Part shown: one piece after another, positions 1-64,000 of the stretch
Layout: each line of letters starts with the position of its first letter
Numbering within the stretch: the stretch's first letter is position 1
Assembly: GCF_900167005.1 (NCBI RefSeq)
Contig: NZ_FUXW01000004.1
Span: 124,001 to 188,000, forward strand
Source of the DNA: Butyricicoccus pullicaecorum DSM 23266
GTDB lineage: Bacteria > Bacillota > Clostridia > Oscillospirales > Butyricicoccaceae
Length of the DNA stretch: 64,000 nucleotides
Reading direction: 5' to 3'
Made by a program: the position numbers and the translations under genes
Notes under the pieces: model-generated
What the model was told of the DNA's origin: nothing
What the model saw: only the letters and a program-made list of their open reading frames with translations
Databases searched by the model: none

Positions 1-3000
1 GGTTCATGCCCGCGATCTCACTGAACAGACTCTGCGGGACGCGCTGCTGGAGTTCGGACAGCACCTCACCATAGTGCTGCATCTGCTCCATCTGCCGGTT
101 GAGGTCTTCCAGCTGGTATCGATCTTCGTCCTTGATGTAGAGGTCGCCAAAGTCGGACAGCTTCTTCTCAAACTCGTCCCGGGCCTTGATGGCTTCCTCC
201 CACTGTTCCTGCAAGGCGTCCAGTTGCTCCTGCATGTCGGCTTGCGCCTCTTTGACCTTTTCGACTGCCTGCTGGCACATCTCGTCGTACCGGCTAACAA
301 ACTCCTTGGCCATGTCCTCCGAGTAACCGTGATCGACCAGGGCTTTCTGGATGTCCTCGCCTGCCCACTCCATGACCTTCTTGGCGTGCTCAGTCTGCTC
401 CTCGATCTCATCGACATAGGCCTGCATCTGGGCTTCGGCCTGCGCGGCGGTCTCGTCCGGGTCAAGCTCAAACCGTGTATTCTCCTCAAATACAGCAGTC
501 ATCAGGTGGGCAATTGCATTCATTGTGGAGACAACCAGATTTTGTCCATCCGCAAGACCCAGTGCCAAGCCTTCCATGGTGTAGCGTCCATATCGACGCA
601 TTTTCTTGGACGGGGATGCAATTTCATTTGCTTTTTTGTAGGCATCCGAAACGGTATTGCTGATTTGTGCAGAAACGGTGTCCAATTCGTTCAGCTTCGA
701 TTTCAGGCCTTGCAGCAAGCCGCTCATCGTGTGCTGGCCGTTTGAATACATCGTATCAAACCGATCTGCCTCAGCTACAACCGCATCCATTGCGGTCTTT
801 ACTTCCGGCTGCAACTGTGCAACCGTATCCGTAAAGGTCTTTTTGCCGTTCTCGATGCTTTCGAGATTTGCAATCACGGCCTTAATATCATCTTCGGATG
901 CATCTACCAAGCCACGCAGTATCTCGGCACTTTCCGCAGACCCATCCGAAAGAGCCTGCACCAAGGTGTCTACACCTTCGATATTACGTCCGGACAGAGT
1001 CTGCAAATTGTCCGAATACTCTTTCAGGTAAGTAATTTGACTTCGCAGGTTGGCTTTGAGGGTTTCAACCGAAACTTCGGTTTCAGTGTCCATCTTGTCC
1101 CACATACCAATCTGCTCATCAATGCTTTCTCTGGCCTTGCCACTGGCTTCCTCGTAGGCATCACCCAGATTATCAAGCGCGTCTAAAATATTTCCAACAC
1201 TGGCGGCGGCATTTTCGCTGGAATTTGCCAGCTCATCCTGCACTTCCTGGACATGCTCCACCTCTTCGGCATAATTGTCCAGAACACCCTGCGCCTCTTC
1301 TACGGCTTCACGCTGCCGTGCGACCTCGTCACTTGCCTGATCATAGGTGTCGTTCAGCATGACCATGCGGTCTTGCAGGCCTTGAATGGTATCCATCTTT
1401 TGCTCGAGTGTCAGTTCGGAATCTTCCTCAGCCTCTTGCATCTGACGGGAAACTTCCTGCATCTCAGCATACAGGTCATTCAGTTCGGTTTCGGCATCTC
1501 GCAACGCCAGCTTTTTCTCAGTCAGGTTGACCGTGGCCTCGGCCTGACCGTCCAGCACCTCTTGATACCGATCCTTGATTTCCTGCGCAATGGCATTTTC
1601 CTGCCATGCCTCGGTATTCATCCGCAGAGCTTCTGCGCCGCCGATCAGCAGACCGGTCTGCTCATCAATCTGTGCATTCAAGTCAGGAATCAAGGTGTTT
1701 AATTCGTCAACTGTCTGCTTGTAAGCGAGCTGGTCTTCGGCTGTTAAGCTGCTCTGTGCCTCGAGTGCGGCCAGCTTGTCAATGTAGCCCTGAGCAGCCT
1801 CGGCCGTCGCATTGATCGTGCTGACGTTCTGCGTGTGGGTGCTCTTGATCTCCTCGAGATTCTTGTTGAGCTCCCGAGTCTTGTCCGAGGCCGAGCCAGC
1901 GGTCAGGACGTAGGTGCCGATCGCAGCCACCAGAGACAGAACAACCGTGGCGACCAACGCATAGGGGTTCTTCTCCATCATTTTGGACAAGGCAGCCGTT
2001 GCAACTTCGGCTGCCCCCACTGCGGCGGTGTAAGCGGTCACGCCAGCGGTCAGGATCGCAAAACCCGCGACTAAAGCAGTAATCATCTGCATGATCTGCG
2101 GATTCTGCGCCAGCCAGTCGGTCGCAACGGCCAGCGCATCGGCACCGGCATTTTTGACGTCGGCCAGCGCCGGGACAACCGCGTCGCCTGCCGTTGCGGC
2201 GAGCAGCTGCATGTTGCGGTCTAGGTGTTCAGACGCTTCGCTCAGATCGTCCAGACGATTCTCACGCAGGTTTTCCATGGCGTTTGCAGCACCATAAGTG
2301 CCCTCGGTAATGCTGGCCATCTGGGTGACAACCGTCGCGCCCAGATCCTCCCACATGGTGCCGAACAGGTTGACACCCGCGATATTCTGCTGCACCGGGT
2401 CTTCCATCGCTGCGAGTGCCTGCGTGGTCTGCTGCAAGGCAGCCTTTGCGCTCTCGCCGCTGCGCGCAAACTTCTGCGCCATCTGCTCGGCGTTCAGACC
2501 AATGGCTGCAAAGCCCTGGGCAGTCGTGTCTGAACCATCCACGACGCGGATAGACAGCTCTTTGTATGCGTCGCCGATCTTGTCCAGGTTCCAAGCGCCG
2601 TTATCCGCGCCCGACTGCATGACCTTGAACATATCATTGGCGGACAAGCCCAATTTCTTAAACTGCACGCTGTACTCGCTGACGGTGTCCAGCAGCTCGC
2701 CCGAATAGTCCAAGCCGTTGCGTGCGCCCTCAGCGATCAGCCGGAACGCCTCGTCGCCATCGACTCCAAAATTATCAACCAGGGCTTTCGCGGCGCGGAT
2801 GCTGTCCGTGACCTCATAGCCGAACGTATCACGCAGCGTGATCGCGTCCTCGGTCACGGTTTTCAGCTGGTCGGTCGGCCAGTCGGCGTCCAGCTGCTGG
2901 CGCACGGCTGCGAGCGTCTGGGCGACATCATCCATGGACTCGCCATAGTTATCGCCGTACAGCTGGCGCAGCAGCAGCCGGTAGCGCTCCAGCTCATTGC

Positions 3001-3787
3001 CCGAGAGGTTTGTATTGTTGGTCAATACGCTCTCGGCCTGGGACAGCTCACTCGAAGCCTCGGCGCAGGCAAGCAGCGTGTCCTTGATCTGATCGAGCGC
3101 CGCCACAACGCCCGCGCCGGTCAGCGCCTGCGCCATGGTGTCAATGGCGTCGCCGCCGTCCTCACCCATATCCTCGACAGCGTCGGCGGCCTCTGCCGCG
3201 CTCTCTGCGACCTCGTCCATGGATGCACTGGCTGCGTCTGCGGCTTGCTGCGCACTTTCCAGAGCGGCGTTATTGTTGTTGATCTCTGTTCCCAGACGGT
3301 TCAGCTCGATCTGCGCATAGTTCATGGACTGCTGCCACTTCTGAATGCTCTGCTCAGATGCACGCTGACGCTTTTCGGCGTCCTCGAGTGCCTTCTGGCA
3401 GTCCTCTACATTCTGCTGCAGCTTCTTTTGCTCCTCGGCGCTTACCGAGGTGCTTTCACTCAACGCAGCAAGCTCCTGTTGCGCATTTGCCAGATTTTGC
3501 TGACTTTTGGCAACCTCTTCGCTGTACTTCTGCTGCATCGTAGACGCATTTTGAAGTGCCGCCCGAGCTGCTTCGACCTTCTCCTGCTGGGTGGCGTACA
3601 TAGCAGCCAAAGTCTGACCCTTGACCGTAAGCGCCTCCATGCTGTTTTCCTGTCCGGCGTACTGACTCTGTACCAGTGCCAGCTCACTTTTCAGTGTTTT
3701 CAGGCGACCATTGATGTCAGCAATACTCTTTTTATATTGGTCTTCGCCCTCGACGGCAAATCGCGTCGAGATTTTACGCTCAGCCAT
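1..3787 (-). CDS. Phage tail tape measure protein (3' end outside window)
   Basis: The frame is open from the ATG at 3787 to the window edge, so at least 1262 residues are present and the C-terminus is missing. It starts MAERKIS behind a GGAGGAG ribosome site at 3791-3798, two bases after the stop of the chaperone extension. The first 250 residues are long Gln/Ala/Glu-rich coiled coil. A tape-measure core follows, with a hydrophobic stretch near 2070-1910 (ITALVAGFAILTAGV, then ALVATVVLSLVAAIGTYVL). More coiled coil follows, then a segment ending in ASPSKKMRRYGRYTMEGL, typical of tape-measure C-terminal parts. The protein sets tail length and is threaded through the tail tube. Its place directly after the major tail and chaperone genes supports the call. 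Confidence 0.93.
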   Translation of the reverse strand, partial: MAERKISTRFAVEGEDQYKKSIADINGRLKTLKSELALVQSQYAGQENSMEALTVKGQTLAAMYATQQEKVEAARAALQNASTMQQKYSEEVAKSQQNLANAQQELAALSESTSVSAEEQKKLQQNVEDCQKALEDAEKRQRASEQSIQKWQQSMNYAQIELNRLGTEINNNNAALESAQQAADAASASMDEVAESAAEAADAVEDMGEDGGDAIDTMAQALTGAGVVAALDQIKDTLLACAEASSELSQAESVLTNNTNLSGNELERYRLLLRQLYGDNYGESMDDVAQTLAAVRQQLDADWPTDQLKTVTEDAITLRDTFGYEVTDSIRAAKALVDNFGVDGDEAFRLIAEGARNGLDYSGELLDTVSEYSVQFKKLGLSANDMFKVMQSGADNGAWNLDKIGDAYKELSIRVVDGSDTTAQGFAAIGLNAEQMAQKFARSGESAKAALQQTTQALAAMEDPVQQNIAGVNLFGTMWEDLGATVVTQMASITEGTYGAANAMENLRENRLDDLSEASEHLDRNMQLLAATAGDAVVPALADVKNAGADALAVATDWLAQNPQIMQMITALVAGFAILTAGVTAYTAAVGAAEVATAALSKMMEKNPYALVATVVLSLVAAIGTYVLTAGSASDKTRELNKNLEEIKSTHTQNVSTINATAEAAQGYIDKLAALEAQSSLTAEDQLAYKQTVDELNTLIPDLNAQIDEQTGLLIGGAEALRMNTEAWQENAIAQEIKDRYQEVLDGQAEATVNLTEKKLALRDAETELNDLYAEMQEVSRQMQEAEEDSELTLEQKMDTIQGLQDRMVMLNDTYDQASDEVARQREAVEEAQGVLDNYAEEVEHVQEVQDELANSSENAAASVGNILDALDNLGDAYEEASGKARESIDEQIGMWDKMDTETEVSVETLKANLRSQITYLKEYSDNLQTLSGRNIEGVDTLVQALSDGSAESAEILRGLVDASEDDIKAVIANLESIENGKKTFTDTVAQLQPEVKTAMDAVVAEADRFDTMYSNGQHTMSGLLQGLKSKLNELDTVSAQISNTVSDAYKKANEIASPSKKMRRYGRYTMEGLALGLADGQNLVVSTMNAIAHLMTAVFEENTRFELDPDETAAQAEAQMQAYVDEIEEQTEHAKKVMEWAGEDIQKALVDHGYSEDMAKEFVSRYDEMCQQAVEKVKEAQADMQEQLDALQEQWEEAIKARDEFEKKLSDFGDLYIKDEDRYQLEDLNRQMEQMQHYGEVLSELQQRVPQSLFSEIAGMN

Positions 3788-3928
3788 TTACTCCTCCCTT
3801 TTCGTGACGCCTGCATTGTGCAGGGATACGAGGTCAAACACGACCCCAACCGGGAGGCTGAGCACCTCCCGGCTGGACAAGCCGCACACAATGCCCGTGC
3901 GCAGATACTGCGCCACGGTCATTCCGTT
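3788..3928 (-). CDS. Tail assembly chaperone frameshift extension (gpGT-like)
   Basis: This is the -1 reading frame that continues the tail chaperone. From the codon AAC at 3928-3926 it runs without stops to TAA at 3790-3788, next to the tape-measure start. It encodes NGMTVAQYLRTG, then a segment containing CGLSSREVLSLPVG and ending VTKREE. The GLSxREVLxxPVG block is typical of the second half of tail chaperones in Firmicutes siphophages. It is probably translated as a fusion after ribosome slippage on the A9 run, giving a longer minor form that recruits the tape measure. An in-frame ATG at 3922-3920 could also start it separately, but no ribosome site is visible there. Confidence 0.7.
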   Translation of the reverse strand, partial: NGMTVAQYLRTGIVCGLSSREVLSLPVGVVFDLVSLHNAGVTKREE

Positions 3929-4296
3929 TTTTTTTGAAGTTCAGCAAGGCCGAGGTCGATTTCCTCCTCGGGCTGGTCGCGGTGGTAGCCGCGCATGACC
4001 GCATTCACCACCGCCTGCTGTAATTCGATCAGCTCATCGGGCATGATGCGTGCCGCGACGTCATCCGCATCCGGGATGGAGCCGCGCGCGTGGCCATCCA
4101 TGCGGCGCACCAGCTCGCCCTGTTCGGCAAGGATGCAGAACGCCTGTACCGTTGCCTGCATACCAGATGCACCCGGCTGGGTGAGCGCTGCGATGATGCC
4201 CTGATCGCCAAGCGCATCGCGCGCGGCAAACATCGCCCGACCGTTATACAGCAAATGATAAATCTTGCCCTGCCACTCTGTCGTTACACTGCGCAT
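3919..4296 (-). CDS. Tail assembly chaperone, short form (gpG-like)
   Basis: Small acidic helical protein of about 125 residues between the major tail gene and the tape measure, which is the classic chaperone position. I choose the ATG at 4296, five bases after the major tail stop. An in-frame GTG at 4320 would add eight residues and overlap that gene by 20 bases; neither start has a strong ribosome site. It ends LGLAELQKKTE at 3919, and the A9 run in the last codons allows a longer fusion. Such proteins bind the tape measure and guide tail tube assembly, and are absent from the virion. The call rests on order, size and the frameshift, more than on recognised motifs. Confidence 0.8.
   Translation of the reverse strand: MRSVTTEWQGKIYHLLYNGRAMFAARDALGDQGIIAALTQPGASGMQATVQAFCILAEQGELVRRMDGHARGSIPDADDVAARIMPDELIELQQAVVNAVMRGYHRDQPEEEIDLGLAELQKKTE
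3927..3935 (-). promoter_or_regulatory. Slippery site for programmed -1 frameshift
   Basis: Nine A residues (minus strand) lie at codons CAA AAA AAA ACG, six codons before the TGA at 3921-3919. Slipping back one base on A-AAA-AAA leads into the open -1 frame that ends at 3788. Tail chaperone genes of long-tailed phages commonly use such a site to make two products at a fixed ratio. Confidence 0.7.
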
Positions 4297-4300
4297 AGGC

Positions 4301-4864
4301 TCACGCGTCACTCGCGACACCCATCTGGGTATCCAGCCATGCCTTTGCGGCTTCCTCGGTGTTGTGCTCCTCGGTCAGACGCCAGTTGCCCGTCTTGTCG
4401 GCCATAATCGTCCAGTTGGTCGCAACGGTCGAGAACGTGATCGAGTCGGCTTTGGTCGCCGCCGTATCGTTGCCGATTGCCGCCTTGGCACGAGGATAGA
4501 ATACCGTCTTAAAAATCTTCTTGCCGCCTCGTACCAGGGTCTTATAATAGCCCAGTCCACCCTCAGGCGGTGTATCGCCAGTATTATAGGTACACAGCTT
4601 TTCCAGCACCGTGGCACCGTAAATCTTGCCTGCACCCTCGTCCTCCATATCGGATGTCTCCATTGCAAGCGTACCGGATACAAACTCATCAATGGATTCC
4701 TGCAGCTCATTATCACCGTACACCTTGCCCGACGCCATGGTCACGGTCAAGTCTGCCTTGTTCAGTGCGCCGATGGTGACCGGCGCGTCATAGGTCACGA
4801 CTCCCTCGGGCGTGACCGTCTTGTTGGGTGCAAATCTCGGGTATTTTGCGCCAAATGCTGCCAT
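4301..4864 (-). CDS. Major tail protein (tube subunit)
   Basis: A 187-residue protein starting MAAFGAKYPRFAP behind a GGAGG site at 4872-4876. It has the pattern of Firmicutes siphophage tube proteins: a short N-terminal arm, a beta-rich body with ALNKADLTVTMASGKVYGDN, GATVLEKLCTYNTGDTPP and YKTLVRGGKKIFKTVFYPRA, then a C-terminal tail. It polymerises into the tube around the tape measure. It sits between the head-tail completion genes and the chaperone, as expected. No C-terminal Ig-like fusion is present. Confidence 0.88.
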   Translation of the reverse strand: MAAFGAKYPRFAPNKTVTPEGVVTYDAPVTIGALNKADLTVTMASGKVYGDNELQESIDEFVSGTLAMETSDMEDEGAGKIYGATVLEKLCTYNTGDTPPEGGLGYYKTLVRGGKKIFKTVFYPRAKAAIGNDTAATKADSITFSTVATNWTIMADKTGNWRLTEEHNTEEAAKAWLDTQMGVASDA

Positions 4865-4884
4865 TTGTTTTCCTCCTTTGTCTA

Positions 4885-5307
4885 TCAGAGCAGGTTTTTG
4901 CTCCGTAAATAGTTGTCATATACGTCCTCGGCTGCCGTGCACGCTGCATCCTCAGCCCGTTCGTTTGCCTTGCGCATCCACTGTTTGGCCGGAATGCCGC
5001 GCCCGGGTGCGCCGTATTCATGGATGAAGCCGACCTCGGCATTGCGGGTGCCGTCGGTGCGCTTGCCTTGGGGATAAATCTCGACCGACCGTGCGCTGCT
5101 CGTGCGCCGCACCTTGGCCGAGACCTTGATCGAGTCGCGCAGCTGGCCGCTATCGACCAGACCATCCGACTGAATCGCGCTCTTGTGTGCCTGGGCGATG
5201 ACCTCACCGCCCGCATGGAGCATGCCGGACATGGTATCGTCCGGCAGATCTGCAAGCGCCTCCAGATCGAGCAGCAGACCGTCCAGTCCGTCAACCGTCA
5301 TCGGCAT
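4885..5307 (-). CDS. HK97 gp10-like head-tail joining protein
   Basis: About 140 residues from the ATG at 5307, which has GGAGGTGG at 5314-5321 at proper distance; a further 21 in-frame upstream codons are rejected because they lack a ribosome site and lie inside the previous gene. The sequence DSGQLRDSIKV, then VGFIHEYGAPGRGIPAKQWMRKA, is the signature of the HK97 gp10 family, whose members carry a conserved Gly-Thr/Ile-Pro-Ala-x-x-Phe/Trp block near the C-terminus. The protein belongs to the neck that joins capsid to tail. It overlaps the upstream gene by 17 bases, showing translational coupling. Confidence 0.88.
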   Translation of the reverse strand: MPMTVDGLDGLLLDLEALADLPDDTMSGMLHAGGEVIAQAHKSAIQSDGLVDSGQLRDSIKVSAKVRRTSSARSVEIYPQGKRTDGTRNAEVGFIHEYGAPGRGIPAKQWMRKANERAEDAACTAAEDVYDNYLRSKNLL

Positions 5308-5635
5308 ATAAATCCACCTCCACGCTCTCACACTCGAACACATAGTGCTGCCCGAGCTTATCCGAGGCATCGGTCATGCTCGGCCAGCCGAACCCGGCGG
5401 CAAACAATGCTCGCTTGACCGCCTTACGGGTCTCGACTGTGTTGGCCGTCATGGGCGCGACCAGATGCACCTGGATGAGCGCTCGCTCGACGGCGGGCTG
5501 GTTGTCGCCGTATTCCATGCCGGTCGTATCATAGTTAAATGCCAGATAGGTGTCATGGCTCCCGGTGTAAGTGCCCGGCATGGTGGGCAGGACGGGCGTG
5601 AGCGCGTCCATCAGCCGCTCGTTAAGACTTTGCAT
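5291..5635 (-). CDS. Tail completion / tail terminator-like protein
   Basis: A 114-residue protein (MQSLNERLMDALTPVLPTMPGTYTG). The text SHDTYLAFNYDTTG followed by ERALIQVHLVAP and TVETRKAVKRALFAAGF matches the tail-completion (gp17/DUF3168-like) proteins that cap the tail tube at the head side. It lies between the head-closure protein and the gp10-like protein, overlapping each by a few bases, as in HK97-like neck operons. Family call from pattern and position only. Confidence 0.75.
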   Translation of the reverse strand: MQSLNERLMDALTPVLPTMPGTYTGSHDTYLAFNYDTTGMEYGDNQPAVERALIQVHLVAPMTANTVETRKAVKRALFAAGFGWPSMTDASDKLGQHYVFECESVEVDLYADDG

Positions 5636-5957
5636 CTGTCACACCTCCCTTTGCCGTGGGGAGTTCGGAGCAGTTCAGCTCCATCCACTCCCCATCCTTG
5701 CTGTACGCCCGCTCGACCTTGTACCGCTTGTTGTCCAGCTCCACGATGGTCTGACCGGCGTAGTCCGGCACGCGCACACGGAACACGCAGGAAAGCCGGG
5801 TGCCCGCGCGCAGTGCCTCATAAAATTCCAGCCGCTTGACCTCACCCATCTCGGCGTAAACCTCGGTCGAGGTCTCGTCCGGGATGGGATAGCCGTCGGC
5901 GTCTAGCTTACCCTCGGTGTTGGGTTTGGACACAAGGGTCAAATCTACAAAGCGCAC
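5622..5957 (-). CDS. Head-tail adaptor / head closure protein
   Basis: About 111 residues from a GTG at 5957 preceded by AGGAGG; upstream in-frame codons to 6023 lie inside the preceding gene and have no ribosome site. The protein reads VRFVDLTLV, then ETSTEVYAEMGEVKRLEFYEALRAG and VELDNKRYKVERAYSKDGEWMELNCSE. This is the usual layout of SPP1 gp16-type head closure proteins, which have a small beta-barrel and sit under the connector. The start is three bases past the stop of the upstream connector gene, indicating coupled translation. Confidence 0.8.
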   Translation of the reverse strand: MRFVDLTLVSKPNTEGKLDADGYPIPDETSTEVYAEMGEVKRLEFYEALRAGTRLSCVFRVRVPDYAGQTIVELDNKRYKVERAYSKDGEWMELNCSELPTAKGGVTDAKS

Positions 5958-5959
5958 GG

Positions 5960-6244
5960 TCAGACGTCCTCCTCTCGGTAGTCGCCCGACAGCTCCATGC
6001 TGTCCCGCAGACCGTCGTAACACGCCTGCCAGCGCTCGCCCTGGTCGTCATAGCCAAAGTACGCCTTGCAGTACAGCACGATGGCGCGGGCGATCAGCGG
6101 GTCGGTCTCGTCCACCCGGCGCACGCCGTGCATCCTGAGATCGGCCTTGCACGCCTCGATCAGGGGCGTGATCTCATTGTCGTCGAGTGCGCGGCTTTTG
6201 AGCCGCAGCGCTGCGTGTACCTGTTCGAGCACTGTTGCCATCAC
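5960..6244 (-). CDS. Head-tail connector protein (gp6-like)
   Basis: A 94-residue helical protein: LEQVHAALRLKSRALDDNEITPLIEACKADL followed by DPLIARAIVLYCKAYFGYDD and a WQACYDGLRDSMELSGDY tail. This matches phage gp6-like head-tail connectors, which form a ring beneath the portal and gate DNA exit. The second codon is also ATG (6241), so either may start. It directly follows the capsid gene and precedes the head closure protein. Confidence 0.85.
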   Translation of the reverse strand: MMATVLEQVHAALRLKSRALDDNEITPLIEACKADLRMHGVRRVDETDPLIARAIVLYCKAYFGYDDQGERWQACYDGLRDSMELSGDYREEDV

Positions 6245-6257
6245 TCACCGTGTCCTT

Positions 6258-7490
6258 TCAGGCCGCCTGCTTCTTGGTCAGGGTGACCAGCGAGGACTTG
6301 TCCAGCACCTTGCCGTCGGCCAGCTGAATGACCTTGGTCACGACATCGTCGGTGTCGTTGTCCTCGTAGGTCTTGAGGGTCATCTGAGAGGCAAGATTGA
6401 GGTCGTAGTCCTTCATGCGGAAGATGGCGGCAAAGATAATGTCCGACTCCACCGTAGGCTTGTAGTCGGGCATATAGCTGTTGATCGCAACCGGACGGCC
6501 GAGCAGATAGCGCTCGGGCTTGCCGCCCAGACCGTAATTGGTGCGCGCGATCGGCTGGCCGTTGTTATCGACCATGCCCTCGAACTGCATAAAGGTCTTT
6601 TTGCTCATCAGCCAGACCGAATCAGACTCGTACGCTTCGGGCAGTGCGCCCTCGGCATCGCACAGCAGCGCATAGTCCAGCTTGCCGTCTGCGGCAACCT
6701 CGATTGCCTGGCCCTCGTCCGGGGTTTCCTTCAGGATGCCCTTGGGCTGACCCGAGCCGGAACCGTTGATGATCGCCTGTTCGAGCGCCTCGACCATCGC
6801 CTCGGATACCACCCGGATAAAGTGCGCCTCGAAGATGTCGAGCGACAGATTGGCTACCTCGAAGGTCATAGCCACCGCGCAGCGCAGCTTGTAGTAGGCA
6901 AAGACCACATCCCCAATGGACAGCTTCTGCTTGTCGCTGCCCGCACCCTCAGCAACCCAGGTCGCGGTCGGACGCGCCTGCGAGACCGGAATCTTGACGC
7001 CGCCCGGGAAATTGGTCTTGGTAACCAGCGACAGGATGGTGCCCAGACTCTTGGCCTTCTCGATGATCTTCTCGACCACGATAGTCGGGATGAGTGCGCC
7101 CGCGTCGGGGGACTTGGTGACCTGATTCTGATTGGTCAGATTCTGGGGAATCGCCGCGCCCTTGGCGACGTAGTTCATAAACGCGCGGCGGTATTCCACG
7201 CTGTTCAGCGGGTCATCCGGGGTCTGTTCGCCCGTGCCCGGCTGCATCTGACCGGTCGTGACGACCGCGCCGCCGAGGTTCATCAGGTTCTGCACCGCCT
7301 GCGGGTTCTGCTGGCGGTTTTCGAGCGCATTGAGCGCGGCCTGTGCCTGCGCCTCCTCGTCAAACTGGCGGTCGAGGGCTTCGATCTCGTCCTTCTTGGC
7401 CTTGTAGCCGGTCAGGTCGCTCTGTTCGATCAGGGCGCGTGCCTCGTTCAGCAGGGTTTCGCGCTTTGTCAGATAGGTGTCTCTGTTCAT
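6258..7490 (-). CDS. Major capsid protein, HK97 fold
   Basis: A 410-residue HK97-type capsid protein. Residues 1 to about 100 form a charged coiled coil (TKRETLLNEARALIEQSD, FDEEAQAQAALNALENRQ) that probably acts as the scaffolding delta domain and is removed by the upstream protease. The rest shows capsid hallmarks: NSVEYRRAFMNYVAKG, TIVVEKIIEKAKSLG, a GGVKIPVSQARPTATWVAEG segment, EQAIINGSGSGQPKGIL and LLGRPVAINSYMPDYK. It forms the icosahedral shell. Its start overlaps the protease stop by four bases (ATGA), so the two are translationally coupled. Confidence 0.95.
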   Translation of the reverse strand: MNRDTYLTKRETLLNEARALIEQSDLTGYKAKKDEIEALDRQFDEEAQAQAALNALENRQQNPQAVQNLMNLGGAVVTTGQMQPGTGEQTPDDPLNSVEYRRAFMNYVAKGAAIPQNLTNQNQVTKSPDAGALIPTIVVEKIIEKAKSLGTILSLVTKTNFPGGVKIPVSQARPTATWVAEGAGSDKQKLSIGDVVFAYYKLRCAVAMTFEVANLSLDIFEAHFIRVVSEAMVEALEQAIINGSGSGQPKGILKETPDEGQAIEVAADGKLDYALLCDAEGALPEAYESDSVWLMSKKTFMQFEGMVDNNGQPIARTNYGLGGKPERYLLGRPVAINSYMPDYKPTVESDIIFAAIFRMKDYDLNLASQMTLKTYEDNDTDDVVTKVIQLADGKVLDKSSLVTLTKKQAA

Positions 7491-8161
7491 CTCGTCTTTC
7501 CTCCTAAAGTCAAAAGTTCCAGTTCTGCGCGGGCCTTGTCCTGCGCAGTCATGGGCGGATGTTTGGCGCGCTCGGCGCGCAGCTTGTCAATAACCGCCTG
7601 CGGCAGCATACCGGAAAACGATGCCGTCAGCGGCAGCGGTCGTGCGGACTCGGTCAGGCTGTCGGCAAAGCCCGCCTCGATGGCCTCCTGTGCGGTCATC
7701 CAGGTCTCTTTGTCCATGAGCGCCAGCAGCTCTTCTTCGCTCTTTCCGGTCTTGTGCCGGTAGGCAGCGGCGACCGCCTGATTGGCTTTTTTCAGCGTCT
7801 CACTGGTCGCGTCCATCTCGTGATAGTCACCCTGCGCACCGCCGGATACGTTGTGAATCATCACAAGCGCGGTCGGCGAAATGTCGCACGGCCCGGCGCA
7901 CATAATCATGGACGCTGCCGACGCGGCATGACCGGTCACATGGATCTGCACACCGCCCGGGTGCGCGCGCAGCGCATCGTAGATCTCACCGCCGGCAAAG
8001 ACACTGCCGCCGGGCGAATTGATGTACACGTCGGCACGCTCATTCGGCGCTCTGTCCAGCGCGGTCAGCACTTCACGCGGCGCGACCGCGTCCATGTCAA
8101 ACCAGTCATAGACCCACTTGTCATCATTGGCCACGATCACGCCCTTGATGTCGATTTTCAT
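7487..8161 (-). CDS. ClpP-like prohead protease
   Basis: A 224-residue serine protease of the ClpP/SppA-like phage maturation type. It has VYINSPGGSVFAGGEIYDAL (residues 46-64), the nucleophile region GHAASAASM with Ser81 as likely catalytic serine, and the histidine in LVMIHNVSG (His103). The C-terminal part (TAQEAIEAGFADSL) matches the family, and a basic tail may bind capsid. It removes the capsid delta domain during prohead maturation. It lies between portal and capsid genes and overlaps both by four bases. Confidence 0.94.
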   Translation of the reverse strand: MKIDIKGVIVANDDKWVYDWFDMDAVAPREVLTALDRAPNERADVYINSPGGSVFAGGEIYDALRAHPGGVQIHVTGHAASAASMIMCAGPCDISPTALVMIHNVSGGAQGDYHEMDATSETLKKANQAVAAAYRHKTGKSEEELLALMDKETWMTAQEAIEAGFADSLTESARPLPLTASFSGMLPQAVIDKLRAERAKHPPMTAQDKARAELELLTLGGKTR

Positions 8162-9348
8162 GCCGTTTCACTTCCTCCTTCCTGTGTTGTCTGGGTTGTG
8201 GGTGCGGTATCCAAGCGACGGATGGGCACATCGCCGCCGTCGATGGGTGCAAGGTTGAGGACGGCGCGCCACTCGTTCGGCAGCATAGCGCCGCGGTCTA
8301 CCATCGCCTGCAAGCCCAGCTTCGTGCTCATGCTGGCGGTTGCAAGGTTGGTCGCCTCGAACACGATCCGGTTGCCTGCCGCCCGCTCGCGGCGGGAAAA
8401 CAGCTTGCGCGTGTACTCCTCGCCCAGCTCGCGCACGATGGGTTCCAGCTCGGCTTCATAGTAGGCGTTCCACTCGTCCTCGTTGTACTGCGACAGAACG
8501 ATCTTGGGGTTGGTGTTGAAGATGGCATAGATGCGCTGGGTCGTGCGGTCCATCTGCGCCGCGTTGGGGACGTAGTCCTTGGGACTAATCTGGGTGGCCT
8601 CGGATTTGGAATCCACGACAACCACACCGCTGCCGTTCTCCACGTCCAGAAACCGCTGGGCAAATTCTTTCGCTTTCTCGGTCAATGCGTCATCGCGCAT
8701 GGCCGTATTATATTTAATCAGCCAGCGCACGACCGACGAGTTGCGGATTGCCTTGACGATGCCCTGATCGGTCGTGCCGACGATCTCCATGAGCGGCATG
8801 AGCGTCTGCGCCAAGGGCGAACCAAACAGATCATTCTCGCAGAAGTCGGAACGCAGGTGGATGATGTCGGTGTAGGCGAACACCATGCGCCGCCCGTTGA
8901 CCAGAATGAAATCCAGACACAGCGTGCCATCCTTGCGGTAGATCGCCTGCACCGAGCTTGCCGTGATGGGGTAAATCTCCACCGGCAGACCGTTTTCCTC
9001 CCGGATAATCAGCGCAAAGGCGTTGTTGTTGAGGACGAGCTGGGCGGCCAGCTTCTCCTGTAATTTCTGTCCGGTCATGTAGGGATTAGGCTCCTCGAGC
9101 AGGTAGCGCAGGCGCGCGTCCGCGTTGTACGCAATGCGGCGCTTGCCCTCGCGGTCGATGGTCTCGCGCAGGTGCTTGCCAACCAGCTTGCCCACGCCCT
9201 TGACCTTGGGACGCATACACGCCCGTACGATGTCCGACTGGTACAGCTTGCCGTTCCATGCGAAAAACCCGTTGCCCCGCTCGGTCACCATCTGATAGCG
9301 CACGGTACCCGGAGATGCGCGGGCGAACAGGTCACGAAAAAATCCCAT
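8158..9348 (-). CDS. Phage portal protein, HK97 family
   Basis: A 396-residue portal protein beginning MGFFRDLFARAS. Family features are VRACMRPKVKGVGKL, LLEEPNPYMTGQKLQEKLAAQLVLNNNAF, the DIIHLRSDF segment, GSPLAQTLMPLMEIVGTTDQG, and EDEWNAYYEAELEPIVRELGEEYTRKLF. Portal subunits form the dodecameric ring through which DNA is packaged and ejected. The gene order terminase, portal, protease, capsid is the standard HK97-type head module. The last codons (TAPTTQTTQEGG) are a flexible tail. Confidence 0.95.
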   Translation of the reverse strand: MGFFRDLFARASPGTVRYQMVTERGNGFFAWNGKLYQSDIVRACMRPKVKGVGKLVGKHLRETIDREGKRRIAYNADARLRYLLEEPNPYMTGQKLQEKLAAQLVLNNNAFALIIREENGLPVEIYPITASSVQAIYRKDGTLCLDFILVNGRRMVFAYTDIIHLRSDFCENDLFGSPLAQTLMPLMEIVGTTDQGIVKAIRNSSVVRWLIKYNTAMRDDALTEKAKEFAQRFLDVENGSGVVVVDSKSEATQISPKDYVPNAAQMDRTTQRIYAIFNTNPKIVLSQYNEDEWNAYYEAELEPIVRELGEEYTRKLFSRRERAAGNRIVFEATNLATASMSTKLGLQAMVDRGAMLPNEWRAVLNLAPIDGGDVPIRRLDTAPTTQTTQEGGSETA

Positions 9349-9360
9349 GTGTGTATCACC

Positions 9361-11082
9361 TCAAATCATGCTTTGGTATTCTTCCAGATGTCGTCCGAGG
9401 ACGGTGTAGGCATCGAGCAGCGCGGCGGCGCCGTCGATGCGTCGGGTCGGCTTGGTGGATTTGCACGGCTGCCAGTTGCCGTTCTTGTCCTCGTCATAGC
9501 TGGTGTTCGCCAGGCACCATTTGAGCACCGGATTGTTGTTGTAGATCACCAGCTTGGCGGCAAGGTCTGCACCCAGCGCGTGCATGGGTGCGGACAGGGT
9601 CTTTTTGCCCTGAATGACCGGTTCGGGACAAGACGGGCCAAAGGTGTCGGTCAGCTCGTCCACAAAGTAGGTCGCAGACCAGCTGTCGTAGCCAATCCAC
9701 GGCAGGTAGATGTCCTCCTGCTCCTGCACCTCGACAAACCACTGGACGACGTCATGGTAGTTAATCTTGTTGCCCTGACACAGTCGGACATAGCCCTCGT
9801 CGACCCACAGGTCATACCGGATTTTGTCCTCATTGACGCGCTGCTCGAGCAGGGCTTCGGGCAGCCAGAACATCATACGCACATAATAGTGCGGGTCGTT
9901 CGGCACTTGGAAGATCACGGCAGCGGCGGTCAGGTCGGTTGTCGCCGACAGATCGACGCCGCCCACGCCGTAGCGCGGCCGCAGCTCGGCCAGATCGTAG
10001 CAGGCCGTATTGTTGAGTTCCTCAAACGTGAGCCAGGCTTCGGTCGTGGTCTCGCGGATGTTGAATTCCTTGCAGACCAGATTCTTGACTTCCTTGGGGT
10101 TTGCCTGGGCACGCGCGACCTTGTCGGCCAGCTGCTGGCGGTTTTTGATCGTGCCCAGACCGGGATTGGCCTTTGCCCAGCAGGCAGGGTCGGTCCATTC
10201 GCGCCGCGCGTCCAGCTCGTAGACAAAGGCGATAAAGTGCGGGTCGTGTGCGCCCTCGGGGTCGCCATAGCCATTGATGATACGCGCCGCATACTCGTAC
10301 CGGTCGTCGTAAATGTCCTCGCGCACGGTGCCCGCGGTGGATGTGATAAACACCAGCGGCTGCTCGCGCGCGGTCGTGCCGTCGGCCATGATGTTATAGA
10401 GCGCACGCCCGTCCTTCCACTGGTGAATCTCATCCATCAGGACGCCGTGGACGTTCAGGCCGTCCAGCGTATCTGAATCGGACGCCAGCGGCTTGAACAC
10501 ACCGTCGTTGAACGCCTCGCTGGTCAGCTCGTGGGTCAGGGTCTTGATGCGCTTTAAGAGCGCGGGCGACTTGCGCACCATGCGCTTGGCTTCCTGCCAG
10601 ATGATTTTCGCCTGATCGCGCTTGGTCGCCACCGCGTACACCTCGGGGCCGGGTTCGCCGTCGCCGATCATCAGGTACAGACCGACCGCCGACGCCAGCA
10701 GGGATTTGCCGTTCTTCTTGCCGACGATCAGCAGCGCCTCGCGGTACTGCCGGTTGCCGTCCATGTCTACAAAGCCAAAGATGGCGGCCAGCATGGCCTT
10801 TTCCCACAGCTCCAGACGCACCGGCTGACCGCCTACCTTGCCCTTGGAGTGATGGCAATAGCGCTCGATGAAGTCTATGACGTGCCAAGCGCGCGCCGGG
10901 CTGTAATGATAACCGTCAGCATCGGTGTCCAATTTGGACACAAGATGCGCATAGGTGCGGCGGATCTTGTCACCGACCACCACGTCCCCGCGCTCGATTG
11001 CTGCCCAATACGCGCGGATGGGGTCGGCAAATGGGGTTTCGTTAGGTCTCGCGGCTCGTGACAAAGCTGTCAAAGCCGTCAT
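9361..11082 (-). CDS. Terminase large subunit
   Basis: A 573-residue packaging motor. The ATPase half has a Walker A-like ALLIVGKKNGKSLLAS around residues 117-130 and a Walker B GVLMDEIHQ, preceded by DTLDGLNVH. The nuclease half has GGVDLSATTDLTAAAV, with an acidic metal-binding residue, and a late block GKKTLSAPMHALGADLAAK. It cuts concatemeric DNA and pumps it into the prohead through the portal. The chosen ATG at 11082 overlaps the small subunit by 41 bases and lacks a good ribosome site, so the true start could be slightly downstream. With HNH and small subunit genes next to it, the arrangement suggests a cos-type packaging system. Confidence 0.95.
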   Translation of the reverse strand: MTALTALSRAARPNETPFADPIRAYWAAIERGDVVVGDKIRRTYAHLVSKLDTDADGYHYSPARAWHVIDFIERYCHHSKGKVGGQPVRLELWEKAMLAAIFGFVDMDGNRQYREALLIVGKKNGKSLLASAVGLYLMIGDGEPGPEVYAVATKRDQAKIIWQEAKRMVRKSPALLKRIKTLTHELTSEAFNDGVFKPLASDSDTLDGLNVHGVLMDEIHQWKDGRALYNIMADGTTAREQPLVFITSTAGTVREDIYDDRYEYAARIINGYGDPEGAHDPHFIAFVYELDARREWTDPACWAKANPGLGTIKNRQQLADKVARAQANPKEVKNLVCKEFNIRETTTEAWLTFEELNNTACYDLAELRPRYGVGGVDLSATTDLTAAAVIFQVPNDPHYYVRMMFWLPEALLEQRVNEDKIRYDLWVDEGYVRLCQGNKINYHDVVQWFVEVQEQEDIYLPWIGYDSWSATYFVDELTDTFGPSCPEPVIQGKKTLSAPMHALGADLAAKLVIYNNNPVLKWCLANTSYDEDKNGNWQPCKSTKPTRRIDGAAALLDAYTVLGRHLEEYQSMI

Positions 11083-11497
11083 CGGACGGCGCTTCGACCG
11101 ACTTGGGCAGCAGGTCGGTCAGCTGACGGATGATTTTCTGATAATTACCATTGGTCTGGTTGTAGACCTCGGCCTCGGGACGCTTGCGCTTGTACGGCTC
11201 TTGGTCGCCCTGGGAAAACCACTCGGTCCAGCCGTAGGTGTTGAGGTCGTCCTCAAGCTCGTCGAGCTGCACACGCATAAAGGCTGCACGCTCGATAAGA
11301 CCCAAGACAAGTTTCTGTTTGGTCTTCTCAATCCCCTTAAACAGATTCAAAAGCCGCCTTTGTTCTTTCTTGATTGCGCTTTCCAGCGCCTTTTTATCCT
11401 CACATCCGGTTATTTTCCGGCACCTCCTTCCTGCGCACGCGCATGGCGCGCGCTGTGTGATTCGCGCCCCCGTGCCACGTTTTCGCCCGGCTGTCAA
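11042..11497 (-). CDS. Terminase small subunit (start uncertain)
   Basis: The well-supported part begins at about 11405: KKALESAIKKEQRRLLNLFKGIEKTKQKLV, then FMRVQLDELEDDLNTYGWTEWF and NGNYQKIIRQLTDLLPKS. It is a helical protein of the kind encoded just upstream of HK97-type large terminases in Clostridia phages, where it recognises the packaging site. The start is a problem: the open frame reaches a TTG at 11497, but an excellent AGGAGG box at 11422-11427 (minus strand) is followed in this frame only by non-standard starts such as ATA. Either the TTG is used, or an unusual start or a small indel exists. Confidence 0.72.
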   Translation of the reverse strand: MTAGRKRGTGARITQRAPCACAGRRCRKITGCEDKKALESAIKKEQRRLLNLFKGIEKTKQKLVLGLIERAAFMRVQLDELEDDLNTYGWTEWFSQGDQEPYKRKRPEAEVYNQTNGNYQKIIRQLTDLLPKSVEAPSDDGFDSFVTSRET

Positions 11498-11560
11498 CGG
11501 GTGGGGGTCCTGTGCGTGAGCCGTGTATTCCTCCGAGGAGGGGCGTTCGGTCGTTTTGCA

Positions 11561-11890
11561 TCACACCCGGGTCAGCGGACTGGGAGGCGGTCGGACTTCG
11601 ACCGGCTGGCCGTCCGGCCCGATGATGCACCGGTCACCGCTGCCGTCCTCGCTCTCGCGGTTATGGCACGTCTGGCAGTCATAGCGCAGCAGCGCATGGT
11701 TTAACGCAATGTCCGGGTCGTTCACGTTGTCCTCGGTCAGCCAGACCGTGTGGTGCACGATTAGGCCGGGAACCAAGCCGCAGGTCTCGCACAGACCACC
11801 GTCAATGGCCACGCGCTCGGCGATGTACGCTGCCCGGCAAGACTTCCACGCCTTGCTGTTGTAAAATTTCTTGGCAAACACTCGCGCCAT
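11561..11890 (-). CDS. HNH endonuclease
   Basis: About 109 residues from the ATG at 11890 (MARVFAKKFYNSKAWKSCR). The HNH core is clear: paired cysteines in GGLCETCGLVPG, the first histidines in LIVHHTVWLTEDN, an asparagine in ALNHALLRYDC, and CQTCHNRE. Such small HNH proteins sit next to the terminase in many cos-type siphophages and are needed with it for DNA cleavage during packaging. A start 27 codons upstream is rejected because the TAATG overlap with the preceding gene gives coupled translation at 11890. Confidence 0.93.
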   Translation of the reverse strand: MARVFAKKFYNSKAWKSCRAAYIAERVAIDGGLCETCGLVPGLIVHHTVWLTEDNVNDPDIALNHALLRYDCQTCHNRESEDGSGDRCIIGPDGQPVEVRPPPSPLTRV

Positions 11891-12204
11891 TACGCCTTGT
11901 CCTCCCGCAGCATCTGCCCACAAAGTGGACACCGGAAAGTCTGTCCCTCCACTCTCACCGACTCGCCACAAATCGGACAGCGCACCGCAGGATGTGTTGA
12001 GAGTCTATACACCATCCGTGCCGGAAAGCTATCCTGTACACGGTCATGGCCATATATCGTCACCCAGTCGTCGCGCAGCTCAGGCGCAACGCGTGCAGGC
12101 AGTTCAAGTCTGATGTGTTCCGTCCGGACAGTCACAATCAGGCCATACCGCGCGGCGGCCAGTACCTCGTCCGTGGCTCGCTTGTTCTCGCTGATATCGT
12201 TCAC
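11890..12204 (-). CDS. Zinc-ribbon phage protein of unknown function
   Basis: About 104 residues from a GTG at 12204, nine bases after AAGGAG. An in-frame GTG at 12213 is too close to that box. The N-terminal part (NDISENKRATDEVLAAARYGLIVTV) is followed by a central beta-rich stretch and a C-terminal zinc ribbon CPICGES...CPLCGQ. Zinc ribbons in phage early genes often bind nucleic acid or host polymerase, but nothing more specific can be read. It overlaps the upstream gene by about 100 bases. Confidence 0.6.
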   Translation of the reverse strand: MNDISENKRATDEVLAAARYGLIVTVRTEHIRLELPARVAPELRDDWVTIYGHDRVQDSFPARMVYRLSTHPAVRCPICGESVRVEGQTFRCPLCGQMLREDKA

Positions 12205-12427
12205 GGTTCTCACGCTCCTTCACAATGTTCTGCATCTCGATGATGCGACGGGTCAGGCTGGCAAGTTCCAGCCGCATGATCTCGCACGCGCGGTCAAGTC
12301 GCATACGCTGGACGATGTTGCGGCTCTCGGCCGCCTGCGCACGGTTGCGCCCGATCGCCTCCTCCAAGCGGCGCTGGGCCTCGGTGTATTCACAGATCAG
12401 GACATCCAGGCTTTTCCATTCGGCCAT
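12104..12427 (-). CDS. Small helical phage protein, unknown function
   Basis: 107 residues from the ATG at 12427, behind GGAGGTGGGCC. Nearly all helical and charged: LDVLICEYTEAQRRLEEAIGR, then SRNIVQRMRLDRACEIMRLELASLTRRIIEMQNIVKEREN, a probable coiled coil. The last 33 codons overlap the zinc-ribbon gene in another frame, and this C-terminal tail (REQASHGRGTGRRAVWPDC) looks less protein-like than the other frame. I do not recognise the family. Confidence 0.5.
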   Translation of the reverse strand: MAEWKSLDVLICEYTEAQRRLEEAIGRNRAQAAESRNIVQRMRLDRACEIMRLELASLTRRIIEMQNIVKERENRERYQREQASHGRGTGRRAVWPDCDCPDGTHQT

Positions 12428-12505
12428 TTGGCCCACCTCCTCGTTTTTGGGCAAACAAAAAGCCGACCACCAAGGCCACACACGTTGTGTGTCTCGATGA
12501 TCGGC

Positions 12506-12691
12506 TCAAATCTTTTTCAGATCCCCGGCGCTGTTTGGGGTATTCAGTTCGATCTCTTTGCGGCATCCCCGGCATATCATGTACGCGCCAACGATCCGCG
12601 CGTCCGGGATGATCTGCAAGAGCTTCTTTCCACAATTCGGGCAGCACATCCATAATCTGTGTTGTGTTCTGCCTTGATTATATTTTACCAC
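12506..12691 (-). CDS. Small Cys-rich zinc-finger protein (Com/KTR-like)
   Basis: About 61 residues from a GTG at 12691 with GAGGAGGG seven bases upstream; an ATG at 12733 is possible but has no ribosome site. Core pattern: CCPNCGKKLLQIIPDARIVGAYMICRGCRKEIEL, with two CxxC pairs forming one zinc site. Such Com-like or KTR-like proteins occur widely in Firmicutes phages and mobile elements. The exact role is unknown. Confidence 0.65.
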   Translation of the reverse strand: MVKYNQGRTQHRLWMCCPNCGKKLLQIIPDARIVGAYMICRGCRKEIELNTPNSAGDLKKI

Positions 12692-12781
12692 TCGGTTCCC
12701 TCCTCGTAAAGCGCCCGCGCGCGCGTTCTCCATTGTGATTCATAAGTTATACTGGGTTTCAAGCCCGAAAAATATAAGACC

Positions 12782-13534
12782 TTATGCTGTTTTTCTCGGT
12801 TTCGACCGTCTTGGCCTCGTCTTGCGTTCTGGTCGCCTATCCGGCAGCAGGTACTTGAGGTACTTGACCTCGCCCCACTGATTGACCATGCTGTCGCTGT
12901 CCAGCACGATCGCGCCCGGCGGTGCGCACAGCGTCACGTCATCCGGCACCCAGCCGCTTTCCCGTTCGGGCTTTTTCAGTCCCCGGCTTGGCGTCCAGCT
13001 GCGCAGGCCGTTCGGACTGCCGTGCTCCCTCGGCTCCTTGGTCAGGTACCCCGCCAGCGCCTCGTATCCGTAGGCGTCCACATACTCGATGTGCACCTCA
13101 CCGTGCGGCCATAGGCTTTGCAGGGTTTCCAAGTCCCCGCCCGTGCCGTCGATCACGACATGGTGATGCAATCGCTTGTCGCCGTGCACGCCCTCGGTCA
13201 CATAGACATAGCGCAGGGACTGACCGGCCAACCGGCGCGCCTTGCGCAGCTGCACCCAGAACCGCTTGATCTTATCCACCGCGCCGTCCCGATCATCCGG
13301 CAGATGATCGTCGTCATAGGTCAGGGTCACGACCAGATCGCGCGGCGTGAAGTTCGACGCCAGCAGTAGCTCGAGCTTTTGCCAGGCATATTTCATGTTC
13401 ATCCGCTGACGCGCAGCCGAGCTGCACTTGGTCTTGGCTGCTCTGGCTTCTGGGCTATCCGATGGATGCACGGTCGAATACACCGCTGCGTACACCAGCC
13501 GCCCCGCCCGGATGACTTTTCTTCGTTTTGCCAT
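12782..13534 (-). CDS. HUH-type replication initiation (Rep-like) protein
   Basis: 250 residues from the ATG at 13534 (MAKRRKVIRAGRLVYA) behind GAAAGGAG; 35 upstream in-frame codons lack a ribosome site. The HUH motif RLHHHVVIDG lies at residues 121-130, with His123 and His125 as metal ligands. It follows the beta strand RYVYVTEGVH and the helix KIKRFWVQLRKARRLAG. A later tyrosine-rich helix, YGYEALAGYLTKEP, could hold the nicking tyrosine. This layout is that of rolling-circle Rep / phage G2P-like proteins. In Clostridia siphophage genomes such genes stand near SSB. It could nick an origin near the hairpins just upstream, but no activity can be shown here. The tail is very basic (PERKTRPRRSKPRK). 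Confidence 0.75.
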   Translation of the reverse strand: MAKRRKVIRAGRLVYAAVYSTVHPSDSPEARAAKTKCSSAARQRMNMKYAWQKLELLLASNFTPRDLVVTLTYDDDHLPDDRDGAVDKIKRFWVQLRKARRLAGQSLRYVYVTEGVHGDKRLHHHVVIDGTGGDLETLQSLWPHGEVHIEYVDAYGYEALAGYLTKEPREHGSPNGLRSWTPSRGLKKPERESGWVPDDVTLCAPPGAIVLDSDSMVNQWGEVKYLKYLLPDRRPERKTRPRRSKPRKTA

Positions 13535-13588
13535 CCCCTCTCCTTTCCGTGTCCAATTTGGACACTTTTCTGCAAAAGGGTATAAAAA

Positions 13589-13607
13589 TGCGGGGCTCAG
13601 CCCCGCA
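13589..13607 (-). terminator. Hairpin with T-rich tail upstream of rep
   Basis: A nine-base perfect inverted repeat TGCGGGGCT-C-AGCCCCGCA. Read on the minus strand it is followed by TTTTTATA, so it has intrinsic terminator form. It sits 55 bases upstream of the rep start and could act as an attenuator, or be part of an origin for the HUH protein. Confidence 0.55.
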
Positions 13608-13629
13608 CAGTGCCTTATGCTATTGTTGT

Positions 13630-13650
13630 CCAGCCCCAAGTCTGGGCTGG
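13630..13650. repeat. Second inverted repeat upstream of rep
   Basis: CCAGCCC and GGGCTGG enclose a seven-base loop. Together with the hairpin 23 bases away it forms a paired-hairpin region. No T-run follows on either strand, so a DNA-level role such as a nicking or binding site is as likely as termination. Confidence 0.4.
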
Positions 13651-13946
13651 GATGATTCCTTCTTTCTGTTATTTAATATAGCCGTTTTTCCGAATCTTGT
13701 CAAGCAAAGGGCGAACATTCGTTTTGGGTGCACAAAATGATACGGACAAATTTGGTAATTTTTCTACTTGCGGCGCTCGATCTTGAGCACCCACCGGTGC
13801 CACACATCCACGGACTGAACAATCTCCTTTCTAGGCTGGTTGCCTCTAGCGTCGAAGAAGTCACCGATCTAGTTTTGCGGGCAATGGCACAATGCATAAA
13901 ATCTAATGGAATAATATTTATCGACAAAATTTTACAAATACCACCA
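13651..13946. other. Gap with a probable gene remnant
   Basis: No intact gene is evident. On the minus strand, about 13868 to 13773, one frame reads GDFFDARGNQP, then EIVQSVDVWHRWVLKIERRK and a stop. This looks like a real protein C-terminus, but the frame is blocked upstream by TAG within 12 bases and has no convincing start. It may be the decayed end of an early phage gene cut off when the plus-strand gene at 14006 arrived. Confidence 0.35.
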
Positions 13947-13974
13947 TTATAAAAGTATTTTCTTATGGTATAAT
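13947..13974 (+). promoter_or_regulatory. Promoter of plus-strand moron
   Basis: A perfect TATAAT at 13969-13974 carries the extended -10 element TGG just before it. A weak -35 (TTATAA) lies 16 bases upstream. The gene at 14006 starts 31 bases later with its own AAAGGAG site. The region is AT-rich unlike the flanking phage genes. Confidence 0.7.
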
Positions 13975-14005
13975 GAAATTACCACTTTAGAAAGGAGCAA
14001 TTAGA

Positions 14006-14467
14006 ATGGCACAGCAGTTGGAAAACGAAAACATTTTGGAATCAGCTTATGTATCCCTGCATCCCGAATCACCGGAAGCCCTGAAAAATGCCCCCCAAAA
14101 AGATGCAGATGCACCGCCAGCAAATGCACTTACCGCTGAAACGCCCACTAAACCGTTATGGGATGTACCGACTGTCCCTTCTAGCTTTCTGCTATGGGTA
14201 GATGTAAACATGTCCATCAAGTTAAAAACCACGGATCATCCTGAAGGCGAATGGGTTACTCTGCTTTGTGATGACGAACCCAGCCCCCATCCATCCAGCG
14301 GTCGCTATTATTTCTGGGCATGGTGGAAAAGCTCCTGGAAGCATGACAAGAAAGTGTTAAAAGACAAAGGTATTGACATCCTCGATGAAGAATATTCTTG
14401 GCACGCGCCTTGTGCGATTGCCATTCCCTATGACAGCGTCGTACAAGACCCTTATCATCCGAGATAA
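14006..14467 (+). CDS. Moron protein of unknown function
   Basis: A 153-residue protein on the strand opposite to all flanking phage genes, with its own extended -10 promoter, AAAGGAG site (13991-13997) and terminator (14492-14518). Residues 1-55 are acidic, Pro/Ala-rich and probably unstructured. Residues 55-153 look globular, with FLLWVDVNMSIKLKTTDHPEGEWVTLLC, SGRYYFWAWWKSSWKHD and SWHAPCAIAIPYDSVVQD. It has no signal peptide or membrane segment. The transcription unit is self-contained and lower in GC than its neighbours, which fits a lysogen-expressed moron. I do not recognise the family; a defence or host-modifying role is only a guess. Confidence 0.8.
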   Translation: MAQQLENENILESAYVSLHPESPEALKNAPQKDADAPPANALTAETPTKPLWDVPTVPSSFLLWVDVNMSIKLKTTDHPEGEWVTLLCDDEPSPHPSSGRYYFWAWWKSSWKHDKKVLKDKGIDILDEEYSWHAPCAIAIPYDSVVQDPYHPR

Positions 14468-14491
14468 TAGCTATATTCCTATAAAATGACA

Positions 14492-14518
14492 AACAACCGC
14501 TTATAAAGCGGTTGTTTT
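14492..14518 (+). terminator. Terminator of plus-strand moron
   Basis: AACAACCGCTT-ATA-AAGCGGTTGTT, an 11-base perfect stem followed by TT. It lies 25 bases after the stop of the moron. Confidence 0.8.
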
Positions 14519-14552
14519 CATATGCTCGGATGGTCATAGTGCTCCCCCCTTC

Positions 14553-14987
14553 TCAAAACGGCACATCGCTGTCGTCCAGCGGTGCGAAATCATCCGCGCC
14601 CAGCGCATCCTGGTCAACCGGCGGCAGCTCCGGCACCAGATCGCTGCCGTGCGCATGATCGCGGGCCTTCTTGGTCTCGCCGAATGTGACCTCATCGGTG
14701 TTGACCTCGATCGACACCCGCTTGTTGCCGTTTCTGTCCTCCCAGTTCCGAGACTGGAGACGGCCAGCCACGATGGCCATCATGCCCTTGGTGAACCACT
14801 GCTTGACGAAATCGCCCTGTTTTCCCCACGATACGCAGTCGATGAAATCGGTCTGCCGCTCGCCGTTCGGGCCTTTGCGATCACGATCAACCGCAAGAGT
14901 AAACGATGTAACAGCAATATTGGTCTGTGTGTAGCGTCGTTCGGGGTCGCGCACGAGGCGGCCTATCAAAATCGTTTTATTGAGCAT
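14553..14987 (-). CDS. ssb: Single-stranded DNA-binding protein
   Basis: A 144-residue SSB. The OB-fold reads MLNKTILIGRLVRDPERRYTQTNIAVTSFTLAVDRD, then FIDCVSWGKQGDFVKQWFTKGMMAIVAGRLQSRNWEDRNG, both diagnostic. A Pro/Asp-rich linker ends in the acidic tip DDSDVPF, which recruits partner proteins. The start has AGGAGG eight to nine bases upstream. It protects single strands at the phage replication fork and sits in an operon with the DnaB helicase and DnaD-like initiator. Confidence 0.97.
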   Translation of the reverse strand: MLNKTILIGRLVRDPERRYTQTNIAVTSFTLAVDRDRKGPNGERQTDFIDCVSWGKQGDFVKQWFTKGMMAIVAGRLQSRNWEDRNGNKRVSIEVNTDEVTFGETKKARDHAHGSDLVPELPPVDQDALGADDFAPLDDSDVPF

Positions 14988-14990
14988 GTA

Positions 14991-15245
14991 TCATTTCCTC
15001 CTCTTTTTTGTGGGTTTGGTGATGGTCTTTCGACCGATGATGTCCAAAATCTTACCGTTCACGACCGGGAAGCACTCGCGGATGGGTTTCGACCAGCTGC
15101 CGTTCTTGAGCCTCGTGCGGTACTGTGCAACCACATAGCCGCGCCCGGGACGCTTCTTGACGTACCAGACAACGTGTCCGGTGACCGTTCCCCTGCCCGA
15201 CGCCGGTTTGAAGGTCAGCTGGATGATTTTACGTTCTTTGAGCAT
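14991..15245 (-). CDS. Small basic phage protein, unknown
   Basis: 84 residues, very basic (KPTKKRRK end), starting MLKERKIIQLTFKPASGRG behind AAGGAGG. It has a central HVVWYVKKRPGRGYVVAQYRTRLKNGSWSKPI stretch that looks beta-rich. It overlaps the dnaB stop by 17 bases and ends three bases before ssb, so it is part of the replication operon. A nucleic-acid binding role would fit its charge but is not shown. Confidence 0.65.
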   Translation of the reverse strand: MLKERKIIQLTFKPASGRGTVTGHVVWYVKKRPGRGYVVAQYRTRLKNGSWSKPIRECFPVVNGKILDIIGRKTITKPTKKRRK

Positions 15246-16626
15246 GCTTGCCTCCTTGCTGGAATTCAGGGAACGGAATCTGACTCATATCAACATCGTG
15301 CCATTCGTTTGGATCTTGTTCCTGCGCGGCCAGCTTGCGATCCATCTTGATCGCGGTCGGCTGCCCGTCCACCTCGATAGTCTGCCAGTCGGTGTTAAGC
15401 TGCGTAAAATGCTGGTGTGCACCGTCAAACAGGAAGTCGATCTCCCCGCACACACCGCGCCGGTTCTTTGCGATGAACAGCGTGCGGAATCGGTCGGGAT
15501 CGTCGTCGTCAATGTCGGTCGGACGGTACAAGAAGGCAACCACATCGGCATCCTGCTCGATCTGACCGGATGATCGCAGATCGGTGAGCTGAGGCACATC
15601 CCGATTGCCGCCCAGACGGCTGAGCTGCGACAGCACAATGCCGATCACGCCCTGCTGCCGGAACAGCACGGTCAGCTTGCGCGAGACATCGGTCACCCGA
15701 TCGTACTCGCTCAGTCTCCGGTCATGGTGCTCAATCAGGCCGATGTAGTCGATGACCACTACCTCAGGCCGGTAGCGGACAATGTAGGCGCGGATGTCCT
15801 CGACGGTCATGCCCACCGCGTCCACATAGTCCAGCTTGCTTTGCCCGAATCTCTGCGCCGCGCGCACGAGCTTGGTCATCTGCTCCTGATCGATGTTCCA
15901 GTGCTGGATATCCGCATAATCGACGCAGGATTGCTCGGTCATCATGCGGTCAATGGTCTGATCCTCGTCAGTTTCAAACGAGAACAGCGTAACCCGCCGC
16001 GTGCGGGCGATGTACGAGGCAAGCTGCCATGCAAAAGCGGTCTTGCCCACCGAAGGACGGGCAGCTAACACGATGTACTCGCGTCCCTCGGCGAAAATGT
16101 GCTGGTTGAGCTTGTCAAAACCCCAGTCCAAGAACGTGCGCACGCCGGTCGGACGGCTCAAAAAGCGCTGCGCCATTTGGGATGCCGTGCGGCGGCGGTT
16201 TGCGCCGTCATTTTCGCTGAGCACGCCCACCAGCGCCTCGGCTTGGGCAAGCAAGGCTTTGCGGTCGTCACCGTGGTGCAGCGCAAGCTGCATTTTGTCC
16301 AGACTGTCTTTTGCCTTGGCCAGCGCCGCGCCCTCGCGCAGGATGGCAGCGTATTCCGGCCAGACCGCCGAGGTCGGCGTGACGAGTGCGATCTGCTTGC
16401 ACAGTTTGAGCGCTTCATCCCCGCCCATGCGCCCAGCCACCGTGACCGGTGCAATGCTCAGGCCGTCGGAGAACAGCGCCAGCGCGGCCTCGAAGATGGC
16501 GCGGTGGTCACTGTGCAGAAAATCATCCGCGCGGACGGTCTGGAAGATCTCTGCCGCGCATTCCGGGTCATTGAGCAGCGAGCCAAGCAGCGTGCGCTCG
16601 GCCTCTAAGTACAAGGCGTCGTTCAT
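15229..16626 (-). CDS. Replicative DNA helicase, DnaB family
   Basis: 465 residues. The N-terminal helical domain (EAERTLLGSLLNDPECAAEIFQ) is followed by the RecA-like motor: Walker A AARPSVGKTAFAWQLA near residue 190, VTLFSFETDEDQTIDRMM, VVVIDYIGLIEH as Walker B, and GIVLSQLSRLGGN ahead of the DVVAFLYRP segment. It unwinds the fork ahead of the host polymerase. Start and stop overlap the neighbours (ATGA with the DnaD-like gene), so initiator, helicase, small basic protein and SSB form one coupled replication operon. Confidence 0.96.
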   Translation of the reverse strand: MNDALYLEAERTLLGSLLNDPECAAEIFQTVRADDFLHSDHRAIFEAALALFSDGLSIAPVTVAGRMGGDEALKLCKQIALVTPTSAVWPEYAAILREGAALAKAKDSLDKMQLALHHGDDRKALLAQAEALVGVLSENDGANRRRTASQMAQRFLSRPTGVRTFLDWGFDKLNQHIFAEGREYIVLAARPSVGKTAFAWQLASYIARTRRVTLFSFETDEDQTIDRMMTEQSCVDYADIQHWNIDQEQMTKLVRAAQRFGQSKLDYVDAVGMTVEDIRAYIVRYRPEVVVIDYIGLIEHHDRRLSEYDRVTDVSRKLTVLFRQQGVIGIVLSQLSRLGGNRDVPQLTDLRSSGQIEQDADVVAFLYRPTDIDDDDPDRFRTLFIAKNRRGVCGEIDFLFDGAHQHFTQLNTDWQTIEVDGQPTAIKMDRKLAAQEQDPNEWHDVDMSQIPFPEFQQGGKHAQRT

Positions 16627-17351
16627 AGCTTTCTCACTCTCCTGCTCTCAGCTGGTGCGTCCTGACAGTCTTTTTTGAGCCAGCTGAGCAGGGTTGCGTA
16701 GTGATCGCGGTAGCGCTTGCCCTTGGATTGCATGTAGGCCGACAGCGCCTCGATCTCGGCCGCGACCTGATTCGGCGTCCAGCGCGCGGTCAGGCGTGCA
16801 AGTTCATCGTCGGTCAGTCGGACATTGCCAAACTCGCCATATCCCTTGCGCCCGTCCTCTGCCGGTTTGACCGGTTCCTCCTGCGCGCGTGCGCCCTCTC
16901 TCTCGTCTTCTAACTGGTCTTCTAACTGCTCATTATATAGAGTGCACGATTTCGTGCACTGAGCTGCACCGTTTGGTACATTGCATTGCACCGTTTCGTG
17001 CATTGCATTGCACGATTCGGGTACGCCTATTTTCCAAGGCTCATAAGCCACGATCACAGCCTCGGTGACCGTGTACCATGTCGTGCGATCCCTGCGATCT
17101 TCGTTGTACTCCGCGGTCAAAATCAGGCCTTTTTCCTTGCACCGAGCAATGATGCCTTGCAGCTGTCGGCGCGTCCACCACGGGAAAATCTTCATCAGGG
17201 CGTTCATGGTATCATACGTCCAGTAATGACCGTCCCGGTAGTTTCTGCCGTTGGCTGCGTTATCTCGCACCCACCAGTACAGGCGATGCACGAAAATGGC
17301 CTCGGGCACGCCATACTGCTGGGCTAAATCCATATCAAATGCGTATTGCAC
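16623..17351 (-). CDS. DnaD-like replication initiator (replisome organiser)
   Basis: 242 residues from a GTG at 17351 with GAGGTG just upstream. Residues 1-110 form a winged-helix replication-initiator domain (AIFVHRLYWWVRDNAANGRNYRDGHYWTYDTMNALMKIFPWWTRRQLQGIIARCKEKGL). The middle (about 110-150) is a linker whose DNA carries the 22-bp iterons. The C-terminal part (ARLTARWTPNQVAAEIEALSAYMQSKGKRYRDHYATLLSWLKKD) resembles the DnaD-type tail that contacts DNA and helicase. It likely melts the phage origin inside its own gene and loads DnaB encoded next door. Confidence 0.8.
   Translation of the reverse strand: MQYAFDMDLAQQYGVPEAIFVHRLYWWVRDNAANGRNYRDGHYWTYDTMNALMKIFPWWTRRQLQGIIARCKEKGLILTAEYNEDRRDRTTWYTVTEAVIVAYEPWKIGVPESCNAMHETVQCNVPNGAAQCTKSCTLYNEQLEDQLEDEREGARAQEEPVKPAEDGRKGYGEFGNVRLTDDELARLTARWTPNQVAAEIEALSAYMQSKGKRYRDHYATLLSWLKKDCQDAPAESRRVRKL
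16943..17019. repeat. Four 22-bp iterons, probable phage origin
   Basis: Repeat units begin at exactly 16943, 16965, 16987 and 17009. Each starts TGCAC(C/G)G(T/A)TT and continues (C/G)GTRCA in units 1 to 3. Unit 1 is also a perfect palindrome, GTGCACGA-TT-TCGTGCAC. A 22-base period is not a multiple of three, so the repeats are constrained as DNA, not as protein. An AT-rich stretch and a 12-base tandem repeat (GTCTTCTAACTG at 16905 and 16917) lie next to it, as in lambda-O-type origins inside the initiator gene. Confidence 0.75.
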
Positions 17352-17355
17352 ACGT

Positions 17356-17532
17356 TCACCTCACATGTTCCAGCCAACCGGTGAGCGCGAGGCACAGGGC
17401 GAGCGGCACGCTCCACAGGACAATCCCCGCGAGGCACGCCAGCACGCCAATGTCCCCGGTATCACACCGGCCGACTTGTCCAAAAATGGCCACCATACAC
17501 ACGATGGCGGCAACTTTGCATACTGTTTTCAT
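17356..17532 (-). CDS. Small membrane protein
   Basis: 58 residues from the ATG at 17532 behind AAAGGAG (MKTVCKVAAIVCMVAIFGQ). It has two hydrophobic segments, KVAAIVCMVAIF and GVLACLAGIVLWSVPLALCLAL, joined by a short loop, so probably a two-pass inner membrane protein. It ends five bases before the DnaD-like gene. No family recognised. Confidence 0.6.
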   Translation of the reverse strand: MKTVCKVAAIVCMVAIFGQVGRCDTGDIGVLACLAGIVLWSVPLALCLALTGWLEHVR

Positions 17533-17724
17533 TTTGTACTCCTTTCGGGCAGGCGTCCCTGCGAGCCACCGCGCTTCCTGTCCCCTTTCTGTCTCCACCT
17601 TATCAGGTTTTGACCGGCACTTCCACCCGGCGCATGTCATATTGACATGTCCACCCGCATTTGGGCACGCCGCGACCAGCCGGTCATGCTTTCGCACTTT
17701 CCCGGCTGATTTTACGGCTTTTTG

Positions 17725-17824
17725 TTGACTTTTTCCCGCGTTTGGAGTACACTTAATTTGCTAAGATCGAGTGTATTCCAAAACTCTCACACGCCTTACC
17801 GGTTCAACTGGTGAGGCGTTTTTT
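17725..17824 (+). ncRNA. Candidate small RNA with own promoter and terminator
   Basis: On the plus strand TTGACT (17725-17730), a 17-base spacer and TACACT (17748-17753) make a good promoter. About 65 bases further comes a hairpin ACGCCTTACC...GGTGAGGCGT (17791-17819) running into T6. No reading frame fits between. The transcript would be about 65 nt, antisense to the 3' end of the minus-strand XRE gene. Confidence 0.45.
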
Positions 17825-18263
17825 CTTGCCCTGCGCCGGTCAGGGACAGGCTCAGGGACGCGGCAACAATCTCGCGCAGCTCGTCCATGATGCCGTTGTA
17901 GATCGGGCGCTCGTGCTCGTCGATGATGCCGTCCTCGGCGATCTCCAGCAGCGTCTCCACGCGGCCCTCTCGGGCAAAATTGCGCAGCAGCCGGAACAGC
18001 CGCATGGTGCATTGCTCGAGCGACCGCTCGCTCACTTCGGGCAGGATCTGACCGGCAGCGCTGGTCTTGAGATGCCGGTACGCCAGCGCCGGGTCGCGGT
18101 ACAACTCGGCCATCATGGTCACCATCTCATCCGATGGACGGCGGCGGCCGGTCTCGTACATGCGCAGACTCTCGGTCGATATGTACAGCCGATCGGATGC
18201 CGCTTCCTGCGTCATTCCGGCACGCTCGCGCGCGGTTTGGTAGATGTTACGGCTCGGTTTCAT
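17796..18263 (-). CDS. XRE-family phage regulator
   Basis: 155 residues from the ATG at 18263 behind AAAGGAGG. Residues 1-60 are an HTH: IYQTARERAGMTQEAASDRLYISTESLRMYETGRRRPSDEMVTMMAELY. The remaining 95 residues are helical (CTMRLFRLLRNFAREGRVETLLEIAEDG) with no recognised domain. Proteins of this build are common early phage regulators in Clostridia. It lies in the early leftward operon between the DUF5348 gene and the replication genes. Confidence 0.8.
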   Translation of the reverse strand: MKPSRNIYQTARERAGMTQEAASDRLYISTESLRMYETGRRRPSDEMVTMMAELYRDPALAYRHLKTSAAGQILPEVSERSLEQCTMRLFRLLRNFAREGRVETLLEIAEDGIIDEHERPIYNGIMDELREIVAASLSLSLTGAGQEKTPHQLNR

Positions 18264-18280
18264 CCTGTTTGTGCCTCCTT

Positions 18281-18520
18281 TCACGCGCTATAATCGAGGT
18301 ATACGGTGTCACCGAGGCGCGGATGCAAGCCGGTGCCCGCATAATACCAATTCTCGTCAAAATCCTGTTCCAGCCGGGTCTCGATGGCATCCCCATCACG
18401 CACCAGCGTCAGCCTCTGCCCTGCATTCAGGCCGTCCGAGTAGGTGCCGTCGGCAAAGCGCACGACCGGCCGTCTGATCGACGGATCGTACAGCATGGTA
18501 CCTCGTCTTTGTCTGGTCAT
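18281..18520 (-). CDS. DUF5348-like small phage protein
   Basis: 79 residues, with a second in-frame ATG at codon 9. Sequence: LYDPSIRRPVVRFADGTYSDGLNAGQRLTLVRDGDAIETRLEQDFDENWYYAGTGLHPRLGDTVYLDY. The pattern of a strand-rich domain with WYYAG and a closing GDTVYLDY fits DUF5348, a small family of Firmicutes phages and conjugative elements with unknown role. Confidence 0.65.
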   Translation of the reverse strand: MTRQRRGTMLYDPSIRRPVVRFADGTYSDGLNAGQRLTLVRDGDAIETRLEQDFDENWYYAGTGLHPRLGDTVYLDYSA

Positions 18521-18524
18521 GTTA

Positions 18525-18863
18525 TCATCTCCTTTGCATCAGCAGCTGGCGCTCGTAACGGAACTCTTCGATCACATCCTGCGCATAGCGGATGAACTCA
18601 TCCATCTTGCGCTCCAAGCCGTCCAGATCGGCCTGCGGCACCGTTCCGTGCTCATAGGCGATCAGGCGCTCGGCGTGGATGCGATATCGCCAGCGGCGCG
18701 TCTGCGGGTTGTAGATCGCTTCCCCGATCGGCAGCTTGCCCTCGCGCATAGCCACCGCAACACTCATCGCGTTCGGGTAGTTGCTGAGATATTCCGAGGC
18801 GATCAGCGGCGTCACGCGCGGCAGCGCCCGGATCTCTTCATCAGTCCAGTGTTTCTTGGGCAT
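18525..18863 (-). CDS. Early phage protein, possible DNA-binding (excisionase-like)
   Basis: 112 residues from the ATG at 18863 (MPKKHWTDEEIRALPRVTPLIASEYL) behind AAAGGGGAAGG. The order 'ASEYLSNYPNAMSVAVAMREGKLPIGEAIYNPQTRRWRYRIHAERLIAYEHG' resembles excisionase-type winged helices that end in a strand naming the DNA-binding wing. The C-terminal 40 residues form a helix. It is the first gene of the operon after the moron region, and may control excision or early transcription. Confidence 0.6.
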   Translation of the reverse strand: MPKKHWTDEEIRALPRVTPLIASEYLSNYPNAMSVAVAMREGKLPIGEAIYNPQTRRWRYRIHAERLIAYEHGTVPQADLDGLERKMDEFIRYAQDVIEEFRYERQLLMQRR

Positions 18864-18896
18864 TGTCCTTCCCCTTTCTTGAAATTTATCTGTAAG

Positions 18897-18925
18897 TTGC
18901 TTCCTTTTATCTTTTTCGGTATGAT
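18897..18925 (+). promoter_or_regulatory. Promoter of first membrane moron
   Basis: TTGCTT (18897-18902), 17-base spacer, TATGAT (18920-18925), followed by GAAAGGATGTGAT just before the start codon. The same layout and ribosome-site sequence recur at 19408-19453. Confidence 0.65.
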
Positions 18926-18947
18926 AAAGACGAAAGGATGTGATTTT

Positions 18948-19295
18948 ATGACACTTCAATCTGAATTACTGCTGCACAAACTTCGTAAAGCAGAAAGTTA
19001 TGATGGACAGCTACTATTTATCGATTACGATAATCACCATATTAGCGGGCTCCACGAAGCTTCTGAATCATTTAAAACCGTTTCATTCGTTGAAAGACCC
19101 GAAGAAATGAAATCTGCACTTGAATACCTTCAAGACTGTCATAGGCTTATCATACATCCTCATTCCTATGTCGAGTTGCTACATACCGGTAGCCATATAT
19201 GGCAAGCCAGACTTTCTTGGTTCGCAAACAGCATTTTACTCCCAATCTTTGTCTCTATTGCTACAACTTTAATCACCTTAGCTATTTCATCTTAA
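18948..19295 (+). CDS. Membrane-anchored moron protein 1
   Basis: 115 residues (MTLQSELLLHKLRKAESYDG), on the strand opposite to neighbouring early genes. The first 88 residues are soluble and include LLFIDYDNHHISGLHEASESFK and EYLQDCHRLIIHPHSYVELLH. The C-terminus is one membrane helix (SILLPIFVSIATTLITLAISS), giving a tail-anchored form. Its own promoter and AAAGGATGTG site support independent expression. A longer upstream frame to 18444 has no ribosome site and runs antisense through another gene. Function unknown; tail-anchored prophage proteins can act in superinfection exclusion. Confidence 0.75.
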   Translation: MTLQSELLLHKLRKAESYDGQLLFIDYDNHHISGLHEASESFKTVSFVERPEEMKSALEYLQDCHRLIIHPHSYVELLHTGSHIWQARLSWFANSILLPIFVSIATTLITLAISS

Positions 19296-19369
19296 ATCAC
19301 ACCCATAAACTTCATCGTCAACAATGACGCAATAACGCTAACTGCCGCACGGATTAACGTATCTCTCAC
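19292..19369 (-). CDS. 25-residue hydrophobic peptide
   Basis: A GTG at 19369 preceded by the strong site AAAGGAGGG opens a 25-codon frame: MRDTLIRAAVSVIAS followed by LLTMKFMGVI. It is one short amphipathic or membrane helix. Its stop overlaps the stop of the plus-strand moron (19293-19295), so the two are convergent. It resembles type I toxin or small regulatory membrane peptides in form, but no antisense RNA is evident. Confidence 0.5.
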   Translation of the reverse strand: MRDTLIRAAVSVIASLLTMKFMGVI

Positions 19370-19407
19370 GCGTTTCCCTCCTTTCTAGGCCCCAATATGT
19401 CTATTAG

Positions 19408-19436
19408 TTGCATAACTTCTCCTTTTCGTGTATGAT
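19408..19436 (+). promoter_or_regulatory. Promoter of second membrane moron
   Basis: TTGCAT (19408-19413), 17-base spacer, TATGAT (19431-19436), then GCGAAAGGATGTGATCTGAC before the start. The leader is nearly the same as that of the gene at 18948. Confidence 0.65.
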
Positions 19437-19460
19437 AAACGCGAAAGGATGTGATCTGAC

Positions 19461-19865
19461 ATGGATTTGACGGTTGCACTCTCTTTAATTACGGCTATTA
19501 CAGCCATTGCAGCGCCATCAATCACCGAAGTCATTCGATCAAAAAATACACTTAGAATAAAGCAGTTAGAAATTCATGAAACTGCAAAACGAGAGGCTTT
19601 CTCCCGTTTTTCAAACTCTCTTTCGCAATGGCAGCTTTTCCAGACAGACCGTGACCAAAAATGCATACAAGAAATTCTTTCTGGGATCTATGAAGCAGCT
19701 ATATACTGTGACACTCCCACTCAAGAAGAATTGTATAAATTGATTGCTCTTATCAGAGAGGCTGAGGATAGTAAAAATTACGTTTCCGTAGAACAGCAAT
19801 TTCAAGTCTGTATCACAAAAATTGGCTCTCTGAACCAATCCTTCGGTGACTCGGTTCATAAATAG
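19461..19865 (+). CDS. Membrane-anchored moron protein 2
   Basis: 134 residues, plus strand, starting MDLTVALSLITAITAIAAPSITEVI: a single N-terminal membrane helix. The rest is a soluble helical domain (RIKQLEIHETAKREAFSRFSNSLSQWQLFQ, then EILSGIYEAAIYCDTPTQEELYKLIALIREAED). The leader and ribosome site copy those of the gene at 18948, although the proteins are unrelated. Similar single-pass helical proteins occur in Firmicutes prophages without assigned role. Confidence 0.75.
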   Translation: MDLTVALSLITAITAIAAPSITEVIRSKNTLRIKQLEIHETAKREAFSRFSNSLSQWQLFQTDRDQKCIQEILSGIYEAAIYCDTPTQEELYKLIALIREAEDSKNYVSVEQQFQVCITKIGSLNQSFGDSVHK

Positions 19866-19872
19866 CTACCTC

Positions 19873-20046
19873 TTACACTACATCAAAAATCTTTGGCATG
19901 ATGCACAGAGAAATCAAAAACAACACCGCAAGCACATATGGGATATACCAAGTGAGAATGCGGGATTGAATTTTTACTAAACTGCACAGTGAGATACCTG
20001 TGGCAAAGTACGCAATCAAGATTCCTACCAGCAATTCATATCTCAT
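19873..20046 (-). CDS. Small two-pass membrane protein
   Basis: 57 residues from the ATG at 20046 behind GGAGGGAG. Two hydrophobic helices (ELLVGILIAYFATGISLCSLV and WYIPYVLAVLFLISLCIM) separated by KIQSRILT. It lies 29 bases downstream of cro and is probably in the leftward early transcript. Function unknown. Confidence 0.65.
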   Translation of the reverse strand: MRYELLVGILIAYFATGISLCSLVKIQSRILTWYIPYVLAVLFLISLCIMPKIFDVV

Positions 20047-20075
20047 GTTTCTCCCTCCATTCCTTGTCAGAAACT

Positions 20076-20285
20076 TTATTTGCTAACTGTGAATTTCATC
20101 GGTAAAAAAATATCCTCCACTTTCACAGACAGCAGATCTGCAATCTCGATCGCCGTTGATACAGGAATCATTCTTGCCCCTTTTTCATACTGACAATAGG
20201 TCGAACTTGCAATTCCTAACCTTTCAGCAAAGGCAGACTGTCCGATTCCTTTCTCTTTTCGCAGCTGTTCTAACTTGCTCATCAT
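20076..20285 (-). CDS. Cro-like XRE repressor
   Basis: 69 residues; the first two codons are both ATG. A single HTH domain: LEQLRKEKGIGQSAFAERLGIASSTYCQYEKGARMIPVSTAIEIADLLSVKVEDIFLP. Small one-domain XRE proteins divergent from a CI-type gene act as Cro, the lytic-side repressor. It is the first gene of the leftward early operon and starts about 31 bases after the predicted start of that promoter. Confidence 0.85.
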   Translation of the reverse strand: MMSKLEQLRKEKGIGQSAFAERLGIASSTYCQYEKGARMIPVSTAIEIADLLSVKVEDIFLPMKFTVSK

Positions 20286-20451
20286 CTCACCTCATTTCAC
20301 ATATAGCAAATATTATGCTCCTATTATAGATTCACACTTAGCAAAAGTCAATAGTGTATTTCACGTTTTGCAAAGTTATGTTTTCATTCTGCAAAGATTG
20401 TGCTATGATTTTCACAAGGTGAGAATATAGCAGAAATGAGGTGATGCTGAA
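20286..20451. promoter_or_regulatory. Lysis-lysogeny switch: divergent promoters and operators
   Basis: Leftward promoter: TTGACT (20351-20346), 17 bases, TATAAT (20328-20323). Rightward promoter for CI: TTTTCA (20381-20386), 17 bases, TATGAT (20404-20409) with an extended TG. GCAAA-cored repeats at 20306, 20341, 20370 and 20391 (form (A/T)NTNGCAAA) overlap both promoters and are the likely CI/Cro operators. The 20306 copy is part of a small palindrome AGCA-N7-TGCT. Confidence 0.75.
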
Positions 20452-21066
20452 ATGGGAATTGGTGATCGAATCCGAGCGCTAAGAACCAACACCGGTATGA
20501 CACAGGTCGAACTGGCAAATAAACTCAATATCAGCAACAGCACCTTGTCGCAGTATGAAAGCGGCGCAAGGACACCCAGCGATGACATGAAGTTAAAAAT
20601 TGCAGCCCTCTTCCAAGTCTCTACGGATTATTTGTTGAGTGGCGCAGTAAATACTGTGAACACAAAAGTAAAAGGCGTACAAATCCCCGTTCTGGGTGAT
20701 GTCCGCGCCGGTTATCCGATGGAGGCCGTCGAAAACATCATCGATTACGAGGAGATCGACGAAGAAACCGCGCGTCGTGGTGAGTTCTTTGCCTTGCGTA
20801 TTAAAGGTGACAGCATGGAACCTCGCTTTGTCGAGGGTGATGTCGTCATCGTCCGCAAGCAGGAAACCGCCGACAGCGGTGACATCGTAGTTGCTCTGGT
20901 CAATGGGGACAGCGCGACCATCAAGAAATTAAAGCGACATCAAAACGGTATTACCTTAATGCCGACTAATCCGACCTATGAGCCCATGTACTACTCTAAC
21001 GAGGAAATCATGGAGCTACCGGTCACGATCTTAGGCAAGGTCGTAGAACTGAGAGCAAAATTTTAA
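20452..21066 (+). CDS. CI-like repressor with LexA/S24 self-cleavage domain
   Basis: 204 residues. N-terminal HTH (IRALRTNTGMTQVELANKLNISNSTLSQYESGARTPSDDMK, about residues 8-47). A linker carries the cleavage site Ala86-Gly87 in LGDVRAGYP. The peptidase has the nucleophile Ser121 in GDSMEP and the base Lys158 in SATIKKLK. This is a RecA-stimulated, self-cleaving repressor that keeps the prophage silent and links induction to DNA damage. It is the first gene of the rightward lysogenic transcript that probably continues through the nuclease genes. Confidence 0.95.
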   Translation: MGIGDRIRALRTNTGMTQVELANKLNISNSTLSQYESGARTPSDDMKLKIAALFQVSTDYLLSGAVNTVNTKVKGVQIPVLGDVRAGYPMEAVENIIDYEEIDEETARRGEFFALRIKGDSMEPRFVEGDVVIVRKQETADSGDIVVALVNGDSATIKKLKRHQNGITLMPTNPTYEPMYYSNEEIMELPVTILGKVVELRAKF

Positions 21067-21088
21067 CTCTTGAGAGGATGTGTAATTC

Positions 21089-22078
21089 ATGCCTAAATGC
21101 AAAAAGTGTGGTAAACGCGGCTTTTTCCTTCGTTTGAATGCAAGTGGCATTTGTGAAGAGTGTGAATTACACGATAAAATCCAGAGGCAAATTCAAGTCG
21201 AACAAGCCCAACGTCAAAGAGAAGAACTGCGCCAAAAGGCTTTGGAGCAGCAAAAAGAGCGAGAGCTACGCCTAAAAAAAGAAGAAGAGGAACGCGCTGC
21301 GCGTGTGCAGCAGATCATCGAAGAAAACCGTGAACGTGTCAAACGTGATCTTGCCATCAAGGAAAAAGCACGCGAAGCATTTGACCGTCAATTAGCATCT
21401 ATTCCGATCTATTCCATCCCATATTCTTCTGAAAAAACAAAGCGGCGTGCGGTCTCATCAATGGGAGAAATCACTTATTCAAGAATCACTAAAAAGACAA
21501 GCTTTTCAAAGTTAGGGGACTTTGTCGTGGTTGATACCGAAACTACTGGCATAACCCTCTTATCGTCGAAGATTGTTGAACTATCTGCCATTCGTTTTGA
21601 AAACTTCCGACCAACCATGCTTTTTACAACTTTGATAAATCCTGAATGTACTATCCCACCAGAGGCAACAAATGTGAATCACATCACAGACGAAATGGTG
21701 AAAGATGCGCCTAAAATCTGGCAAGTAATGCCTGCTCTTCAAGATTTCATCGGTACTATGCCATTGGTCGGACACAACCTGCCTTTTGACCTAAAGTTCC
21801 TGTACAAATATGGACTTGATGTTCCTCAACCAAAGCAAAAATTTTATGATACATTGCAAATCGTACCGACTGTTCTAAGCAAAGCAAAATCCAAGTGGGA
21901 TGCTGATCTGCAAGAACGGGTAATCAATTATGAATACAGCTTTGATGTAGAAGATTATAAACTGGGTACCGTTTGCGCGTATTATGGAATACATATATCA
22001 AATGCACATCGTTCTTCGGCAGACTGCCTTGCAACAGGACTTTTGTTTGCAAGATTAGCCCGAGCCAAAACTTTATAA
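21089..22078 (+). CDS. DEDDh 3'-5' exonuclease with zinc finger and coiled coil
   Basis: 329 residues. Residues 1-28 form a treble-clef or zinc-ribbon finger (CKKCGKRGFFLRLNASGICEEC). Residues 30-100 are a highly charged coiled coil. The DnaQ-like exonuclease follows from about 143: FVVVDTETTG (Asp149, Glu151), HITDEMVKDAP, GHNLPFDLKFL, and HRSSADCLATG at the end, giving a DEDDh set. Many prophages place such a gene right after CI. It starts 22 bases after CI and is likely co-transcribed in the lysogen. Role uncertain: repair, replication control or defence. Confidence 0.88.
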   Translation: MPKCKKCGKRGFFLRLNASGICEECELHDKIQRQIQVEQAQRQREELRQKALEQQKERELRLKKEEEERAARVQQIIEENRERVKRDLAIKEKAREAFDRQLASIPIYSIPYSSEKTKRRAVSSMGEITYSRITKKTSFSKLGDFVVVDTETTGITLLSSKIVELSAIRFENFRPTMLFTTLINPECTIPPEATNVNHITDEMVKDAPKIWQVMPALQDFIGTMPLVGHNLPFDLKFLYKYGLDVPQPKQKFYDTLQIVPTVLSKAKSKWDADLQERVINYEYSFDVEDYKLGTVCAYYGIHISNAHRSSADCLATGLLFARLARAKTL

Positions 22079-22115
22079 CTGTTTCTACTGAGACACTAGC
22101 TAAGGGGGATTTTGA

Positions 22116-23306
22116 ATGGACTTCGTCGATCAATTACAGCAATTTGTAAAGAAGATCTCTGGCTTTAAGGACTCCATCACGACCGAAGAGGCGACCAAGA
22201 CCTCGGTCATCCTTCCGTTTTTCCACCTGCTCGGCTACGATATTTTTGACCCCACCGAGTTCGTCCCGGAATTTGTAGCCGATGTGGGTATCAAGCGCGG
22301 TGAGAAGGTCGATTACGCCATCCTGCAGGACGGCAAGCCGATCATCATTATCGAGGCCAAGGCAATGGGCCGCAATCTGGAAAAGCATGATTCCCAGCTT
22401 TTCCGCTACTTCTCCACCACCTCGGCCAAGTTTGCCATTCTGACCAACGGCATCCGCTACCGCTTCTATACCGATCTGGAAGAAGCCAACCTCATGGACT
22501 CCCTCCCCTTCCTGGACATCGACCTGCTGCACCTGCGTGACGCACAGATCGAGGAGCTGAAAAAGTTCAAAAAGGAAAATTTCAGTGTCGCCCGTATCTT
22601 TGACGCGGCATCTGTACTCAAATATGCCGGAAAGTTCAAGGAAACGCTGTCCGAGCAGTTTGAAAATCCCTCAGATGAATTTGTGCGCTTCTTTTTGCAG
22701 GACGTATACGACGGTCGTATGACCCACTCGGTTGTCGAGAAGTTCCGTCCGATCCTCAAGGCATCCATGCAGGAATTCATCAGCGAGACCATGAACGACA
22801 AGATCAAGTCCGCGCTGTCTACGGCGAATGCAGCGCCCGTAGCACCCGCTGCACCTGCCAGCAAGGCACCCGCACCTGTTCCTGCGTCCGCTCCCGTCGA
22901 GGAAGAACCCGCGCCTGTCGTGGAAAGTGCGCCTGAGCCCACTGAGGAAGAAATGAACGCATACTATGAGCTGCAAAACCTGCTCAAGGATGACGTCAGT
23001 CTGGACTCGATTACATACAAAAAGACCGACTCCTACTTTGCCATTCTCTACCAGAACAACACCCGCAAATGGCTGTGCCGTCTGGTACTGTCCGACAATC
23101 AAAAGCTGGTCTATCTGCCCGACGCGGACAAGAATCCCATCCGCCGTCAGGTTGCCAATATTTACGAGCTGGCAAGCTATCGCCGGTACATCACCAGCGT
23201 GATTGCCCGCTACGGCGGTACGCTGCTGCGCCCGCTGGAACGCGAAGATCCCCCGATTTATCAGATTATTCTCAAGCGTCGCTTTCCCAAAAAGCAGCGC
23301 GTCTAA
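22116..23306 (+). CDS. Type I restriction-like nuclease (HsdR N-terminal fold)
   Basis: 396 residues. The first 160 match the nuclease domain of type I restriction subunits: TSVILPFFHLLGYDIFDPTEFVPEF, then a PD-(D/E)xK core VDYAIL...IIIIEAK with Asp66, Glu80 and Lys82, and FAILTNGIRYRFYTDLEE. An Ala/Pro/Glu-rich linker (about 235-275) leads to a C-terminal domain (residues 280-396, YFAILYQNNTRKWLCRLVL, then YRRYITSVIARYGG). No helicase, methylase or specificity subunit is near, so it is a stand-alone nuclease. Orphan proteins of this family are common in prophages and are assumed to be defensive. Confidence 0.85.
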   Translation: MDFVDQLQQFVKKISGFKDSITTEEATKTSVILPFFHLLGYDIFDPTEFVPEFVADVGIKRGEKVDYAILQDGKPIIIIEAKAMGRNLEKHDSQLFRYFSTTSAKFAILTNGIRYRFYTDLEEANLMDSLPFLDIDLLHLRDAQIEELKKFKKENFSVARIFDAASVLKYAGKFKETLSEQFENPSDEFVRFFLQDVYDGRMTHSVVEKFRPILKASMQEFISETMNDKIKSALSTANAAPVAPAAPASKAPAPVPASAPVEEEPAPVVESAPEPTEEEMNAYYELQNLLKDDVSLDSITYKKTDSYFAILYQNNTRKWLCRLVLSDNQKLVYLPDADKNPIRRQVANIYELASYRRYITSVIARYGGTLLRPLEREDPPIYQIILKRRFPKKQRV

Positions 23307-23323
23307 TTGTCAGGAGGTGCCCC

Positions 23324-23887
23324 ATGCCCTTACCCCTTGAAGAACACTACACATACAAAGATTACCTGTCCTGGGTGACCGAGGAGCGTTATGAGCTCTG
23401 GGAGGGTCAAGCCGTCATGCAGGCACGTCCATCCATCCAGCATCAGACAGTATCCGGCAACATCTTCTTTGCCCTGCGCGGCTTCCTCGACGGCAAGCCC
23501 TGCCGTGCGTTCCAGGAGATCGAAGTGCTGCTGCCGTCCTCGTCCAGCCAGAAGGCCGACGATGTGGATACGGTTTATGTTCCCGATCTCACCGTCGTGT
23601 GCGACCCGAGCAAGCTGCACCACCAGTATTGCATGGGCGCACCCGATGTGGTGTTTGAGATCCTGTCCCCTTCCACCGCTCGCGCCGACCGTATCGTAAA
23701 ACTCAATGCCTACCAGCGCGCTGGCGTGCGTGAGTATTGGCTGGTCAGTCCGCTTGAAGAGACCGTGCAGCTGTTCACGCTGGATGGCGGCACCTTCCGG
23801 GCATCGGATATCTTCACGCCCGGCATGTCGGTCACCTCGACCGTGCTGTCCGGATTCTCGGTGGACGTATCCAAAATCTTCCGATAA
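23324..23887 (+). CDS. Uma2-family nuclease
   Basis: 187 residues from the ATG at 23324 behind AGGAGG; a long upstream frame overlaps the previous gene and is not used. Uma2 features: YTYKDYLSWVTEERYELWEGQ at the start, then the PD-(D/E)xK core VYVPDLTVV...GAPDVVFEILSPSTARAD, a LNAYQRAGVREYWLVSPLEETVQLF block, and a closing FSVDVSKIF. Uma2 proteins are putative endonucleases frequent in cyanobacteria and Firmicutes. It starts 17 bases after the HsdR-like gene, so these nucleases form one unit with CI. Confidence 0.92.
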   Translation: MPLPLEEHYTYKDYLSWVTEERYELWEGQAVMQARPSIQHQTVSGNIFFALRGFLDGKPCRAFQEIEVLLPSSSSQKADDVDTVYVPDLTVVCDPSKLHHQYCMGAPDVVFEILSPSTARADRIVKLNAYQRAGVREYWLVSPLEETVQLFTLDGGTFRASDIFTPGMSVTSTVLSGFSVDVSKIFR

Positions 23888-23896
23888 CGCAAAAAA

Positions 23897-23920
23897 TCCC
23901 GCCCTGTGACCGGGGCGGGA
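23897..23920. terminator. Hairpin after nuclease operon
   Basis: TCCCGCCC and GGGCGGGA with an eight-base loop, ten bases after the Uma2 stop. On the plus strand it is followed by A-rich sequence, not T. On the minus strand T6 follows, so its T-run faces the unexpected direction. It may work as a processing or weak bidirectional terminator. Confidence 0.5.
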
Positions 23921-23978
23921 AAAATATCATGCTTATAATCGAACAAATATTTGTTTTTATGTAAAAAGAGGTGAACCC

Positions 23979-25022
23979 ATGCGAAACCCGAACGGCTACG
24001 GCTGTGTTTATAAGCTATCCGGCAAGCGGCGCAAGCCATTTGCCGCGCGCGTGACGATCGACTGGACGCTCAAGGACGGACAGCAGACCGCGACCCAAAA
24101 ATACAAATCGCTCGGCACCTTTGCCACCCGGGCGGAAGCGCTGTCCGCGCTCGCGGCCTATCACGACGATCCGCACGCGATTCCCGGCTCGATCACCTTT
24201 GCACAGCTCTACGATCGCTGGTCGGACCGGAAATTCACCAAGATCAGCGACAGCACGGTCAAGAGCTACAAAGCTGCATACAACTGGTGCGCGGCGCTCT
24301 ACGATCTTCCTTTTGCATCGCTCAAGACCGATCATCTGCAATCGGTCATTGATGGGTGCACGGCCGACTGGCACACCAAGAAGGCGATCAAGACCCTATT
24401 CAATCAGCTGTTCAGCTACGCACTGGAAAACGATCTGGTCGGTAAGAACTATACACAATTTGTCGATCTGGGCGGCTCTGCTCCGGCCACTACCCGACGG
24501 CCGTTTACGCGCAAGGAACAAAAGCTGCTGTGGCAGCATCTGGGCGATCTGGACTGGATCGACACCGTGCTCATTATGATCTATACCGGCTGGCGCATCG
24601 GCGAGCTGCTGGCCATGCGCACGGATGACGTCGATCTGACCGAATGGACCATGCGCGGCGGCTCCAAGACCGAAGCAGGCAAAAACCGACTGGTTCCCAT
24701 CCATTCCCGCATCCGTCCGCTGATCGCGCGGCTGTATGATCCCGGCCGGGAATACCTTATCCCCTCCCCTGACGGCAACCGTCCGTTGTCCTATTACACC
24801 TATCGGGATGTGTACTTCCGTCGGGTCATGGAGCAGCTCGGCATGCCCGACCACCGACCGCACGACTGTCGTCACACCTTCGCCAGCGAAGCCGACTCGG
24901 CAGAGATGAACAAGCTGTGCATCAAGCGCATCATGGGACACGCCTCACAGGACATTACCGATCGGGTTTACACGCACAAGACCATCGAAGAGCTGCGACG
25001 GGAAATTGAGAAGATCCCTTAA
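23979..25022 (+). CDS. Prophage tyrosine integrase
   Basis: 347 residues. N-terminal arm-binding and SAM-like core-binding regions (GSITFAQLYDRWSDRKFTKISDSTVKSYKAAYN) precede the catalytic domain. Catalytic residues: Arg206 in YTGWRIGE, the HxxR box DCRHTF near 298-301, His in MGHAS near 322, and nucleophile Tyr331 in DRVYTHK. It integrates and excises the prophage. It lies at the right end of the prophage, 145 bases from the rpsI 3' fragment that is the likely core site. It runs in the same direction as CI and the nucleases. Confidence 0.95.
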   Translation: MRNPNGYGCVYKLSGKRRKPFAARVTIDWTLKDGQQTATQKYKSLGTFATRAEALSALAAYHDDPHAIPGSITFAQLYDRWSDRKFTKISDSTVKSYKAAYNWCAALYDLPFASLKTDHLQSVIDGCTADWHTKKAIKTLFNQLFSYALENDLVGKNYTQFVDLGGSAPATTRRPFTRKEQKLLWQHLGDLDWIDTVLIMIYTGWRIGELLAMRTDDVDLTEWTMRGGSKTEAGKNRLVPIHSRIRPLIARLYDPGREYLIPSPDGNRPLSYYTYRDVYFRRVMEQLGMPDHRPHDCRHTFASEADSAEMNKLCIKRIMGHASQDITDRVYTHKTIEELRREIEKIP

Positions 25023-25100
25023 ATCTTGTATATTGTTTGTGTATTTTATGTATATTGTCATGGACTCCCGCGTAAAATCCACATACTTTCAGGCATGAAA

Positions 25101-25133
25101 AAAGCACCCAAAACAAGCGTTTTGGGTGCTTTT
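25101..25133. terminator. Strong bidirectional terminator after integrase
   Basis: AAAGCACCCAAAAC-AAGC-GTTTTGGGTGCTTT, a 14-base perfect stem with T's on one side and A's on the other. It ends the integrase transcript. Confidence 0.9.
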
Positions 25134-25166
25134 GTTGTACAAACCAGAGTTCTGATAAGCGATAAT

Positions 25167-25214
25167 TTAGCGCTTGGAGAACTGCGGAGCGCGACGTGCA
25201 GCCTTGAGGCCGTA
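25167..25214 (-). other. Attachment core: 3' end fragment of rpsI
   Basis: On the minus strand this reads YGLKAARRAPQFSKR and a TAA stop, the nearly invariant C-terminus of ribosomal protein S9. The frame upstream (to the right) reads QGKTAQKRAQ, which is not S9, so only the last 48 bp are present. Such fragments mark integration into the 3' end of a conserved gene. Prophage integrase lies on one side and ICE integrase on the other, so this is the junction of two elements. Confidence 0.85.
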
Positions 25215-25315
25215 CTGCGCTCGTTTTTGAGCCGTTTTTCCTTGGTATTTCGGGCTTTTCCGGACTTTTCGCTGTTCAGTTATCCTATGTGGTAACCACG
25301 GAAAATGGCTGTTTT
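25215..25315. other. ICE left end, no gene
   Basis: About 100 bases between the rpsI fragment and the ICE integrase stop. T-rich runs and a CTTTTCCGGACTTTTCG motif are present. It probably holds integrase arm sites of the ICE. No reading frame or clear promoter is visible. Confidence 0.4.
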
Positions 25316-26527
25316 TCAATCAGCAGCGTTCTGATGAAAAGCACCGTTTACTACACTGAACAACTCCTCTGGCTTATTATACTTGACCTTAGCATAGATG
25401 TCCATAGTTGTTTTGCTGTTTTCATGTCCTGCAAGATACTGAACCGTCTTGGGATCAACTCCGGCATAAAGCAGGTTCGTGATGTATGTGTGCCGGAGCT
25501 GGTGTGGGGTCACATCAAAATCCAGCGTATATTTGATTTTGGGTTGATTCCTCTGTGTCATGCCCAGCGTTGGTGTAACCGTGTACTTGATGCTCTGCCC
25601 ATTCACATACTTATAGTAGTTGCGCGGCTTGGTAGACCGAACAACTACATACTGCCATACCCTTTGAAATTGCGATGCAGCTAACGGCTGTCCTTCGCTA
25701 TCCGAAATCACATAGTCCGACTTTGATGCTGTTTTGGCTTCACGCAGGCAGTCCACCAAGCACTTGGGAATCGGAATATCCCTTTTAGCCGCCTTGGTCT
25801 TTAGAACAGTGGAAATCACGGGTCTGTTATGTTCCGTGCGCCATGCTCGCCTTACCGAGATATAGGGAGTAGACTCGTCCAGGAATACACAGTCCCATTG
25901 CAGCGCAAGGATTTCTTCCCGGCGCAGACCGGAATATAACCCAAGCATAATGAACAAGTAGGGAGGAAGCTCCCTGACCGTATCCAGAAGCACTTCTACC
26001 TGCTGATCTGTCAATGCCTCCCTCTTTTTCGCTGGCTTTCCGCCCTTTCCCGATATTCCTACACAGGGGTTATGCTCAAGTATCTGGCTGCGCTCTGCCG
26101 AGTAGAAAATACACTTGAGAAGCATATTTACTGTGCTGTATAACCCCTCCGATTTTTTTGACAGCGGTACAAGCGCCAGCCGAATATCATCTGCGGTCAC
26201 TTCTTCCATATACATCTCACCCAAAGGCTTAATGATATAGTTCTTCATGTCAGCAGTATATCCTCTCAATGTAGAAGCAGATACCTTTGCCGACTGCATC
26301 AGCAGCCACTTCTGACAATACTCGGCCACTGTCGGATGCTGCCGACGAAAGATGATCTCCTCCACCTGTCGCCGCGCTTCTAATTGCTTCTCATATAATT
26401 CTTCGCAAGTAGCAGCATACAAACTCACCTGCTTGCCATCTGCGTCCATGATCCGGGTTCTGTAATACTGGATTCCTTTTTGCATAATGGTTCCGTACTG
26501 CGGAACCTCTGTTTTCATTTTCGCCAT
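25316..26527 (-). CDS. ICE tyrosine integrase A
   Basis: 403 residues. N-terminal AP2-like arm-binding part (YGTIMQKGIQYYRTRIMDADGKQVSLYAATCEELYEK), a core-binding domain (TVAEYCQKWLLMQSAKVSASTLRGYTADMKNYI), and a catalytic domain with Arg in YSGLRREE, the HxLRHTY box TPHQLRHTYIT, His in LAGHENSKTT and Tyr in MDIYAKVKYN. It is a paralogue of the gene at 26684 with the same domain plan and many shared blocks. It lies nearest to the att core and probably performs ICE integration. Confidence 0.94.
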   Translation of the reverse strand: MAKMKTEVPQYGTIMQKGIQYYRTRIMDADGKQVSLYAATCEELYEKQLEARRQVEEIIFRRQHPTVAEYCQKWLLMQSAKVSASTLRGYTADMKNYIIKPLGEMYMEEVTADDIRLALVPLSKKSEGLYSTVNMLLKCIFYSAERSQILEHNPCVGISGKGGKPAKKREALTDQQVEVLLDTVRELPPYLFIMLGLYSGLRREEILALQWDCVFLDESTPYISVRRAWRTEHNRPVISTVLKTKAAKRDIPIPKCLVDCLREAKTASKSDYVISDSEGQPLAASQFQRVWQYVVVRSTKPRNYYKYVNGQSIKYTVTPTLGMTQRNQPKIKYTLDFDVTPHQLRHTYITNLLYAGVDPKTVQYLAGHENSKTTMDIYAKVKYNKPEELFSVVNGAFHQNAAD

Positions 26528-26628
26528 CTTTGACCTTCCTTTCCTGATAACGTGCAGTTTCCGTATCTACACTCTCTTTTTATCAGAAAGTACAGACTTA
26601 ATCAAAGATACGGCCTATGTAAAGCAAA

Positions 26629-26652
26629 GAGCGAGACATCCTTGCCTCGCTC
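26629..26652 (-). terminator. Terminator after integrase B
   Basis: GAGCGAG and CTCGCTC around a ten-base loop; the minus strand continues TTTGCTTT. It lies 32 bases past the stop of integrase B, so integrase A needs its own promoter in 26528-26628. Confidence 0.7.
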
Positions 26653-26683
26653 CTGCTTCGTTTTCGCGTTTGTTATTTTATGC

Positions 26684-27907
26684 TCACACTGAATCCCATT
26701 GCGAAAATGCGTTACCCATCGTTCTGACCAGCTCATCCGGCCTGTTGTATTTGACCTTTGCGTAAATGTCCATGGTAATTTTGCTGCTTTCATGGCCTGC
26801 CAGGTATTGCACCGTTTTGGGGTCTACCGACGAATGAATCAGATTCGTGATGTAGGTGTGTCGCAACTGATGCGGTGTTACTTCAAAGTCCAGGCTGTAA
26901 ACAACATTACCGTTATGCGCCGCCTTTTCTCCAAGAACAGGTGTGACCGTATGCTTTACCCGCTTTCCATCCTCATATCGGTAGTAGGACCGTTCCTTGA
27001 CTGTTCTGGTGACAACATACTGCCACAGCCGCTTAAACTGCGTATAGGACAGCGGATCGCCGTCCCGGTTCGGCACCACATACTCCGAAGTCGAATTTTC
27101 CTTTGTCTCTTTCAGGCACTCAGCCAAACAGGTCGGCAGTGGAATATTTCGCTCGGCAGCCTTCGTTTTTAATTCTTCCAGAATCACCGGCCTGTTGTTT
27201 TCTGTATGCCATGCTCTCCGCACTGTTAAATAAGGAAAGTTTCCATCAAGATAGACCGAATCCCATTTCAGGGCGAGGATTTCTTCCCGCCGCAAGCCTG
27301 CGTACAATCCAAGCATCACAAACACATAGGTTGGCAGTCCTTCCACCGCATCCAATAAGCGCTCGACCTGCTCGTCTGTCAGCGCCGCTTTATCTTTCTG
27401 CGGAACGCCGCCACCCTTTGTCGTTAGATAGATCGTCGGGTTATTATCTATAATCCGGCTTTCCTTTGCTGCACGGAAAATAGATTTATACAGGATCACG
27501 ACCGACTTATATACCGATGCAGATTTTTTTGAAACAGAGACAAGTGCAAGCTGAATATCATCCAGGCTGACCTCTCCCATCCGCTTATCACCTAATTCCG
27601 CAATGATATGACGCCGTACCTTTGAGGTATAGTCCGTCAAAGTCGTGGTACGAACATGAACAGACTGCATCAACAGCCATTTCTCACAATACTCTGCAAC
27701 CGTGGGTGTTTTTCGATGAAATGTGGCGTTCTCAATCTGCTCCAACGCAATCGTTTCCTTATTATAAAGTTCTTCGGGCGTTCTTGCATAAAGGGCAACG
27801 AGTTTTCCATCTGCATCTTTGATTCTTGTTCTGTAATACAGGACACCTTTTTTTATAACCGTTCCATATTCAGGAATTATCATTTTCCTTTTTGCCAATT
27901 CCGTCAC
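26684..27907 (-). CDS. ICE tyrosine integrase B (paralogue)
   Basis: 407 residues with the same domains as integrase A: YGTVIKKGVLYYRTRIKDADGKLVALYARTPEELYNKE, TVAEYCEKWLLMQSVHVRTTTLTDYTSKVR, Arg in YAGLRREE, TPHQLRHTYIT, LAGHESSKIT and nucleophile Tyr in MDIYAKVKYN. All catalytic residues are intact, so both copies may be active. Tandem paired integrases can work together, or one may have come with a second element that used the same site. Confidence 0.94.
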   Translation of the reverse strand: MTELAKRKMIIPEYGTVIKKGVLYYRTRIKDADGKLVALYARTPEELYNKETIALEQIENATFHRKTPTVAEYCEKWLLMQSVHVRTTTLTDYTSKVRRHIIAELGDKRMGEVSLDDIQLALVSVSKKSASVYKSVVILYKSIFRAAKESRIIDNNPTIYLTTKGGGVPQKDKAALTDEQVERLLDAVEGLPTYVFVMLGLYAGLRREEILALKWDSVYLDGNFPYLTVRRAWHTENNRPVILEELKTKAAERNIPLPTCLAECLKETKENSTSEYVVPNRDGDPLSYTQFKRLWQYVVTRTVKERSYYRYEDGKRVKHTVTPVLGEKAAHNGNVVYSLDFEVTPHQLRHTYITNLIHSSVDPKTVQYLAGHESSKITMDIYAKVKYNRPDELVRTMGNAFSQWDSV

Positions 27908-27981
27908 CTCCTAAAATAATCTCCAGCGCTGTATCTTTGTTTTATCAGAGATCTTCAGTTCCAGCAAGGATACGGATTGGC

Positions 27982-28212
27982 TCATGCTCCGGCGTTCCGG
28001 GTCTTGCGGTAAGTCGCATTCTTTTCCATCGGTTTTGCCCGGTGGGTGCATTTTGCGATATACTCCTGAAGGCCCATATCAGTAAAATATACACAACCGT
28101 TCTGCACATACTGAACATAAGAAATCAAGCCGTTGTTACGGGCCGCATCCAAGGTCGCAATGCTGATTCCCAGGATTCTGGCAGCTTCTTTTCGTGTAAT
28201 CAGTTTTTCCAT
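27982..28212 (-). CDS. Excisionase-type HTH protein
   Basis: 76 residues (MEKLITRKEAARILGISIATLDAARNNGLISYVQYVQNGCVYFTDMGLQEYIAKC). This is a MerR-like winged helix of the excisionase family with the usual order: a helix pair, then the strand YFTDMGLQEYI. It would direct the integrase toward excision before transfer. It sits directly upstream of the integrases, as xis does in Tn916/Tn1549-like elements. Confidence 0.88.
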   Translation of the reverse strand: MEKLITRKEAARILGISIATLDAARNNGLISYVQYVQNGCVYFTDMGLQEYIAKCTHRAKPMEKNATYRKTRNAGA

Positions 28213-28268
28213 AAATCATATTCCCTCCATTCCGTCAAGGTTGTCATCGTGCTTTCAAAATCACATGA

Positions 28269-28298
28269 ATGCACTGGCAGCCGAAACTGCCAGTGCAT
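28269..28298. repeat. Perfect 12-base inverted repeat
   Basis: ATGCACTGGCAG-CCGAAA-CTGCCAGTGCAT. It lies 57 bases upstream of the excisionase start with no T-run on either strand. It may be an operator, an RNA leader hairpin or a recombination-protein site. Confidence 0.55.
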
Positions 28299-28785
28299 GG
28301 TATCTAACTTTGAAAAGAAAACTGCATCTGGATGATGACCTGTTGTTGCTTACGGTAACCGGACGCAGCTCTCTTGAATTTGAAGTTCGCTTTCGCCACA
28401 TTTGCCACGCATCCCTGACGATGGGGACATTCCCGGTCTCCGCTGGCGCGGATGTCATAACTCCGCAGCGTCGTTTTACTCGTGCGCCGCAGGGTTCCGC
28501 CTCAAGTCCGTGGGCGGGTGTGAACAAGTATCTTTAAGCCCCCATGGAGTCCTCGCGCTCGAAGTGCCACCTCCGGGTCTCAGGCTGGCGTTGATCGCTG
28601 GGAACAGCCTTGTTTATCACCTCCTTGGCTGTCCATCTTGGCGGCGCGCCTGATTCGCTCGTACATGGGTTATGTACCAGAAATGCCGTCTATTCAATTG
28701 TCAAAGTACCATCGAAGGGGAAAACTTGTCCTTCTATTAACACTGACAAAAGGGGCAAAAAACAGGCGCTTCAAATGAAACTTTA
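28299..28785 (-). other. Long leader between sigma factor and excisionase
   Basis: About 490 bases without a convincing gene. The minus strand has AAGGAGGTG at 28618-28626 followed by a 28-codon frame (MINKAVPSDQRQPETRRW..., to 28534), whose GTG overlaps the ribosome site. Further down is an 88-codon Cys/Arg-rich frame from a TTG at 28527 that I doubt. A TTGACAATTGAATAG element near 28700 could be a -35 region. The GC-rich, hairpin-rich middle suggests a structured RNA leader. Confidence 0.4.
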
Positions 28786-29199
28786 TCAAAAAATTTTTGC
28801 CAACTGTTTCAGCCCACGCCGGATGCTGTCACGGACACGGCTCGGATCTACACCTTCGGCTCCGGCAATCTCATTTACGCTCATCCCCAGATAGTACCGA
28901 GCATAAATTCTTTTTGCCTGTTTCTCCGGCAAAGCCATCACGGCGGAGTAAATCTGCTCGCGCAGCTGCTTTTCCTCCAGAAGCATCTCCGGCGTCTCCA
29001 GCTTTCGCAGGACCGCATTTTCAATTCCATTCTCACAGTCCAGGGAGTACTGCGCCTTATAGCGATACATTTTTCGCTCATAGGCTGCTTCAGCTCGCTC
29101 GTCAGACTGAAACACCGCTTGTACTTCATCGGTTACTTCCAAAAAGGCATCGGTTTTATAAACATCGGGATACAGATCCCGAAGATTGACTTTCTTCAT
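28786..29199 (-). CDS. Small sigma-70-like factor of the ICE
   Basis: 137 residues from the ATG at 29199 (MKKVNLRDLYPDVYKTDAFLEV) behind GGAGGTAC. The C-terminal half is sigma region 4: LREQIYSAVMALPEKQAKRIYARYYLGMSVNEIAGAEGVDPSRVRDSIRRGLKQLAKIF. The N-terminal half resembles the linker of ICE-borne sigma-like regulators, and region 2 is not clear. Such proteins in Tn916/Tn1549 relatives switch on excision and transfer genes. The upstream 51 in-frame codons lack a ribosome site. Confidence 0.88.
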   Translation of the reverse strand: MKKVNLRDLYPDVYKTDAFLEVTDEVQAVFQSDERAEAAYERKMYRYKAQYSLDCENGIENAVLRKLETPEMLLEEKQLREQIYSAVMALPEKQAKRIYARYYLGMSVNEIAGAEGVDPSRVRDSIRRGLKQLAKIF

Positions 29200-29306
29200 T
29201 ATGTACCTCCATTTCGATTCACGGGTGATTAGCGGGTGAATCGAATGGAGGCGGGGAACGGCATCGAGGCCGTTTGGGGACATTCGGCAAAAAACGACAA
29301 GCAAAA

Positions 29307-29337
29307 GCGCCAGTCTCCCATTCCAGGAAACTGGCGC
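29307..29337 (-). terminator. Terminator upstream of the sigma gene
   Basis: GCGCCAGT and ACTGGCGC with an inner TCC/GGA pair; the minus strand then reads TTTTGC. It separates the sigma gene from the regulator unit at 29664. Confidence 0.65.
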
Positions 29338-29472
29338 AACAAAAAAGATCATTATTATTCCGGTTTGCGCAGAACGATAATACCGACAGGTTGCCGAACT
29401 GCCCCGGAGGGGAAGCTACACTTTTTTTAGCAAGTGAAGATTATGAGAACTGTAAAAGGTTAAAACAAACAA

Positions 29473-29496
29473 AGCGGCATCCTCCTATATGCCGCT
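29473..29496 (-). terminator. Terminator after the winged-helix regulator
   Basis: AGCGGCAT-N8-ATGCCGCT; the minus strand continues TTTGTTTGTTTT. It is 170 bases past the regulator stop. The space 29497-29663 holds nothing else that I can identify. Confidence 0.75.
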
Positions 29497-29663
29497 GTAA
29501 ATAACCTTTCTGTCTACGCAGTATAAAGCGGCAGCTATTCAGCAAGCCGCGTTTTCATTGAACCATTACTCAATTAACAGCTGCTCGCCATTATTGAGAG
29601 CTATGGTATAGAACAGAAAGCAAGATTTACTTTAGATTTATACAAGATTTGCACAAGAAATAC

Positions 29664-30350
29664 CTATACTTCGAATTTGTAGCCTATTCCTCGAATGCTT
29701 TTAATATGTTCTGATGCAGTTTCCGAACTTTTTAACTTTTTCCGTAAATTACTTATATGGCTTGAAATCGCATTGCGTGAATAAAACGAAAAATCATCAT
29801 GCCAAACAGAATCCATTATCATTTCATAAGTATAGACTTGCCGTTGATTCATAATTAGCAGCGCAAGAATATCAAACTCTTTTTCGGTCAAATCAATGCA
29901 TACCCCAGCTATCTCTACAGACCTGTACTCTAAGCAGAAAGACAAGTCTTTCACAGTGATGATTGTTAGCGGTCTTCTTTTATCTTTTGGTATTTTCAAA
30001 CAATTTCTCATACTATTTTTCTCTGAAAACATTTCTACCATAGGATGATTATAGGTATGTAAATATTGAGCAGCACCAAAATGGACACATGCATACCGCT
30101 GTTCCTCCGAATATGAAGGTGGCACAACAATAATTGGTACCGCACGTTTTTGTCTCAAGATATCCAAATCGTCTTGTGGAATCACATCAGAGCAAATAGC
30201 TACGCATATATATTCTTTAAAAGACAGCATTGCGGCCGCTTGTTTAATATTATCAGCATAGTCAAATTCAATTTCAAATTCTTTCCATCGGCCAGCAGTA
30301 ACCTCATATTCATTATAGGCGTATCCTACGCCCAATACATGCGGAACCAT
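29664..30350 (-). CDS. OmpR-type winged-helix regulator with degenerate receiver
   Basis: 228 residues from the ATG at 30350 behind AGGAGGTG. The C-terminal domain is a clear trans_reg_C winged helix: SVEIAGVCIDLTEKEFDILALLIMNQRQVYTYEMIMDSVW...SHISNLRKKLK...IKSIRGIGYKFEV. The N-terminal 120 residues have receiver-like order, but the phospho-acceptor Asp and the Lys of the PIIVV strand are not visible (CVAICSDVIPQDD, VPIIVVPPSY). It may therefore work without phosphorylation. No kinase gene is nearby. It probably controls the adjacent DegV-radical SAM unit. Confidence 0.85.
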   Translation of the reverse strand: MVPHVLGVGYAYNEYEVTAGRWKEFEIEFDYADNIKQAAAMLSFKEYICVAICSDVIPQDDLDILRQKRAVPIIVVPPSYSEEQRYACVHFGAAQYLHTYNHPMVEMFSEKNSMRNCLKIPKDKRRPLTIITVKDLSFCLEYRSVEIAGVCIDLTEKEFDILALLIMNQRQVYTYEMIMDSVWHDDFSFYSRNAISSHISNLRKKLKSSETASEHIKSIRGIGYKFEV

Positions 30351-30386
30351 ATGTTCACCTCCTACTACTTCTAGCAGACAGTTCAA

Positions 30387-30415
30387 AGCTGCCGAGCATA
30401 AGTTACCCGGCAGCT
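30387..30415. terminator. Hairpin between DegV unit and regulator
   Basis: AGCTGCCG and CGGCAGCT around a 13-base loop. Minus strand continues TTTG, so a weak terminator for the DegV transcript. Confidence 0.45.
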
Positions 30416-30477
30416 CTAAACAAAACTATATTTTTCTATGATGGAGAATGCTTTTTTGCGTATCTACAAATCCTCCG

Positions 30478-31350
30478 TCATCGATTATTTCCCCAGTAAA
30501 TCAATGCCAGTGCGCCGGGACCGGTGTGTGCTCCGATGATAGGGCCAATATAAGCAATACAAATCTCAGAATCCGGGAATTGTTCCAACAACCTTTCTTT
30601 CAGCATATCTGCTGCTTCAGGGTCATCGGCATGACCTATCAGAATCGATTTACCAAGTTCAGGTTTCCAGCCCTGTTCCATTCGGGCAATCTGAGTGGTA
30701 ACAGCCTTTTTTCTTCCACGAGGTTTTTCCACTGCTTGCAGCTTTCCTTCGCTGTCCACATGAAGCAACGGTTTGATCTGCAAAGCCGTTCCCATTGCGG
30801 CTGCGGCACCTGAAACCCGCCCGCCATGTTTCAAATGGGTAAAGGTATCAACCGTAAACCAATGACATACCTCTAATCGGTGTTCCATGACCCAAGAAGC
30901 CAATTCATCAATAGACAGTCCTTCCCTCTGCTTTTTCGCAGCTTCTCTGACTAAAAACCCTTCACCCACTGCGGCAGCAAGCGTATCAATGCAGATGATT
31001 CTTCTTTCCGGATATTCCTGCTGTAGTTCTTCAACCGCTAAAAACGCAGACTGATATGTACCTGACAGACCAGAGGAAAAACAGAGATACAGAATATCGG
31101 TTCCCTGTCGCAGACAGGGTTCAAAATGCTTAAAATAAATCGTTGGGTTGATTTGTGAGGTCGTTGCAAAATTCCCAGCTCTTTGCAAGCGGTAGAACTC
31201 CTTGGCTGTGATTCCTTCCGGGGAACCATATGAGTATTCTGTTCCGCCGATCTCAACATTCATAGGAATCATTTCAACAGATGGCAGACCTGCGGTTAAC
31301 TCCGGTGCGAGATCTGAGGTGGCATCTGTGAAAATTTGATAGCCGTCCAT
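30478..31350 (-). CDS. DegV family fatty-acid binding protein
   Basis: 290 residues from the second ATG (31350), which overlaps the radical SAM stop by one base. DegV features: YQIFTDATSDLAPEL at the start, FATTSQINPTIYFKHFEPCL, LYLCFSSGLSGTYQSA, ICIDTLAAAVGEGFLV, and HLKHGGRVSGAAAAMGTALQIKPLL. DegV/FakB proteins hold a fatty acid for phosphorylation by FakA and feed host lipid metabolism. Here it is coupled to a radical SAM gene, a recurring pair in Clostridia elements of unknown purpose. Confidence 0.92.
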   Translation of the reverse strand: MDGYQIFTDATSDLAPELTAGLPSVEMIPMNVEIGGTEYSYGSPEGITAKEFYRLQRAGNFATTSQINPTIYFKHFEPCLRQGTDILYLCFSSGLSGTYQSAFLAVEELQQEYPERRIICIDTLAAAVGEGFLVREAAKKQREGLSIDELASWVMEHRLEVCHWFTVDTFTHLKHGGRVSGAAAAMGTALQIKPLLHVDSEGKLQAVEKPRGRKKAVTTQIARMEQGWKPELGKSILIGHADDPEAADMLKERLLEQFPDSEICIAYIGPIIGAHTGPGALALIYWGNNR

Positions 31351-32714
31351 CACTTCTTACACCCACTACAGCCCTGACAAGCAGCCCACAGCTCATCGGC
31401 CTTCGGCTTCCAGGTTTCTGCATAAAGTGTAGTCTTATCACACAGATGGTCAACACTTTCCGGGGACTGATACTCGGTAGAATGGGCACCGGATTTCTTT
31501 ACCATGCTACGCAGACATTCAGGATTTTCCAGCATAGGACACGGCTGGAACATATTATCATTAAAGGGCTGACCGTCGTGATAGGCCATAAACAGCGGAG
31601 ACTGATATGCTTCCAGCAGGGTCTTTTCACGGATGTTGGAGTCAGAGTAATGGATAAAAGCGCAAGGCTCAATGTCACCATTGGCATTGATATGCAGATA
31701 GTTGCGGCCACCAGCAATACAGCCGTTTACAAATTTCGCATCATTCTGAAAGTCAATTGTGAAAATAGGCTTTGTGCTACGGTATTCGCAGATGCGGTTA
31801 TACATCTTTTCACGCTGGTCAGGAGACGGGAGCAGCTCCACAGCGGAATCGTTGCCCACAGGCATATAGTGGAAGAACCATGCGAACTTCGCACCGCACT
31901 CCACCAGATGATCGAAGAACTCATCCGAGCTGATGGAGTCGATGTTCTTGCTGGTATAGCACCCAGATACGCCGAAAGGCAGCTTCTTTTCTTTCAGAAT
32001 CTTCATCGCCCGCATAGTAGCCTGATAAGTACCCTTGCCACGGCGGAAATCAGTAGCTTCCTCGAAGCCTTCAATGCTGATGGCCGGGTAGAAGTTCTTC
32101 ACCCGCAGCATCTCATCGGCAAACTTCTCATCGATAAGGGTACCGTTGGTAAAGGCAGAGAATACGCAGTCAGGATGCGCTTCACACAGGCGGAGCAGAT
32201 CGTTCTTGCGTACCATAGGTTCACCGCCGGTGTAGAGGAACATATAGGTTCCCAGTTCATTGGCCTGATTGATGATGTCATCCAGTTCCTCATAGCTCAG
32301 ATTCAGCTTATTACCGTATTCTGCCGCCCAACAGCCGGTGCAATGAAGGTTGCAGGCGGAAGTGGGGTCCATCAGGATTGCCCAGGGGATATTGCAGCCG
32401 TACTTTTCACGATTAGCCACCTGCTTGCGGCTGCCTAAGAGAGATGCATTGACAATAAAATTGCGGAAGAACACTTTGCGGACTTCAGAATCAATGTCCG
32501 TCCAAAGGCTGTTGATCAGGCGCATCCAGTTGCTGTCAGGCTGCTCCATCACCTTACGGATTTGCTGGCGCTGTGTGAGATAGAGGTTATCCTTATCGAA
32601 CTTATCCGCCCAATCTAACAACTTGGGGAATGCTTCCTGCGGATTGCTGTCAACATATTTCAGCACTTGATTGACGGCGAAAGCCTGTGCGCTGTCTTTA
32701 ATAGAATTACTCAT
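31350..32714 (-). CDS. Radical SAM protein with SPASM-like C-terminus
   Basis: 454 residues. The cluster motif CNLHCTGCW lies near residue 121, in DPTSACNLHCTGCWAAEYG. TIM-barrel landmarks are FLYTGGEPMVRKNDLLRLC, SAFTNGTLID and PAISIEGFEEATDFRRGKGTY. The C-terminal region has Cys clusters (NGCIAGGRNYLHINANGDIEPCAFIHYS, FQPCPMLENPECLRSMVKK) and ends CQGCSGCKK, consistent with auxiliary iron-sulphur sites. No precursor peptide gene is evident nearby, so its substrate is unknown. Confidence 0.93.
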   Translation of the reverse strand: MSNSIKDSAQAFAVNQVLKYVDSNPQEAFPKLLDWADKFDKDNLYLTQRQQIRKVMEQPDSNWMRLINSLWTDIDSEVRKVFFRNFIVNASLLGSRKQVANREKYGCNIPWAILMDPTSACNLHCTGCWAAEYGNKLNLSYEELDDIINQANELGTYMFLYTGGEPMVRKNDLLRLCEAHPDCVFSAFTNGTLIDEKFADEMLRVKNFYPAISIEGFEEATDFRRGKGTYQATMRAMKILKEKKLPFGVSGCYTSKNIDSISSDEFFDHLVECGAKFAWFFHYMPVGNDSAVELLPSPDQREKMYNRICEYRSTKPIFTIDFQNDAKFVNGCIAGGRNYLHINANGDIEPCAFIHYSDSNIREKTLLEAYQSPLFMAYHDGQPFNDNMFQPCPMLENPECLRSMVKKSGAHSTEYQSPESVDHLCDKTTLYAETWKPKADELWAACQGCSGCKK

Positions 32715-32747
32715 GGTTTTGTCTCCTTTTCTATCTTAAAAGCAAAA

Positions 32748-32791
32748 AGAGCCGATAATCCGCAGCACAAGGCTAACGGGTTATCGGCTCT
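32748..32791 (-). terminator. Terminator after the KTR gene
   Basis: AGAGCCGATAA pairs with TTATCGGCTCT across a 22-base loop. Minus strand continues into TTTTTGCT. It closes the TetR-ABC-KTR transcript just before the radical SAM gene. Confidence 0.8.
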
Positions 32792-32795
32792 GCGT

Positions 32796-32969
32796 CTATG
32801 CGTCTGGCTCTGTGATAACTGTGGTATTGAATTGTTTTACGCTGATTATTATTTCCCGTTTGCACTTCGGACAGTATAGCGGAAAATTTTCAAGTACTGT
32901 ATTATCACAGATTTTAATTCTCGTTTTTTTGTTGCAGTTGGGGCATAATAGCCATTCGTTTTTTTTCAT
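32796..32969 (-). CDS. Cysteine-rich KTR domain protein
   Basis: 57 residues from the ATG at 32969. Text: MKKNEWLLCPNCNKKTRIKI, then a loop with NTVLENFPLYCPKCKREIIISVKQ, ending VITEPDA. Two CPxC pairs make one zinc site, and the KTR motif is intact. This family is found almost only in Firmicutes conjugative transposons, usually near antibiotic resistance or transport cargo. Function unknown. Confidence 0.9.
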   Translation of the reverse strand: MKKNEWLLCPNCNKKTRIKICDNTVLENFPLYCPKCKREIIISVKQFNTTVITEPDA

Positions 32970-33014
32970 TCTTTGTTTTTCATCAGATAATAGAATATCT
33001 ATGGACAATTACAT

Positions 33015-33800
33015 TTACAACTCACGCAGTTTCCACCGCCTTGTAGAAACCATTACACATGCGCCCACAATGAGTACTGTTAAGACGATGTAGGAAAGAT
33101 AGACGCCATTTAGTGCTACTTCATACACATCATAGTACCGCAGAGGGGTCAGATAATCCAAGAAACGATTCCCTGTGTACTCGGCAGTAAAGGCCAACAC
33201 ATAGGCGGCCAATACGAAAACCGTACCGGCGCGTACCGCGGCCTTATAAGATTTGAAAAGGCTGGCAAACAGCAGACCCAAGGCAAAAAAGAGAAGCTGG
33301 GTAAAGAACATTCCCATCGTTGTGGAAAGCACCGCTCCCGGCTGATCCAGACCGCCCAAAGGAAGAACGATCGTGAAATAATTGCACACGCCGCTGAACA
33401 GGGCGAACACCAGCAGGTTCACTGCTGAAACGATCACCTTCGCCAGAACAATGGTTTTCCGCTCCACAGGCTTTGTGAACAGGTATTCGGATGTTCCAAA
33501 TTTCTTTTCCCTCGCCACACAGGACAGGCCCAGAGAGATTGCATAGGCAAAGGCCAACAGCCCCTCCCAAAAATAGATACACGCGTACCAACCAAGGGCA
33601 GTCGTGAGATCCCCTTTCACACCGAACATGATCATGATCAAGCGAGGAAATTGGCCGACTGTCCGGGCCATCTCATCCAGACTGTCCTTCAAGGATAAAA
33701 GTTCAAAATAGCAGAATCCGCACAGCAGTAACATGATCCCCAGCCAGATCAGCAGGGTCTTTCTGGTTTGGCGGAATTCGTTTTTCACCAATGTTTTCAT
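33015..33800 (-). CDS. ABC-2 type transporter permease
   Basis: 261 residues with about six membrane helices: TLLIWLGIMLLLCGFCYFELL, an intracellular part with FGTSEYLFTKPVERKTIVLAKVIVSAVNLLVFALFSGVCNYF, and later hydrophobic segments to YLSYIVLTVLIVGACVMVS. The REKKFGTSEYLFTKPxxRxTI block, shared with the next permease, is typical of bacitracin/lantibiotic-type ABC-2 permeases. It works with the adjacent permease and ATPase, probably as an exporter. Confidence 0.88.
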   Translation of the reverse strand: MKTLVKNEFRQTRKTLLIWLGIMLLLCGFCYFELLSLKDSLDEMARTVGQFPRLIMIMFGVKGDLTTALGWYACIYFWEGLLAFAYAISLGLSCVAREKKFGTSEYLFTKPVERKTIVLAKVIVSAVNLLVFALFSGVCNYFTIVLPLGGLDQPGAVLSTTMGMFFTQLLFFALGLLFASLFKSYKAAVRAGTVFVLAAYVLAFTAEYTGNRFLDYLTPLRYYDVYEVALNGVYLSYIVLTVLIVGACVMVSTRRWKLREL

Positions 33801-33812
33801 CTTTGCACCCCC

Positions 33813-34607
33813 TCATGAGCGGAACTGGATGTCTTTTTTCAAAAAGACACGATAAGACAGCACCAAAAACAGGGCAAACAGCAGTACACACCATCCCAAG
33901 TAATCCAACTCATAAAAGCCAGATTTGGAAATCTCAGCCGCACTAAAGAACGAGTACGGGGACAGAAAACTAATGGCACGGTTGCTGACAATGTTGGAGA
34001 AGCTGGTGACGCAGTACTCGACAAAGACAATTAACCCGGCAGTCAAAAGTGGGCTTCGATTGCGTGAAAATAGAATTCCAACCAAAAGCCCCATAGCTGC
34101 AAGGAACAGCGTGACCAGCATGAGGGAAAGAGCAATCAGAAAGAACTCTCCCCAGTCAATGCCGGAGCGGAACAGGGCCAGCGCCAAAAAAGAGGCGAGA
34201 AGATATACCATGCTCACGACCACTACGCCGAAAAAAACCGTGAACGCCTTTGCCCAGTAAATCGTTTTTCGGGTATGGGGTTTTGTAAACAGATATTCAG
34301 AGGTTCGCTCCGAGCACTCCTTGGTGTGAATGGCGATACCGAAGTGCATCCCGAAAATACCGGACGCAATCATAAAAAAGCTGGTAAGAAACGCATAAAT
34401 GCCCAACGGTGAGGTCAGATATTCCATGGACACACCAACGCCTTTGTAAAAATCACTCGTACCCAGCGTTTCATAGAGGTCTCCGGTGGAAACATCCATA
34501 AAGCTGTAATAGGTAGGCGTCATCACAAAAACACACAGAGCCAAGGCGATGGCCCAACCCAAAATATATTTGCGGTGCCTTTTCAGTTCATATTTCAAAA
34601 TGACCAT
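33813..34607 (-). CDS. ABC-2 type transporter permease
   Basis: 264 residues from the ATG at 34607 behind GGAGGTG; 62 upstream in-frame codons read antisense-like through the ATPase gene and are not used. Six hydrophobic segments, including YILGWAIALALCVFVM, FGVVVVSMVYLLASFLALALF and LDYLGWCVLLFALFLVLS. The ERTSEYLFTKPHTRKTIYWAKA block parallels the neighbouring permease. The two unequal permeases likely form a heterodimer with the ATPase. Confidence 0.88.
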   Translation of the reverse strand: MVILKYELKRHRKYILGWAIALALCVFVMTPTYYSFMDVSTGDLYETLGTSDFYKGVGVSMEYLTSPLGIYAFLTSFFMIASGIFGMHFGIAIHTKECSERTSEYLFTKPHTRKTIYWAKAFTVFFGVVVVSMVYLLASFLALALFRSGIDWGEFFLIALSLMLVTLFLAAMGLLVGILFSRNRSPLLTAGLIVFVEYCVTSFSNIVSNRAISFLSPYSFFSAAEISKSGFYELDYLGWCVLLFALFLVLSYRVFLKKDIQFRS

Positions 34608-34620
34608 GCCCGACACCTCC

Positions 34621-35508
34621 TTACGCATAGTAGTGCATGAAGATTTCCTCCAAAGAGGGCTCTTCCAAAAGCACATCGTCCAAATGCAGCAGGTGAAGCT
34701 TGTCAATAATCGCCGTGATATTTCCGTTATACATAAAGGAAACAGAGGTCTTATCCGCAGTCTCCGCATAGTTCGCAATGCCGGACAAATCAAAGAAATC
34801 GCGAGGGATAGCCTCCTTTGCGCTCAGAGAGACTTTCTTATAGCCGCTCTCACGCAGTTCTTTGATGGACTGTATGCCAATAAGCTGTCCCTCTTTCAGA
34901 ATGGCCACCCGGTCACACAGTTTCTGCACCTCACTCAGCACATGGGAGGAAAAAAACACGGTAGCGCCCCGGCTGTTTTCCTCCTTCAGAATATCATAGA
35001 AAGCCTGCTGGATCAGTGGGTCTAATCCGCTGGTGGGCTCGTCCATAATAATCAGTTTGGGCGAAGTCATAATGGCAGACACGATACCCACCTTTTTCTT
35101 GTTGCCCAGAGAAAGGTCTGCAATCTTGCGGGACAAATCCAGATTGAGCCTGTCGGCAAGCTCCTTCATCTTTGTCTTGCAGTCCATGCCGTACAGATCG
35201 GCGGTGTACTGCAAAAGTTCACGGACTTTCATGTTTTCGTAATAGCTGTTCTCGCTGGGCAGATAGCCCACATCCCTGGCGATGACGCTGGCCTTGGAGT
35301 GACAGTCCAAATCGAAGATAGATGCGCTGCCTCCGGTGGGACGGATCAGCCCCATTAGGGTGCGGATCGTGGTGGACTTACCCGCACCGTTGGGGCCGAT
35401 AAAGCCGAAAAACTCTCCCTGGTTGACAGAGAAACTGAGGTTATTGATTCCTCGATGCTTCCCATAGTGCTTGGTCAATTCATTCAAGACAATCGCTTGT
35501 TCACTCAT
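34621..35508 (-). CDS. ABC transporter ATP-binding protein
   Basis: 295 residues. Walker A GPNGAGKSTTIRTLMG (about 38-53), Q-loop in DVGYLPSENSYYENM, signature LSLGNKKKVGIVSAIM, Walker B LIIMDEPTSGLDP and H-loop FFSSHVLSEVQ. The C-terminal 80 residues resemble the BcrA-type extension. It powers the two permeases downstream. Its stop is 14 bases before the permease start, and its start overlaps the tetR stop by four bases. Confidence 0.95.
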   Translation of the reverse strand: MSEQAIVLNELTKHYGKHRGINNLSFSVNQGEFFGFIGPNGAGKSTTIRTLMGLIRPTGGSASIFDLDCHSKASVIARDVGYLPSENSYYENMKVRELLQYTADLYGMDCKTKMKELADRLNLDLSRKIADLSLGNKKKVGIVSAIMTSPKLIIMDEPTSGLDPLIQQAFYDILKEENSRGATVFFSSHVLSEVQKLCDRVAILKEGQLIGIQSIKELRESGYKKVSLSAKEAIPRDFFDLSGIANYAETADKTSVSFMYNGNITAIIDKLHLLHLDDVLLEEPSLEEIFMHYYA

Positions 35509-36122
35509 TTCAAATACTCCTCCTTATAAAAATTTTTCCGCAGAATTGCGATGTTCTTCTCAAAATCCTCCATGACAGCCTGAAAATCGAAAGCCGCCGC
35601 CCCCCGGTACCCGGCCGCATAGCCCTCGGCCATCAGAAGCAGCATCTGAAAGACCGGCTGGGCATCCTCTGGGTCTTTGAATTTCAAAGCATCCTCTTCC
35701 CGCAGAACAAGATCGTTTCGGAATCTGCCGGTCTCCTCCGTCAGGATCGCCAGCGTATCCGTCACCTCGGGAGAATTTTCCTCCCAGGCACTGGTAATAA
35801 ACTGCAAGATAAAAGGCTGATTTTGGAGCCCCTCCATTTTCATGCGGCTGGATGCCAGAATCCTGTCGAACAAATCTGTTTCGGAATCGAGGGCTTCCTT
35901 ATCAAATAGTCCCTCTATGATTTTCTTGCAGTATTCCAGCAGGTAAATGTAGAGCTGCTTTTTACTGCCGAAATACTGAAACACAGACGCTTTGGAAATG
36001 TGTGCGGCTACCGCAATATCATTGATTGAGGCTTTTTCATAACCAAACTTGCCGAAGCACTGGAACGCCGCATTGAGAATGGTCAATCTCTTTTCTTCGG
36101 TCAGGGCCAAAAATTTGTTCAA
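35505..36122 (-). CDS. TetR/AcrR family repressor of the ABC operon
   Basis: 205 residues from a TTG at 36122 behind AGGAGG (LNKFLALTEEKRLTILNAAFQ). The DNA-binding domain is FGKFGYEKASINDIAVAAHISKASVFQYFGSKKQLYIYLLEYC. The C-terminal ligand domain is helical, ending AVMEDFEKNIAILRKNFYKEEYLK. It heads the operon tetR-ATPase-permease-permease-KTR and is likely autoregulated through the palindromes at 36144-36162 and 36177-36191. A broken copy of its 5' end lies inverted at 36636-36807. Confidence 0.93.
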   Translation of the reverse strand: MNKFLALTEEKRLTILNAAFQCFGKFGYEKASINDIAVAAHISKASVFQYFGSKKQLYIYLLEYCKKIIEGLFDKEALDSETDLFDRILASSRMKMEGLQNQPFILQFITSAWEENSPEVTDTLAILTEETGRFRNDLVLREEDALKFKDPEDAQPVFQMLLLMAEGYAAGYRGAAAFDFQAVMEDFEKNIAILRKNFYKEEYLK

Positions 36123-36196
36123 TTCATTTCCTCCTTTTTACACAATAACCGTTTCGGTTATTTAGAGTATAGCACCAATAACCGAAACGGTCAAGT
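36025..36196 (-). repeat. Left copy of 172-bp inverted duplication
   Basis: This stretch holds the tetR promoter, operators and first 33 codons. It is repeated in inverse orientation at 36636-36807 with only a few substitutions. Confidence 0.85.
36144..36194 (-). promoter_or_regulatory. TetR-controlled promoter with two operators
   Basis: Minus-strand promoter TTGACC (36194-36189), 17 bases, TATACT (36171-36166). A perfect palindrome AATAACCG-TTT-CGGTTATT (36144-36162) lies just after the -10. A second, less complete copy (AATAACCGAAACGGT, 36177-36191) overlaps the -35. Confidence 0.8.
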
Positions 36197-36351
36197 ATTT
36201 TGGAGTATGATTCAAAAGTTTTCTTTTTATACTGTTAGACCAACGAAGATTAGTCTCGAAAGTACCGGTGTGTTCAAGTCAGCAGTTGCACGAAAATGTA
36301 ATTCGTTCAAATACTACTACCTGAAATATAAAATTACATTGGGTGATGTCT

Positions 36352-36708
36352 ATGAAATTTGAACGCGATGAGCGCAAATTTGATTTCCACGATATAGGGT
36401 GCGAGATAAAGCGCAAAAGAGAAACCAGCGGGATGACACAGGATCAACTGGCCCTTATCATTGACCGTGATCCCCGCACCATCATATATAACGAAAACGA
36501 CGGTCAGCATCCGAGCTTGAACACTTTTTATCAGATGGTGACAATGTTCGATATATCGGTGGATCAGTTCTTTTATCCAGACATGAGCGCAGATGACGCT
36601 TGCAAAAAGCGCATCAATACACTTGCTGCATTAACACTTGACCGATTCGGTTATTGGTGCTATACTCTGAATAACCGAAACGGTTATTGTGTAAGAAGAA
36701 GGAAATGA
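36352..36708 (+). CDS. XRE regulator with replaced C-terminus
   Basis: 118 residues from the ATG at 36352 (MKFERDERKFDFHDIG). HTH: IGCEIKRKRETSGMTQDQLALIIDRDPRTIIYNENDGQHPSLNTFYQMVTMFDISVDQFFYP. After INTLAALTL the reading frame enters the inverted tetR duplication at 36636, and the last 23 residues (FGYWCYTLNNRNGYCVRRRK) are a translation of promoter DNA. The native C-terminus is therefore lost. The HTH part may still bind DNA. Confidence 0.75.
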   Translation: MKFERDERKFDFHDIGCEIKRKRETSGMTQDQLALIIDRDPRTIIYNENDGQHPSLNTFYQMVTMFDISVDQFFYPDMSADDACKKRINTLAALTLDRFGYWCYTLNNRNGYCVRRRK

Positions 36709-36807
36709 ATTGAACAAATTTTTGGCCCTGACCGAAGAAAAGAGATTGACCATTCTCAATGCGGCGTTCCAGTGCTTCGGCAAGTTTGGTTATGAAAAAG
36801 CCTCAAT
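36636..36807 (+). repeat. Right copy of the inverted duplication (captured promoter)
   Basis: Inverse copy of 36025-36196. It brings TTGACC (36638-36643), 17 bases, TATACT (36661-36666) and the full operator AATAACCGAAACGGTTATT (36670-36688) onto the plus strand, facing the operon at 36904-40650. The ribosome site of the copied tetR start has changed from AAAAAGGAGG to AAGAAGAAGG. Confidence 0.85.
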
Positions 36808-36874
36808 GTCGATTCTGTTATATTACGCATATCGCAGAAAATTAAGTAAGAAAACTGCCAATGACAAAGAGTAA
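36710..36874 (+). pseudogene. Truncated tetR fused to a foreign tail
   Basis: A 54-codon frame from TTG at 36710. The first 33 codons equal the start of the tetR gene at 36122 (NKFLALTEEKRL... to GYEKAS). The frame then continues into unrelated codons (MSILLYYAYRRKLSKK, then TANDKE, stop). It stops within the HTH, so it cannot be a working repressor. The foreign tail may be the end of a gene destroyed by the rearrangement. Confidence 0.8.
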
Positions 36875-36903
36875 GTTATACCCACGTTATGAAAGGACGT
36901 GCT

Positions 36904-37884
36904 ATGAAGGATTCATTGAAAAAAGGATTGATAATAGGTGCTGCCGGTAGTGCGATTTGTGTGCTTTGGCATCATCTTCTAACCAAAAAGATGATGCAGC
37001 TCGCCATGGATCGGGTTGCGCCGCAGGACAGAAGCAACGGAAAAATGCGTGTGTCCGGTTCACCTGAAATGATAGAAACCACTGAAATTGTAAAAAAGGC
37101 AGCTGGTCAGCTCGAAAAAAGCGGCTGTGACGTGGTGGAAATCACTGCTCACGACGGAATTTCATTGATTGGGCATTGGTGTCCCTGCGAAGAACCGAAA
37201 AGAACTATAGTTGCCATGCACGGGTGGCGTTCCTCCTGGTCACATGATTTTGGTCTAATCGCAGATTTCTGGCGCAATAATCATTGTTCTGTACTCTACG
37301 CAGAGCAGCGGGGACAAAATAATAGCGGCGGCGACCATATGAGTTTAGGTTTGCTGGAACGCTACGATTGCCTGGCATGGACAAATTGGATAAACGAGAA
37401 AACAGGAAAAAGCATTCCCATCTATCTTGCCGGGGTATCCATGGGTGCAACCTCTGTGCTAATGGCGTCCGAACTGGAACTGCCGGATAATGTATTTGGA
37501 ATCGCAGCGGACAGTGCATTTACTTCGCTCCATGCAATTTGGAAACATGTCTCCGAAAGCAATCTGCATATTCCTTATGCTCTGCATAAAACAGGTGCCG
37601 ATAGGATGTGCAAAAAGCGCATCCAAATGGATGCTGATGCTGCCTCAACTACAGAAGCGTTGAAGCACTGCCAAATTCCTGTTCTTTTTGTCCACGGAAC
37701 AGATGACCACTTTGTTCCAGTTGAAATGACATACGAAAACTATAAAGCCTGTACATCAGAAAAGCGTCTGCTGATTGTTCCGGGCGCTGACCACTGTATG
37801 AGCTATCTCGTAGGAAAAAGCACCTACGAGCGCATTGCAAAAGAGTTTTGGGAATTTTGCGAACAGCGGAAAAAGAATCCGTAG
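36904..37884 (+). CDS. Membrane-anchored alpha/beta hydrolase
   Basis: 326 residues from the ATG at 36904 behind AAAGGACG. Residues 5-25 are a membrane anchor (LKKGLIIGAAGSAICVLWHHLL). The hydrolase core has MHGWRSSWSHDF (oxyanion region), the nucleophile elbow GVSMGAT with Ser179, the acid in VLFVHGTDDHFVP and the base His in PGADHCMSY. It resembles the YqkD-like serine hydrolases of Firmicutes. Substrate unknown. It heads a plus-strand operon with a cardiolipin synthase and a transporter, so a lipid or envelope role is likely. Confidence 0.9.
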   Translation: MKDSLKKGLIIGAAGSAICVLWHHLLTKKMMQLAMDRVAPQDRSNGKMRVSGSPEMIETTEIVKKAAGQLEKSGCDVVEITAHDGISLIGHWCPCEEPKRTIVAMHGWRSSWSHDFGLIADFWRNNHCSVLYAEQRGQNNSGGDHMSLGLLERYDCLAWTNWINEKTGKSIPIYLAGVSMGATSVLMASELELPDNVFGIAADSAFTSLHAIWKHVSESNLHIPYALHKTGADRMCKKRIQMDADAASTTEALKHCQIPVLFVHGTDDHFVPVEMTYENYKACTSEKRLLIVPGADHCMSYLVGKSTYERIAKEFWEFCEQRKKNP

Positions 37885-37911
37885 ATTTGAGTTTGAAGGG
37901 GGGGAATCATT

Positions 37912-39447
37912 ATGCGCCAGCGTTGGCTCCGTGTCTTATTCCGTAGAAGGATGTTGACGATACTCCTGCTACTTTTACAGGTATATTTTCTTATATGCCT
38001 TGTACTTGGGGGAAGTCAGCTTTCCCGAAATTTCAGTCGCCTACTGACAATCGTCAGTATCATTGCGGTGCTTTATATCGTTTCCCAGAAAGACAAAGGC
38101 GCCTACAAAACTGCATGGGCGATCCTGATCCTAACCTTCCCGTTGTTTGGTGGACTGATGTATCTTTTGTCTAATGCACAATCCTCGAAATGGCGCTTTG
38201 CAAAAAGTGTCCTCCATACACAACAAAAGGCAAAACCACTCTATGCACTCCCCGGCATTTGCTATGAAAGCGCAACAAAACAACTGCCTGAATATTACCC
38301 TCAAATTCATTACTTGCAGGAATACACGGGGTTTCCAATATATGCAGATACAGAAACACATTACCTTACACCGGGTGAACGAAAGCTGGAAACACTTTTG
38401 GCGGAACTTGAAAAAGCCGAGAAGTACATATTTCTGGAATATTTCATCGTGCAGGAAGGCGTTATGTGGAACAGCATCTTGGAAGTTTTGAAGCGAAAAA
38501 CCACGCAAGGCGTAACTGTGCGACTGATTTATGACGATATGGGTTGCTTTCTCACTCTTCCGAAAGACTACGCAAAGCAGCTAAAAAAACACGGTATCCA
38601 GTGCGCCGTATTCAATCCCTTCCGACCTGTTCTGACCGTAAAGCAAAATAACAGAGATCACCGAAAAATAGCGGTCATTGATGGAAAGGTGGCTTTTACC
38701 GGAGGTATCAATCTGGCAGATGAATACATCAACGCCATTGAGAAACACGGACACTGGAAAGATGCAGCGATCATGCTGAAAGGCAAAGCCGCATGGAGTT
38801 TCACACTAATTTTTTTACAGACGTGGGAAATTTGTACCCATACAGACGAGGACTACGAAATCTTCTACCCATGGAAAGAACAAGAGTGCCCTGTTACTGC
38901 AAAGGGGTTTGTTCAGCCATACGCTGACAGTCCAATGGATGAAGAAAATGTGGGCGAACACGTTTACCTGCATATCTTAAACAATGCAAAGAAGTACGTG
39001 TATATCAACACCCCATATCTGATTGTCGATGATAGTATGCTTTCCGCTTTGCGTCTTGCGGCAAAAAGTGGTGTAGATATACGCATCATCACACCCCACC
39101 GCTGGGATAAATGGTGGGTACACATGACCACACGCTCGTATTACCGAGAGCTGATAAAATCAGGCGTTAAAATCTACGAATATACCAATGGTTTCATCCA
39201 CTCCAAAACCTTTGTGTCCGATGACCGTACTGCAACAGTCGGGACAACAAATTTGGATTTTCGCAGCTTATATCTGCACTATGAATGTGGTGCTCTGCTC
39301 TATGAGGCCAAAGCTGTTATGGAAGTCAAGGAGGATTTTCTGCAAACGCTGGAGATATGCCAACAGGTGACAGAAAAGGATTGCAAAACAAATATCGTAG
39401 TGCATCTGCTCCAGGATATACTGCGGCTATTTGCACCACTAATGTAA
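37912..39447 (+). CDS. cls: Cardiolipin synthase (phospholipase D family)
   Basis: 511 residues. Two N-terminal membrane helices (MLTILLLLLQVYFLICLVLGG; TAWAILILTFPLFGGLMYLL). Two HKD motifs: DHRKIAVIDGKVAFTGGINLADEY near residue 248 and HSKTFVSDDRTATVGTTNLDFRS near 429. The length and layout fit bacterial ClsA-type enzymes, which join two phosphatidylglycerol molecules to cardiolipin. It is 27 bases from the hydrolase and 12 from the next gene, so it is in one operon. Extra cls copies on mobile elements may change membrane charge and peptide resistance. Confidence 0.94.
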   Translation: MRQRWLRVLFRRRMLTILLLLLQVYFLICLVLGGSQLSRNFSRLLTIVSIIAVLYIVSQKDKGAYKTAWAILILTFPLFGGLMYLLSNAQSSKWRFAKSVLHTQQKAKPLYALPGICYESATKQLPEYYPQIHYLQEYTGFPIYADTETHYLTPGERKLETLLAELEKAEKYIFLEYFIVQEGVMWNSILEVLKRKTTQGVTVRLIYDDMGCFLTLPKDYAKQLKKHGIQCAVFNPFRPVLTVKQNNRDHRKIAVIDGKVAFTGGINLADEYINAIEKHGHWKDAAIMLKGKAAWSFTLIFLQTWEICTHTDEDYEIFYPWKEQECPVTAKGFVQPYADSPMDEENVGEHVYLHILNNAKKYVYINTPYLIVDDSMLSALRLAAKSGVDIRIITPHRWDKWWVHMTTRSYYRELIKSGVKIYEYTNGFIHSKTFVSDDRTATVGTTNLDFRSLYLHYECGALLYEAKAVMEVKEDFLQTLEICQQVTEKDCKTNIVVHLLQDILRLFAPLM

Positions 39448-39459
39448 GGAGGGTCTTGA

Positions 39460-40650
39460 ATGTTTGAAGATATTGAAACACACAAAAAATTATCAAAGTG
39501 GATTATCGGAACGTTTACAGCCTGCATTTTGATTTATCTTGGCATCCGACATATTAGTCATGTAGCTGATGCCGTGATGTGGTTGAAAGACCTGCTGAAC
39601 CCACTTTTAATTGGATTGATTTTGGCGTTGTTTCTGAATGTTCCGTTGGGGGTTATTGAAAGACATCTGTTCCCCAAACATCCGACATCTAGGAAAACGA
39701 AAATGCGCCGCCCGCTTGCGATCCTGCTTTCATTTATTTTGGTGATAGGGGTCTTTGTCGGTGTTGCTTTTCTTGTTATTCCCGAATTGATCGATGCAGT
39801 ATCTATTGTCATATCATCCTTGACGAATGGTCTGGATCAACTGGTGGCATTTGAAAGCACGGCTGACTATTCTAAAATCCCATTCGGAGAACAGCTGTCC
39901 CAAATTGATATTGATTTTCTTGAACTGAAAGACAATTTGAATGAATGGTTGAATCAATTGGGAACCACCATTATGGACACTGCTGCTTCCGCATTTGGAA
40001 GCGTGGTTGCGACGGCAGTCGATTTTGCGATTGGTCTTGTGTTCTCAATTTATATTTTGGCCAATAAGGAGAAATTAAAAAGTCAGATCACCCGAATTGT
40101 CCGTGTATGGATTCCAGCATGTTTTGCCGAGCGGGGCATTCATGTGGCAGCTGTCTGTGAAAAAAACTTCAAGCTTTTTGTAGCAGGGCAAACGACTGAG
40201 GCAATAATTTTAGGCAGCCTGTGTGCAATCGGTATGTTAATTCTGAGAATACCATATGCGCCGATGATCGGTGCGCTTGTTGGGGTAACAGCACTGATTC
40301 CCTATGTCGGTGCCTGGATTGCTACACTTGTGGGTGCATTTTTGATTCTGACAGTCAATCCTTTTAAGGCACTGGTATTCATTATTTTCCTGCTTACTTT
40401 GCAACAGATCGAAGGAAATGCAATCTATCCGAAAGTTGTGGGCGCAAAAATCAACCTTCCTGCCATGTGGGTTTTAGCGGCAATCACAATAGGTGGCAAT
40501 CTGGCTGGACCAATCGGTATGTTGCTTGGCGTACCTGCCGCAGCAGCCACTTACGCTCTTTTGAAAGAAGCAACCGATAAGCGGGAAACGCATCTGAAAA
40601 CACAAGAAAAAGAGCAGATGGGTAATTCACATAAACAGAATATATCCTAA
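39460..40650 (+). CDS. AI-2E family transporter (UPF0118)
   Basis: 396 residues with about eight membrane helices. Family features: ITVLSFILVIGVFVGVAFLVIPELI-like segment in the N-terminal half, a cytoplasmic or external middle domain (SLTNGLDQLVAFESTADYSKIPFGEQL), then FAIGLVFSIYILANKEKLK, GQTTEAIILGSLCAIGMLILRIPYAPMIGALVGVTALIPYVGAWI and the closing helices. Members export small molecules or act as ion antiporters. The last gene of the hydrolase-cls operon. Confidence 0.9.
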   Translation: MFEDIETHKKLSKWIIGTFTACILIYLGIRHISHVADAVMWLKDLLNPLLIGLILALFLNVPLGVIERHLFPKHPTSRKTKMRRPLAILLSFILVIGVFVGVAFLVIPELIDAVSIVISSLTNGLDQLVAFESTADYSKIPFGEQLSQIDIDFLELKDNLNEWLNQLGTTIMDTAASAFGSVVATAVDFAIGLVFSIYILANKEKLKSQITRIVRVWIPACFAERGIHVAAVCEKNFKLFVAGQTTEAIILGSLCAIGMLILRIPYAPMIGALVGVTALIPYVGAWIATLVGAFLILTVNPFKALVFIIFLLTLQQIEGNAIYPKVVGAKINLPAMWVLAAITIGGNLAGPIGMLLGVPAAAATYALLKEATDKRETHLKTQEKEQMGNSHKQNIS

Positions 40651-40679
40651 AAAAATTATCTCAAGATAAAAACTCATAG

Positions 40680-40739
40680 TAGGGTGTAAGGACTCATGAT
40701 ATAAAAATATCAAGGGTCTTTGCGCCCTATTCGTTTTTT
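40680..40739 (+). terminator. Terminator of the hydrolase-cls operon
   Basis: A 23-base stem (40680-40702 with 40707-40729) whose changes are nearly all G-U compatible, then TTTTTT at 40734-40739. The loop is AAAA. Confidence 0.85.
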
Positions 40740-40837
40740 ATATTACAAAATCGGCATTATCATACCTTTTAGCGGGCATAATAAGGTTATTCCTCAAAAC
40801 AAATCGGCACGATACAATGTTATTGAGGTGAATGATT

Positions 40838-41194
40838 ATGCCGATTGACGATTTAACCGCTTTGGGTCAAATAATGCGGGAGGCCCGAAAGAAAAAAGAC
40901 CTGACACAGCAGGAGCTTTCAGATCTGAGCCATGTTTCTGTAAAACAAATTGCCAACATTGAAAAAGGGCAGATGAACCCTTCCTATTTGATTTTAAGAG
41001 CATTGGCCAAGGTTTTGAACATCTCTCTGGACTCTCTAATAAATCCGGATGTTTCTCCAGAAGATGAGGGAGCCAACCAGATGAAAATGCTTTATTCCAG
41101 TTGCCCGTCAGAAATGCGTGAAACCCTGCTGCACCATACACAGGAGACCATGCAGGAATTAACAGAACTATCTAAGAAAATTGAAGCGAATTGA
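40838..41194 (+). CDS. XRE-family regulator
   Basis: 118 residues from the ATG at 40838 behind GAGGTG. HTH: LGQIMREARKKKDLTQQELSDLSHVSVKQIANIEKGQMNPSYLILRALAKVLNISLDSLINPD. A C-terminal 50-residue helical tail (SEMRETLLHHTQETMQELTELSKKIEAN) may dimerise. A stand-alone cargo regulator with its own terminator. Confidence 0.88.
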   Translation: MPIDDLTALGQIMREARKKKDLTQQELSDLSHVSVKQIANIEKGQMNPSYLILRALAKVLNISLDSLINPDVSPEDEGANQMKMLYSSCPSEMRETLLHHTQETMQELTELSKKIEAN

Positions 41195-41235
41195 GCCAGT
41201 GAGTGAAATTTGACGGTTTCCTCTCTGGCTCTTTT
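41193..41235 (+). terminator. Terminator of XRE gene
   Basis: GAGCCAG (41193-41199) pairs with CTGGCTC (41225-41231), followed by TTTT. The long loop has further weak pairing. Confidence 0.6.
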
Positions 41236-41371
41236 CATTTCTGCAAAGAAAGCGGCAAGCAATGCCCCTGGATAGCCATTCGGCTTCCGGCGCTGCTTGT
41301 TGAGGGTATTCCCCCAAGCCCCCATGAACGCAGAATTTCATTCTGCGGCTGCGCGTCCATTTGACGCTTTC

Positions 41372-41407
41372 GATCATGGCCAGCGTTGAGCTGGCCATGA
41401 TCTTTTT
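41372..41407 (+). terminator. Strong hairpin in non-coding spacer
   Basis: GATCATGGCCAGC-GTTGA-GCTGGCCATGATC, a perfect 13-base stem followed by TTTTT. It lies in a 300-base spacer (41200-41499) without a gene. The GC-rich sequence before it (CTGCTTGTTGAGGGTATTCC, CCCAAGCCCCCATG) looks like the remains of another element. Confidence 0.7.
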
Positions 41408-41499
41408 CTATATATGCGGATTTGAAATCACACAAAATAGAAGCAGAATGCGACCTGAAAAACGAGGCCACATCTTGTAATTTATTGGCCGCAAAACTT

Positions 41500-42849
41500 T
41501 TAGTGTTCCGTGTTAGCGTTGACGCTTACCTTAACACCATTAGCATCAAAAATCTCTACTTCAACTCCATCTTCCGGTTGCAAAGGAGTGACTTCTCCGT
41601 TTGCCACAGCCTGCCTGAATTCATCAGGAATTTCAAGCGGGACCTTTGACATACTGGTAATCATATCGGAAAAAGAGACCTCCTCCTTGGCCTTGAGATC
41701 ATATCCGTCGTTCGGATTGATGCTTTGAGCAAAGGGAATATCTGTTTGTGTTTCACCGGTGAGGAGTTCATCGCTGGAAGTGGCAGGTGCATCCTTACCA
41801 GCTACAATTCCATCAATCGTCTGGGGAGTATCGCTGTGCGCCTCGGCAGCAAATGCGGACAGTGCAAGACTGCTTGCACCTAACACGCAAACAAGCGCAG
41901 CAACAATCAGTTTTTTGGACTTATTTCCATTCAGCATAATGCAAATTCTCCTTTTCAGTTTTTCGCGCGAGGATATAAAAGAAATCCCCGGCGTAGAGTT
42001 CAATTTGTGTTGAAATTGAGAATACGAAATCAAAAGGTATCCATAGCTTTTGCGCCCATCATGGTCAAGATTCTGAACCACCTGAGCATCACAGGAGGTC
42101 TCGGCACAAAATTCAAAGTCCTTACAAAGCAGCCACACAATAGGGTTGGCCCAGTGAATCGTCTGTATTACGACGCCCAAAAGTTTCCACCACAAATCAC
42201 GGCGCTTAAAATGCACCAGTTCATGCTTCAGGATCATTTGTACATCTGCTGGCGGAAGTCCATCAGCAGGTACTGCGATAATTGGCTTGAAAAAACCAAT
42301 CAACACCGGACTTTGCACATGTGGCGATGCTCTAAGGATTGGCGTCTGTCGAATTCCATATTCGCTTGCACAGTGATTTGCAATTCGCTGTAGCTCACCA
42401 CAAACGGGCTGTGTTTGCTTTTGGGATAGTCTCCTACGGAATCTTAACAATACAGCAATATACCATAATGCAAGAGCTGACACACCAACAGACCAAACAA
42501 GTAAAATCTTTTCCTGTGCCTGAACATCCAAGCAAAAACCGCTCGTTCTCGTGCTCTTGCTTTCAGTGATGGAAGTATTCTTTTGAACTACTTCGTCTTT
42601 TGGGATAACGCTACTAACGCCTTCCAAGTATCCGCTTGTTTGAAATGGCATATCTTTTATTGTAGAGGAGATCGGCAAAGCCTGATAAAATGGGATTAAG
42701 AACAACACCATGACAGCGATGCACCCAATATAGCGAAAACGTTCATTCACACCATTTTTTGCCCAAACGAGCAAGGCTTTGAAAAGCAGGTACACGCTGC
42801 TGGCAATTAAATTCAGAAAAAACAGAGTACTAAGCAAGTAATATACCAT
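41500..42849 (-). CDS. BlaR1/MecR1-like M56 membrane metallopeptidase
   Basis: 449 residues. Four membrane helices flank a zinc protease with HELVHFKRRD (zinc site His, Glu, His near 210-214) and the downstream FEFCAETSCDAQVV glutamate. A fifth hydrophobic segment (KLIVAALVCVLGASSLALSAFA) leads to a 130-residue outer part rich in Asp/Glu/Thr. The penicillin-binding sensor domain of true BlaR1 is absent, so the signal is not likely a beta-lactam. It is paired with the BlaI-type gene 16 bases upstream and should cleave that repressor on signal. Confidence 0.88.
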   Translation of the reverse strand: MVYYLLSTLFFLNLIASSVYLLFKALLVWAKNGVNERFRYIGCIAVMVLFLIPFYQALPISSTIKDMPFQTSGYLEGVSSVIPKDEVVQKNTSITESKSTRTSGFCLDVQAQEKILLVWSVGVSALALWYIAVLLRFRRRLSQKQTQPVCGELQRIANHCASEYGIRQTPILRASPHVQSPVLIGFFKPIIAVPADGLPPADVQMILKHELVHFKRRDLWWKLLGVVIQTIHWANPIVWLLCKDFEFCAETSCDAQVVQNLDHDGRKSYGYLLISYSQFQHKLNSTPGISFISSREKLKRRICIMLNGNKSKKLIVAALVCVLGASSLALSAFAAEAHSDTPQTIDGIVAGKDAPATSSDELLTGETQTDIPFAQSINPNDGYDLKAKEEVSFSDMITSMSKVPLEIPDEFRQAVANGEVTPLQPEDGVEVEIFDANGVKVSVNANTEH

Positions 42850-42865
42850 ACAAATTCCTCCGTTA

Positions 42866-43243
42866 TTACTGATTGTCCAACCATTCTTTCAAAGTTTCAC
42901 GATCTTCCTCTGACATCTGAGAGCCACCGTATAGAGCCGCAAAGAAATTCTTGATCGAACCATCATAGAGCGCATCTAAAATTCCTTGTGCGCCATCTCG
43001 TGCATAATCTTTCTTTGATTTGATAGGCCGGTAATAATGAACTCTGCCTTCTCGATGAGAAGTGATAAGCCCCTTTTGCGTCAGCCGAGACAGAAATGTT
43101 GCAAGAGTTGATGGCTTCCACTCTTTGTTGTGGTGTTCTGCAAAATACGATGCAAGCTGCGCCGAAGACATAGGAACTTGTGATTTCCACAACACCTCCA
43201 TGATTTCGTATTCGGTTTCTGATAGTTTTTGGGATCGATCCAT
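42866..43243 (-). CDS. BlaI/MecI-family repressor
   Basis: 125 residues from the ATG at 43243 behind AAGGAGG. Winged-helix text: LSETEYEIMEVLWKSQVPMSSAQLASYFAEHHNKEWKPSTLATFLSRLTQKGLITSHREGRVHYYRPI. The C-terminal part (YARDGAQGILDALYDGSIKNFFAALYGG) is the dimerisation domain. It represses its own promoter through TTCTAC/GTAGAA operators just upstream. No beta-lactamase gene is in sight; the targets may be elsewhere. Confidence 0.93.
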   Translation of the reverse strand: MDRSQKLSETEYEIMEVLWKSQVPMSSAQLASYFAEHHNKEWKPSTLATFLSRLTQKGLITSHREGRVHYYRPIKSKKDYARDGAQGILDALYDGSIKNFFAALYGGSQMSEEDRETLKEWLDNQ

Positions 43244-43260
43244 AAACATTTCCTCCTTAC

Positions 43261-43338
43261 CCAAAGTACGTCTACTTTGGATGAGTTAATTCTACTACAA
43301 GTTTGTAGAATAGTCAATACTTCTACGGACTTGTAGAA
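43261..43338 (-). promoter_or_regulatory. BlaI-type operators upstream of the repressor
   Basis: TTCTAC-N9-GTAGAA at 43290-43310, containing CTACAA-GT-TTGTAG, and TTCTAC-N6-GTAGAA at 43321-43338. The TACAnnTGTA-like core fits BlaI/MecI sites. A separate perfect palindrome CCAAAGTA-CGTC-TACTTTGG lies at 43261-43280. Confidence 0.75.
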
Positions 43339-43357
43339 ATAAATTTACAATTTTTTT

Positions 43358-43391
43358 GCCATGCCCAGGACAGTCTAGGGCATGGCTTTTT
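43358..43391 (+). terminator. Hairpin with T-run on the plus strand
   Basis: GCCATGCCC and GGGCATGGC around an 11-base loop, then TTTTT. Genes on both sides are on the minus strand, so the direction of the T-run is unexpected. Confidence 0.5.
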
Positions 43392-43466
43392 ATTCTAAAT
43401 GGAACTGCACAACAACATTGATTACATAGATGGCAATTACATTATATTCATTTCAAATTATAGCTC

Positions 43467-43886
43467 TTAAAACCAGTTTGTTTTTTCATTCCTAAATTCA
43501 GGCGCATTACCATTCTGATATGGATTGTAGTTATTAAGATTACATCCAAATTCCTTTAAGGTCTTAATTTTATTATCTTGTGTCCACTCAATTAAAGAAA
43601 TCCCATCAAATTCTTCAATCTTCCCGTTGTCCATTTGGTTTTTGAAGTACCATACCACAACGGTCTGATTACCCTGATGAAAAAACTGTTTAATATCCCA
43701 TGCAAGCACTTTCCCACGGGTATTCCATTCCTCAAACCAGTGCTTTACTGTTTCTCGATCAGAATATTGGGGACACCAACTTTCAGTATAAACTACATCC
43801 TCCGCAAAAATACTATCAATTCCTAAATCTTGTTGTGTAAGCCACATATTGAACCATAAGCGCACAATTTTTTCTCTTTCCGACAT
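43467..43886 (-). CDS. SnoaL/NTF2-like fold protein
   Basis: 139 residues from the ATG at 43886 (MSEREKIVRLWFNMWLTQQDLGIDSIFAEDVVYTESW) behind GGGAGG. The order helix, helix, SIFAEDVVYTESWCPQYSDRETVKHWFEEW, then long strands (KVLAWDIKQFFHQGNQTVVVWYFKNQ, FDGISLIEWTQDNKIKTLKEFG) is the cone-like NTF2 fold. Such stand-alone proteins are often small-molecule binders or enzymes. 29 upstream in-frame codons lack a ribosome site. Confidence 0.85.
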   Translation of the reverse strand: MSEREKIVRLWFNMWLTQQDLGIDSIFAEDVVYTESWCPQYSDRETVKHWFEEWNTRGKVLAWDIKQFFHQGNQTVVVWYFKNQMDNGKIEEFDGISLIEWTQDNKIKTLKEFGCNLNNYNPYQNGNAPEFRNEKTNWF

Positions 43887-44119
43887 AAAACAAACGCCTC
43901 CCTGCCCTTTTACTTTTCCACCTGTTTTTACTATAAATTTTACCATAAGAATTTGAACAAATCTATGCCACAATTTGCACGGACATACTTTTAACCATGA
44001 ACATAAACAGCGCCGGATGCAGAGGCATATAGCCCCGCGCCCGGCGCTTTGCTATGCTTAGATCACTCGTCCGTAAAATGGGACTGTCGTACAACACACT
44101 TTCCAACACTTATGGAGTT
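43887..44119. other. Gap after the relaxase, large hairpin
   Basis: AGCGCCGG (44009-44016) and CCGGCGCT (44041-44048) enclose a 24-base GC-rich loop. It lies 70 bases downstream of the relaxase stop. The minus strand reads CTGTTT after it, so only a weak terminator. Otherwise no gene. Confidence 0.45.
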
Positions 44120-45529
44120 TTATCGGTTCATCTCTTTGCCTTTATCTTCCTGTCTATCTTCCGCCATCCCCATGAGCCGATCCACATTGGCCTTTGCCGC
44201 CAGCAGCTCCCGCATTTCCTCGCGGGAGCGCCGGTACTCGGCATAGGTCTTTTTCTTTTCCTCCAGCAGCCGAGCATATTCAGCTTGCAGTTCCTTAACT
44301 TTGGGAAGCTTCTTGACCCCCATATCATCAAAGGCATTTTTTGCCGCCTGATGGAGCAGAATTTCTTCCTCATGTTCCTCGCGGAATTTCTTTGAATAGC
44401 CAGCTTTTCGGTAGGCCACATAGGTGTCACGAGTCTTGGCATAGTTGATGATATGGGTCCGCAGGACGGCGATCTCCGCCATGCGGTTCTCCGCTGCCTT
44501 AATTTTTGCTGATAGCTCATTATGGTGAGCCGTGGCCGCCGCCGCCTTTTCCTCCAGCACAGCATACTCCAGTAGATTATGCTCTGTGAGATAATTCACG
44601 GTCTGTGCCATCTGTTTCAGATTAAAGACCTTGGCCCACTGCACATACCCGGCACCTTTTCCGGCCTGTAGCTTTGCCTGGATGTCAACCAACAGATTGA
44701 CCTTCGGCGGATCTGCCTGCCTGACCGGTTTCTGACGGGGTGTATGTTCCTTTTGACCGGCGAGGACAGCCAGCAGATGCTCCAGGGTGTAGCCATCGCC
44801 CAGACTGTCCAGGCGGGACACTTTGCCCCAGCCGGGGAGCTTCAAACGGTAGGATTTGCCGCGCTTGGATACTTCACAGCCGGATTCCCGGAGCAGCTTC
44901 AGCAGCTCGTCCAGGTCAGCAGGCTTTTGTGCCAGGGCGTTGTCAATGGCAGCACGGAGCAATTCCCGATGGGAGGGCTTTGCCTGATCGCCCAGCCATT
45001 GGTCGTAACTTTTGCCGTGGGGCTTTGGGTTCTCAACAATGGACAGTCCGTTCTCAATGCAGATGGTGTCGCTCAATCGACGGACGGCTTTTGTGCTGCC
45101 CCAGAAATTGCGGAACTTCCGGTCACAGTCCAGGTTGACCGAACTCCAAATGATATGATTATGGACATGGGCCTTATCAATGTGGGTGCAAACGATAAAG
45201 GCGTGTTTGCCCTTGGTGAACCGCTTGGCAAACTCCACGCCCAGCCGGTTCGCTTCCTCCGGCGTGATCTCCCCAGGGCAGAAAGACTGGCGGACATGGT
45301 AGGCGATCACATCATCTGCGCCCCGAACCCGTCCGGTGGCGGCGATATACTGGCGCTTTGCCAGCATAAACTCGGCGTCAGCTACACGGCTATCACACTC
45401 ATAGCCGGTGATAAGCCTGCCGTGGTCAGTCTTTTGCGGATTGGCCACATAGTCGATAATCTCGCTAATGGCACGGCTCTCGGTCCGGCCCTTGCCGATA
45501 TGCAGCGGCATAATGCGTGTGGTTGCCAT
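44120..45529 (-). CDS. Relaxase, MobA/VirD2-type (Tn1549-like)
   Basis: 469 residues. The relaxase domain has the three-histidine metal motif HIDKAHVHNHIIW (His116, His121, His123, His125) and an N-terminal tyrosine region (SEIIDYVANPQKTDHGRLITGYECD) that holds the nicking tyrosine. ESxxAFxCPGEITPEEANRLG-like sequence (RQSFCPGEITPEEANRLGVEFAKRF) is typical of the Tn1549 type. The C-terminal 190 residues are coiled coil (EKAAAATAHHNELSAKIKAAENR; KKTYAEYRRSREEMRELLAAK). It nicks oriT and pilots the strand to the recipient, with MobC at 48822. Confidence 0.95.
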   Translation of the reverse strand: MATTRIMPLHIGKGRTESRAISEIIDYVANPQKTDHGRLITGYECDSRVADAEFMLAKRQYIAATGRVRGADDVIAYHVRQSFCPGEITPEEANRLGVEFAKRFTKGKHAFIVCTHIDKAHVHNHIIWSSVNLDCDRKFRNFWGSTKAVRRLSDTICIENGLSIVENPKPHGKSYDQWLGDQAKPSHRELLRAAIDNALAQKPADLDELLKLLRESGCEVSKRGKSYRLKLPGWGKVSRLDSLGDGYTLEHLLAVLAGQKEHTPRQKPVRQADPPKVNLLVDIQAKLQAGKGAGYVQWAKVFNLKQMAQTVNYLTEHNLLEYAVLEEKAAAATAHHNELSAKIKAAENRMAEIAVLRTHIINYAKTRDTYVAYRKAGYSKKFREEHEEEILLHQAAKNAFDDMGVKKLPKVKELQAEYARLLEEKKKTYAEYRRSREEMRELLAAKANVDRLMGMAEDRQEDKGKEMNR

Positions 45530-45550
45530 AAAGTTTCCCTCCCTTCAAAA

Positions 45551-45574
45551 AAAGGGCAGCCTTAGCTGCCCTTT
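45551..45574. terminator. Bidirectional terminator, SLOG gene / relaxase
   Basis: AAAGGGCAGC-CTTA-GCTGCCCTTT. Minus strand continues TTTTTTT, and plus strand TT. The SLOG stop codon (45562-45564) lies in the loop. Confidence 0.8.
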
Positions 45575-45999
45575 TCTTCACGATATGAAATAATCTGCTT
45601 CTTTTTCTGCTTGGCGCACCGCAGCGTCGTGGCAGCTCCACCCCAATCATGGAGAACATACGCTACTACCACATCGCTGACTTCTACCATCCAGCGGTTT
45701 CTATGAGAAATTGCAAAGCGGCGTGGCACAGTTTCCAGCGGCGGATACACAGTGCCGTCATAGCCGGAAGTGTTCCTTCCAGTGTTAAGATAAGCTAAGA
45801 CAAGAACCAACTCAATCTGTGGATACTTTTTCTTTTGTTCTCGCAAAATGGATGCTGCTAAACTATCAAACTCTCCATATCCTCCGAGAAAAAAAGTTGT
45901 TGCTCCTTGCTCAATTAGACTTTGTGTTACTGTGCGAAGCCAACTCGCAATCTTATCTTCTTTTGTGATTTGCGAATGGCCACAAAATGTTACATTCAT
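45562..45999 (-). CDS. SLOG-family nucleotide-sensing protein
   Basis: 145 residues. It begins MNVTFCGHSQITKED and has LIEQGATTFFLGGYGEFDSLAASILREQKKKYPQIELVLVLAYLN, a Rossmann-like nucleotide-binding pattern (GGYGEFD), and ends WMVEVSDVVVAYVLHDWGGAATTLRCAKQKKKQIISY, the typical DUF1273/SLOG closing strand-helix. SLOG proteins sense or bind nucleotide-derived ligands and often work with partner effectors. It is divergent from the HTH gene at 46120; the two may share operators. Confidence 0.85.
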   Translation of the reverse strand: MNVTFCGHSQITKEDKIASWLRTVTQSLIEQGATTFFLGGYGEFDSLAASILREQKKKYPQIELVLVLAYLNTGRNTSGYDGTVYPPLETVPRRFAISHRNRWMVEVSDVVVAYVLHDWGGAATTLRCAKQKKKQIISYREEKGS

Positions 46000-46041
46000 A
46001 CGATGGCACCCCTATTACCATCATACCGCAAATATCTTCAT

Positions 46042-46107
46042 TAGTACAGTTACAGGGACTAATTTTAGCAGAACTGCCCATATACTAAATATAGTACAGT
46101 TACAGGG
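46042..46107. repeat. Two identical 16-base repeats between divergent genes
   Basis: TAGTACAGTTACAGGG at 46042-46057 and 46092-46107, 50 bases apart, about five helical turns. The left copy overlaps the probable -35 (TGTACT) of the SLOG promoter, whose -10 is TATGAT on the minus strand near 46022-46027. Likely operators for the HTH protein. Confidence 0.65.
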
Positions 46108-46119
46108 GCGGTGTATTGA

Positions 46120-46359
46120 ATGAAACTAAATGAGGCGGTGAGCAAACGTCTTTCTGAATTACTGGATGAAAGAAATATGACGCAGTATCAGCTGTATATG
46201 AAAAGCGGCGTTCCCAAGTCCACCATTGGCAATATCATCAACTGTTCTTACGATTCTGTAAAGCTGCGAATCATCCATGAGATGTGCCAGGGACTGGGAA
46301 TTGGAATAGACACCTTTTTTGCTTCGCCACTTTTCAAGGAAGATAATCTGGAACCATAA
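46120..46359 (+). CDS. Small XRE-type regulator
   Basis: 79 residues, essentially one HTH: NEAVSKRLSELLDERNMTQYQLYMKSGVPKSTIGNIINCSYDSVKLRIIHEMCQGLGIGIDTFFASPLF. The family is common in Clostridia elements. It probably binds the paired TAGTACAGTTACAGGG repeats and controls itself and the SLOG gene. Confidence 0.88.
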   Translation: MKLNEAVSKRLSELLDERNMTQYQLYMKSGVPKSTIGNIINCSYDSVKLRIIHEMCQGLGIGIDTFFASPLFKEDNLEP

Positions 46360-46390
46360 GACCTCCGACGAGCTTCGCCGGAGGTCTTAT
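46356..46390 (+). terminator. Terminator of small XRE gene
   Basis: ATAAGACCTCCG (46356-46367) pairs with CGGAGGTCTTAT (46379-46390), an 12-base stem. It overlaps the gene's stop codon. The T-tract after it is weak. Confidence 0.65.
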
Positions 46391-46480
46391 TATCTGAATT
46401 TCGGCGGTCAATTCCTCGCGGGTTTTCTCTCTCGGTTTCGTCATAGCTGGTCGCTCCTTTCTGTTTATAGGCAAAAGAAA

Positions 46481-46516
46481 AGGGCAGCCATTTCGATGAT
46501 TGAAAATAGCTGCCCT
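46481..46516 (-). terminator. Terminator of sigma/anti-sigma operon
   Basis: AGGGCAGC (46481-46488) and GCTGCCCT (46509-46516); the minus strand continues TTTCTTTTGCC. It lies 27 bases past the stop of the membrane gene. Confidence 0.75.
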
Positions 46517-46542
46517 CCAATGGGTGATGTTACAATTTTAGA

Positions 46543-47271
46543 TTATTTATTATAAGCATCTGTTAATTTTTCCTGCATTTCTGGTAAGGTATAAATTCCT
46601 CCGACTTCAATTTCTAACAGGTCAGGACGGGTAGGATAAGTGACAAACAAATCTTCTTCCAAGCGTTGCACCCAAACGATCACCGTCCTTAATCGAGTTG
46701 AATAAGTGACAATGTAATCAATATAGTCTATTTCAGAAATATCGTCCTCGATCATTGGATAAGTCAAACCGAAAAATCCACAAGGAACTGTTGCGTTGGC
46801 TGGCGGTGTAGCATCGTGATCTTTAGAGATGGCACCATCTTCCTCTGTATAGGCTGTATATGCCCCGCTCTCTCCATTGCTGGTGTCTTGAACAATATAA
46901 AGCACATCATTTGTTAGAGCTTGGCTATAATCAGTCATATCAGTTGCTAAAAACCAATCATTAGTCCTTAACAAATATGCTTTTATTGTGTTATCGCCTA
47001 ACTGCGCCAAAATATCGGAAGGGATTTCTGACGAAAAATCCTCCCGATGTTCCGTAAACAATGTTGCGTCACCATTTCCGAAGCCACCACCGCCGAGATT
47101 AAACTTGTATGCAAAGTAAGTTCCAATACAAATTACAAAGCAAAAGCAAGCAGCTATAGTTCCCCACTTAATCCAAACGGGTCTTTTAGATTTCTTTTTA
47201 TAATTGAGAGCTTCATCAACATACTTCGTATCAAGCTCGCTCATAGCGTCAGAGAATTTCTTTGCATTCAT
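46543..47271 (-). CDS. Single-pass membrane protein, probable anti-sigma factor
   Basis: 242 residues from the ATG at 47271, which overlaps the sigma stop by four bases (ATGA). Cytoplasmic N-terminus (MNAKKFSDAMSELDTKYVDEALNYKKKSK), one membrane helix (WIKWGTIAACFCFVICIGTYFAYKF), then a 180-residue extracellular domain (LLRTNDWFLATDMTDYSQALTNDVLYIVQD, ending PEMQEKLTDAYNK). This build, coupled to an ECF sigma gene, is the usual one for anti-sigma factors of Clostridia, though no classic zinc anti-sigma motif is seen. The ligand is unknown. Confidence 0.8.
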   Translation of the reverse strand: MNAKKFSDAMSELDTKYVDEALNYKKKSKRPVWIKWGTIAACFCFVICIGTYFAYKFNLGGGGFGNGDATLFTEHREDFSSEIPSDILAQLGDNTIKAYLLRTNDWFLATDMTDYSQALTNDVLYIVQDTSNGESGAYTAYTEEDGAISKDHDATPPANATVPCGFFGLTYPMIEDDISEIDYIDYIVTYSTRLRTVIVWVQRLEEDLFVTYPTRPDLLEIEVGGIYTLPEMQEKLTDAYNK

Positions 47272-47828
47272 ACGAACACCTCTCTTTCTATCAAGTATTG
47301 TTTCATCTTCTCGCGGATACGGGTCAGCCGGACGGAAATATTTTTCTCCGAAAGACCTACAAACTCGGCTATGTCTTTGTAGCTGTCGGCAAACCAATAG
47401 CGGCGCATGAAAATGACGCGGTTTTCGAGGGTCAACGTGTCCAAAAATTCTCCAATGATACGGGCTAACTCTCTGGCTTCGATTTCATCTTCCACGGTTT
47501 TCTGATCAGCGATATAGCCCTCGATTTCCTCTAAGGCAATTTTATAGTGTCCGCTTCGTTTGGCGGCTGCTTTTCTCCAATAGATTTTGAGGGAAATGTT
47601 CCGAACGATTTTCACAATGTAGCTGAGCAGTGGGTTAGGGTGTACCGGGGGAATGGCGTTCCACGCGCTTAAGTATGCGTCATTGATACATTCCTCTGCG
47701 TCCTGTCGGCTGTTCACAATGTTGTACGAAAGATTGTGACAGATTTTTCCGTATTTAATGTCCAGCTCCCGTATGCCCTGTTGGTCACGCTCGAAAAACA
47801 GGTCTATTATTTTTTCATCATCTATCAT
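47268..47828 (-). CDS. ECF-type sigma-70 factor
   Basis: 186 residues. Region 2: DQQGIRELDIKYGKICHNLSYNIVNSRQDAEECINDAYLSAWNAIPP and LLSYIVKIVRNISLKIYWR. Region 4: LARIIGEFLDTLTLENRVIFMRRYWFADSYKDIAEFVGLSEKNISVRLTRIREKMKQYL. It directs polymerase to a small regulon, probably including its own promoter, and is paired with the membrane protein downstream. Confidence 0.92.
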   Translation of the reverse strand: MIDDEKIIDLFFERDQQGIRELDIKYGKICHNLSYNIVNSRQDAEECINDAYLSAWNAIPPVHPNPLLSYIVKIVRNISLKIYWRKAAAKRSGHYKIALEEIEGYIADQKTVEDEIEARELARIIGEFLDTLTLENRVIFMRRYWFADSYKDIAEFVGLSEKNISVRLTRIREKMKQYLIEREVFV

Positions 47829-48049
47829 TTCACCGCCCCCTTTCCGGCTTCACCTATATACTACGGTTTTAGCGGCAAATACTACATCAAATCCAAAACT
47901 TTTTCCCAAAAATTATACCATACTTTGCGTGAGATTGCTCACAACAGCTTTTGCTGCTTGGCTGGTGGCTCTCCGATGCTCCTCGCTGTATGGGGCGGTC
48001 AGACGGAAATATGAAGATACCCTCTCCATCAAGGGGAGAGGGTGTCTTT
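47829..48049. other. Gap with plus-oriented hairpin
   Basis: No gene. ACCCTCTCC (48019-48027) and GGAGAGGGT (48035-48043) form a stem followed by TTTTT at 48047-48051 on the plus strand. It lies at the 3' end of the minus-strand CD1845-like gene, where it could work as a barrier between islands. Confidence 0.5.
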
Positions 48050-48349
48050 TTAGCCGTAAACCAAATCCTGTATTGCAAACTTCAAATCCTGCACCTTGCC
48101 CAGCAGCCAAAAGGCCAGCTTCGGCAGCCCAAAGGGGCTTATGAGAAACGCGATCACGAGCAGGATAAGGCCGTTCTGCGGGGAGTATGTCACCAGGACG
48201 GCCACGCCCAGCAGGGCGATTACCGTACTGAGCAGCCCCAGCACCAAGCCGGACACATAGACCAGCCCCACGCAAATCCAGATGGCCAGGGTGAGCAGCA
48301 GGATCACCGGCGCAATCACAATCTTCAAAATCAGCTTCAATGCGGTCAT
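48050..48349 (-). CDS. CD1845-family small membrane protein
   Basis: 99 residues from the ATG at 48349, overlapping the upstream stop (ATGA). Text: MTALKLILKIVIAPVILLLTL, then a second and third hydrophobic segment (VSGLVLGLLSTVIALLGVAVLV; LILLVIAFLISPFGLPKLAFWLLG) and a QDLKFAIQDLVYG end. This is a conserved small protein of Tn1549-like conjugative elements (family name after C. difficile CD1845). Role in transfer is not known. Confidence 0.85.
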   Translation of the reverse strand: MTALKLILKIVIAPVILLLTLAIWICVGLVYVSGLVLGLLSTVIALLGVAVLVTYSPQNGLILLVIAFLISPFGLPKLAFWLLGKVQDLKFAIQDLVYG

Positions 48350-48657
48350 TTCATGGCCTCCTCTCGACGATCCAAATACTTCTGGCACAGACAGCGGACC
48401 TGTTCCTCGTCGGCCTCGTTTTCTTCCCGGCGTCCCTTTGTCAGCTGAATGGAGGCAAAGGATTCGTACTCGACCAGCAGATGGTCAAACAGTTCCTCCG
48501 GGGTCCGGCACACATCGCCTTCGCAATAGGGCGGGTCCGGGGGTGAGCCGTTGAAAGACACACAGACATATCCGTACCGGCTCTTGTAGACTTCCAGCTC
48601 CATATCCTGCGCCAGATAGTCCTCGAAAATCTCTAAAACCTTTTCAAAGGTCAACAT
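48346..48657 (-). CDS. Conserved ICE protein, unknown function
   Basis: 103 residues, acidic: MLTFEKVLEIFEDYLAQDMELEVYKSRYGYVCVSFNGSP, then EGDVCRTPEELFDHLLVEYESFASIQL and a charged C-terminus (REENEADEEQVRCLCQKYLDRREEAMK). It lies between mobC and the CD1845-like gene, a place filled in related elements by a similar gene. I cannot name the family. Confidence 0.7.
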   Translation of the reverse strand: MLTFEKVLEIFEDYLAQDMELEVYKSRYGYVCVSFNGSPPDPPYCEGDVCRTPEELFDHLLVEYESFASIQLTKGRREENEADEEQVRCLCQKYLDRREEAMK

Positions 48658-48821
48658 CGGTATCTCAACTCCTTTGTGAGATGTGAGAACACTTTGCTAT
48701 CTGCCTTTATTATCCGGCAAGCACTAGAAAAAGGCAAGGATGCGGACAAAAAGAAAAAGAGGAGGAAGGCGCGGCGAAAAGAACGCCGTTCCTCCCTCCG
48801 CAGTTGGGTCATATATCCCTG
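48658..48821. other. Non-coding gap after mobC, oriT candidate
   Basis: 164 bases without a gene in the transfer region. It contains an inverted repeat with GGAGGAA (48761-48767), a four-base bulge, CGGCG (48772-48776), a seven-base loop and CGCCGTTCCTCC (48784-48795). A GGGTCATATATCCCTGTTACG segment follows at 48806-48826. A hairpin next to mobC is what a relaxase target looks like, but termination of mobC is a rival reading. Confidence 0.35.
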
Positions 48822-49166
48822 TTACGAAAGCCTGGAAAGCTGGGTCAGGATTGCTTTCACGCCCCCCCATAGCTGCTCCTGTCGCTGGGCTATATCCTCC
48901 AGGTCAGCGTCATAAACACGCCCGGTCTCATGCACCCGGCGGGTGAGCTGGTTCAGGTTGTTGCTGCTCCGGCGCAGCAGAGACACTAGCTCCTTCAGCT
49001 CCGGCAAGTCCAGCTGCACCACATAACCGTCCAGGGCCATCTTTCGCAGATAGGCTTCCCGGTTCTTCGTCCCAACTTGGGACATTTTCTGCTCAATCAG
49101 CGCCAGCTCCTCCGAGGTGACCCGGAAATTCACCTGGACATCCCGCTTACGGTTCGGGGCGCTCAC
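48822..49166 (-). CDS. mobC: MobC-like relaxosome accessory protein
   Basis: 114 residues. Text: KRDVQVNFRVTSEELALIEQKMSQVGTKNREAYLRKMALDGYVVQLDLPELKELVSLLRRSSNNLNQLTRRVHETGRVYDADLEDI. The ribbon-helix-helix N-terminus and the LLRRSSNNLNQLTRRVHETG motif are diagnostic of MobC. It binds oriT and helps the relaxase open it. It overlaps the DUF3849 stop by four bases. Confidence 0.93.
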   Translation of the reverse strand: MSAPNRKRDVQVNFRVTSEELALIEQKMSQVGTKNREAYLRKMALDGYVVQLDLPELKELVSLLRRSSNNLNQLTRRVHETGRVYDADLEDIAQRQEQLWGGVKAILTQLSRLS

Positions 49167-49969
49167 CGTTCCGGCTCCTGTTTCTTCGGCAAAGCAGGCT
49201 TGTGGGCGGGCGGCTCCTGTTTGAGCTTTTGCAGGACAGAGCTTTTCTCCGGTTCCTGAAGTGTTTTTCGTACCTGCCGTGTAAACAGATCGGTCAGTCC
49301 AGGATTGACCCCATCCACAACCAGATAAGCACAGTGGCGCGAAATGCCGCTGTCCTCCGGCATGGGAATGGTCTTTGACCAGGCTTTGTTGTCACGGGAA
49401 ACACGGCCATCGCTGTCCTTGTGCTGGATGGTGTTGGCAAGTATGAACTGTACTCGTTCCGACCCGAACTTTTCCAGCACCGCCTTAACCGCAGACTCCG
49501 TATCCAGCCGGTTATCCGCATAGTGGGCGCTGATGGTGTGTTCAATGGCCTCTTTACAGTCGAGGTTTACCTGATAAGAGCGGTTATATTGTGCCATCTC
49601 CCCATGCTGGGACGCATAGGTGGCAGAATGGAGATAGAGAGGGACGGACCGCTGTTCGTCCAAAACCTTGCACACATCATCCGCCCGGTTCTCAATGCTG
49701 TCCCGGATCACATCCATGTAGCCGGTCTCCAGCTTCTCAAAGTGACGGTACACATCTGCCAGCGGCGTGGGCGAATCCAGCAACGCCTGGGCCTGGGCGT
49801 CGGTCAGCTCCAGTTCCTCCATCGCCATCATGATGTCCTCCCGGACGGTGTACTCATAGGCATGGTTCAGGACTTCTGCCGGGGGCTGACTTTTCAGCCA
49901 GTCCCGGTATTTGTCCTGCTCAGCAGCCATCTTCTCATAGAGGGCCGTATTCAGATCGTTGGTATTCAT
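49163..49969 (-). CDS. DUF3849-like ICE protein
   Basis: 268 residues starting MNTNDLNTALYEKMAAEQDKY behind AAGGAGGTG. The body has YEYTVREDIMMAMEELELTDAQAQALLDSPTPLADVYRHFEK and RAVPLYLHSATYASQHGEMAQYNRSYQVNLDCKEAIEHTI, then VQFILANTIQHKDSDGRVSRDNKAWSKTIPMPED, a pattern shared by DUF3849 domain proteins of Tn1549-like elements. The C-terminus is Pro/Lys/Glu-rich. The role in transfer is not known. Confidence 0.8.
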   Translation of the reverse strand: MNTNDLNTALYEKMAAEQDKYRDWLKSQPPAEVLNHAYEYTVREDIMMAMEELELTDAQAQALLDSPTPLADVYRHFEKLETGYMDVIRDSIENRADDVCKVLDEQRSVPLYLHSATYASQHGEMAQYNRSYQVNLDCKEAIEHTISAHYADNRLDTESAVKAVLEKFGSERVQFILANTIQHKDSDGRVSRDNKAWSKTIPMPEDSGISRHCAYLVVDGVNPGLTDLFTRQVRKTLQEPEKSSVLQKLKQEPPAHKPALPKKQEPER

Positions 49970-49970
49970 G

Positions 49971-50054
49971 TTATCGCACCTCCTTTTCGTTATATGAGAG
50001 AGAAGCAGGGGCGGTTTGGTTCGCCCGGTCTATCTGTTCTTGGGTGTAGTACAT
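49971..50054 (-). pseudogene. 27-codon remnant fused from two ICE gene ends
   Basis: Frame MYYTQEQIDRANQTAPASL...NEKEVR. The first residues match the start of toprim/DUF3991-type ICE proteins (MYYTQEQIDRAN). The last (KEVR, stop) is the tail that normally carries the ribosome site of the next gene. A large internal deletion is the simplest explanation. It is flanked by a plus-strand promoter. Confidence 0.6.
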
Positions 50055-50077
50055 GGTTGATACCTCGCTTTCTGTGG

Positions 50078-50106
50078 TTGAATTATTCATAATTCTTGAG
50101 TATAAT
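50078..50106 (+). promoter_or_regulatory. Promoter of cassette gene 1
   Basis: TTGAAT (50078-50083), 17-base spacer, TATAAT (50101-50106). The surrounding sequence, with GTAGTACAT upstream, is repeated near 50500. Confidence 0.8.
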
Positions 50107-50143
50107 GAAATTGACAAAATCAGTATTGGAGAGGGGAAGAAAA

Positions 50144-50377
50144 GTGAAAAAACTTATTTTAGGTATAGCAGTTATGGCAATCGGTGCTATCAGCACAATT
50201 TCTATTATTGTTGCGACAGTATTATCTCCGTTAAATCCGTACTCTTACAATGGTATTGGCGGATGGTATGGTTGCCTTTTAGGAATGGATTTGGTTATGC
50301 CATTTACCATTTCTATCATTGTTGCGATTATCGGATTGGCGATTGCAGTATGGGGAGTATTTGATAAGAATAATTAG
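50144..50377 (+). CDS. Small two-pass membrane protein, cassette gene 1
   Basis: 77 residues from the GTG at 50144 behind GGAGAGGGG; the ATG at 50105 overlaps the -10 box and is rejected. Sequence: MKKLILGIAVMAIGAISTISIIV, a Tyr/Gly-rich loop with NPYSYNGIGGWYGCLLG, and a second helix FTISIIVAIIGLAIAVWGVFD. Plus strand, AT-rich, unlike the ICE genes around it. Terminator at 50409-50446. Function unknown. Confidence 0.7.
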   Translation: MKKLILGIAVMAIGAISTISIIVATVLSPLNPYSYNGIGGWYGCLLGMDLVMPFTISIIVAIIGLAIAVWGVFDKNN

Positions 50378-50408
50378 AGCTATTACCTCCCCTCTGATTG
50401 AAAAGTAC

Positions 50409-50446
50409 AAAGGACGGGCAAGTCAAACGGCTTGCTCGTCCTTTTT
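50409..50446 (+). terminator. Terminator of cassette gene 1
   Basis: AAAGGACGGGCAAG (50409-50422) pairs with CTTGCTCGTCCTTT (50431-50444), then TT. A second, slightly decayed copy of this element occurs at 51351-51386. Confidence 0.8.
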
Positions 50447-50448
50447 GT

Positions 50449-50508
50449 TTATCGCACCTCCTCATGCTGTTTTGGTTTCTTTTCTGCCCATTCTTGTGGG
50501 TAGTACAT
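50449..50508 (-). pseudogene. 19-codon remnant with helicase-gene tail
   Basis: Frame MYYPQEWAEKKPKQHEEVR. The start resembles the remnant at 50054, and KKPKQHEEVR equals the C-terminus of the giant protein ending at 51391. It is thus a chimera of two ICE gene ends and marks a junction. Confidence 0.6.
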
Positions 50509-50531
50509 TGTGGACGCCTCGCTTACGGTGA

Positions 50532-50560
50532 TTGAATTGTTTATAGATTTCAAGTACAAT
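50532..50560 (+). promoter_or_regulatory. Promoter of cassette genes 2 and 3
   Basis: TTGAAT (50532-50537), 17-base spacer, TACAAT (50555-50560). Same -35, spacing and setting as the promoter at 50078. Confidence 0.75.
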
Positions 50561-50620
50561 TATACTGACAAGAGAAAATATAAAAGAAATCAAACAGTTT
50601 GATTTGAAAGGAGAATAATT

Positions 50621-50788
50621 ATGAAACAATATAAAGTTGTTGAAGTTAAAGTAAGTGAGGCAGAAGCAAAAATGAATGATATGGCAAAGGAAGGTTGGGA
50701 AGTTGTTAGCACCAGCATCTTTCTTGGTGCTACAGCCTTTACCAAAGCAGGCACTACTATGTTTATCACTTTTTCTAAAGAAGTGTAA
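50621..50788 (+). CDS. DUF4177-like small protein, cassette gene 2
   Basis: 55 residues behind AAAGGAG: MKQYKVVEVKVSEAEAKMND, MAKEGWEVVSTSIFLGATAF, ending TMFITFSKEV. The YKVVEVKV...LxxxGKEGWEVVS pattern is that of DUF4177, a small alpha-beta family in Firmicutes with no assigned function. Too short to appear in most gene predictions; start and stop are clear. Confidence 0.8.
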   Translation: MKQYKVVEVKVSEAEAKMNDMAKEGWEVVSTSIFLGATAFTKAGTTMFITFSKEV

Positions 50789-50866
50789 CCTGTGTAATCT
50801 TAATGAAATTGACTACTATCAACACACATGGCTAACAGGGCTAAAGTAAAAGGTGGTGAAAACTCT

Positions 50867-51322
50867 TTGAGCGTATGCACATTCATTGCTTCTGATTTTC
50901 CTTTAATGGAAGCCGCACCAAATCATGATTATCCCAATGAAATAGACATTGATAATAGCACAATATATGATGGCGGCGCAGATGATAACTATTTTCTGCA
51001 TTTCTTTATGGATGTTCAGAACTATACCCAGAAAGTAAATGGTGTCTATCTGGAGTGGAACTATACAGAGGGCAGGGCAGAACAGATTATTGAGTATATA
51101 AAAAACGCCTTAAAAAATACGCCATCCATTGAACTTTGGCATGTGTGGTTAATGGACTATTATGAATTTGAGGACAGACCTGTGATTCATAGGCAAACAA
51201 TTTCCATTGATGAAATTACCCCAAGACATATTAAGGTAATTGATGATGCAGAGATTTGGAATACTCCCGACAAAATGTATCCGAATAGGCCGTCATTCTA
51301 TTGTTTAGAAATAAAACGATAA
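50867..51322 (+). CDS. Unknown acidic protein, cassette gene 3
   Basis: About 151 residues from a TTG at 50867, eight bases after AAAGGTGGTG. An ATG at 50828 in frame has no ribosome site. Sequence includes FIASDFPLMEAAPNHDYPNEIDIDNSTIYDGGADDNYFLHFF, YTQKVNGVYLEWNYTEGRAEQIIEYIKNAL, ELWHVWLMDYYEFEDRPVIHRQTISIDEITPRHIKVID. Compact, acidic and probably cytoplasmic. Similar small proteins occur in mobile elements, but I do not know the family; an immunity-like role is only a guess. Confidence 0.7.
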   Translation: MSVCTFIASDFPLMEAAPNHDYPNEIDIDNSTIYDGGADDNYFLHFFMDVQNYTQKVNGVYLEWNYTEGRAEQIIEYIKNALKNTPSIELWHVWLMDYYEFEDRPVIHRQTISIDEITPRHIKVIDDAEIWNTPDKMYPNRPSFYCLEIKR

Positions 51323-51350
51323 TGACAGCTTTTCTTTTATCGAGCAACAC

Positions 51351-51386
51351 AAAGGACGGACAAGCCAGACAGCTTGCCCGCCCTTT
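51351..51386 (+). terminator. Decayed copy of the cassette terminator
   Basis: AAAGGACGGACAAG (51351-51364) faces CTTGCCCGCCCTTT (51373-51386). Two A-C mismatches weaken the stem relative to the copy at 50409. It is joined to the same TTTATCGCACCTCCTCATG sequence. Confidence 0.65.
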
Positions 51387-51390
51387 GTGT

Positions 51391-54300
51391 TTATCGCACC
51401 TCCTCATGTTGTTTCGGTTTCTTTTCAGGGCTGCGGGGCGGCGCCGGGCGCTTCAAGCTGTCCAGCACCGAAGGCCGTGCGCTCTTGGCAACCACGGTTT
51501 CCGGCTGGGTGCGGCCCTTGCCGTCAATGTTCAGAAGCGTGTCCAGTTCCACCAGACGGGCGGACTTGACTCGCAGATCGTCCTCAAAGGGAAACGGCTT
51601 TCCGATTTCCTCTTTGGCTGCGGCCTGCTGTTGGTAAAGGTTGTCCAGCTGGTTTTTCACGGCTTCCAAACGCTGAGGCATCTGAGCCAGTGCATTGTCG
51701 ATACGGGTGAGGTTTCCGCGCGGGTCTGTACCGAGGCTTGCCCGGTGGGTCATCTGGCCTTTCAACAGGAGCGTATATTCCTGTTTCCAAGCGGAAAACT
51801 CCACGGACATAGTAAAGCCCCGATAGCTACCAATCTGCACCGGTTCGGAGCCTTTGACCTCCTTACAGGCATCCAGCAGGGCTGCACCGGCGTTTTCTTT
51901 GTCAGTCAGCACATCGCCCCGGATCTCCATTCCAGCAAAGCCATCCTCCGGGTGAGGATGGGCGGCCAGGGTCTCCAGGTCCGCTTCAAAGCCTTTGATA
52001 AATCCCTTATTGGTTTCGATTTCCTGGGGGAAGTATTTGAGCAACTGATCCTCCAGGCGGTACTGCTTGCTCTGGTGGTCGGCTTTCATCAGCTTCAGGC
52101 GAGCAACCTCCACATCCAAATCCATGCGCTCCTTGATACGGGGGTCTCCGGCGCACAGGGCCTTGATCTCGGCAAAAGACAGCGCCGTTTCGTCCACATC
52201 ATCGCAGGAGCGGACCGGCGATTTAGAGGTCATAATCTGAGAGATAAACTTCTGTTTGTTCTCCACAGTCTGCCACAAATAGCTGTCGAAGGTTCCCTCG
52301 GTAACATAGCGGTACACATGGACCAGCGGATTCTGGTTGCCCTGGCGCTCGATACGGCCCTTGCGCTGGGCAAGGTCTCCCGGACGCCACGGACAATCCA
52401 GGTCATGGAGGGCCACAAGGCGGTCTTGCACATTGGTGCCAGCGCCCATTTTGGAGGTGCTGCCCAACAGGACACGCACCTGCCCGGTGCGGACCTTGGA
52501 AAACAGTTCTTTCTTCTGCACCTCGGTCTTGGCCTCATGGATAAAAGCAATCTGCTCGGCGGGCATTCCCTGGGCGATGAGCTTCTGGCGGATGTCCTCA
52601 TAGATGGTAAAGGCAGGCTCAGGCTCATCCAACGGCACAGCCTGTTCCAGCGCATGAAGTGTGGGATTGTCCAGCGCCTTGGCTGCCTTTTTGGAGGAAG
52701 CGGACTGGACCTGGGGCGTGGAAATGTCGCAGAATACCAGCTGGGTCAGCTTGTCAGCCTCGCCGTCCCGCCAGATCTGCATGATATTGCCCACACACTG
52801 ATTGACCTTGGTGCCGGGTTCATCCGGCAGCAGCTGGTTGATGATACGCTGGTCCAGGCCCAGCTTGCGGCCATCGCCGGTAATCTTGAGCATATTGTCC
52901 TCTGAGGGGTCAACGCTGCCGCTGTGTACTCTGGAGGCGCGCTCGGAGAGAACCTGCACCATCTCTTTTTGATGTTCAGTAGGCTGGGCCACGATGTTGT
53001 GGTATTCCACCTCCGGGGTCGGCAAGTTCAGCTGATCGGCGGTCTTGATGTCCGCCACCTCTTTGAACAGGTTCATCAGTTCCGGGAGGTTGAAAAACTT
53101 GCTGAATCTCGTTCTTGCCCGGTAGCCGGTGCCTTCCGGTGCCAGCTCCAGCGCCGTGACGGTTTCTCCGAAGCGGCTGGCCCAGCAGTCGAAGTGGGTC
53201 ATGTTCAGTTCTTGCAGGCGGTCATACTGGAGATACCGCTGCATGGTGTAAAGTTCGGTCATGCTGTTCGATACGGGGGTGCCAGTGGCGAAAATCACAC
53301 CACGGTTTCCGGTCAGTTCATCCATATAGCGACACTTCGCAAACATATCGCTGGACTTTTGGGCATCGCTGGTGGAGAGACCTGCCACATTCCGCATTTT
53401 GGTGTATAAAAACAGGTTTTTATAGTTATGCGCCTCATCGACGAACAGGCGGTCCACACCCAACTGCTCGAATGTTACCACATCGTCCTTGCGGCTCTCG
53501 GCCTGCAATTTCTCCAGCCGGGCTTCCAGGGACTTCTTGGTGCGTTCCAACTGCTTGACCGTGAAACGCTCACCGCCGCTGTACTTCACCTCGGCAATGC
53601 CCTCGGTGATCTCGTCGATCTGCTCCTGAAGGAGCCGTTCCTGACGCTCTCGGCTGATGGGGATTTTCTCAAACTGGCAATGGCCCATGATGATAGCGTC
53701 ATAGTCACCGGTGGCAATCCGGGCACAGAACTTCTTGCGGTTGTGGGTCTCAAAGTCTTTTTTGGTGGTGACAAGAATGTTGGCGGATGGATAGAGCCGC
53801 AGAAACTCCGAAGCCCACTGCTCAGTCAAGTGATTCGGAACAACAAACAAGGATTTCTGGCACAACCCCAGACGCTTACTCTCCATAGCGGCAGCCACCA
53901 TTTCAAAAGTCTTGCCCGCGCCTACCTCGTGCGCCAGCAGCGTATTGCCGCCGTACAGCACATGGGCGATAGCATTCAGCTGATGTTCCCGCAAGGTAAT
54001 GGACGGGTTCATACCACCAAAAACAATATGCCCGCCGTCATACTCACGGGGGCGGGTGGAGTTCATTTCCTCATTGTACTGGCGGACCAGAGCTTGGCGG
54101 CGGTCCGGGTCTTTCCAAATCCAGTCCTTAAAAGCGTCCCGGATGGCCTGCTGCTTTTGGGCAGCCAGGGTGGTCTCCTTGGCATTCAGCACCCGGCGCT
54201 CTTTGCCGTCTGCATCCTCTATGGTGTCGTAGATACGGACATCCCGCAGGTTCAAGCAATCCTCCAAAATCTTGTAGGCATTGGCACGGCTGGTTCCGTA

Positions 54301-57300
54301 GGTGGTATAGGCTGCCACATTGTTCTGGCTTACAGAGCTTTTGCCGGTAATCTGCCACTCGGCGGTAAAAGAAGAATAGTTGACCTCAATATTCCGCTGC
54401 AGATAAAACGGCGTATCAAAGGTCTCATACATAAACTGCTGGATGTACTCTTTGTCAATCCAGGTAGCGCCCAGGCGCACCTCGATCTCCGACGCATCCA
54501 GGTCTTTGGGCTGGGCAGCGGTAAGGGCCTCCACATTGACGGCAAAGGAAGGGTCCTGCTGTGCGGCCCGCTGTGCCTGACGCAGCTTACGCCGCACATT
54601 GCCGGACAGGTATTCGTCAGCAGTCACATAATGGGGAGTGCCGTCTTTCTCCAACTGTCCCGGCACACGGAAGATCACGCCTTGCAGCTCGGCGGCCAGT
54701 TCGTCTCCGGTCTTGCCAGTCAGCTCCGACATATACGCCATATCCACACAGGCTTTCTCCGAAATGGAGACGGCAAGAGCTTCACTGGCGGTATCCACAG
54801 CGTCCACCGCCTTGTGGGGCTTGATGGTACACTTGGTGAACATATCCGCCTTGCGCTCCAGCTTGCCGTCCTCGTCAATGACTTCCAGCGCGCAGAGCAG
54901 ATAGTAGCTGGAATCATCAGCAAAGGCCAGCCGGTTCGCCCGGTCATTGATAAGACCATATTTTGCAGAAAAGCTGTCATAGAGCCGGTTCAGTTCAGCC
55001 TGTTTATCCCGGATGGCGCTGTCCGGTGTGGCAGCGTCCATTTGCAGATCAATGAGCTGCTGGACACATTCCCGCAGACCCACCAGCCCTTTCACACGGG
55101 CTTCGGCGGTGGCATTCAGGTCAGGCCGTACCATACGGCTGTTTTCACGGAAATACACAGCGCCGTCCACAACGGTGTAGGAGTAATTTTTCACATTGGG
55201 GTCAGCAGGAATAGAAGTGTCGATGGCTTCGCCCTCGCCCAGCTCCGGCAGCTCGGCCTCCTGGTAAGTGCCGCGAATGTACTTCACGGCATCATGCAGC
55301 TGATCGGCAAGCTCCAGCCCCTCGATGGGATTCACGGTGTAGTCCATGCCATGGGCGGTGCTTTCCGGTTCCTGTCGGCCCAGCACCATTTCCGGGTGGT
55401 CCAGGAAATAGCGGTTAATGGCAAAGCCATCCTCCGTCTGCCCGGTCTGCGTCCACTCCGGCACGATGTCCAACGGACGATCACGCTTTTGCAGGAAAAT
55501 AATGTCCGAAACGACCTCGGCACCGGCGTTCTTTTTGAAAGCGTCATTGGGCAGACGGATGGCCCCCAGCAGCTCGGCGCGCTGAGCAAGATACCGGCGC
55601 ACAGTGGAATCCTTGGCATCCATCGTATAGCGGCTGGTGACAAAGGCCACCACGCCACCCGGACGCACCTGGTCCAACGCCTTGGCAAAAAAGTAGTTAT
55701 GAATGCTAAAATTCAGCTTATCATAGGCTTTATCCCGAACCTGATACTGACCAAACGGAACATTACCCACCGCCAGATCATAGAAATCCCGCCTGTCGGT
55801 GGTCTCAAACCCGGCCACGGTGATGTCGGCCTTGGGATAGAGCTGCTGGGCAATACGCCCGCTGATGGAATCCAGCTCCACGCCGTAAAGACGGCTGTTT
55901 CGCATTTCCTCCGGCAGCATACCGAAGAAATTGCCCACACCACAAGACGGCTCCAGAATGTTGCCGGTCTCAAATCCCATACGGCCCACAGCCTCATAAA
56001 TCGCTTTGATGACCGTAGGGCTGGTGTAATGCGCATTGAGAGTGGAACCTCTGGCAGCAGCGTATTCCGACCGGGTCAGCAGCTCCTTCAGCTGAGCATA
56101 TTCCGCACCCCAGCCGGCCTTCTCCGGGTCAAAGGCATCGGCAAGGCCGCCCCAGCCCACATACCGGGAAAGGATTTTCTGCTGTTCCGGCGTTGCCTGC
56201 TCGGTGGTTTCCTCCAGGTATTTCAGCAGCTTGATTGCCGCGACATTGGCCTGAAACTTGGCCTTCGGACCGCCTTCGCCCAGGTGATCGTCAGTGATAC
56301 GGAAATTCTCGGCGGTGCGACGCAGATTGGCCTTGTATTCCTCATAAGAGGCTTCCTCGGCAGCTTTGACATTGGGGAAGGTCTGCCACTCGCCGTTTAC
56401 CTGAATGGAAACGGGGTGTTCGTCCAGTGCCTCATCCAGAGTCTTTTCCGGCTCGACAGCAGGCGTGGGCGGCTCCGGCTCATTGGTTCGCAGGGTCTGA
56501 ACAACCACATCATAGGGCAGATTGTTCTTATCGCCCGGATAGACAGCCACAGTCTCGGCTTGGAAGGCCGGGGTTTCGGCAGCCGGTTCGGGGCGTTCCT
56601 GCTCAAAACCGTCCAACTGACGGGCATACATCCCGCGCAGCAAAGGCGCAACCTCGCTCCACTGGAAGAACAGCATGGCCAGACGCTTTTCATCTGCATC
56701 CAGCACTTCCAGCTCGATACCTTCCGGCATCGTGCGGTAATCGGCGGTCTCTCCGGTCTCCAGCTCCATCGTTTCCACGATGTTGGGATAAGCCCGGCTC
56801 AGCCACAAGGCTACCTCCTGGTTGCTCTTGCCGTTGCGAAGAAGCTCGGAAAGCTCCGCCTTGTCCGCCTCACCAATCAGGCCATGGGCCAGCACATCCC
56901 GAAGGTCCTGGTCCACCGTATCCAGATTTGCAGGCAGGAATTCGGTATAGAAGTCGTTGCGGTTATCCTCCCGCAAAAGCTGCTCAAACCGTTCCCGGCT
57001 CTCAGCCCGGTAGATGGGATAGCTCATGCCGGTGGGCAGCAGCTGCACCGTGTCATCCCGCAGCTCTGTGATCTGATGGGGCCGGTCATCCAGATAGACA
57101 ATATCACCCACATTGTAGGGAGGAACCGCTGGATCGTAGGAGGTTCGCTCCCGGAGTGTGCCACGAGCCGCAGCGTATTCCTCATCTGAAACCAGAACAC
57201 GCAAATTATGGGGAGAAGGCTGTTCCGGCTCATCTGCCGGGACGCTCTCTCTGGATATGGCCTCCACATCCGCCATAACACGCTGGATGAATGGGTCATT

Positions 57301-60300
57301 ATCCAGTTTTTCCTCATCCACCAGTTCACCATTCACAATGCCGCGCTCGGCCAAAGCCTCCCGAATGGCGATGGGGTCGATGTTGTCGAACCGGTCCTGT
57401 TCCGCTTCGGTGTAGAACCGGTCCTCCTTGATAAGCTGAGCGATCCGGCGCTGTACCTTGGGCCAGGGCAGCACCGTTCCTTCGGGGCTTTCCGGGCGAA
57501 CCGAAAACGGGGTTTTGCCATCGCCGCCGTCAAACTCATGGGCCAGCCATGCAGCGGTATCTTTTTCCCGCCCATGTTTCTCCATGTAACGGACAACGGC
57601 GTGTTTACTTTCGATTTTGCCGTTCCAGTCCTGGATAGCCTTGTCGATGTCATTGTCCGTGAGAGGGTGCAGCAGCTCATGGAGCTTGGGATAGGTCTCG
57701 TCGATGATTTCTCGATGAAGGCGCTGGCGGAACTCCGGTGTGTCGGAATAGAGGCGGAGCAGCTCCATGTTGCCAGATCCCAGGACAGCACGGCGAATGG
57801 CGGCATTGCCCTCGATCACGGCGTTCTCATAGTCACTGTGACCGCAGGCATTGCGATATGGCACATCTTCCATAACAGCGGCAAGTACAATGGGCTTGTA
57901 TTGCTCATGCAGCTCCCGAATCGTAGGGGCTGCGGCTGCTTCGGTATCCCGGAATACTCTGGTCCCGTCTGCACCAAACTCCGCTTCTTGGGCATTGATG
58001 TGCTGTTCCGCCTCATGGTCGATGGAGGGCATGGAATATTCCTGCCGCTCCCTGCCGCCCTCCGGGACAGCGGAAATGGTCACATCATGCTTATCTCGCA
58101 GCTGTTCCACAACCTGCCCCAGCCGGTTTGCCGGAAAGCCGCACATTTCCACATAGCCACCTCCGGGAATGGCACGGAGCGTGAGATTGAGGTCCAGTTC
58201 GGTAGCCGCAGTCTTGGCGTCCTCGCCGTATAGTTCAAAGAAATCGCCCATCTGATACAGGACCATATCATCCGGGTGGCGCTCTTTGACGCCGTTATAT
58301 TCCCACACAGTCGGGTTCGGTTGTTGGGCTTCCATGGTGTCCGTGTCTGCCAGAACCTTTTCCTCCTGGCTCTTATCGAACTCGGCCTGTTCCTGATCCA
58401 GTTCCTCCATCGGTGCAGGAGCATCTTCCACCCTGAAACCCTTTGGAGGTGGGTCCAATTCTGCCAGGAAATCCTGGGGAATGGTGTTCCCATGGGTGTC
58501 CCGATACAAAACCACAGTGATAGGAACCCCGTAATCTGTATCTTCCTGGATGGTTCTGATGAACTTCTCTGCATCCGTGTATTCTACACTCTCACCCGGC
58601 AAGCCATTGGTTCCCAGGTATTCAATCCGGCCCACGGCTTCCAGTTCCGGTTCCGACTCTGCCAGGGCCTTTTCTGCCTGGATTTTGTCGTACTCCGCCT
58701 GCTCCTGTTCGGTTAGATAGCGTCCCTTCTGGATCAGGTCGGTAATCCGTTTGGCGACTTTCTCCCAGGTGAAATGCACATCCGGGCAGCCGTCCTTTTT
58801 GTAGTGCAGACCTTTTCCGTCGTGGCTTTCATCGCTTTTCATTGCACCGGACAGGGCATGGGAATGACCGCCAATGCCGTACTCGTGCTTGAGAAAATCC
58901 ACCTTTTCCTTATCCGTATGGGGTTCCTGGAAAAAGGTGAAAACTCGGCCCTTACCGCCCTCAAATCCGCTGCCTCTGGTCATGGCGGCGTCGATCTCGT
59001 CCTCAGAGATAAACTGCTTGACCGAAGGTACTTCCGTCAACTGAGAGGTAAAGGTGGTGCGAGGCAAGGACAGATCTTGCAGGTTCTCCCAAATTTCTTT
59101 GGGTTTATGGTAGTGGAAGCGCAGCAAATCCCGATCCTGCTGGTAGGCCGTCCAGAACGCAGCGTATTCTTCCGCAAGGTTCTGGCGAAACTCCGGGCTT
59201 TTCAGTTGCTCGGTGAGCCATGCAGATTCCTCCGGGAAACCGCGCCCCGGATTGTTGGCAAGGCTGGGCAGATACCCGGCTTCTCTGGCTTCCTCGCTGA
59301 AATCGTGATACAATTCCCAGAATCTTTCGGCAAGGAGGGAGCGTTCATAGCCCGCCGCCTCAGCCAGCTCCATATTGGTGGCAAACTGGCCGTCCTGCAA
59401 AAGCTGGCTGATACGCTCAGCGGCACTCTCCCAGGAAATGACCTGGGCGGACTTATCGTAACGGGCGGTTTTGCCGTGGGAAAGATGGATTCCATCCTCG
59501 GTATACCATGCAGTGATGCTGCCAATCCCGTTGCCGCCATGGTACAGATTTTTCAGGGTGTCTGCGATCTCGGCGGTGGACTTCTGTTCTTCAAAGGCCG
59601 CGACAATGCGTTCTCTCTGGCGATAGGTGTTGCCGCCCAGCCGCAGCACATGGTCGATGTCAGCCTGGGCAAAAGAAAAAGCAGAGGATGTTTTCACATT
59701 CTCTGCTTCATCTATGATTCTGATTTGTTCTGCTTCGGAGAGGAAGAAACTCAGCTGTGAATAAGCTCCGCCATCAGAATCTCCTCGGCCTGTGCTTTGC
59801 AGGTGTTCATCAGGCCCACCCAGCGCATCGGGTCGCTGGCTTTCAGCTGCTCCGTTGCGCCCGCTGCTGCCGCCAGCTGGGGCATCATCTGCTCCAGACG
59901 GCTCTGCGCTGTCTCGTCGATCTCGATGAGGTGCGGATACAGCTTCTCGGTCAGCAACAGCTGATTGTAAATCAGGGGACGGTGTTCCTTCAGGTACGCT
60001 TTCCGCATCCTGCCGTACTTGCCCAGGGGCTTCTCCGGCTGTTCGGTCAGCTTCAGGTCGGGAATCTGATAATCTCCGTTCATCGTGTAAGTCAGGCTGT
60101 TCTCCATGTGTAACGCTCCTTTCCGCGAGTTGCTCGCGCTCATAGTTCTGGATAGTGACGCCGATCTGCCGCAAAACCTGCTGATTGATCTGGCTGACCG
60201 CCGCGCCCAACGCCCCAACCGTGGCAGGGGTATTGAAATCGAAAATCGGCATGAAGTCCTCATGCTGGAAATATTGTTCCGTATCCAGCCCACAGCGAGA

Positions 60301-60879
60301 CATCAGGGCATAGGCGATACTGACGGTGGCAGCGGACTTAAATTGGACTTCGATGTTGTAATCATCGTACTCCGCCAGGAACGAACCGTCAACGATATAG
60401 CGGAAATCTCTCTGATGATCGTCCCAATACTCACTCGCCAGCTTTCCGGCTACATCAGTGAGCTGCTGGGCGAGATCGTCACCGGCAACGCCATAACTGC
60501 GCTCCAACATGGCCGACACAGGACCGATATGCTGTTCTTCCAGCTGCCACAGCCAGGGGGTACGGGAATGTTCACGGGTGCCGGTATCGGAAATATCGAA
60601 CACATAGCGCAGGCGAGGCTTGTCGCCGGAATCATCCACCAGGGCAATACCCTTGGAGCCACGGCGCACATACCGGCCCATTTTGTCATTCCACAGGTCA
60701 TACTCGGCGCAGGCGGTAGCGTCTGGGCGCTGGGCGTAAATCATCATCTGCTCGTGGAATGGGTATTTATAAAGGCGGGCGGCGGTGGTGAGAAAAGCCG
60801 TCCACTCCTTCCAGCTACCCACAAGCTGGGTCGATACCTGTTCGGCCATCTGCCGGTAAAATTCAGCTTTGGATGGCAT
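51391..60879 (-). CDS. Giant ArdC-N / MutS-I / DNA methylase / helicase protein of the ICE
   Basis: 3162 residues from the ATG at 60879 behind GGGAGGAC; an ATG at 60900 is in frame but less well placed. Domains in order: ArdC-like N-terminus with FLTTAARLYKYPFHEQMMIYAQRP; a low-complexity linker (about 260-380) under which TnpV is encoded; repeated LPD-type modules; a MutS mismatch-domain-I-like unit near 865-960 (VLYQMGDFFELYGEDA); an N6-adenine methylase (EPSCGVGNFFG near 1640, NVPFG near 1705); and a superfamily 2 helicase with HEVGAGKTFEM near 2320, VDEAHN near 2480 and QRKGRIERQGN near 2840. Proteins of this type lie in Tn1549-like elements and may protect or remodel incoming DNA. Confidence 0.93.
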   Translation of the reverse strand: MPSKAEFYRQMAEQVSTQLVGSWKEWTAFLTTAARLYKYPFHEQMMIYAQRPDATACAEYDLWNDKMGRYVRRGSKGIALVDDSGDKPRLRYVFDISDTGTREHSRTPWLWQLEEQHIGPVSAMLERSYGVAGDDLAQQLTDVAGKLASEYWDDHQRDFRYIVDGSFLAEYDDYNIEVQFKSAATVSIAYALMSRCGLDTEQYFQHEDFMPIFDFNTPATVGALGAAVSQINQQVLRQIGVTIQNYEREQLAERSVTHGEQPDLHDERRLSDSRPEADRTAGEAPGQVRQDAESVPEGTPSPDLQSAVADREAVSAPHRDRRDSAEPSGADDAPAGGSSGRNGAAESQRPDALGGPDEHLQSTGRGDSDGGAYSQLSFFLSEAEQIRIIDEAENVKTSSAFSFAQADIDHVLRLGGNTYRQRERIVAAFEEQKSTAEIADTLKNLYHGGNGIGSITAWYTEDGIHLSHGKTARYDKSAQVISWESAAERISQLLQDGQFATNMELAEAAGYERSLLAERFWELYHDFSEEAREAGYLPSLANNPGRGFPEESAWLTEQLKSPEFRQNLAEEYAAFWTAYQQDRDLLRFHYHKPKEIWENLQDLSLPRTTFTSQLTEVPSVKQFISEDEIDAAMTRGSGFEGGKGRVFTFFQEPHTDKEKVDFLKHEYGIGGHSHALSGAMKSDESHDGKGLHYKKDGCPDVHFTWEKVAKRITDLIQKGRYLTEQEQAEYDKIQAEKALAESEPELEAVGRIEYLGTNGLPGESVEYTDAEKFIRTIQEDTDYGVPITVVLYRDTHGNTIPQDFLAELDPPPKGFRVEDAPAPMEELDQEQAEFDKSQEEKVLADTDTMEAQQPNPTVWEYNGVKERHPDDMVLYQMGDFFELYGEDAKTAATELDLNLTLRAIPGGGYVEMCGFPANRLGQVVEQLRDKHDVTISAVPEGGRERQEYSMPSIDHEAEQHINAQEAEFGADGTRVFRDTEAAAAPTIRELHEQYKPIVLAAVMEDVPYRNACGHSDYENAVIEGNAAIRRAVLGSGNMELLRLYSDTPEFRQRLHREIIDETYPKLHELLHPLTDNDIDKAIQDWNGKIESKHAVVRYMEKHGREKDTAAWLAHEFDGGDGKTPFSVRPESPEGTVLPWPKVQRRIAQLIKEDRFYTEAEQDRFDNIDPIAIREALAERGIVNGELVDEEKLDNDPFIQRVMADVEAISRESVPADEPEQPSPHNLRVLVSDEEYAAARGTLRERTSYDPAVPPYNVGDIVYLDDRPHQITELRDDTVQLLPTGMSYPIYRAESRERFEQLLREDNRNDFYTEFLPANLDTVDQDLRDVLAHGLIGEADKAELSELLRNGKSNQEVALWLSRAYPNIVETMELETGETADYRTMPEGIELEVLDADEKRLAMLFFQWSEVAPLLRGMYARQLDGFEQERPEPAAETPAFQAETVAVYPGDKNNLPYDVVVQTLRTNEPEPPTPAVEPEKTLDEALDEHPVSIQVNGEWQTFPNVKAAEEASYEEYKANLRRTAENFRITDDHLGEGGPKAKFQANVAAIKLLKYLEETTEQATPEQQKILSRYVGWGGLADAFDPEKAGWGAEYAQLKELLTRSEYAAARGSTLNAHYTSPTVIKAIYEAVGRMGFETGNILEPSCGVGNFFGMLPEEMRNSRLYGVELDSISGRIAQQLYPKADITVAGFETTDRRDFYDLAVGNVPFGQYQVRDKAYDKLNFSIHNYFFAKALDQVRPGGVVAFVTSRYTMDAKDSTVRRYLAQRAELLGAIRLPNDAFKKNAGAEVVSDIIFLQKRDRPLDIVPEWTQTGQTEDGFAINRYFLDHPEMVLGRQEPESTAHGMDYTVNPIEGLELADQLHDAVKYIRGTYQEAELPELGEGEAIDTSIPADPNVKNYSYTVVDGAVYFRENSRMVRPDLNATAEARVKGLVGLRECVQQLIDLQMDAATPDSAIRDKQAELNRLYDSFSAKYGLINDRANRLAFADDSSYYLLCALEVIDEDGKLERKADMFTKCTIKPHKAVDAVDTASEALAVSISEKACVDMAYMSELTGKTGDELAAELQGVIFRVPGQLEKDGTPHYVTADEYLSGNVRRKLRQAQRAAQQDPSFAVNVEALTAAQPKDLDASEIEVRLGATWIDKEYIQQFMYETFDTPFYLQRNIEVNYSSFTAEWQITGKSSVSQNNVAAYTTYGTSRANAYKILEDCLNLRDVRIYDTIEDADGKERRVLNAKETTLAAQKQQAIRDAFKDWIWKDPDRRQALVRQYNEEMNSTRPREYDGGHIVFGGMNPSITLREHQLNAIAHVLYGGNTLLAHEVGAGKTFEMVAAAMESKRLGLCQKSLFVVPNHLTEQWASEFLRLYPSANILVTTKKDFETHNRKKFCARIATGDYDAIIMGHCQFEKIPISRERQERLLQEQIDEITEGIAEVKYSGGERFTVKQLERTKKSLEARLEKLQAESRKDDVVTFEQLGVDRLFVDEAHNYKNLFLYTKMRNVAGLSTSDAQKSSDMFAKCRYMDELTGNRGVIFATGTPVSNSMTELYTMQRYLQYDRLQELNMTHFDCWASRFGETVTALELAPEGTGYRARTRFSKFFNLPELMNLFKEVADIKTADQLNLPTPEVEYHNIVAQPTEHQKEMVQVLSERASRVHSGSVDPSEDNMLKITGDGRKLGLDQRIINQLLPDEPGTKVNQCVGNIMQIWRDGEADKLTQLVFCDISTPQVQSASSKKAAKALDNPTLHALEQAVPLDEPEPAFTIYEDIRQKLIAQGMPAEQIAFIHEAKTEVQKKELFSKVRTGQVRVLLGSTSKMGAGTNVQDRLVALHDLDCPWRPGDLAQRKGRIERQGNQNPLVHVYRYVTEGTFDSYLWQTVENKQKFISQIMTSKSPVRSCDDVDETALSFAEIKALCAGDPRIKERMDLDVEVARLKLMKADHQSKQYRLEDQLLKYFPQEIETNKGFIKGFEADLETLAAHPHPEDGFAGMEIRGDVLTDKENAGAALLDACKEVKGSEPVQIGSYRGFTMSVEFSAWKQEYTLLLKGQMTHRASLGTDPRGNLTRIDNALAQMPQRLEAVKNQLDNLYQQQAAAKEEIGKPFPFEDDLRVKSARLVELDTLLNIDGKGRTQPETVVAKSARPSVLDSLKRPAPPRSPEKKPKQHEEVR
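59751..60107 (-). CDS. TnpV-like protein encoded inside the giant gene
   Basis: 118 residues from the ATG at 60107, with AAAGGAGCG seven bases upstream. Text: MENSLTYTMNGDYQIPDLKL, then EKPLGKYGRMRKAYLKEHRPLIYNQLLLTEKLYPHLIEID, and DPMRWVGLMNTCKAQAEEILMAELIHS. This matches transposon-encoded TnpV proteins. It is read in a different frame of the same strand, wholly inside the giant ORF, whose own frame here is a Pro/Asp/Gly/Arg-rich linker. Two reading frames with their own support over 357 bases suggest true overprinting. Confidence 0.8.
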   Translation of the reverse strand: MENSLTYTMNGDYQIPDLKLTEQPEKPLGKYGRMRKAYLKEHRPLIYNQLLLTEKLYPHLIEIDETAQSRLEQMMPQLAAAAGATEQLKASDPMRWVGLMNTCKAQAEEILMAELIHS

Positions 60880-60913
60880 GGTTTTCTGTCCTCCCTTCAT
60901 GTTGAATAGAAAG

Positions 60914-60936
60914 GGGACGGCATATCAGGCCGTCCC
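60914..60936. terminator. Hairpin upstream of the giant gene
   Basis: GGGACGGC and GCCGTCCC around a seven-base loop. It lies between the transfer-assisting gene and the giant gene. The minus strand continues CTTTCTATT, so only partial termination is likely. Confidence 0.5.
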
Positions 60937-60958
60937 ATCAGGTCTTTATGTGTGTTTT

Positions 60959-61174
60959 TTACTCGTCAAAATCCGGGTACAGCTCCAGCTCAGCAAACTC
61001 GGCATCGCTCATGGCCTGGAGTTTCTCCAGGGCGCTGTCCGTCAACTTCCGCAACTCGGCTTCCTCCGGCGAAAGCTCGGCGCGCATCTCCGTCAGAGCG
61101 TCGATCAGCCCGGTGCGGCTGCCGGTGTTGTAGATGCAAAGAAGGTTCGTTTCCTCAAAGGTGAAGTTGTTCAT
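60959..61174 (-). CDS. Transposon-transfer assisting protein (TTRAP-like)
   Basis: 71 residues: MNNFTFEETNLLCIYNTGSR, TGLIDALTEMRAELSPEEAE, ending DAEFAELELYPDFDE. This is the short acidic helical family annotated as transposon-transfer assisting protein in Tn1549-like elements. It lies between the ArdC-type gene and the giant gene, with one base between it and the former. Confidence 0.88.
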   Translation of the reverse strand: MNNFTFEETNLLCIYNTGSRTGLIDALTEMRAELSPEEAELRKLTDSALEKLQAMSDAEFAELELYPDFDE

Positions 61175-61175
61175 A

Positions 61176-63998
61176 TCAAAGCTCCCTTTCCGCGCTCTTT
61201 TTTTGCGCTGTCTTTTTGTGTTCCGCCTTGGGCTGACTTTTCAGCTGCTCCATGACGGACTTTTTCTTTTCCCGTTCCTCTCGATGGGCGGCTGCTGCCA
61301 AGTCCATAAGAGAAATGGGCTGGCCACTGCGGGCCTGTTGTTCCAGCTGGGCCACTGTCGGCTCCTTTGGGCCGTTATTGATGATACCGTCGATCATGCC
61401 GTAATCATCTTCCACCGTCATTTCCGCATTTCTCAGCGAATTTTCCGGCAAGAAACCTGGCACCTGGGTGAAACCAACACTGTCGCAGTAATGACAGGAT
61501 ACCTGACCATTCTGCTTGATGGCAACGATGTCGCTGACACTCATAGACGGGCTGTGAAAATCCACTGGCTTTTGCAGATTGAACTGCTCATACAGCCTTT
61601 CCAGCTGCTCCATAGTGCTGCCGGAACCGTCCAGAGGGGCGGTATAGATAAGGTCATAGTTGCTCCGCTCTACGGACAGATTGTGCGATTGCAGCCAATC
61701 CAGATTCATAAAACGCACATTCTGCGGATCATCTTTGCTCACCTGATAAATTGCAAAACAATTTCCCTCATGGGAAAGAAACGCCTGTTCCCGTTCCAAC
61801 TGCCGATCCTGTCGTTCCAAAACTTTTTCGTGAAAGTCCGGGCTTTGCTCCCATTCCTCGCGGGACACAGCAAAGATACCGTCATGGGCGTCCAGGTCGG
61901 CGGTGTCAAAGGCCATTTCAGGATTTTCACCCTCCTGGACGATATAAACGGTCAGGTCTCGCTCCATCAGCTCATAGGCTCGTTCTTTGGAGAGGGGCAG
62001 AAGGTCGCTGTCCAGGTATCCGCACTTTTCCAGATCGTCCTGGGTCAGCACCGGGTCTGGCATGGGATACTCGTCCAACGACTGCTCCTGGGCATCCGGC
62101 AGCTGAGTGGCGGCAGCTTCTGCGGTCTGCTGGTAAGCTGCCTGCTGCAAAGTCTCGATCATGGACAGCGGCGCATACTTGATGGACTTGCCGCCCATCC
62201 CCAGGTCCTCGCAGATGTGGCCGATAGCTTCAGAACGCCCCATATTCGGTCCATCCAACTGGCCGCCGTCCAATTCTTTCATGCTTTCCTTGTCATAAAG
62301 AGTGTAGTCCCAGCCGGTCTCGCATGGCTGGATATGCAGATAGGTGGCGTCATTCAGGAGTAACAGAGCCTCGGAGGGTTCTGTCTGTTCCGGCATGGTA
62401 TGTTCCGTATTAGCGGAAATCTCCTGATACTCTGTGCGATAGAGGGACGCAAGCTGCGTGGAAAGATGTTCCGGGTCTGCGAAATTGCTGTTCTCGGCAT
62501 CCGGGGCAGCTCCATTGTCCAAATCCATCTCCATTTCTTCATCCTGTTCCCATTTTGCCTGCTTCTGTTCTTCCAAAAAGCGGACCATATCCGCGATGTC
62601 ATGGCGCAGAATTTTATCTGTGTATTGAGCAATCTGCAACTGAACCTCCGTTTCCGAAAGGGGTTCTTGTCGCATTGCCCTTGCATACAGTACATACTCA
62701 TGCGCAAAAGTTTCCGCCTGTTCTTTGGTTGGCGGCAGAATGACCTGTTCAAATTCTTTTTTCTGTTCGGTCAGGTCAATGCCGCGCTCCTTGCAGATTT
62801 CCTTGTAATTGCGCTCGATGTCGTTAATCAGCTCGCAGGAAGTCTTGTTGATGGTCTCCAGACTGGCCCGCAGCTCCTTTAGCTCCTTGTCCTTCGACCA
62901 GGAAGCGATGTAGCCAAAACTGTTCTCGCCGGTCTGGATGCCGAAATACTGGCAAACCGCATAAGAAATGCTCTCGGCCTCCACTTCCTCGGTGTTGCGG
63001 TTTTTGGCAGCCTGTTTCACCGCCGTCAGATCTTCCTCCACTTCCAACCGCCACTCAAACCGATTCTCGTCCACAAAGCGCCAGCCTTCCTCGGCGGCGG
63101 CCTGTTCCGCCTCCGCTTCGGTGGCAAAGTCCAGGCGATAATCGTGCTTGACACCGCCCTCGCTCACCATTACGATCTTCCAAGTCGGCTCCGCTTCGTA
63201 CTTTTTGGGGTCGTGGAGCTTACTGTGCGCGGTCTCATGGACAGCGGCGGAAACAGTCTGCACCTCGCTCATGCCTTCCCGAATGGCGATCCGCTGCTGG
63301 TCAGAGGAAAAATAGCCGTCCATGTTCTCGGCCATCGGCTCAAATTCGATGGGGACCGGGGCGGAGCGGCGCAGAGCCTCCATGAACACCTCATAATGCG
63401 GCACCGTCCCGGACAGGCTGGAGGCCAGCTCCGGCAGGGGTTTTCCGTCCGTCTGGCTCACATCGAACACCTTGACCGGGCGGAACATGGGGATTTCGAT
63501 TTCCTTTTCCTCCATGACGGCCTTGCCATCCGCGTCCAGGATGGGTGCATGGGTATCCGGGTCACGCTTCATTTCCTCGATTTTCTTTTTGTAGGGCGTG
63601 GGGGCGATGATGGTGATACCATGCTCGCCCTTTTTCACATGGCGCTCAAATTGGTTTTTCCACTTGTTGAACCCGGCCACCAGGGTGGCGTCCGGGCGCT
63701 GCATATAGATGAGCATGGTGTTGTTGACGGAGTAGCGATGGAACTTGGACATGACGGACAGGTAGCGCATATATTTTTCACTCTCGAACAGCTCCTTGAT
63801 ACCCTGTTCAATGCCCGCCGTGATTTCCTGCAACCGCTCCCGGTTGGTGGGCTTATCAGCCATGATTTTCACTCTCCTTTCCAAATTGGCGATTTCTGAT
63901 TGATGTTCGGCAATCCACAGTCTTTGTTCATCAGGGGTATCCTCCAGGAAAAAATCCAGCAGATAGCCCACATAGTCTTTTTTCTGGATTGCCTCCAT
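61176..63998 (-). CDS. ArdC-N/metallopeptidase/YodL-type ICE protein (LtrC-like)
   Basis: 940 residues from the ATG at 63998, near the window edge; a ribosome site is not in view, so a longer start is possible. Domains: ArdC-like N-terminus (YLSVMSKFHRYSVNNTMLIYMQRP, then NQFERHVKKGEHGITIIAP), a zinc metallopeptidase with AAVHETAHSKLHD near 250, EVEAESISYAVCQYFGIQTG with the third ligand region, a long helical middle, and a C-terminal part with DUF4316/YodL-type sequence (LSKERAYELMERDLTVYIVQEG; CHYCDSVGFTQVPGFLPENSLRNAEMTVEDDYGMIDGIIN). ArdC proteins protect single-stranded entering DNA from restriction. The protein heads the transfer operon. Confidence 0.92.
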   Translation of the reverse strand: MEAIQKKDYVGYLLDFFLEDTPDEQRLWIAEHQSEIANLERRVKIMADKPTNRERLQEITAGIEQGIKELFESEKYMRYLSVMSKFHRYSVNNTMLIYMQRPDATLVAGFNKWKNQFERHVKKGEHGITIIAPTPYKKKIEEMKRDPDTHAPILDADGKAVMEEKEIEIPMFRPVKVFDVSQTDGKPLPELASSLSGTVPHYEVFMEALRRSAPVPIEFEPMAENMDGYFSSDQQRIAIREGMSEVQTVSAAVHETAHSKLHDPKKYEAEPTWKIVMVSEGGVKHDYRLDFATEAEAEQAAAEEGWRFVDENRFEWRLEVEEDLTAVKQAAKNRNTEEVEAESISYAVCQYFGIQTGENSFGYIASWSKDKELKELRASLETINKTSCELINDIERNYKEICKERGIDLTEQKKEFEQVILPPTKEQAETFAHEYVLYARAMRQEPLSETEVQLQIAQYTDKILRHDIADMVRFLEEQKQAKWEQDEEMEMDLDNGAAPDAENSNFADPEHLSTQLASLYRTEYQEISANTEHTMPEQTEPSEALLLLNDATYLHIQPCETGWDYTLYDKESMKELDGGQLDGPNMGRSEAIGHICEDLGMGGKSIKYAPLSMIETLQQAAYQQTAEAAATQLPDAQEQSLDEYPMPDPVLTQDDLEKCGYLDSDLLPLSKERAYELMERDLTVYIVQEGENPEMAFDTADLDAHDGIFAVSREEWEQSPDFHEKVLERQDRQLEREQAFLSHEGNCFAIYQVSKDDPQNVRFMNLDWLQSHNLSVERSNYDLIYTAPLDGSGSTMEQLERLYEQFNLQKPVDFHSPSMSVSDIVAIKQNGQVSCHYCDSVGFTQVPGFLPENSLRNAEMTVEDDYGMIDGIINNGPKEPTVAQLEQQARSGQPISLMDLAAAAHREEREKKKSVMEQLKSQPKAEHKKTAQKKSAEREL

Positions 63999-64000
63999 GA

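Follow-up and report, generated by a model that had tools for sequence, protein, structure and literature searches.

The window, the whole stretch of 64,000 nucleotides analysed here, very probably contains the junction of two site-specifically integrated elements, an ICE and a prophage, at one rpsI hot spot. It corresponds to positions 124001-188000 of contig C17 in a 35-contig genome that is 99% complete. Minus-strand positions 25214-25167 are the last 48 nt of rpsI and translate as YGLKAARRAPQFSKR followed by a stop codon. This S9 tail is flanked on one side by a convergent prophage integrase and on the other by a tandem pair of ICE integrases, and all three proteins match the Pfam family Phage_integrase (PF00589). 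The sequence upstream of the tail (25215-25315) is non-S9. The first-pass annotation had described such an isolated S9 C-terminus between the two sets of integrases, and translation, residue identity and the Pfam matches confirmed it. Also supported is its proposal that the 3′ end of rpsI holds a stack of two elements whose integrases are unrelated. A single rpsI was found in the genome (C20:722317-722724). The remnant is identical to the end of this gene at 43 of 48 nucleotides and at 15 of 15 residues, the five nucleotide changes leaving the protein unchanged. The locus shows tandem accretion: at least two serial elements carry repeats of the rpsI 3′ end, and the intact gene lies at one end of the array with the displaced tails behind it, across a contig link that we infer from colinearity. 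The C-terminus of S9 contacts the P-site tRNA, a role that would account for the conservation of this target.

Positions of the features discussed (window coordinates unless a contig is named).
Feature	Position	Strand	Remarks
Prophage portion inside window	1..25182	.	Whole prophage C17:112439-149182, 36.7 kb
Tape measure	2-3787		PHROGs
Major tail protein	4301-4864		PHROGs
Capsid	6258-7490		PHROGs
Protease	7487-8161		PHROGs
Portal	8158-9348		PHROGs
Large terminase	9361-11082		PHROGs
Helicase	15229-16626		PHROGs
Prophage tyrosine integrase, 347 aa	23979..25022	+	Pfam, PHROGs; convergent with rpsI
Prophage attachment flank	25023..25113	.	ATATACA/ATACACA words repeated (by eye); candidate arm sites, putative function
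Terminator-like hairpin behind S9 stop	25101..25132	-	14-bp stem, descending arm ending in U; fold, z -4.65
Prophage attachment repeat, 69 bp	25114..25182 (C17:149114-149182)	-	Exact direct partner at C17:112439-112507
Displaced rpsI 3′ end, 15 codons + stop	25167..25214	-	ICE attachment core at its integrase end
ICE portion inside window	25215..64000	.	Continues to C17 ~197.2 kb, then by colinearity on C20 to intact rpsI
ICE end between S9 tail and integrase 1	25215..25315	-	Motif GGTTACCA-N5-GATAACTG at 25277-25297
ICE tyrosine integrase 1, 403 aa	25316..26527	-	PF00589
ICE tyrosine integrase 2, 407 aa	26684..27907	-	Pfam Phage_integrase; 58% identical to integrase 1
MobA/VirD2-type relaxase of ICE	44120..45529	-	PF03432

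The edge of the ICE was defined from related elements. A scan of the contig collection with integrase 1 returned 286 relatives, the best 80 of which were analysed. An S9 tail lies 150-168 nt past the integrase end in 71 of these best 80, and the strict S9-tail motif is present somewhere in the locus in 72. In an alignment of 24 loci belonging to one ICE subtype, 58 of the 59 columns from -60 to -2 before the TAC codon are invariant. Position -1 is A in 15 loci and G in nine, only 25 of the 48 columns of the core are invariant, and not one of the 60 columns after the stop codon is. Because column invariance drops at this point in the 24 loci, the ICE boundary was placed at the base before the Tyr codon, -49/-48 from the end of rpsI. 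The sequence past this boundary at the integrase end is, on the strength of the alignment, displaced recipient DNA, and the final 48 nt of the expressed rpsI, like the hairpin behind them, would come from the ICE. The motif GGTTACCA-N4/5-GATAACYG occurs once at the integrase end and twice at the ICE end behind an intact rpsI, with N4 and N5 spacing (L001:1987-2057). The copies at both ICE ends fit putative arm sites of one integrase system.

A site-specific integrase adjoins the attachment site of this element, and at least one gene each for a relaxase, a coupling protein and a mating pore is present, as required of an ICE. The mating genes comprise a Relaxase-domain gene together with T4SS-DNA_transf, which appears interrupted, and TrbL_2 on C20. 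The coupling-protein gene appears to be split by a nested element. Between window positions 30478 and 32714 the ICE carries as cargo a radical SAM/SPASM protein gene beside one for a DegV-family protein.

By its predicted integrase, packaging, head and tail genes, which lie between attachment repeats, the second element is a temperate prophage. Both of its ends are present on C17. The 69-bp repeat takes in 16 nt from the end of rpsI and 53 bp from the 3′UTR, with the ascending arm and the loop of a terminator-like hairpin. Its left copy lies outside the window, 11.5 kb left of the window start, and the repeat accounts for all 40 repeated 30-mers in C17:100001-160000. Only the first base of the descending hairpin arm belongs to the repeat, so the rest of this arm is prophage sequence. 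At the far prophage end the first hairpin arm pairs with a different partner, enclosing a small palindrome, and a hairpin also lies behind intact rpsI. The z values of the three folded junctions are -4.65, -6.24 and -4.82 (window, far end and intact rpsI). A simple terminator scan that requires the stem to be followed by a T run had no hit in the rpsI orientation at either of the two junctions tested, so that the word terminator is here a reading of the folds.

Several minor features accompany the prophage. A small near-palindrome lies in the hairpin loop behind the far core (C17:112375-112454) and has no other genome match longer than 17 bp. At the same end (C17:112615-116174), two ORFs that received no assignment separate the gene for a thymidylate kinase from one for a weak ThiI/QueC-like protein. 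Beside the prophage integrase (window 21089-23887) are genes for an exonuclease-domain (RNase_T/DEDDh) protein, an HSDR_N-domain protein and a Uma2-family protein, the last matching the PADLOC candidate PDC-S03; these genes are possibly lysogeny cargo. A search for the integrase in 50,697 phage records gave no close phage: 194 records match, all below 60% identity and the best at 40%. One IMG/VR contig is identical and may come from the same genome.

Stacking at rpsI is found well beyond this genome. Homologues of the prophage integrase occur in 36 of 394 genomes of the order, the own genome included (E up to 1e-30). The 42 places of this search were reduced to 30 loci, 29 besides that of the window, some of them with short flanks (92 nt in L165). 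A family search, which served to choose genomes, had matches in 71 of 87 genomes, mostly at rpsI itself. Among the 15 family relatives displayed, seven have a sequence that stops less than 100 nt past the rpsI stop codon, as expected if repeated elements crowd there. ICE ends were taken from the same best 80 of 286 relatives: the 72 loci with a strict S9 tail, minus seven with less than 2.5 kb downstream, left 65. A second recognisable element lies close behind the S9 tail in 17 of these. A prophage-type integrase, convergent and at most 0.7 kb behind the tail, is seen in 10 of the 65 and a ParA match at most 1 kb behind it in seven, two ParA/ParB matches lying farther off. Among the 17 stacked loci, four have partial matches (to the phage-type integrase in L094, L098 and L105, and to ParA, over 37 aa, in L055), and three, L092, L099 and L100, are nearly identical to one another. 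Given the restriction to the best 80 of 286 relatives, the loci left out and the short flanks, these frequencies are not population estimates.

This recurrence bears on whether the ICE and the prophage arrived together as one composite unit rather than by two insertions. Transfer of tandem units is discussed in the sections of PMC5704250 cited here. However, the same layout is present in ten other loci with other integrases behind other ICE copies, and in 8 of the 29 homologue loci such an integrase is convergent to intact rpsI directly, with no ICE end between. Joint arrival is thus improbable, and two separate insertions remain the preferred reading.

In a phylogenetic tree the window integrase falls outside a clade of 16 other rpsI-adjacent homologues, its placement being weakly supported (86/62). 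For a grouping of the window integrase with these homologues, the AU p value was 4.45e-34 for the 17 labelled rows and 4.65e-07 when L173, which lies inside the clade, was added, the second group having been defined once the tree was known. Rows shorter than 250 aa (L094, L098 and L179) and L186 were left out. Because the window integrase lies outside the rpsI-adjacent clade, its targeting of rpsI seems independent in origin; the 69-bp repeat argues for a settled rather than an accidental site. Inspection by eye of ten prophage-type integrases that are not at rpsI revealed no common target beside them.

Short extra K-R-stop tails (AAGCGTTAA, AAGAGATAA) follow the S9 stop codon in L092, L099 and L109, all of which carry a stacked integrase, and are possibly scars of earlier insertions. 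Such scars directly after the S9 stop were counted in 3 of 72 loci, two of them near-identical, against 38 of 3330 control windows. Another stacked case is seen in isolate CHKCI004, where L047 and L108 (both FCNR01000054.1) are two integrase-plus-S9-tail ends of this ICE family about 15 kb apart on one contig.

The first-pass annotation had predicted an intact rpsI beyond the far end of the ICE. The gene was found on C20, with ParA and ParB genes behind it, and its proposed connection to C17 is based on colinearity rather than on a direct reading. An unbroken 58.8-kb element runs from intact rpsI to the S9 tail on one contig in G061, taken as Agathobaculum butyriciproducens QEKJ01000002.1. Followed from its rpsI end, this element is colinear first with C20 (rpsI to 809457) and next with C17 (197215, descending to 149167). 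The colinearity of C20 is interrupted, among other places, at about 736.6-796.3 kb by nested material. Besides serine-recombinase domains, this material contains another ICE of the same type in inverted orientation, and it appears to lie in the coupling-protein gene. A tetracycline resistance gene of the TetM/W/O/S class is located just beyond it (C20:798064-799983). The join itself is occupied by a group II intron with reverse transcriptase and maturase domains. Intron copies of 2591 bp, 100% identical, lie at the ends of C11, C16, C17 and C20, and the assembly is broken there.

Two observations favour the pairing of C20 with C17 across the intron. A VirB6-type gene is split between them, with its first part at the C20 end (TrbL_2) and the remainder on C17; when the nested ICE and G061 serve as references, the two parts meet to within 32-48 bp. 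In addition, within the 20 of 22.8 kb of C11 that were examined, similarity to C20 is confined to the intron and about 30 adjacent bp. Past the intron, C17 ends in 188 bp that correspond to a flank on C11 and not to C20. These 188 bp, like the related ICE nested on C20, would suit an arrangement in which C17 holds a second ICE copy, with its partner rpsI end absent from the assembly, and the rpsI of C20 carries a different ICE. The single rpsI found in a nearly complete genome, the split VirB6-type gene and the limited match of C11 to C20 make such a missing partner very improbable, and the C20-C17 link would hold.

The first-pass annotation had also assumed that the two integrases share a single attachment core of 48 bp. 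In its favour, the last 16 nt of rpsI are present in both repeats, and the left prophage copy keeps a degenerate similarity to rpsI upstream of these 16 nt. However, the ICE boundary lies at -49/-48 and the prophage repeat extends from -16 to 53 bp past the stop codon, so the boundaries are about 32 nt apart and only the 16 nt of rpsI are common to both. Far-end repeats of three of the eight rpsI-adjacent elements with homologous integrases (G048, G379 and G358) likewise start at rpsI -16 or -17; they measure 16-19 nt, lie roughly 10-16 kb off and have BLAST E values of 5e-5, 0.002 and 9e-5 respectively. Recombination of both integrases at one identical 48-bp core is therefore highly improbable, and two distinct boundaries within one gene tail are preferred. 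A longer far-end repeat, from rpsI position -11, is found about 12.6 kb away in G275. No far-end core was found in the stretch available for G266, G319, G405 and G089. Relaxase domains (Mob_Pre; Relaxase) are encoded in two of G048, G379 and G358 and a small terminase subunit in one; the two relaxase-bearing elements look like mobilizable elements.

The core copy expected left of the prophage does exist, as the partner of the 69-bp repeat with its 16 nt of rpsI, and not as a 48-bp core. A check of the flanks, which had been suggested for full rpsI and further cores, recovered full rpsI on C20 and no third copy of the 48-nt tail in C17 and C20:695001-812047 with up to 14 of 48 mismatches allowed. 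The 16-nt core is found only at C20:722709, C17:149167 and C17:112492 in C17 and the 117 kb of C20 searched, and a further S9 tail left of the prophage was rejected on this count. There is hardly any chance that the S9 tail of the window is a fortuitous or decayed rpsI duplicate unrelated to integration, since its edge matches the ICE boundary of 24 other loci, its last 16 nt match the edge of the prophage repeat, no third copy turned up in the search just described, and 71 of the best 80 ICE integrase relatives carry the same tail.

Beyond the left prophage core, the sequence from 0.9 kb after rpsI in G005, a genome of the same genus, matches C17 from 88.9 kb downward. As the match starts there, about 23 kb of further islands lie between the left core and that point. 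G005 alone, among 11 downstream stretches of relatives, gave a long colinear match; the other ten gave none, or short or scattered ones. An island at C17:93119-111925 carries a large serine recombinase, a Mob_Pre relaxase and type I specificity and methyltransferase genes, and, as judged by eye, a transposase-like ORF.

We propose that the Tyr codon of KYGLKAARRAPQFSKR in rpsI was the point of recombination for an ICE with tandem tyrosine integrases. The ICE would have substituted its own version of the final 48 nt of the gene, along with the hairpin that it carries behind them, and moved the original tail and 3′UTR to the integrase end of the element (window 25167-25214). Recombination of the 36.7-kb prophage, whose integrase is unrelated, would have taken place within the 69-bp stretch formed by the last 16 nt of rpsI and the 3′UTR. 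The target may have been the displaced tail, or rpsI before the ICE arrived. The order along rpsI would then be intact rpsI, the ICE with its nested elements, the S9 tail, the prophage, the second short core, the further islands and the sequence that matches the rpsI neighbour of a relative. The expressed rpsI keeps its full reading frame, with hairpins after the stop at the three folded junctions. The two boundaries, both prophage ends and the recurrence in other genomes are read from sequence; the assignment of the integrases to their sites, the order of insertion and present activity are what we infer. The attachment sites do not tell the order, as either one would leave the same sequence.

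Comparable arrangements are known from streptococci, for which the literature already describes accretion at rpsI, a distinction between long and short repeats, and a prophage located among ICE genes at this site. According to the sections of PMC5357655 cited here, streptococcal rpsI is targeted by three integrase families, Tyr_4 and Tyr_5 with long repeats and Tyr_7 with short ones, and ICE-IME and IME-IME tandems occur at its 3′ end. The present locus shares the gene end and the long and short repeats; it is likened to those accretions by site and repeats, not by integrase sequence. It differs in that the host is a gut Clostridium and the element with the short overlap a full prophage. GBSInt5, in the passages of PMC7487436 considered, is a full prophage at rpsI of group B Streptococcus with ICE-signature genes before and after it, and rpsI is called there a site common with ICEs. 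The table row for GBS5 in that paper gives no attachment repeat, whereas both repeats are resolved here. IMESag-rpsI also has a tyrosine integrase and the 3′ end of rpsI as its site (PMC5090054, the site from PMC5704250, both as excerpted) but is a mobilizable element, neither an ICE nor a phage. ICEs at rpsI are listed in the part of PMC4701971 cited, and accretions at rpsI in that of PMC7168690. A search of the open-licence literature for this Clostridial ICE at rpsI, or for paired integrases, found nothing, which is weak evidence of absence.

The streptococcal hot spot is here extended to many gut Clostridia and resolved to two boundaries 32 nt apart in one gene tail. Two separate boundaries would explain how unrelated elements can queue at one gene with neither mutual blocking nor a change in S9. 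For the exchange point of the integrase, the 24 records of different organisms within one ICE subtype provide a natural data set. The analysis also draws attention to a tandem integrase pair under purifying selection.

This pair is present in 72 of the 80 loci (the best 80 of 286 relatives). Of the remaining eight, six start so close to the end of a contig that the pair would not be visible, and L118 and L122 are without it. In six comparisons covering both genes, dN ranged from 0.05 to 0.15 and dS from 0.9 to 3.2, the high dS values being saturated. As dN is far below dS, both integrases are kept by purifying selection. The motifs common to the two proteins are presumably the catalytic R, HxxR, H and Y. 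Our suggestion, a tentative and rather doubtful one, is that the pair may form a bipartite recombinase comparable to XerC/XerD, in which each subunit recognises one half of the asymmetric rpsI site, and that the phage and mobilizable-element integrases converged independently on a second exchange region of this tail, about 32 nt downstream. If so, the S9 tail would be a two-storey docking site at which unrelated elements pile up without mutual exclusion. For both ICE integrases, PDB 6EMY Int and related entries are among the best matches of solved structure, mainly over the catalytic end, and the XerC-like recombinase 4A8E ranks first for integrase 2. In contrast to 6EMY Int, which we take to be the Tn1549 integrase, the present system has two tandem integrases and a gene-specific target.
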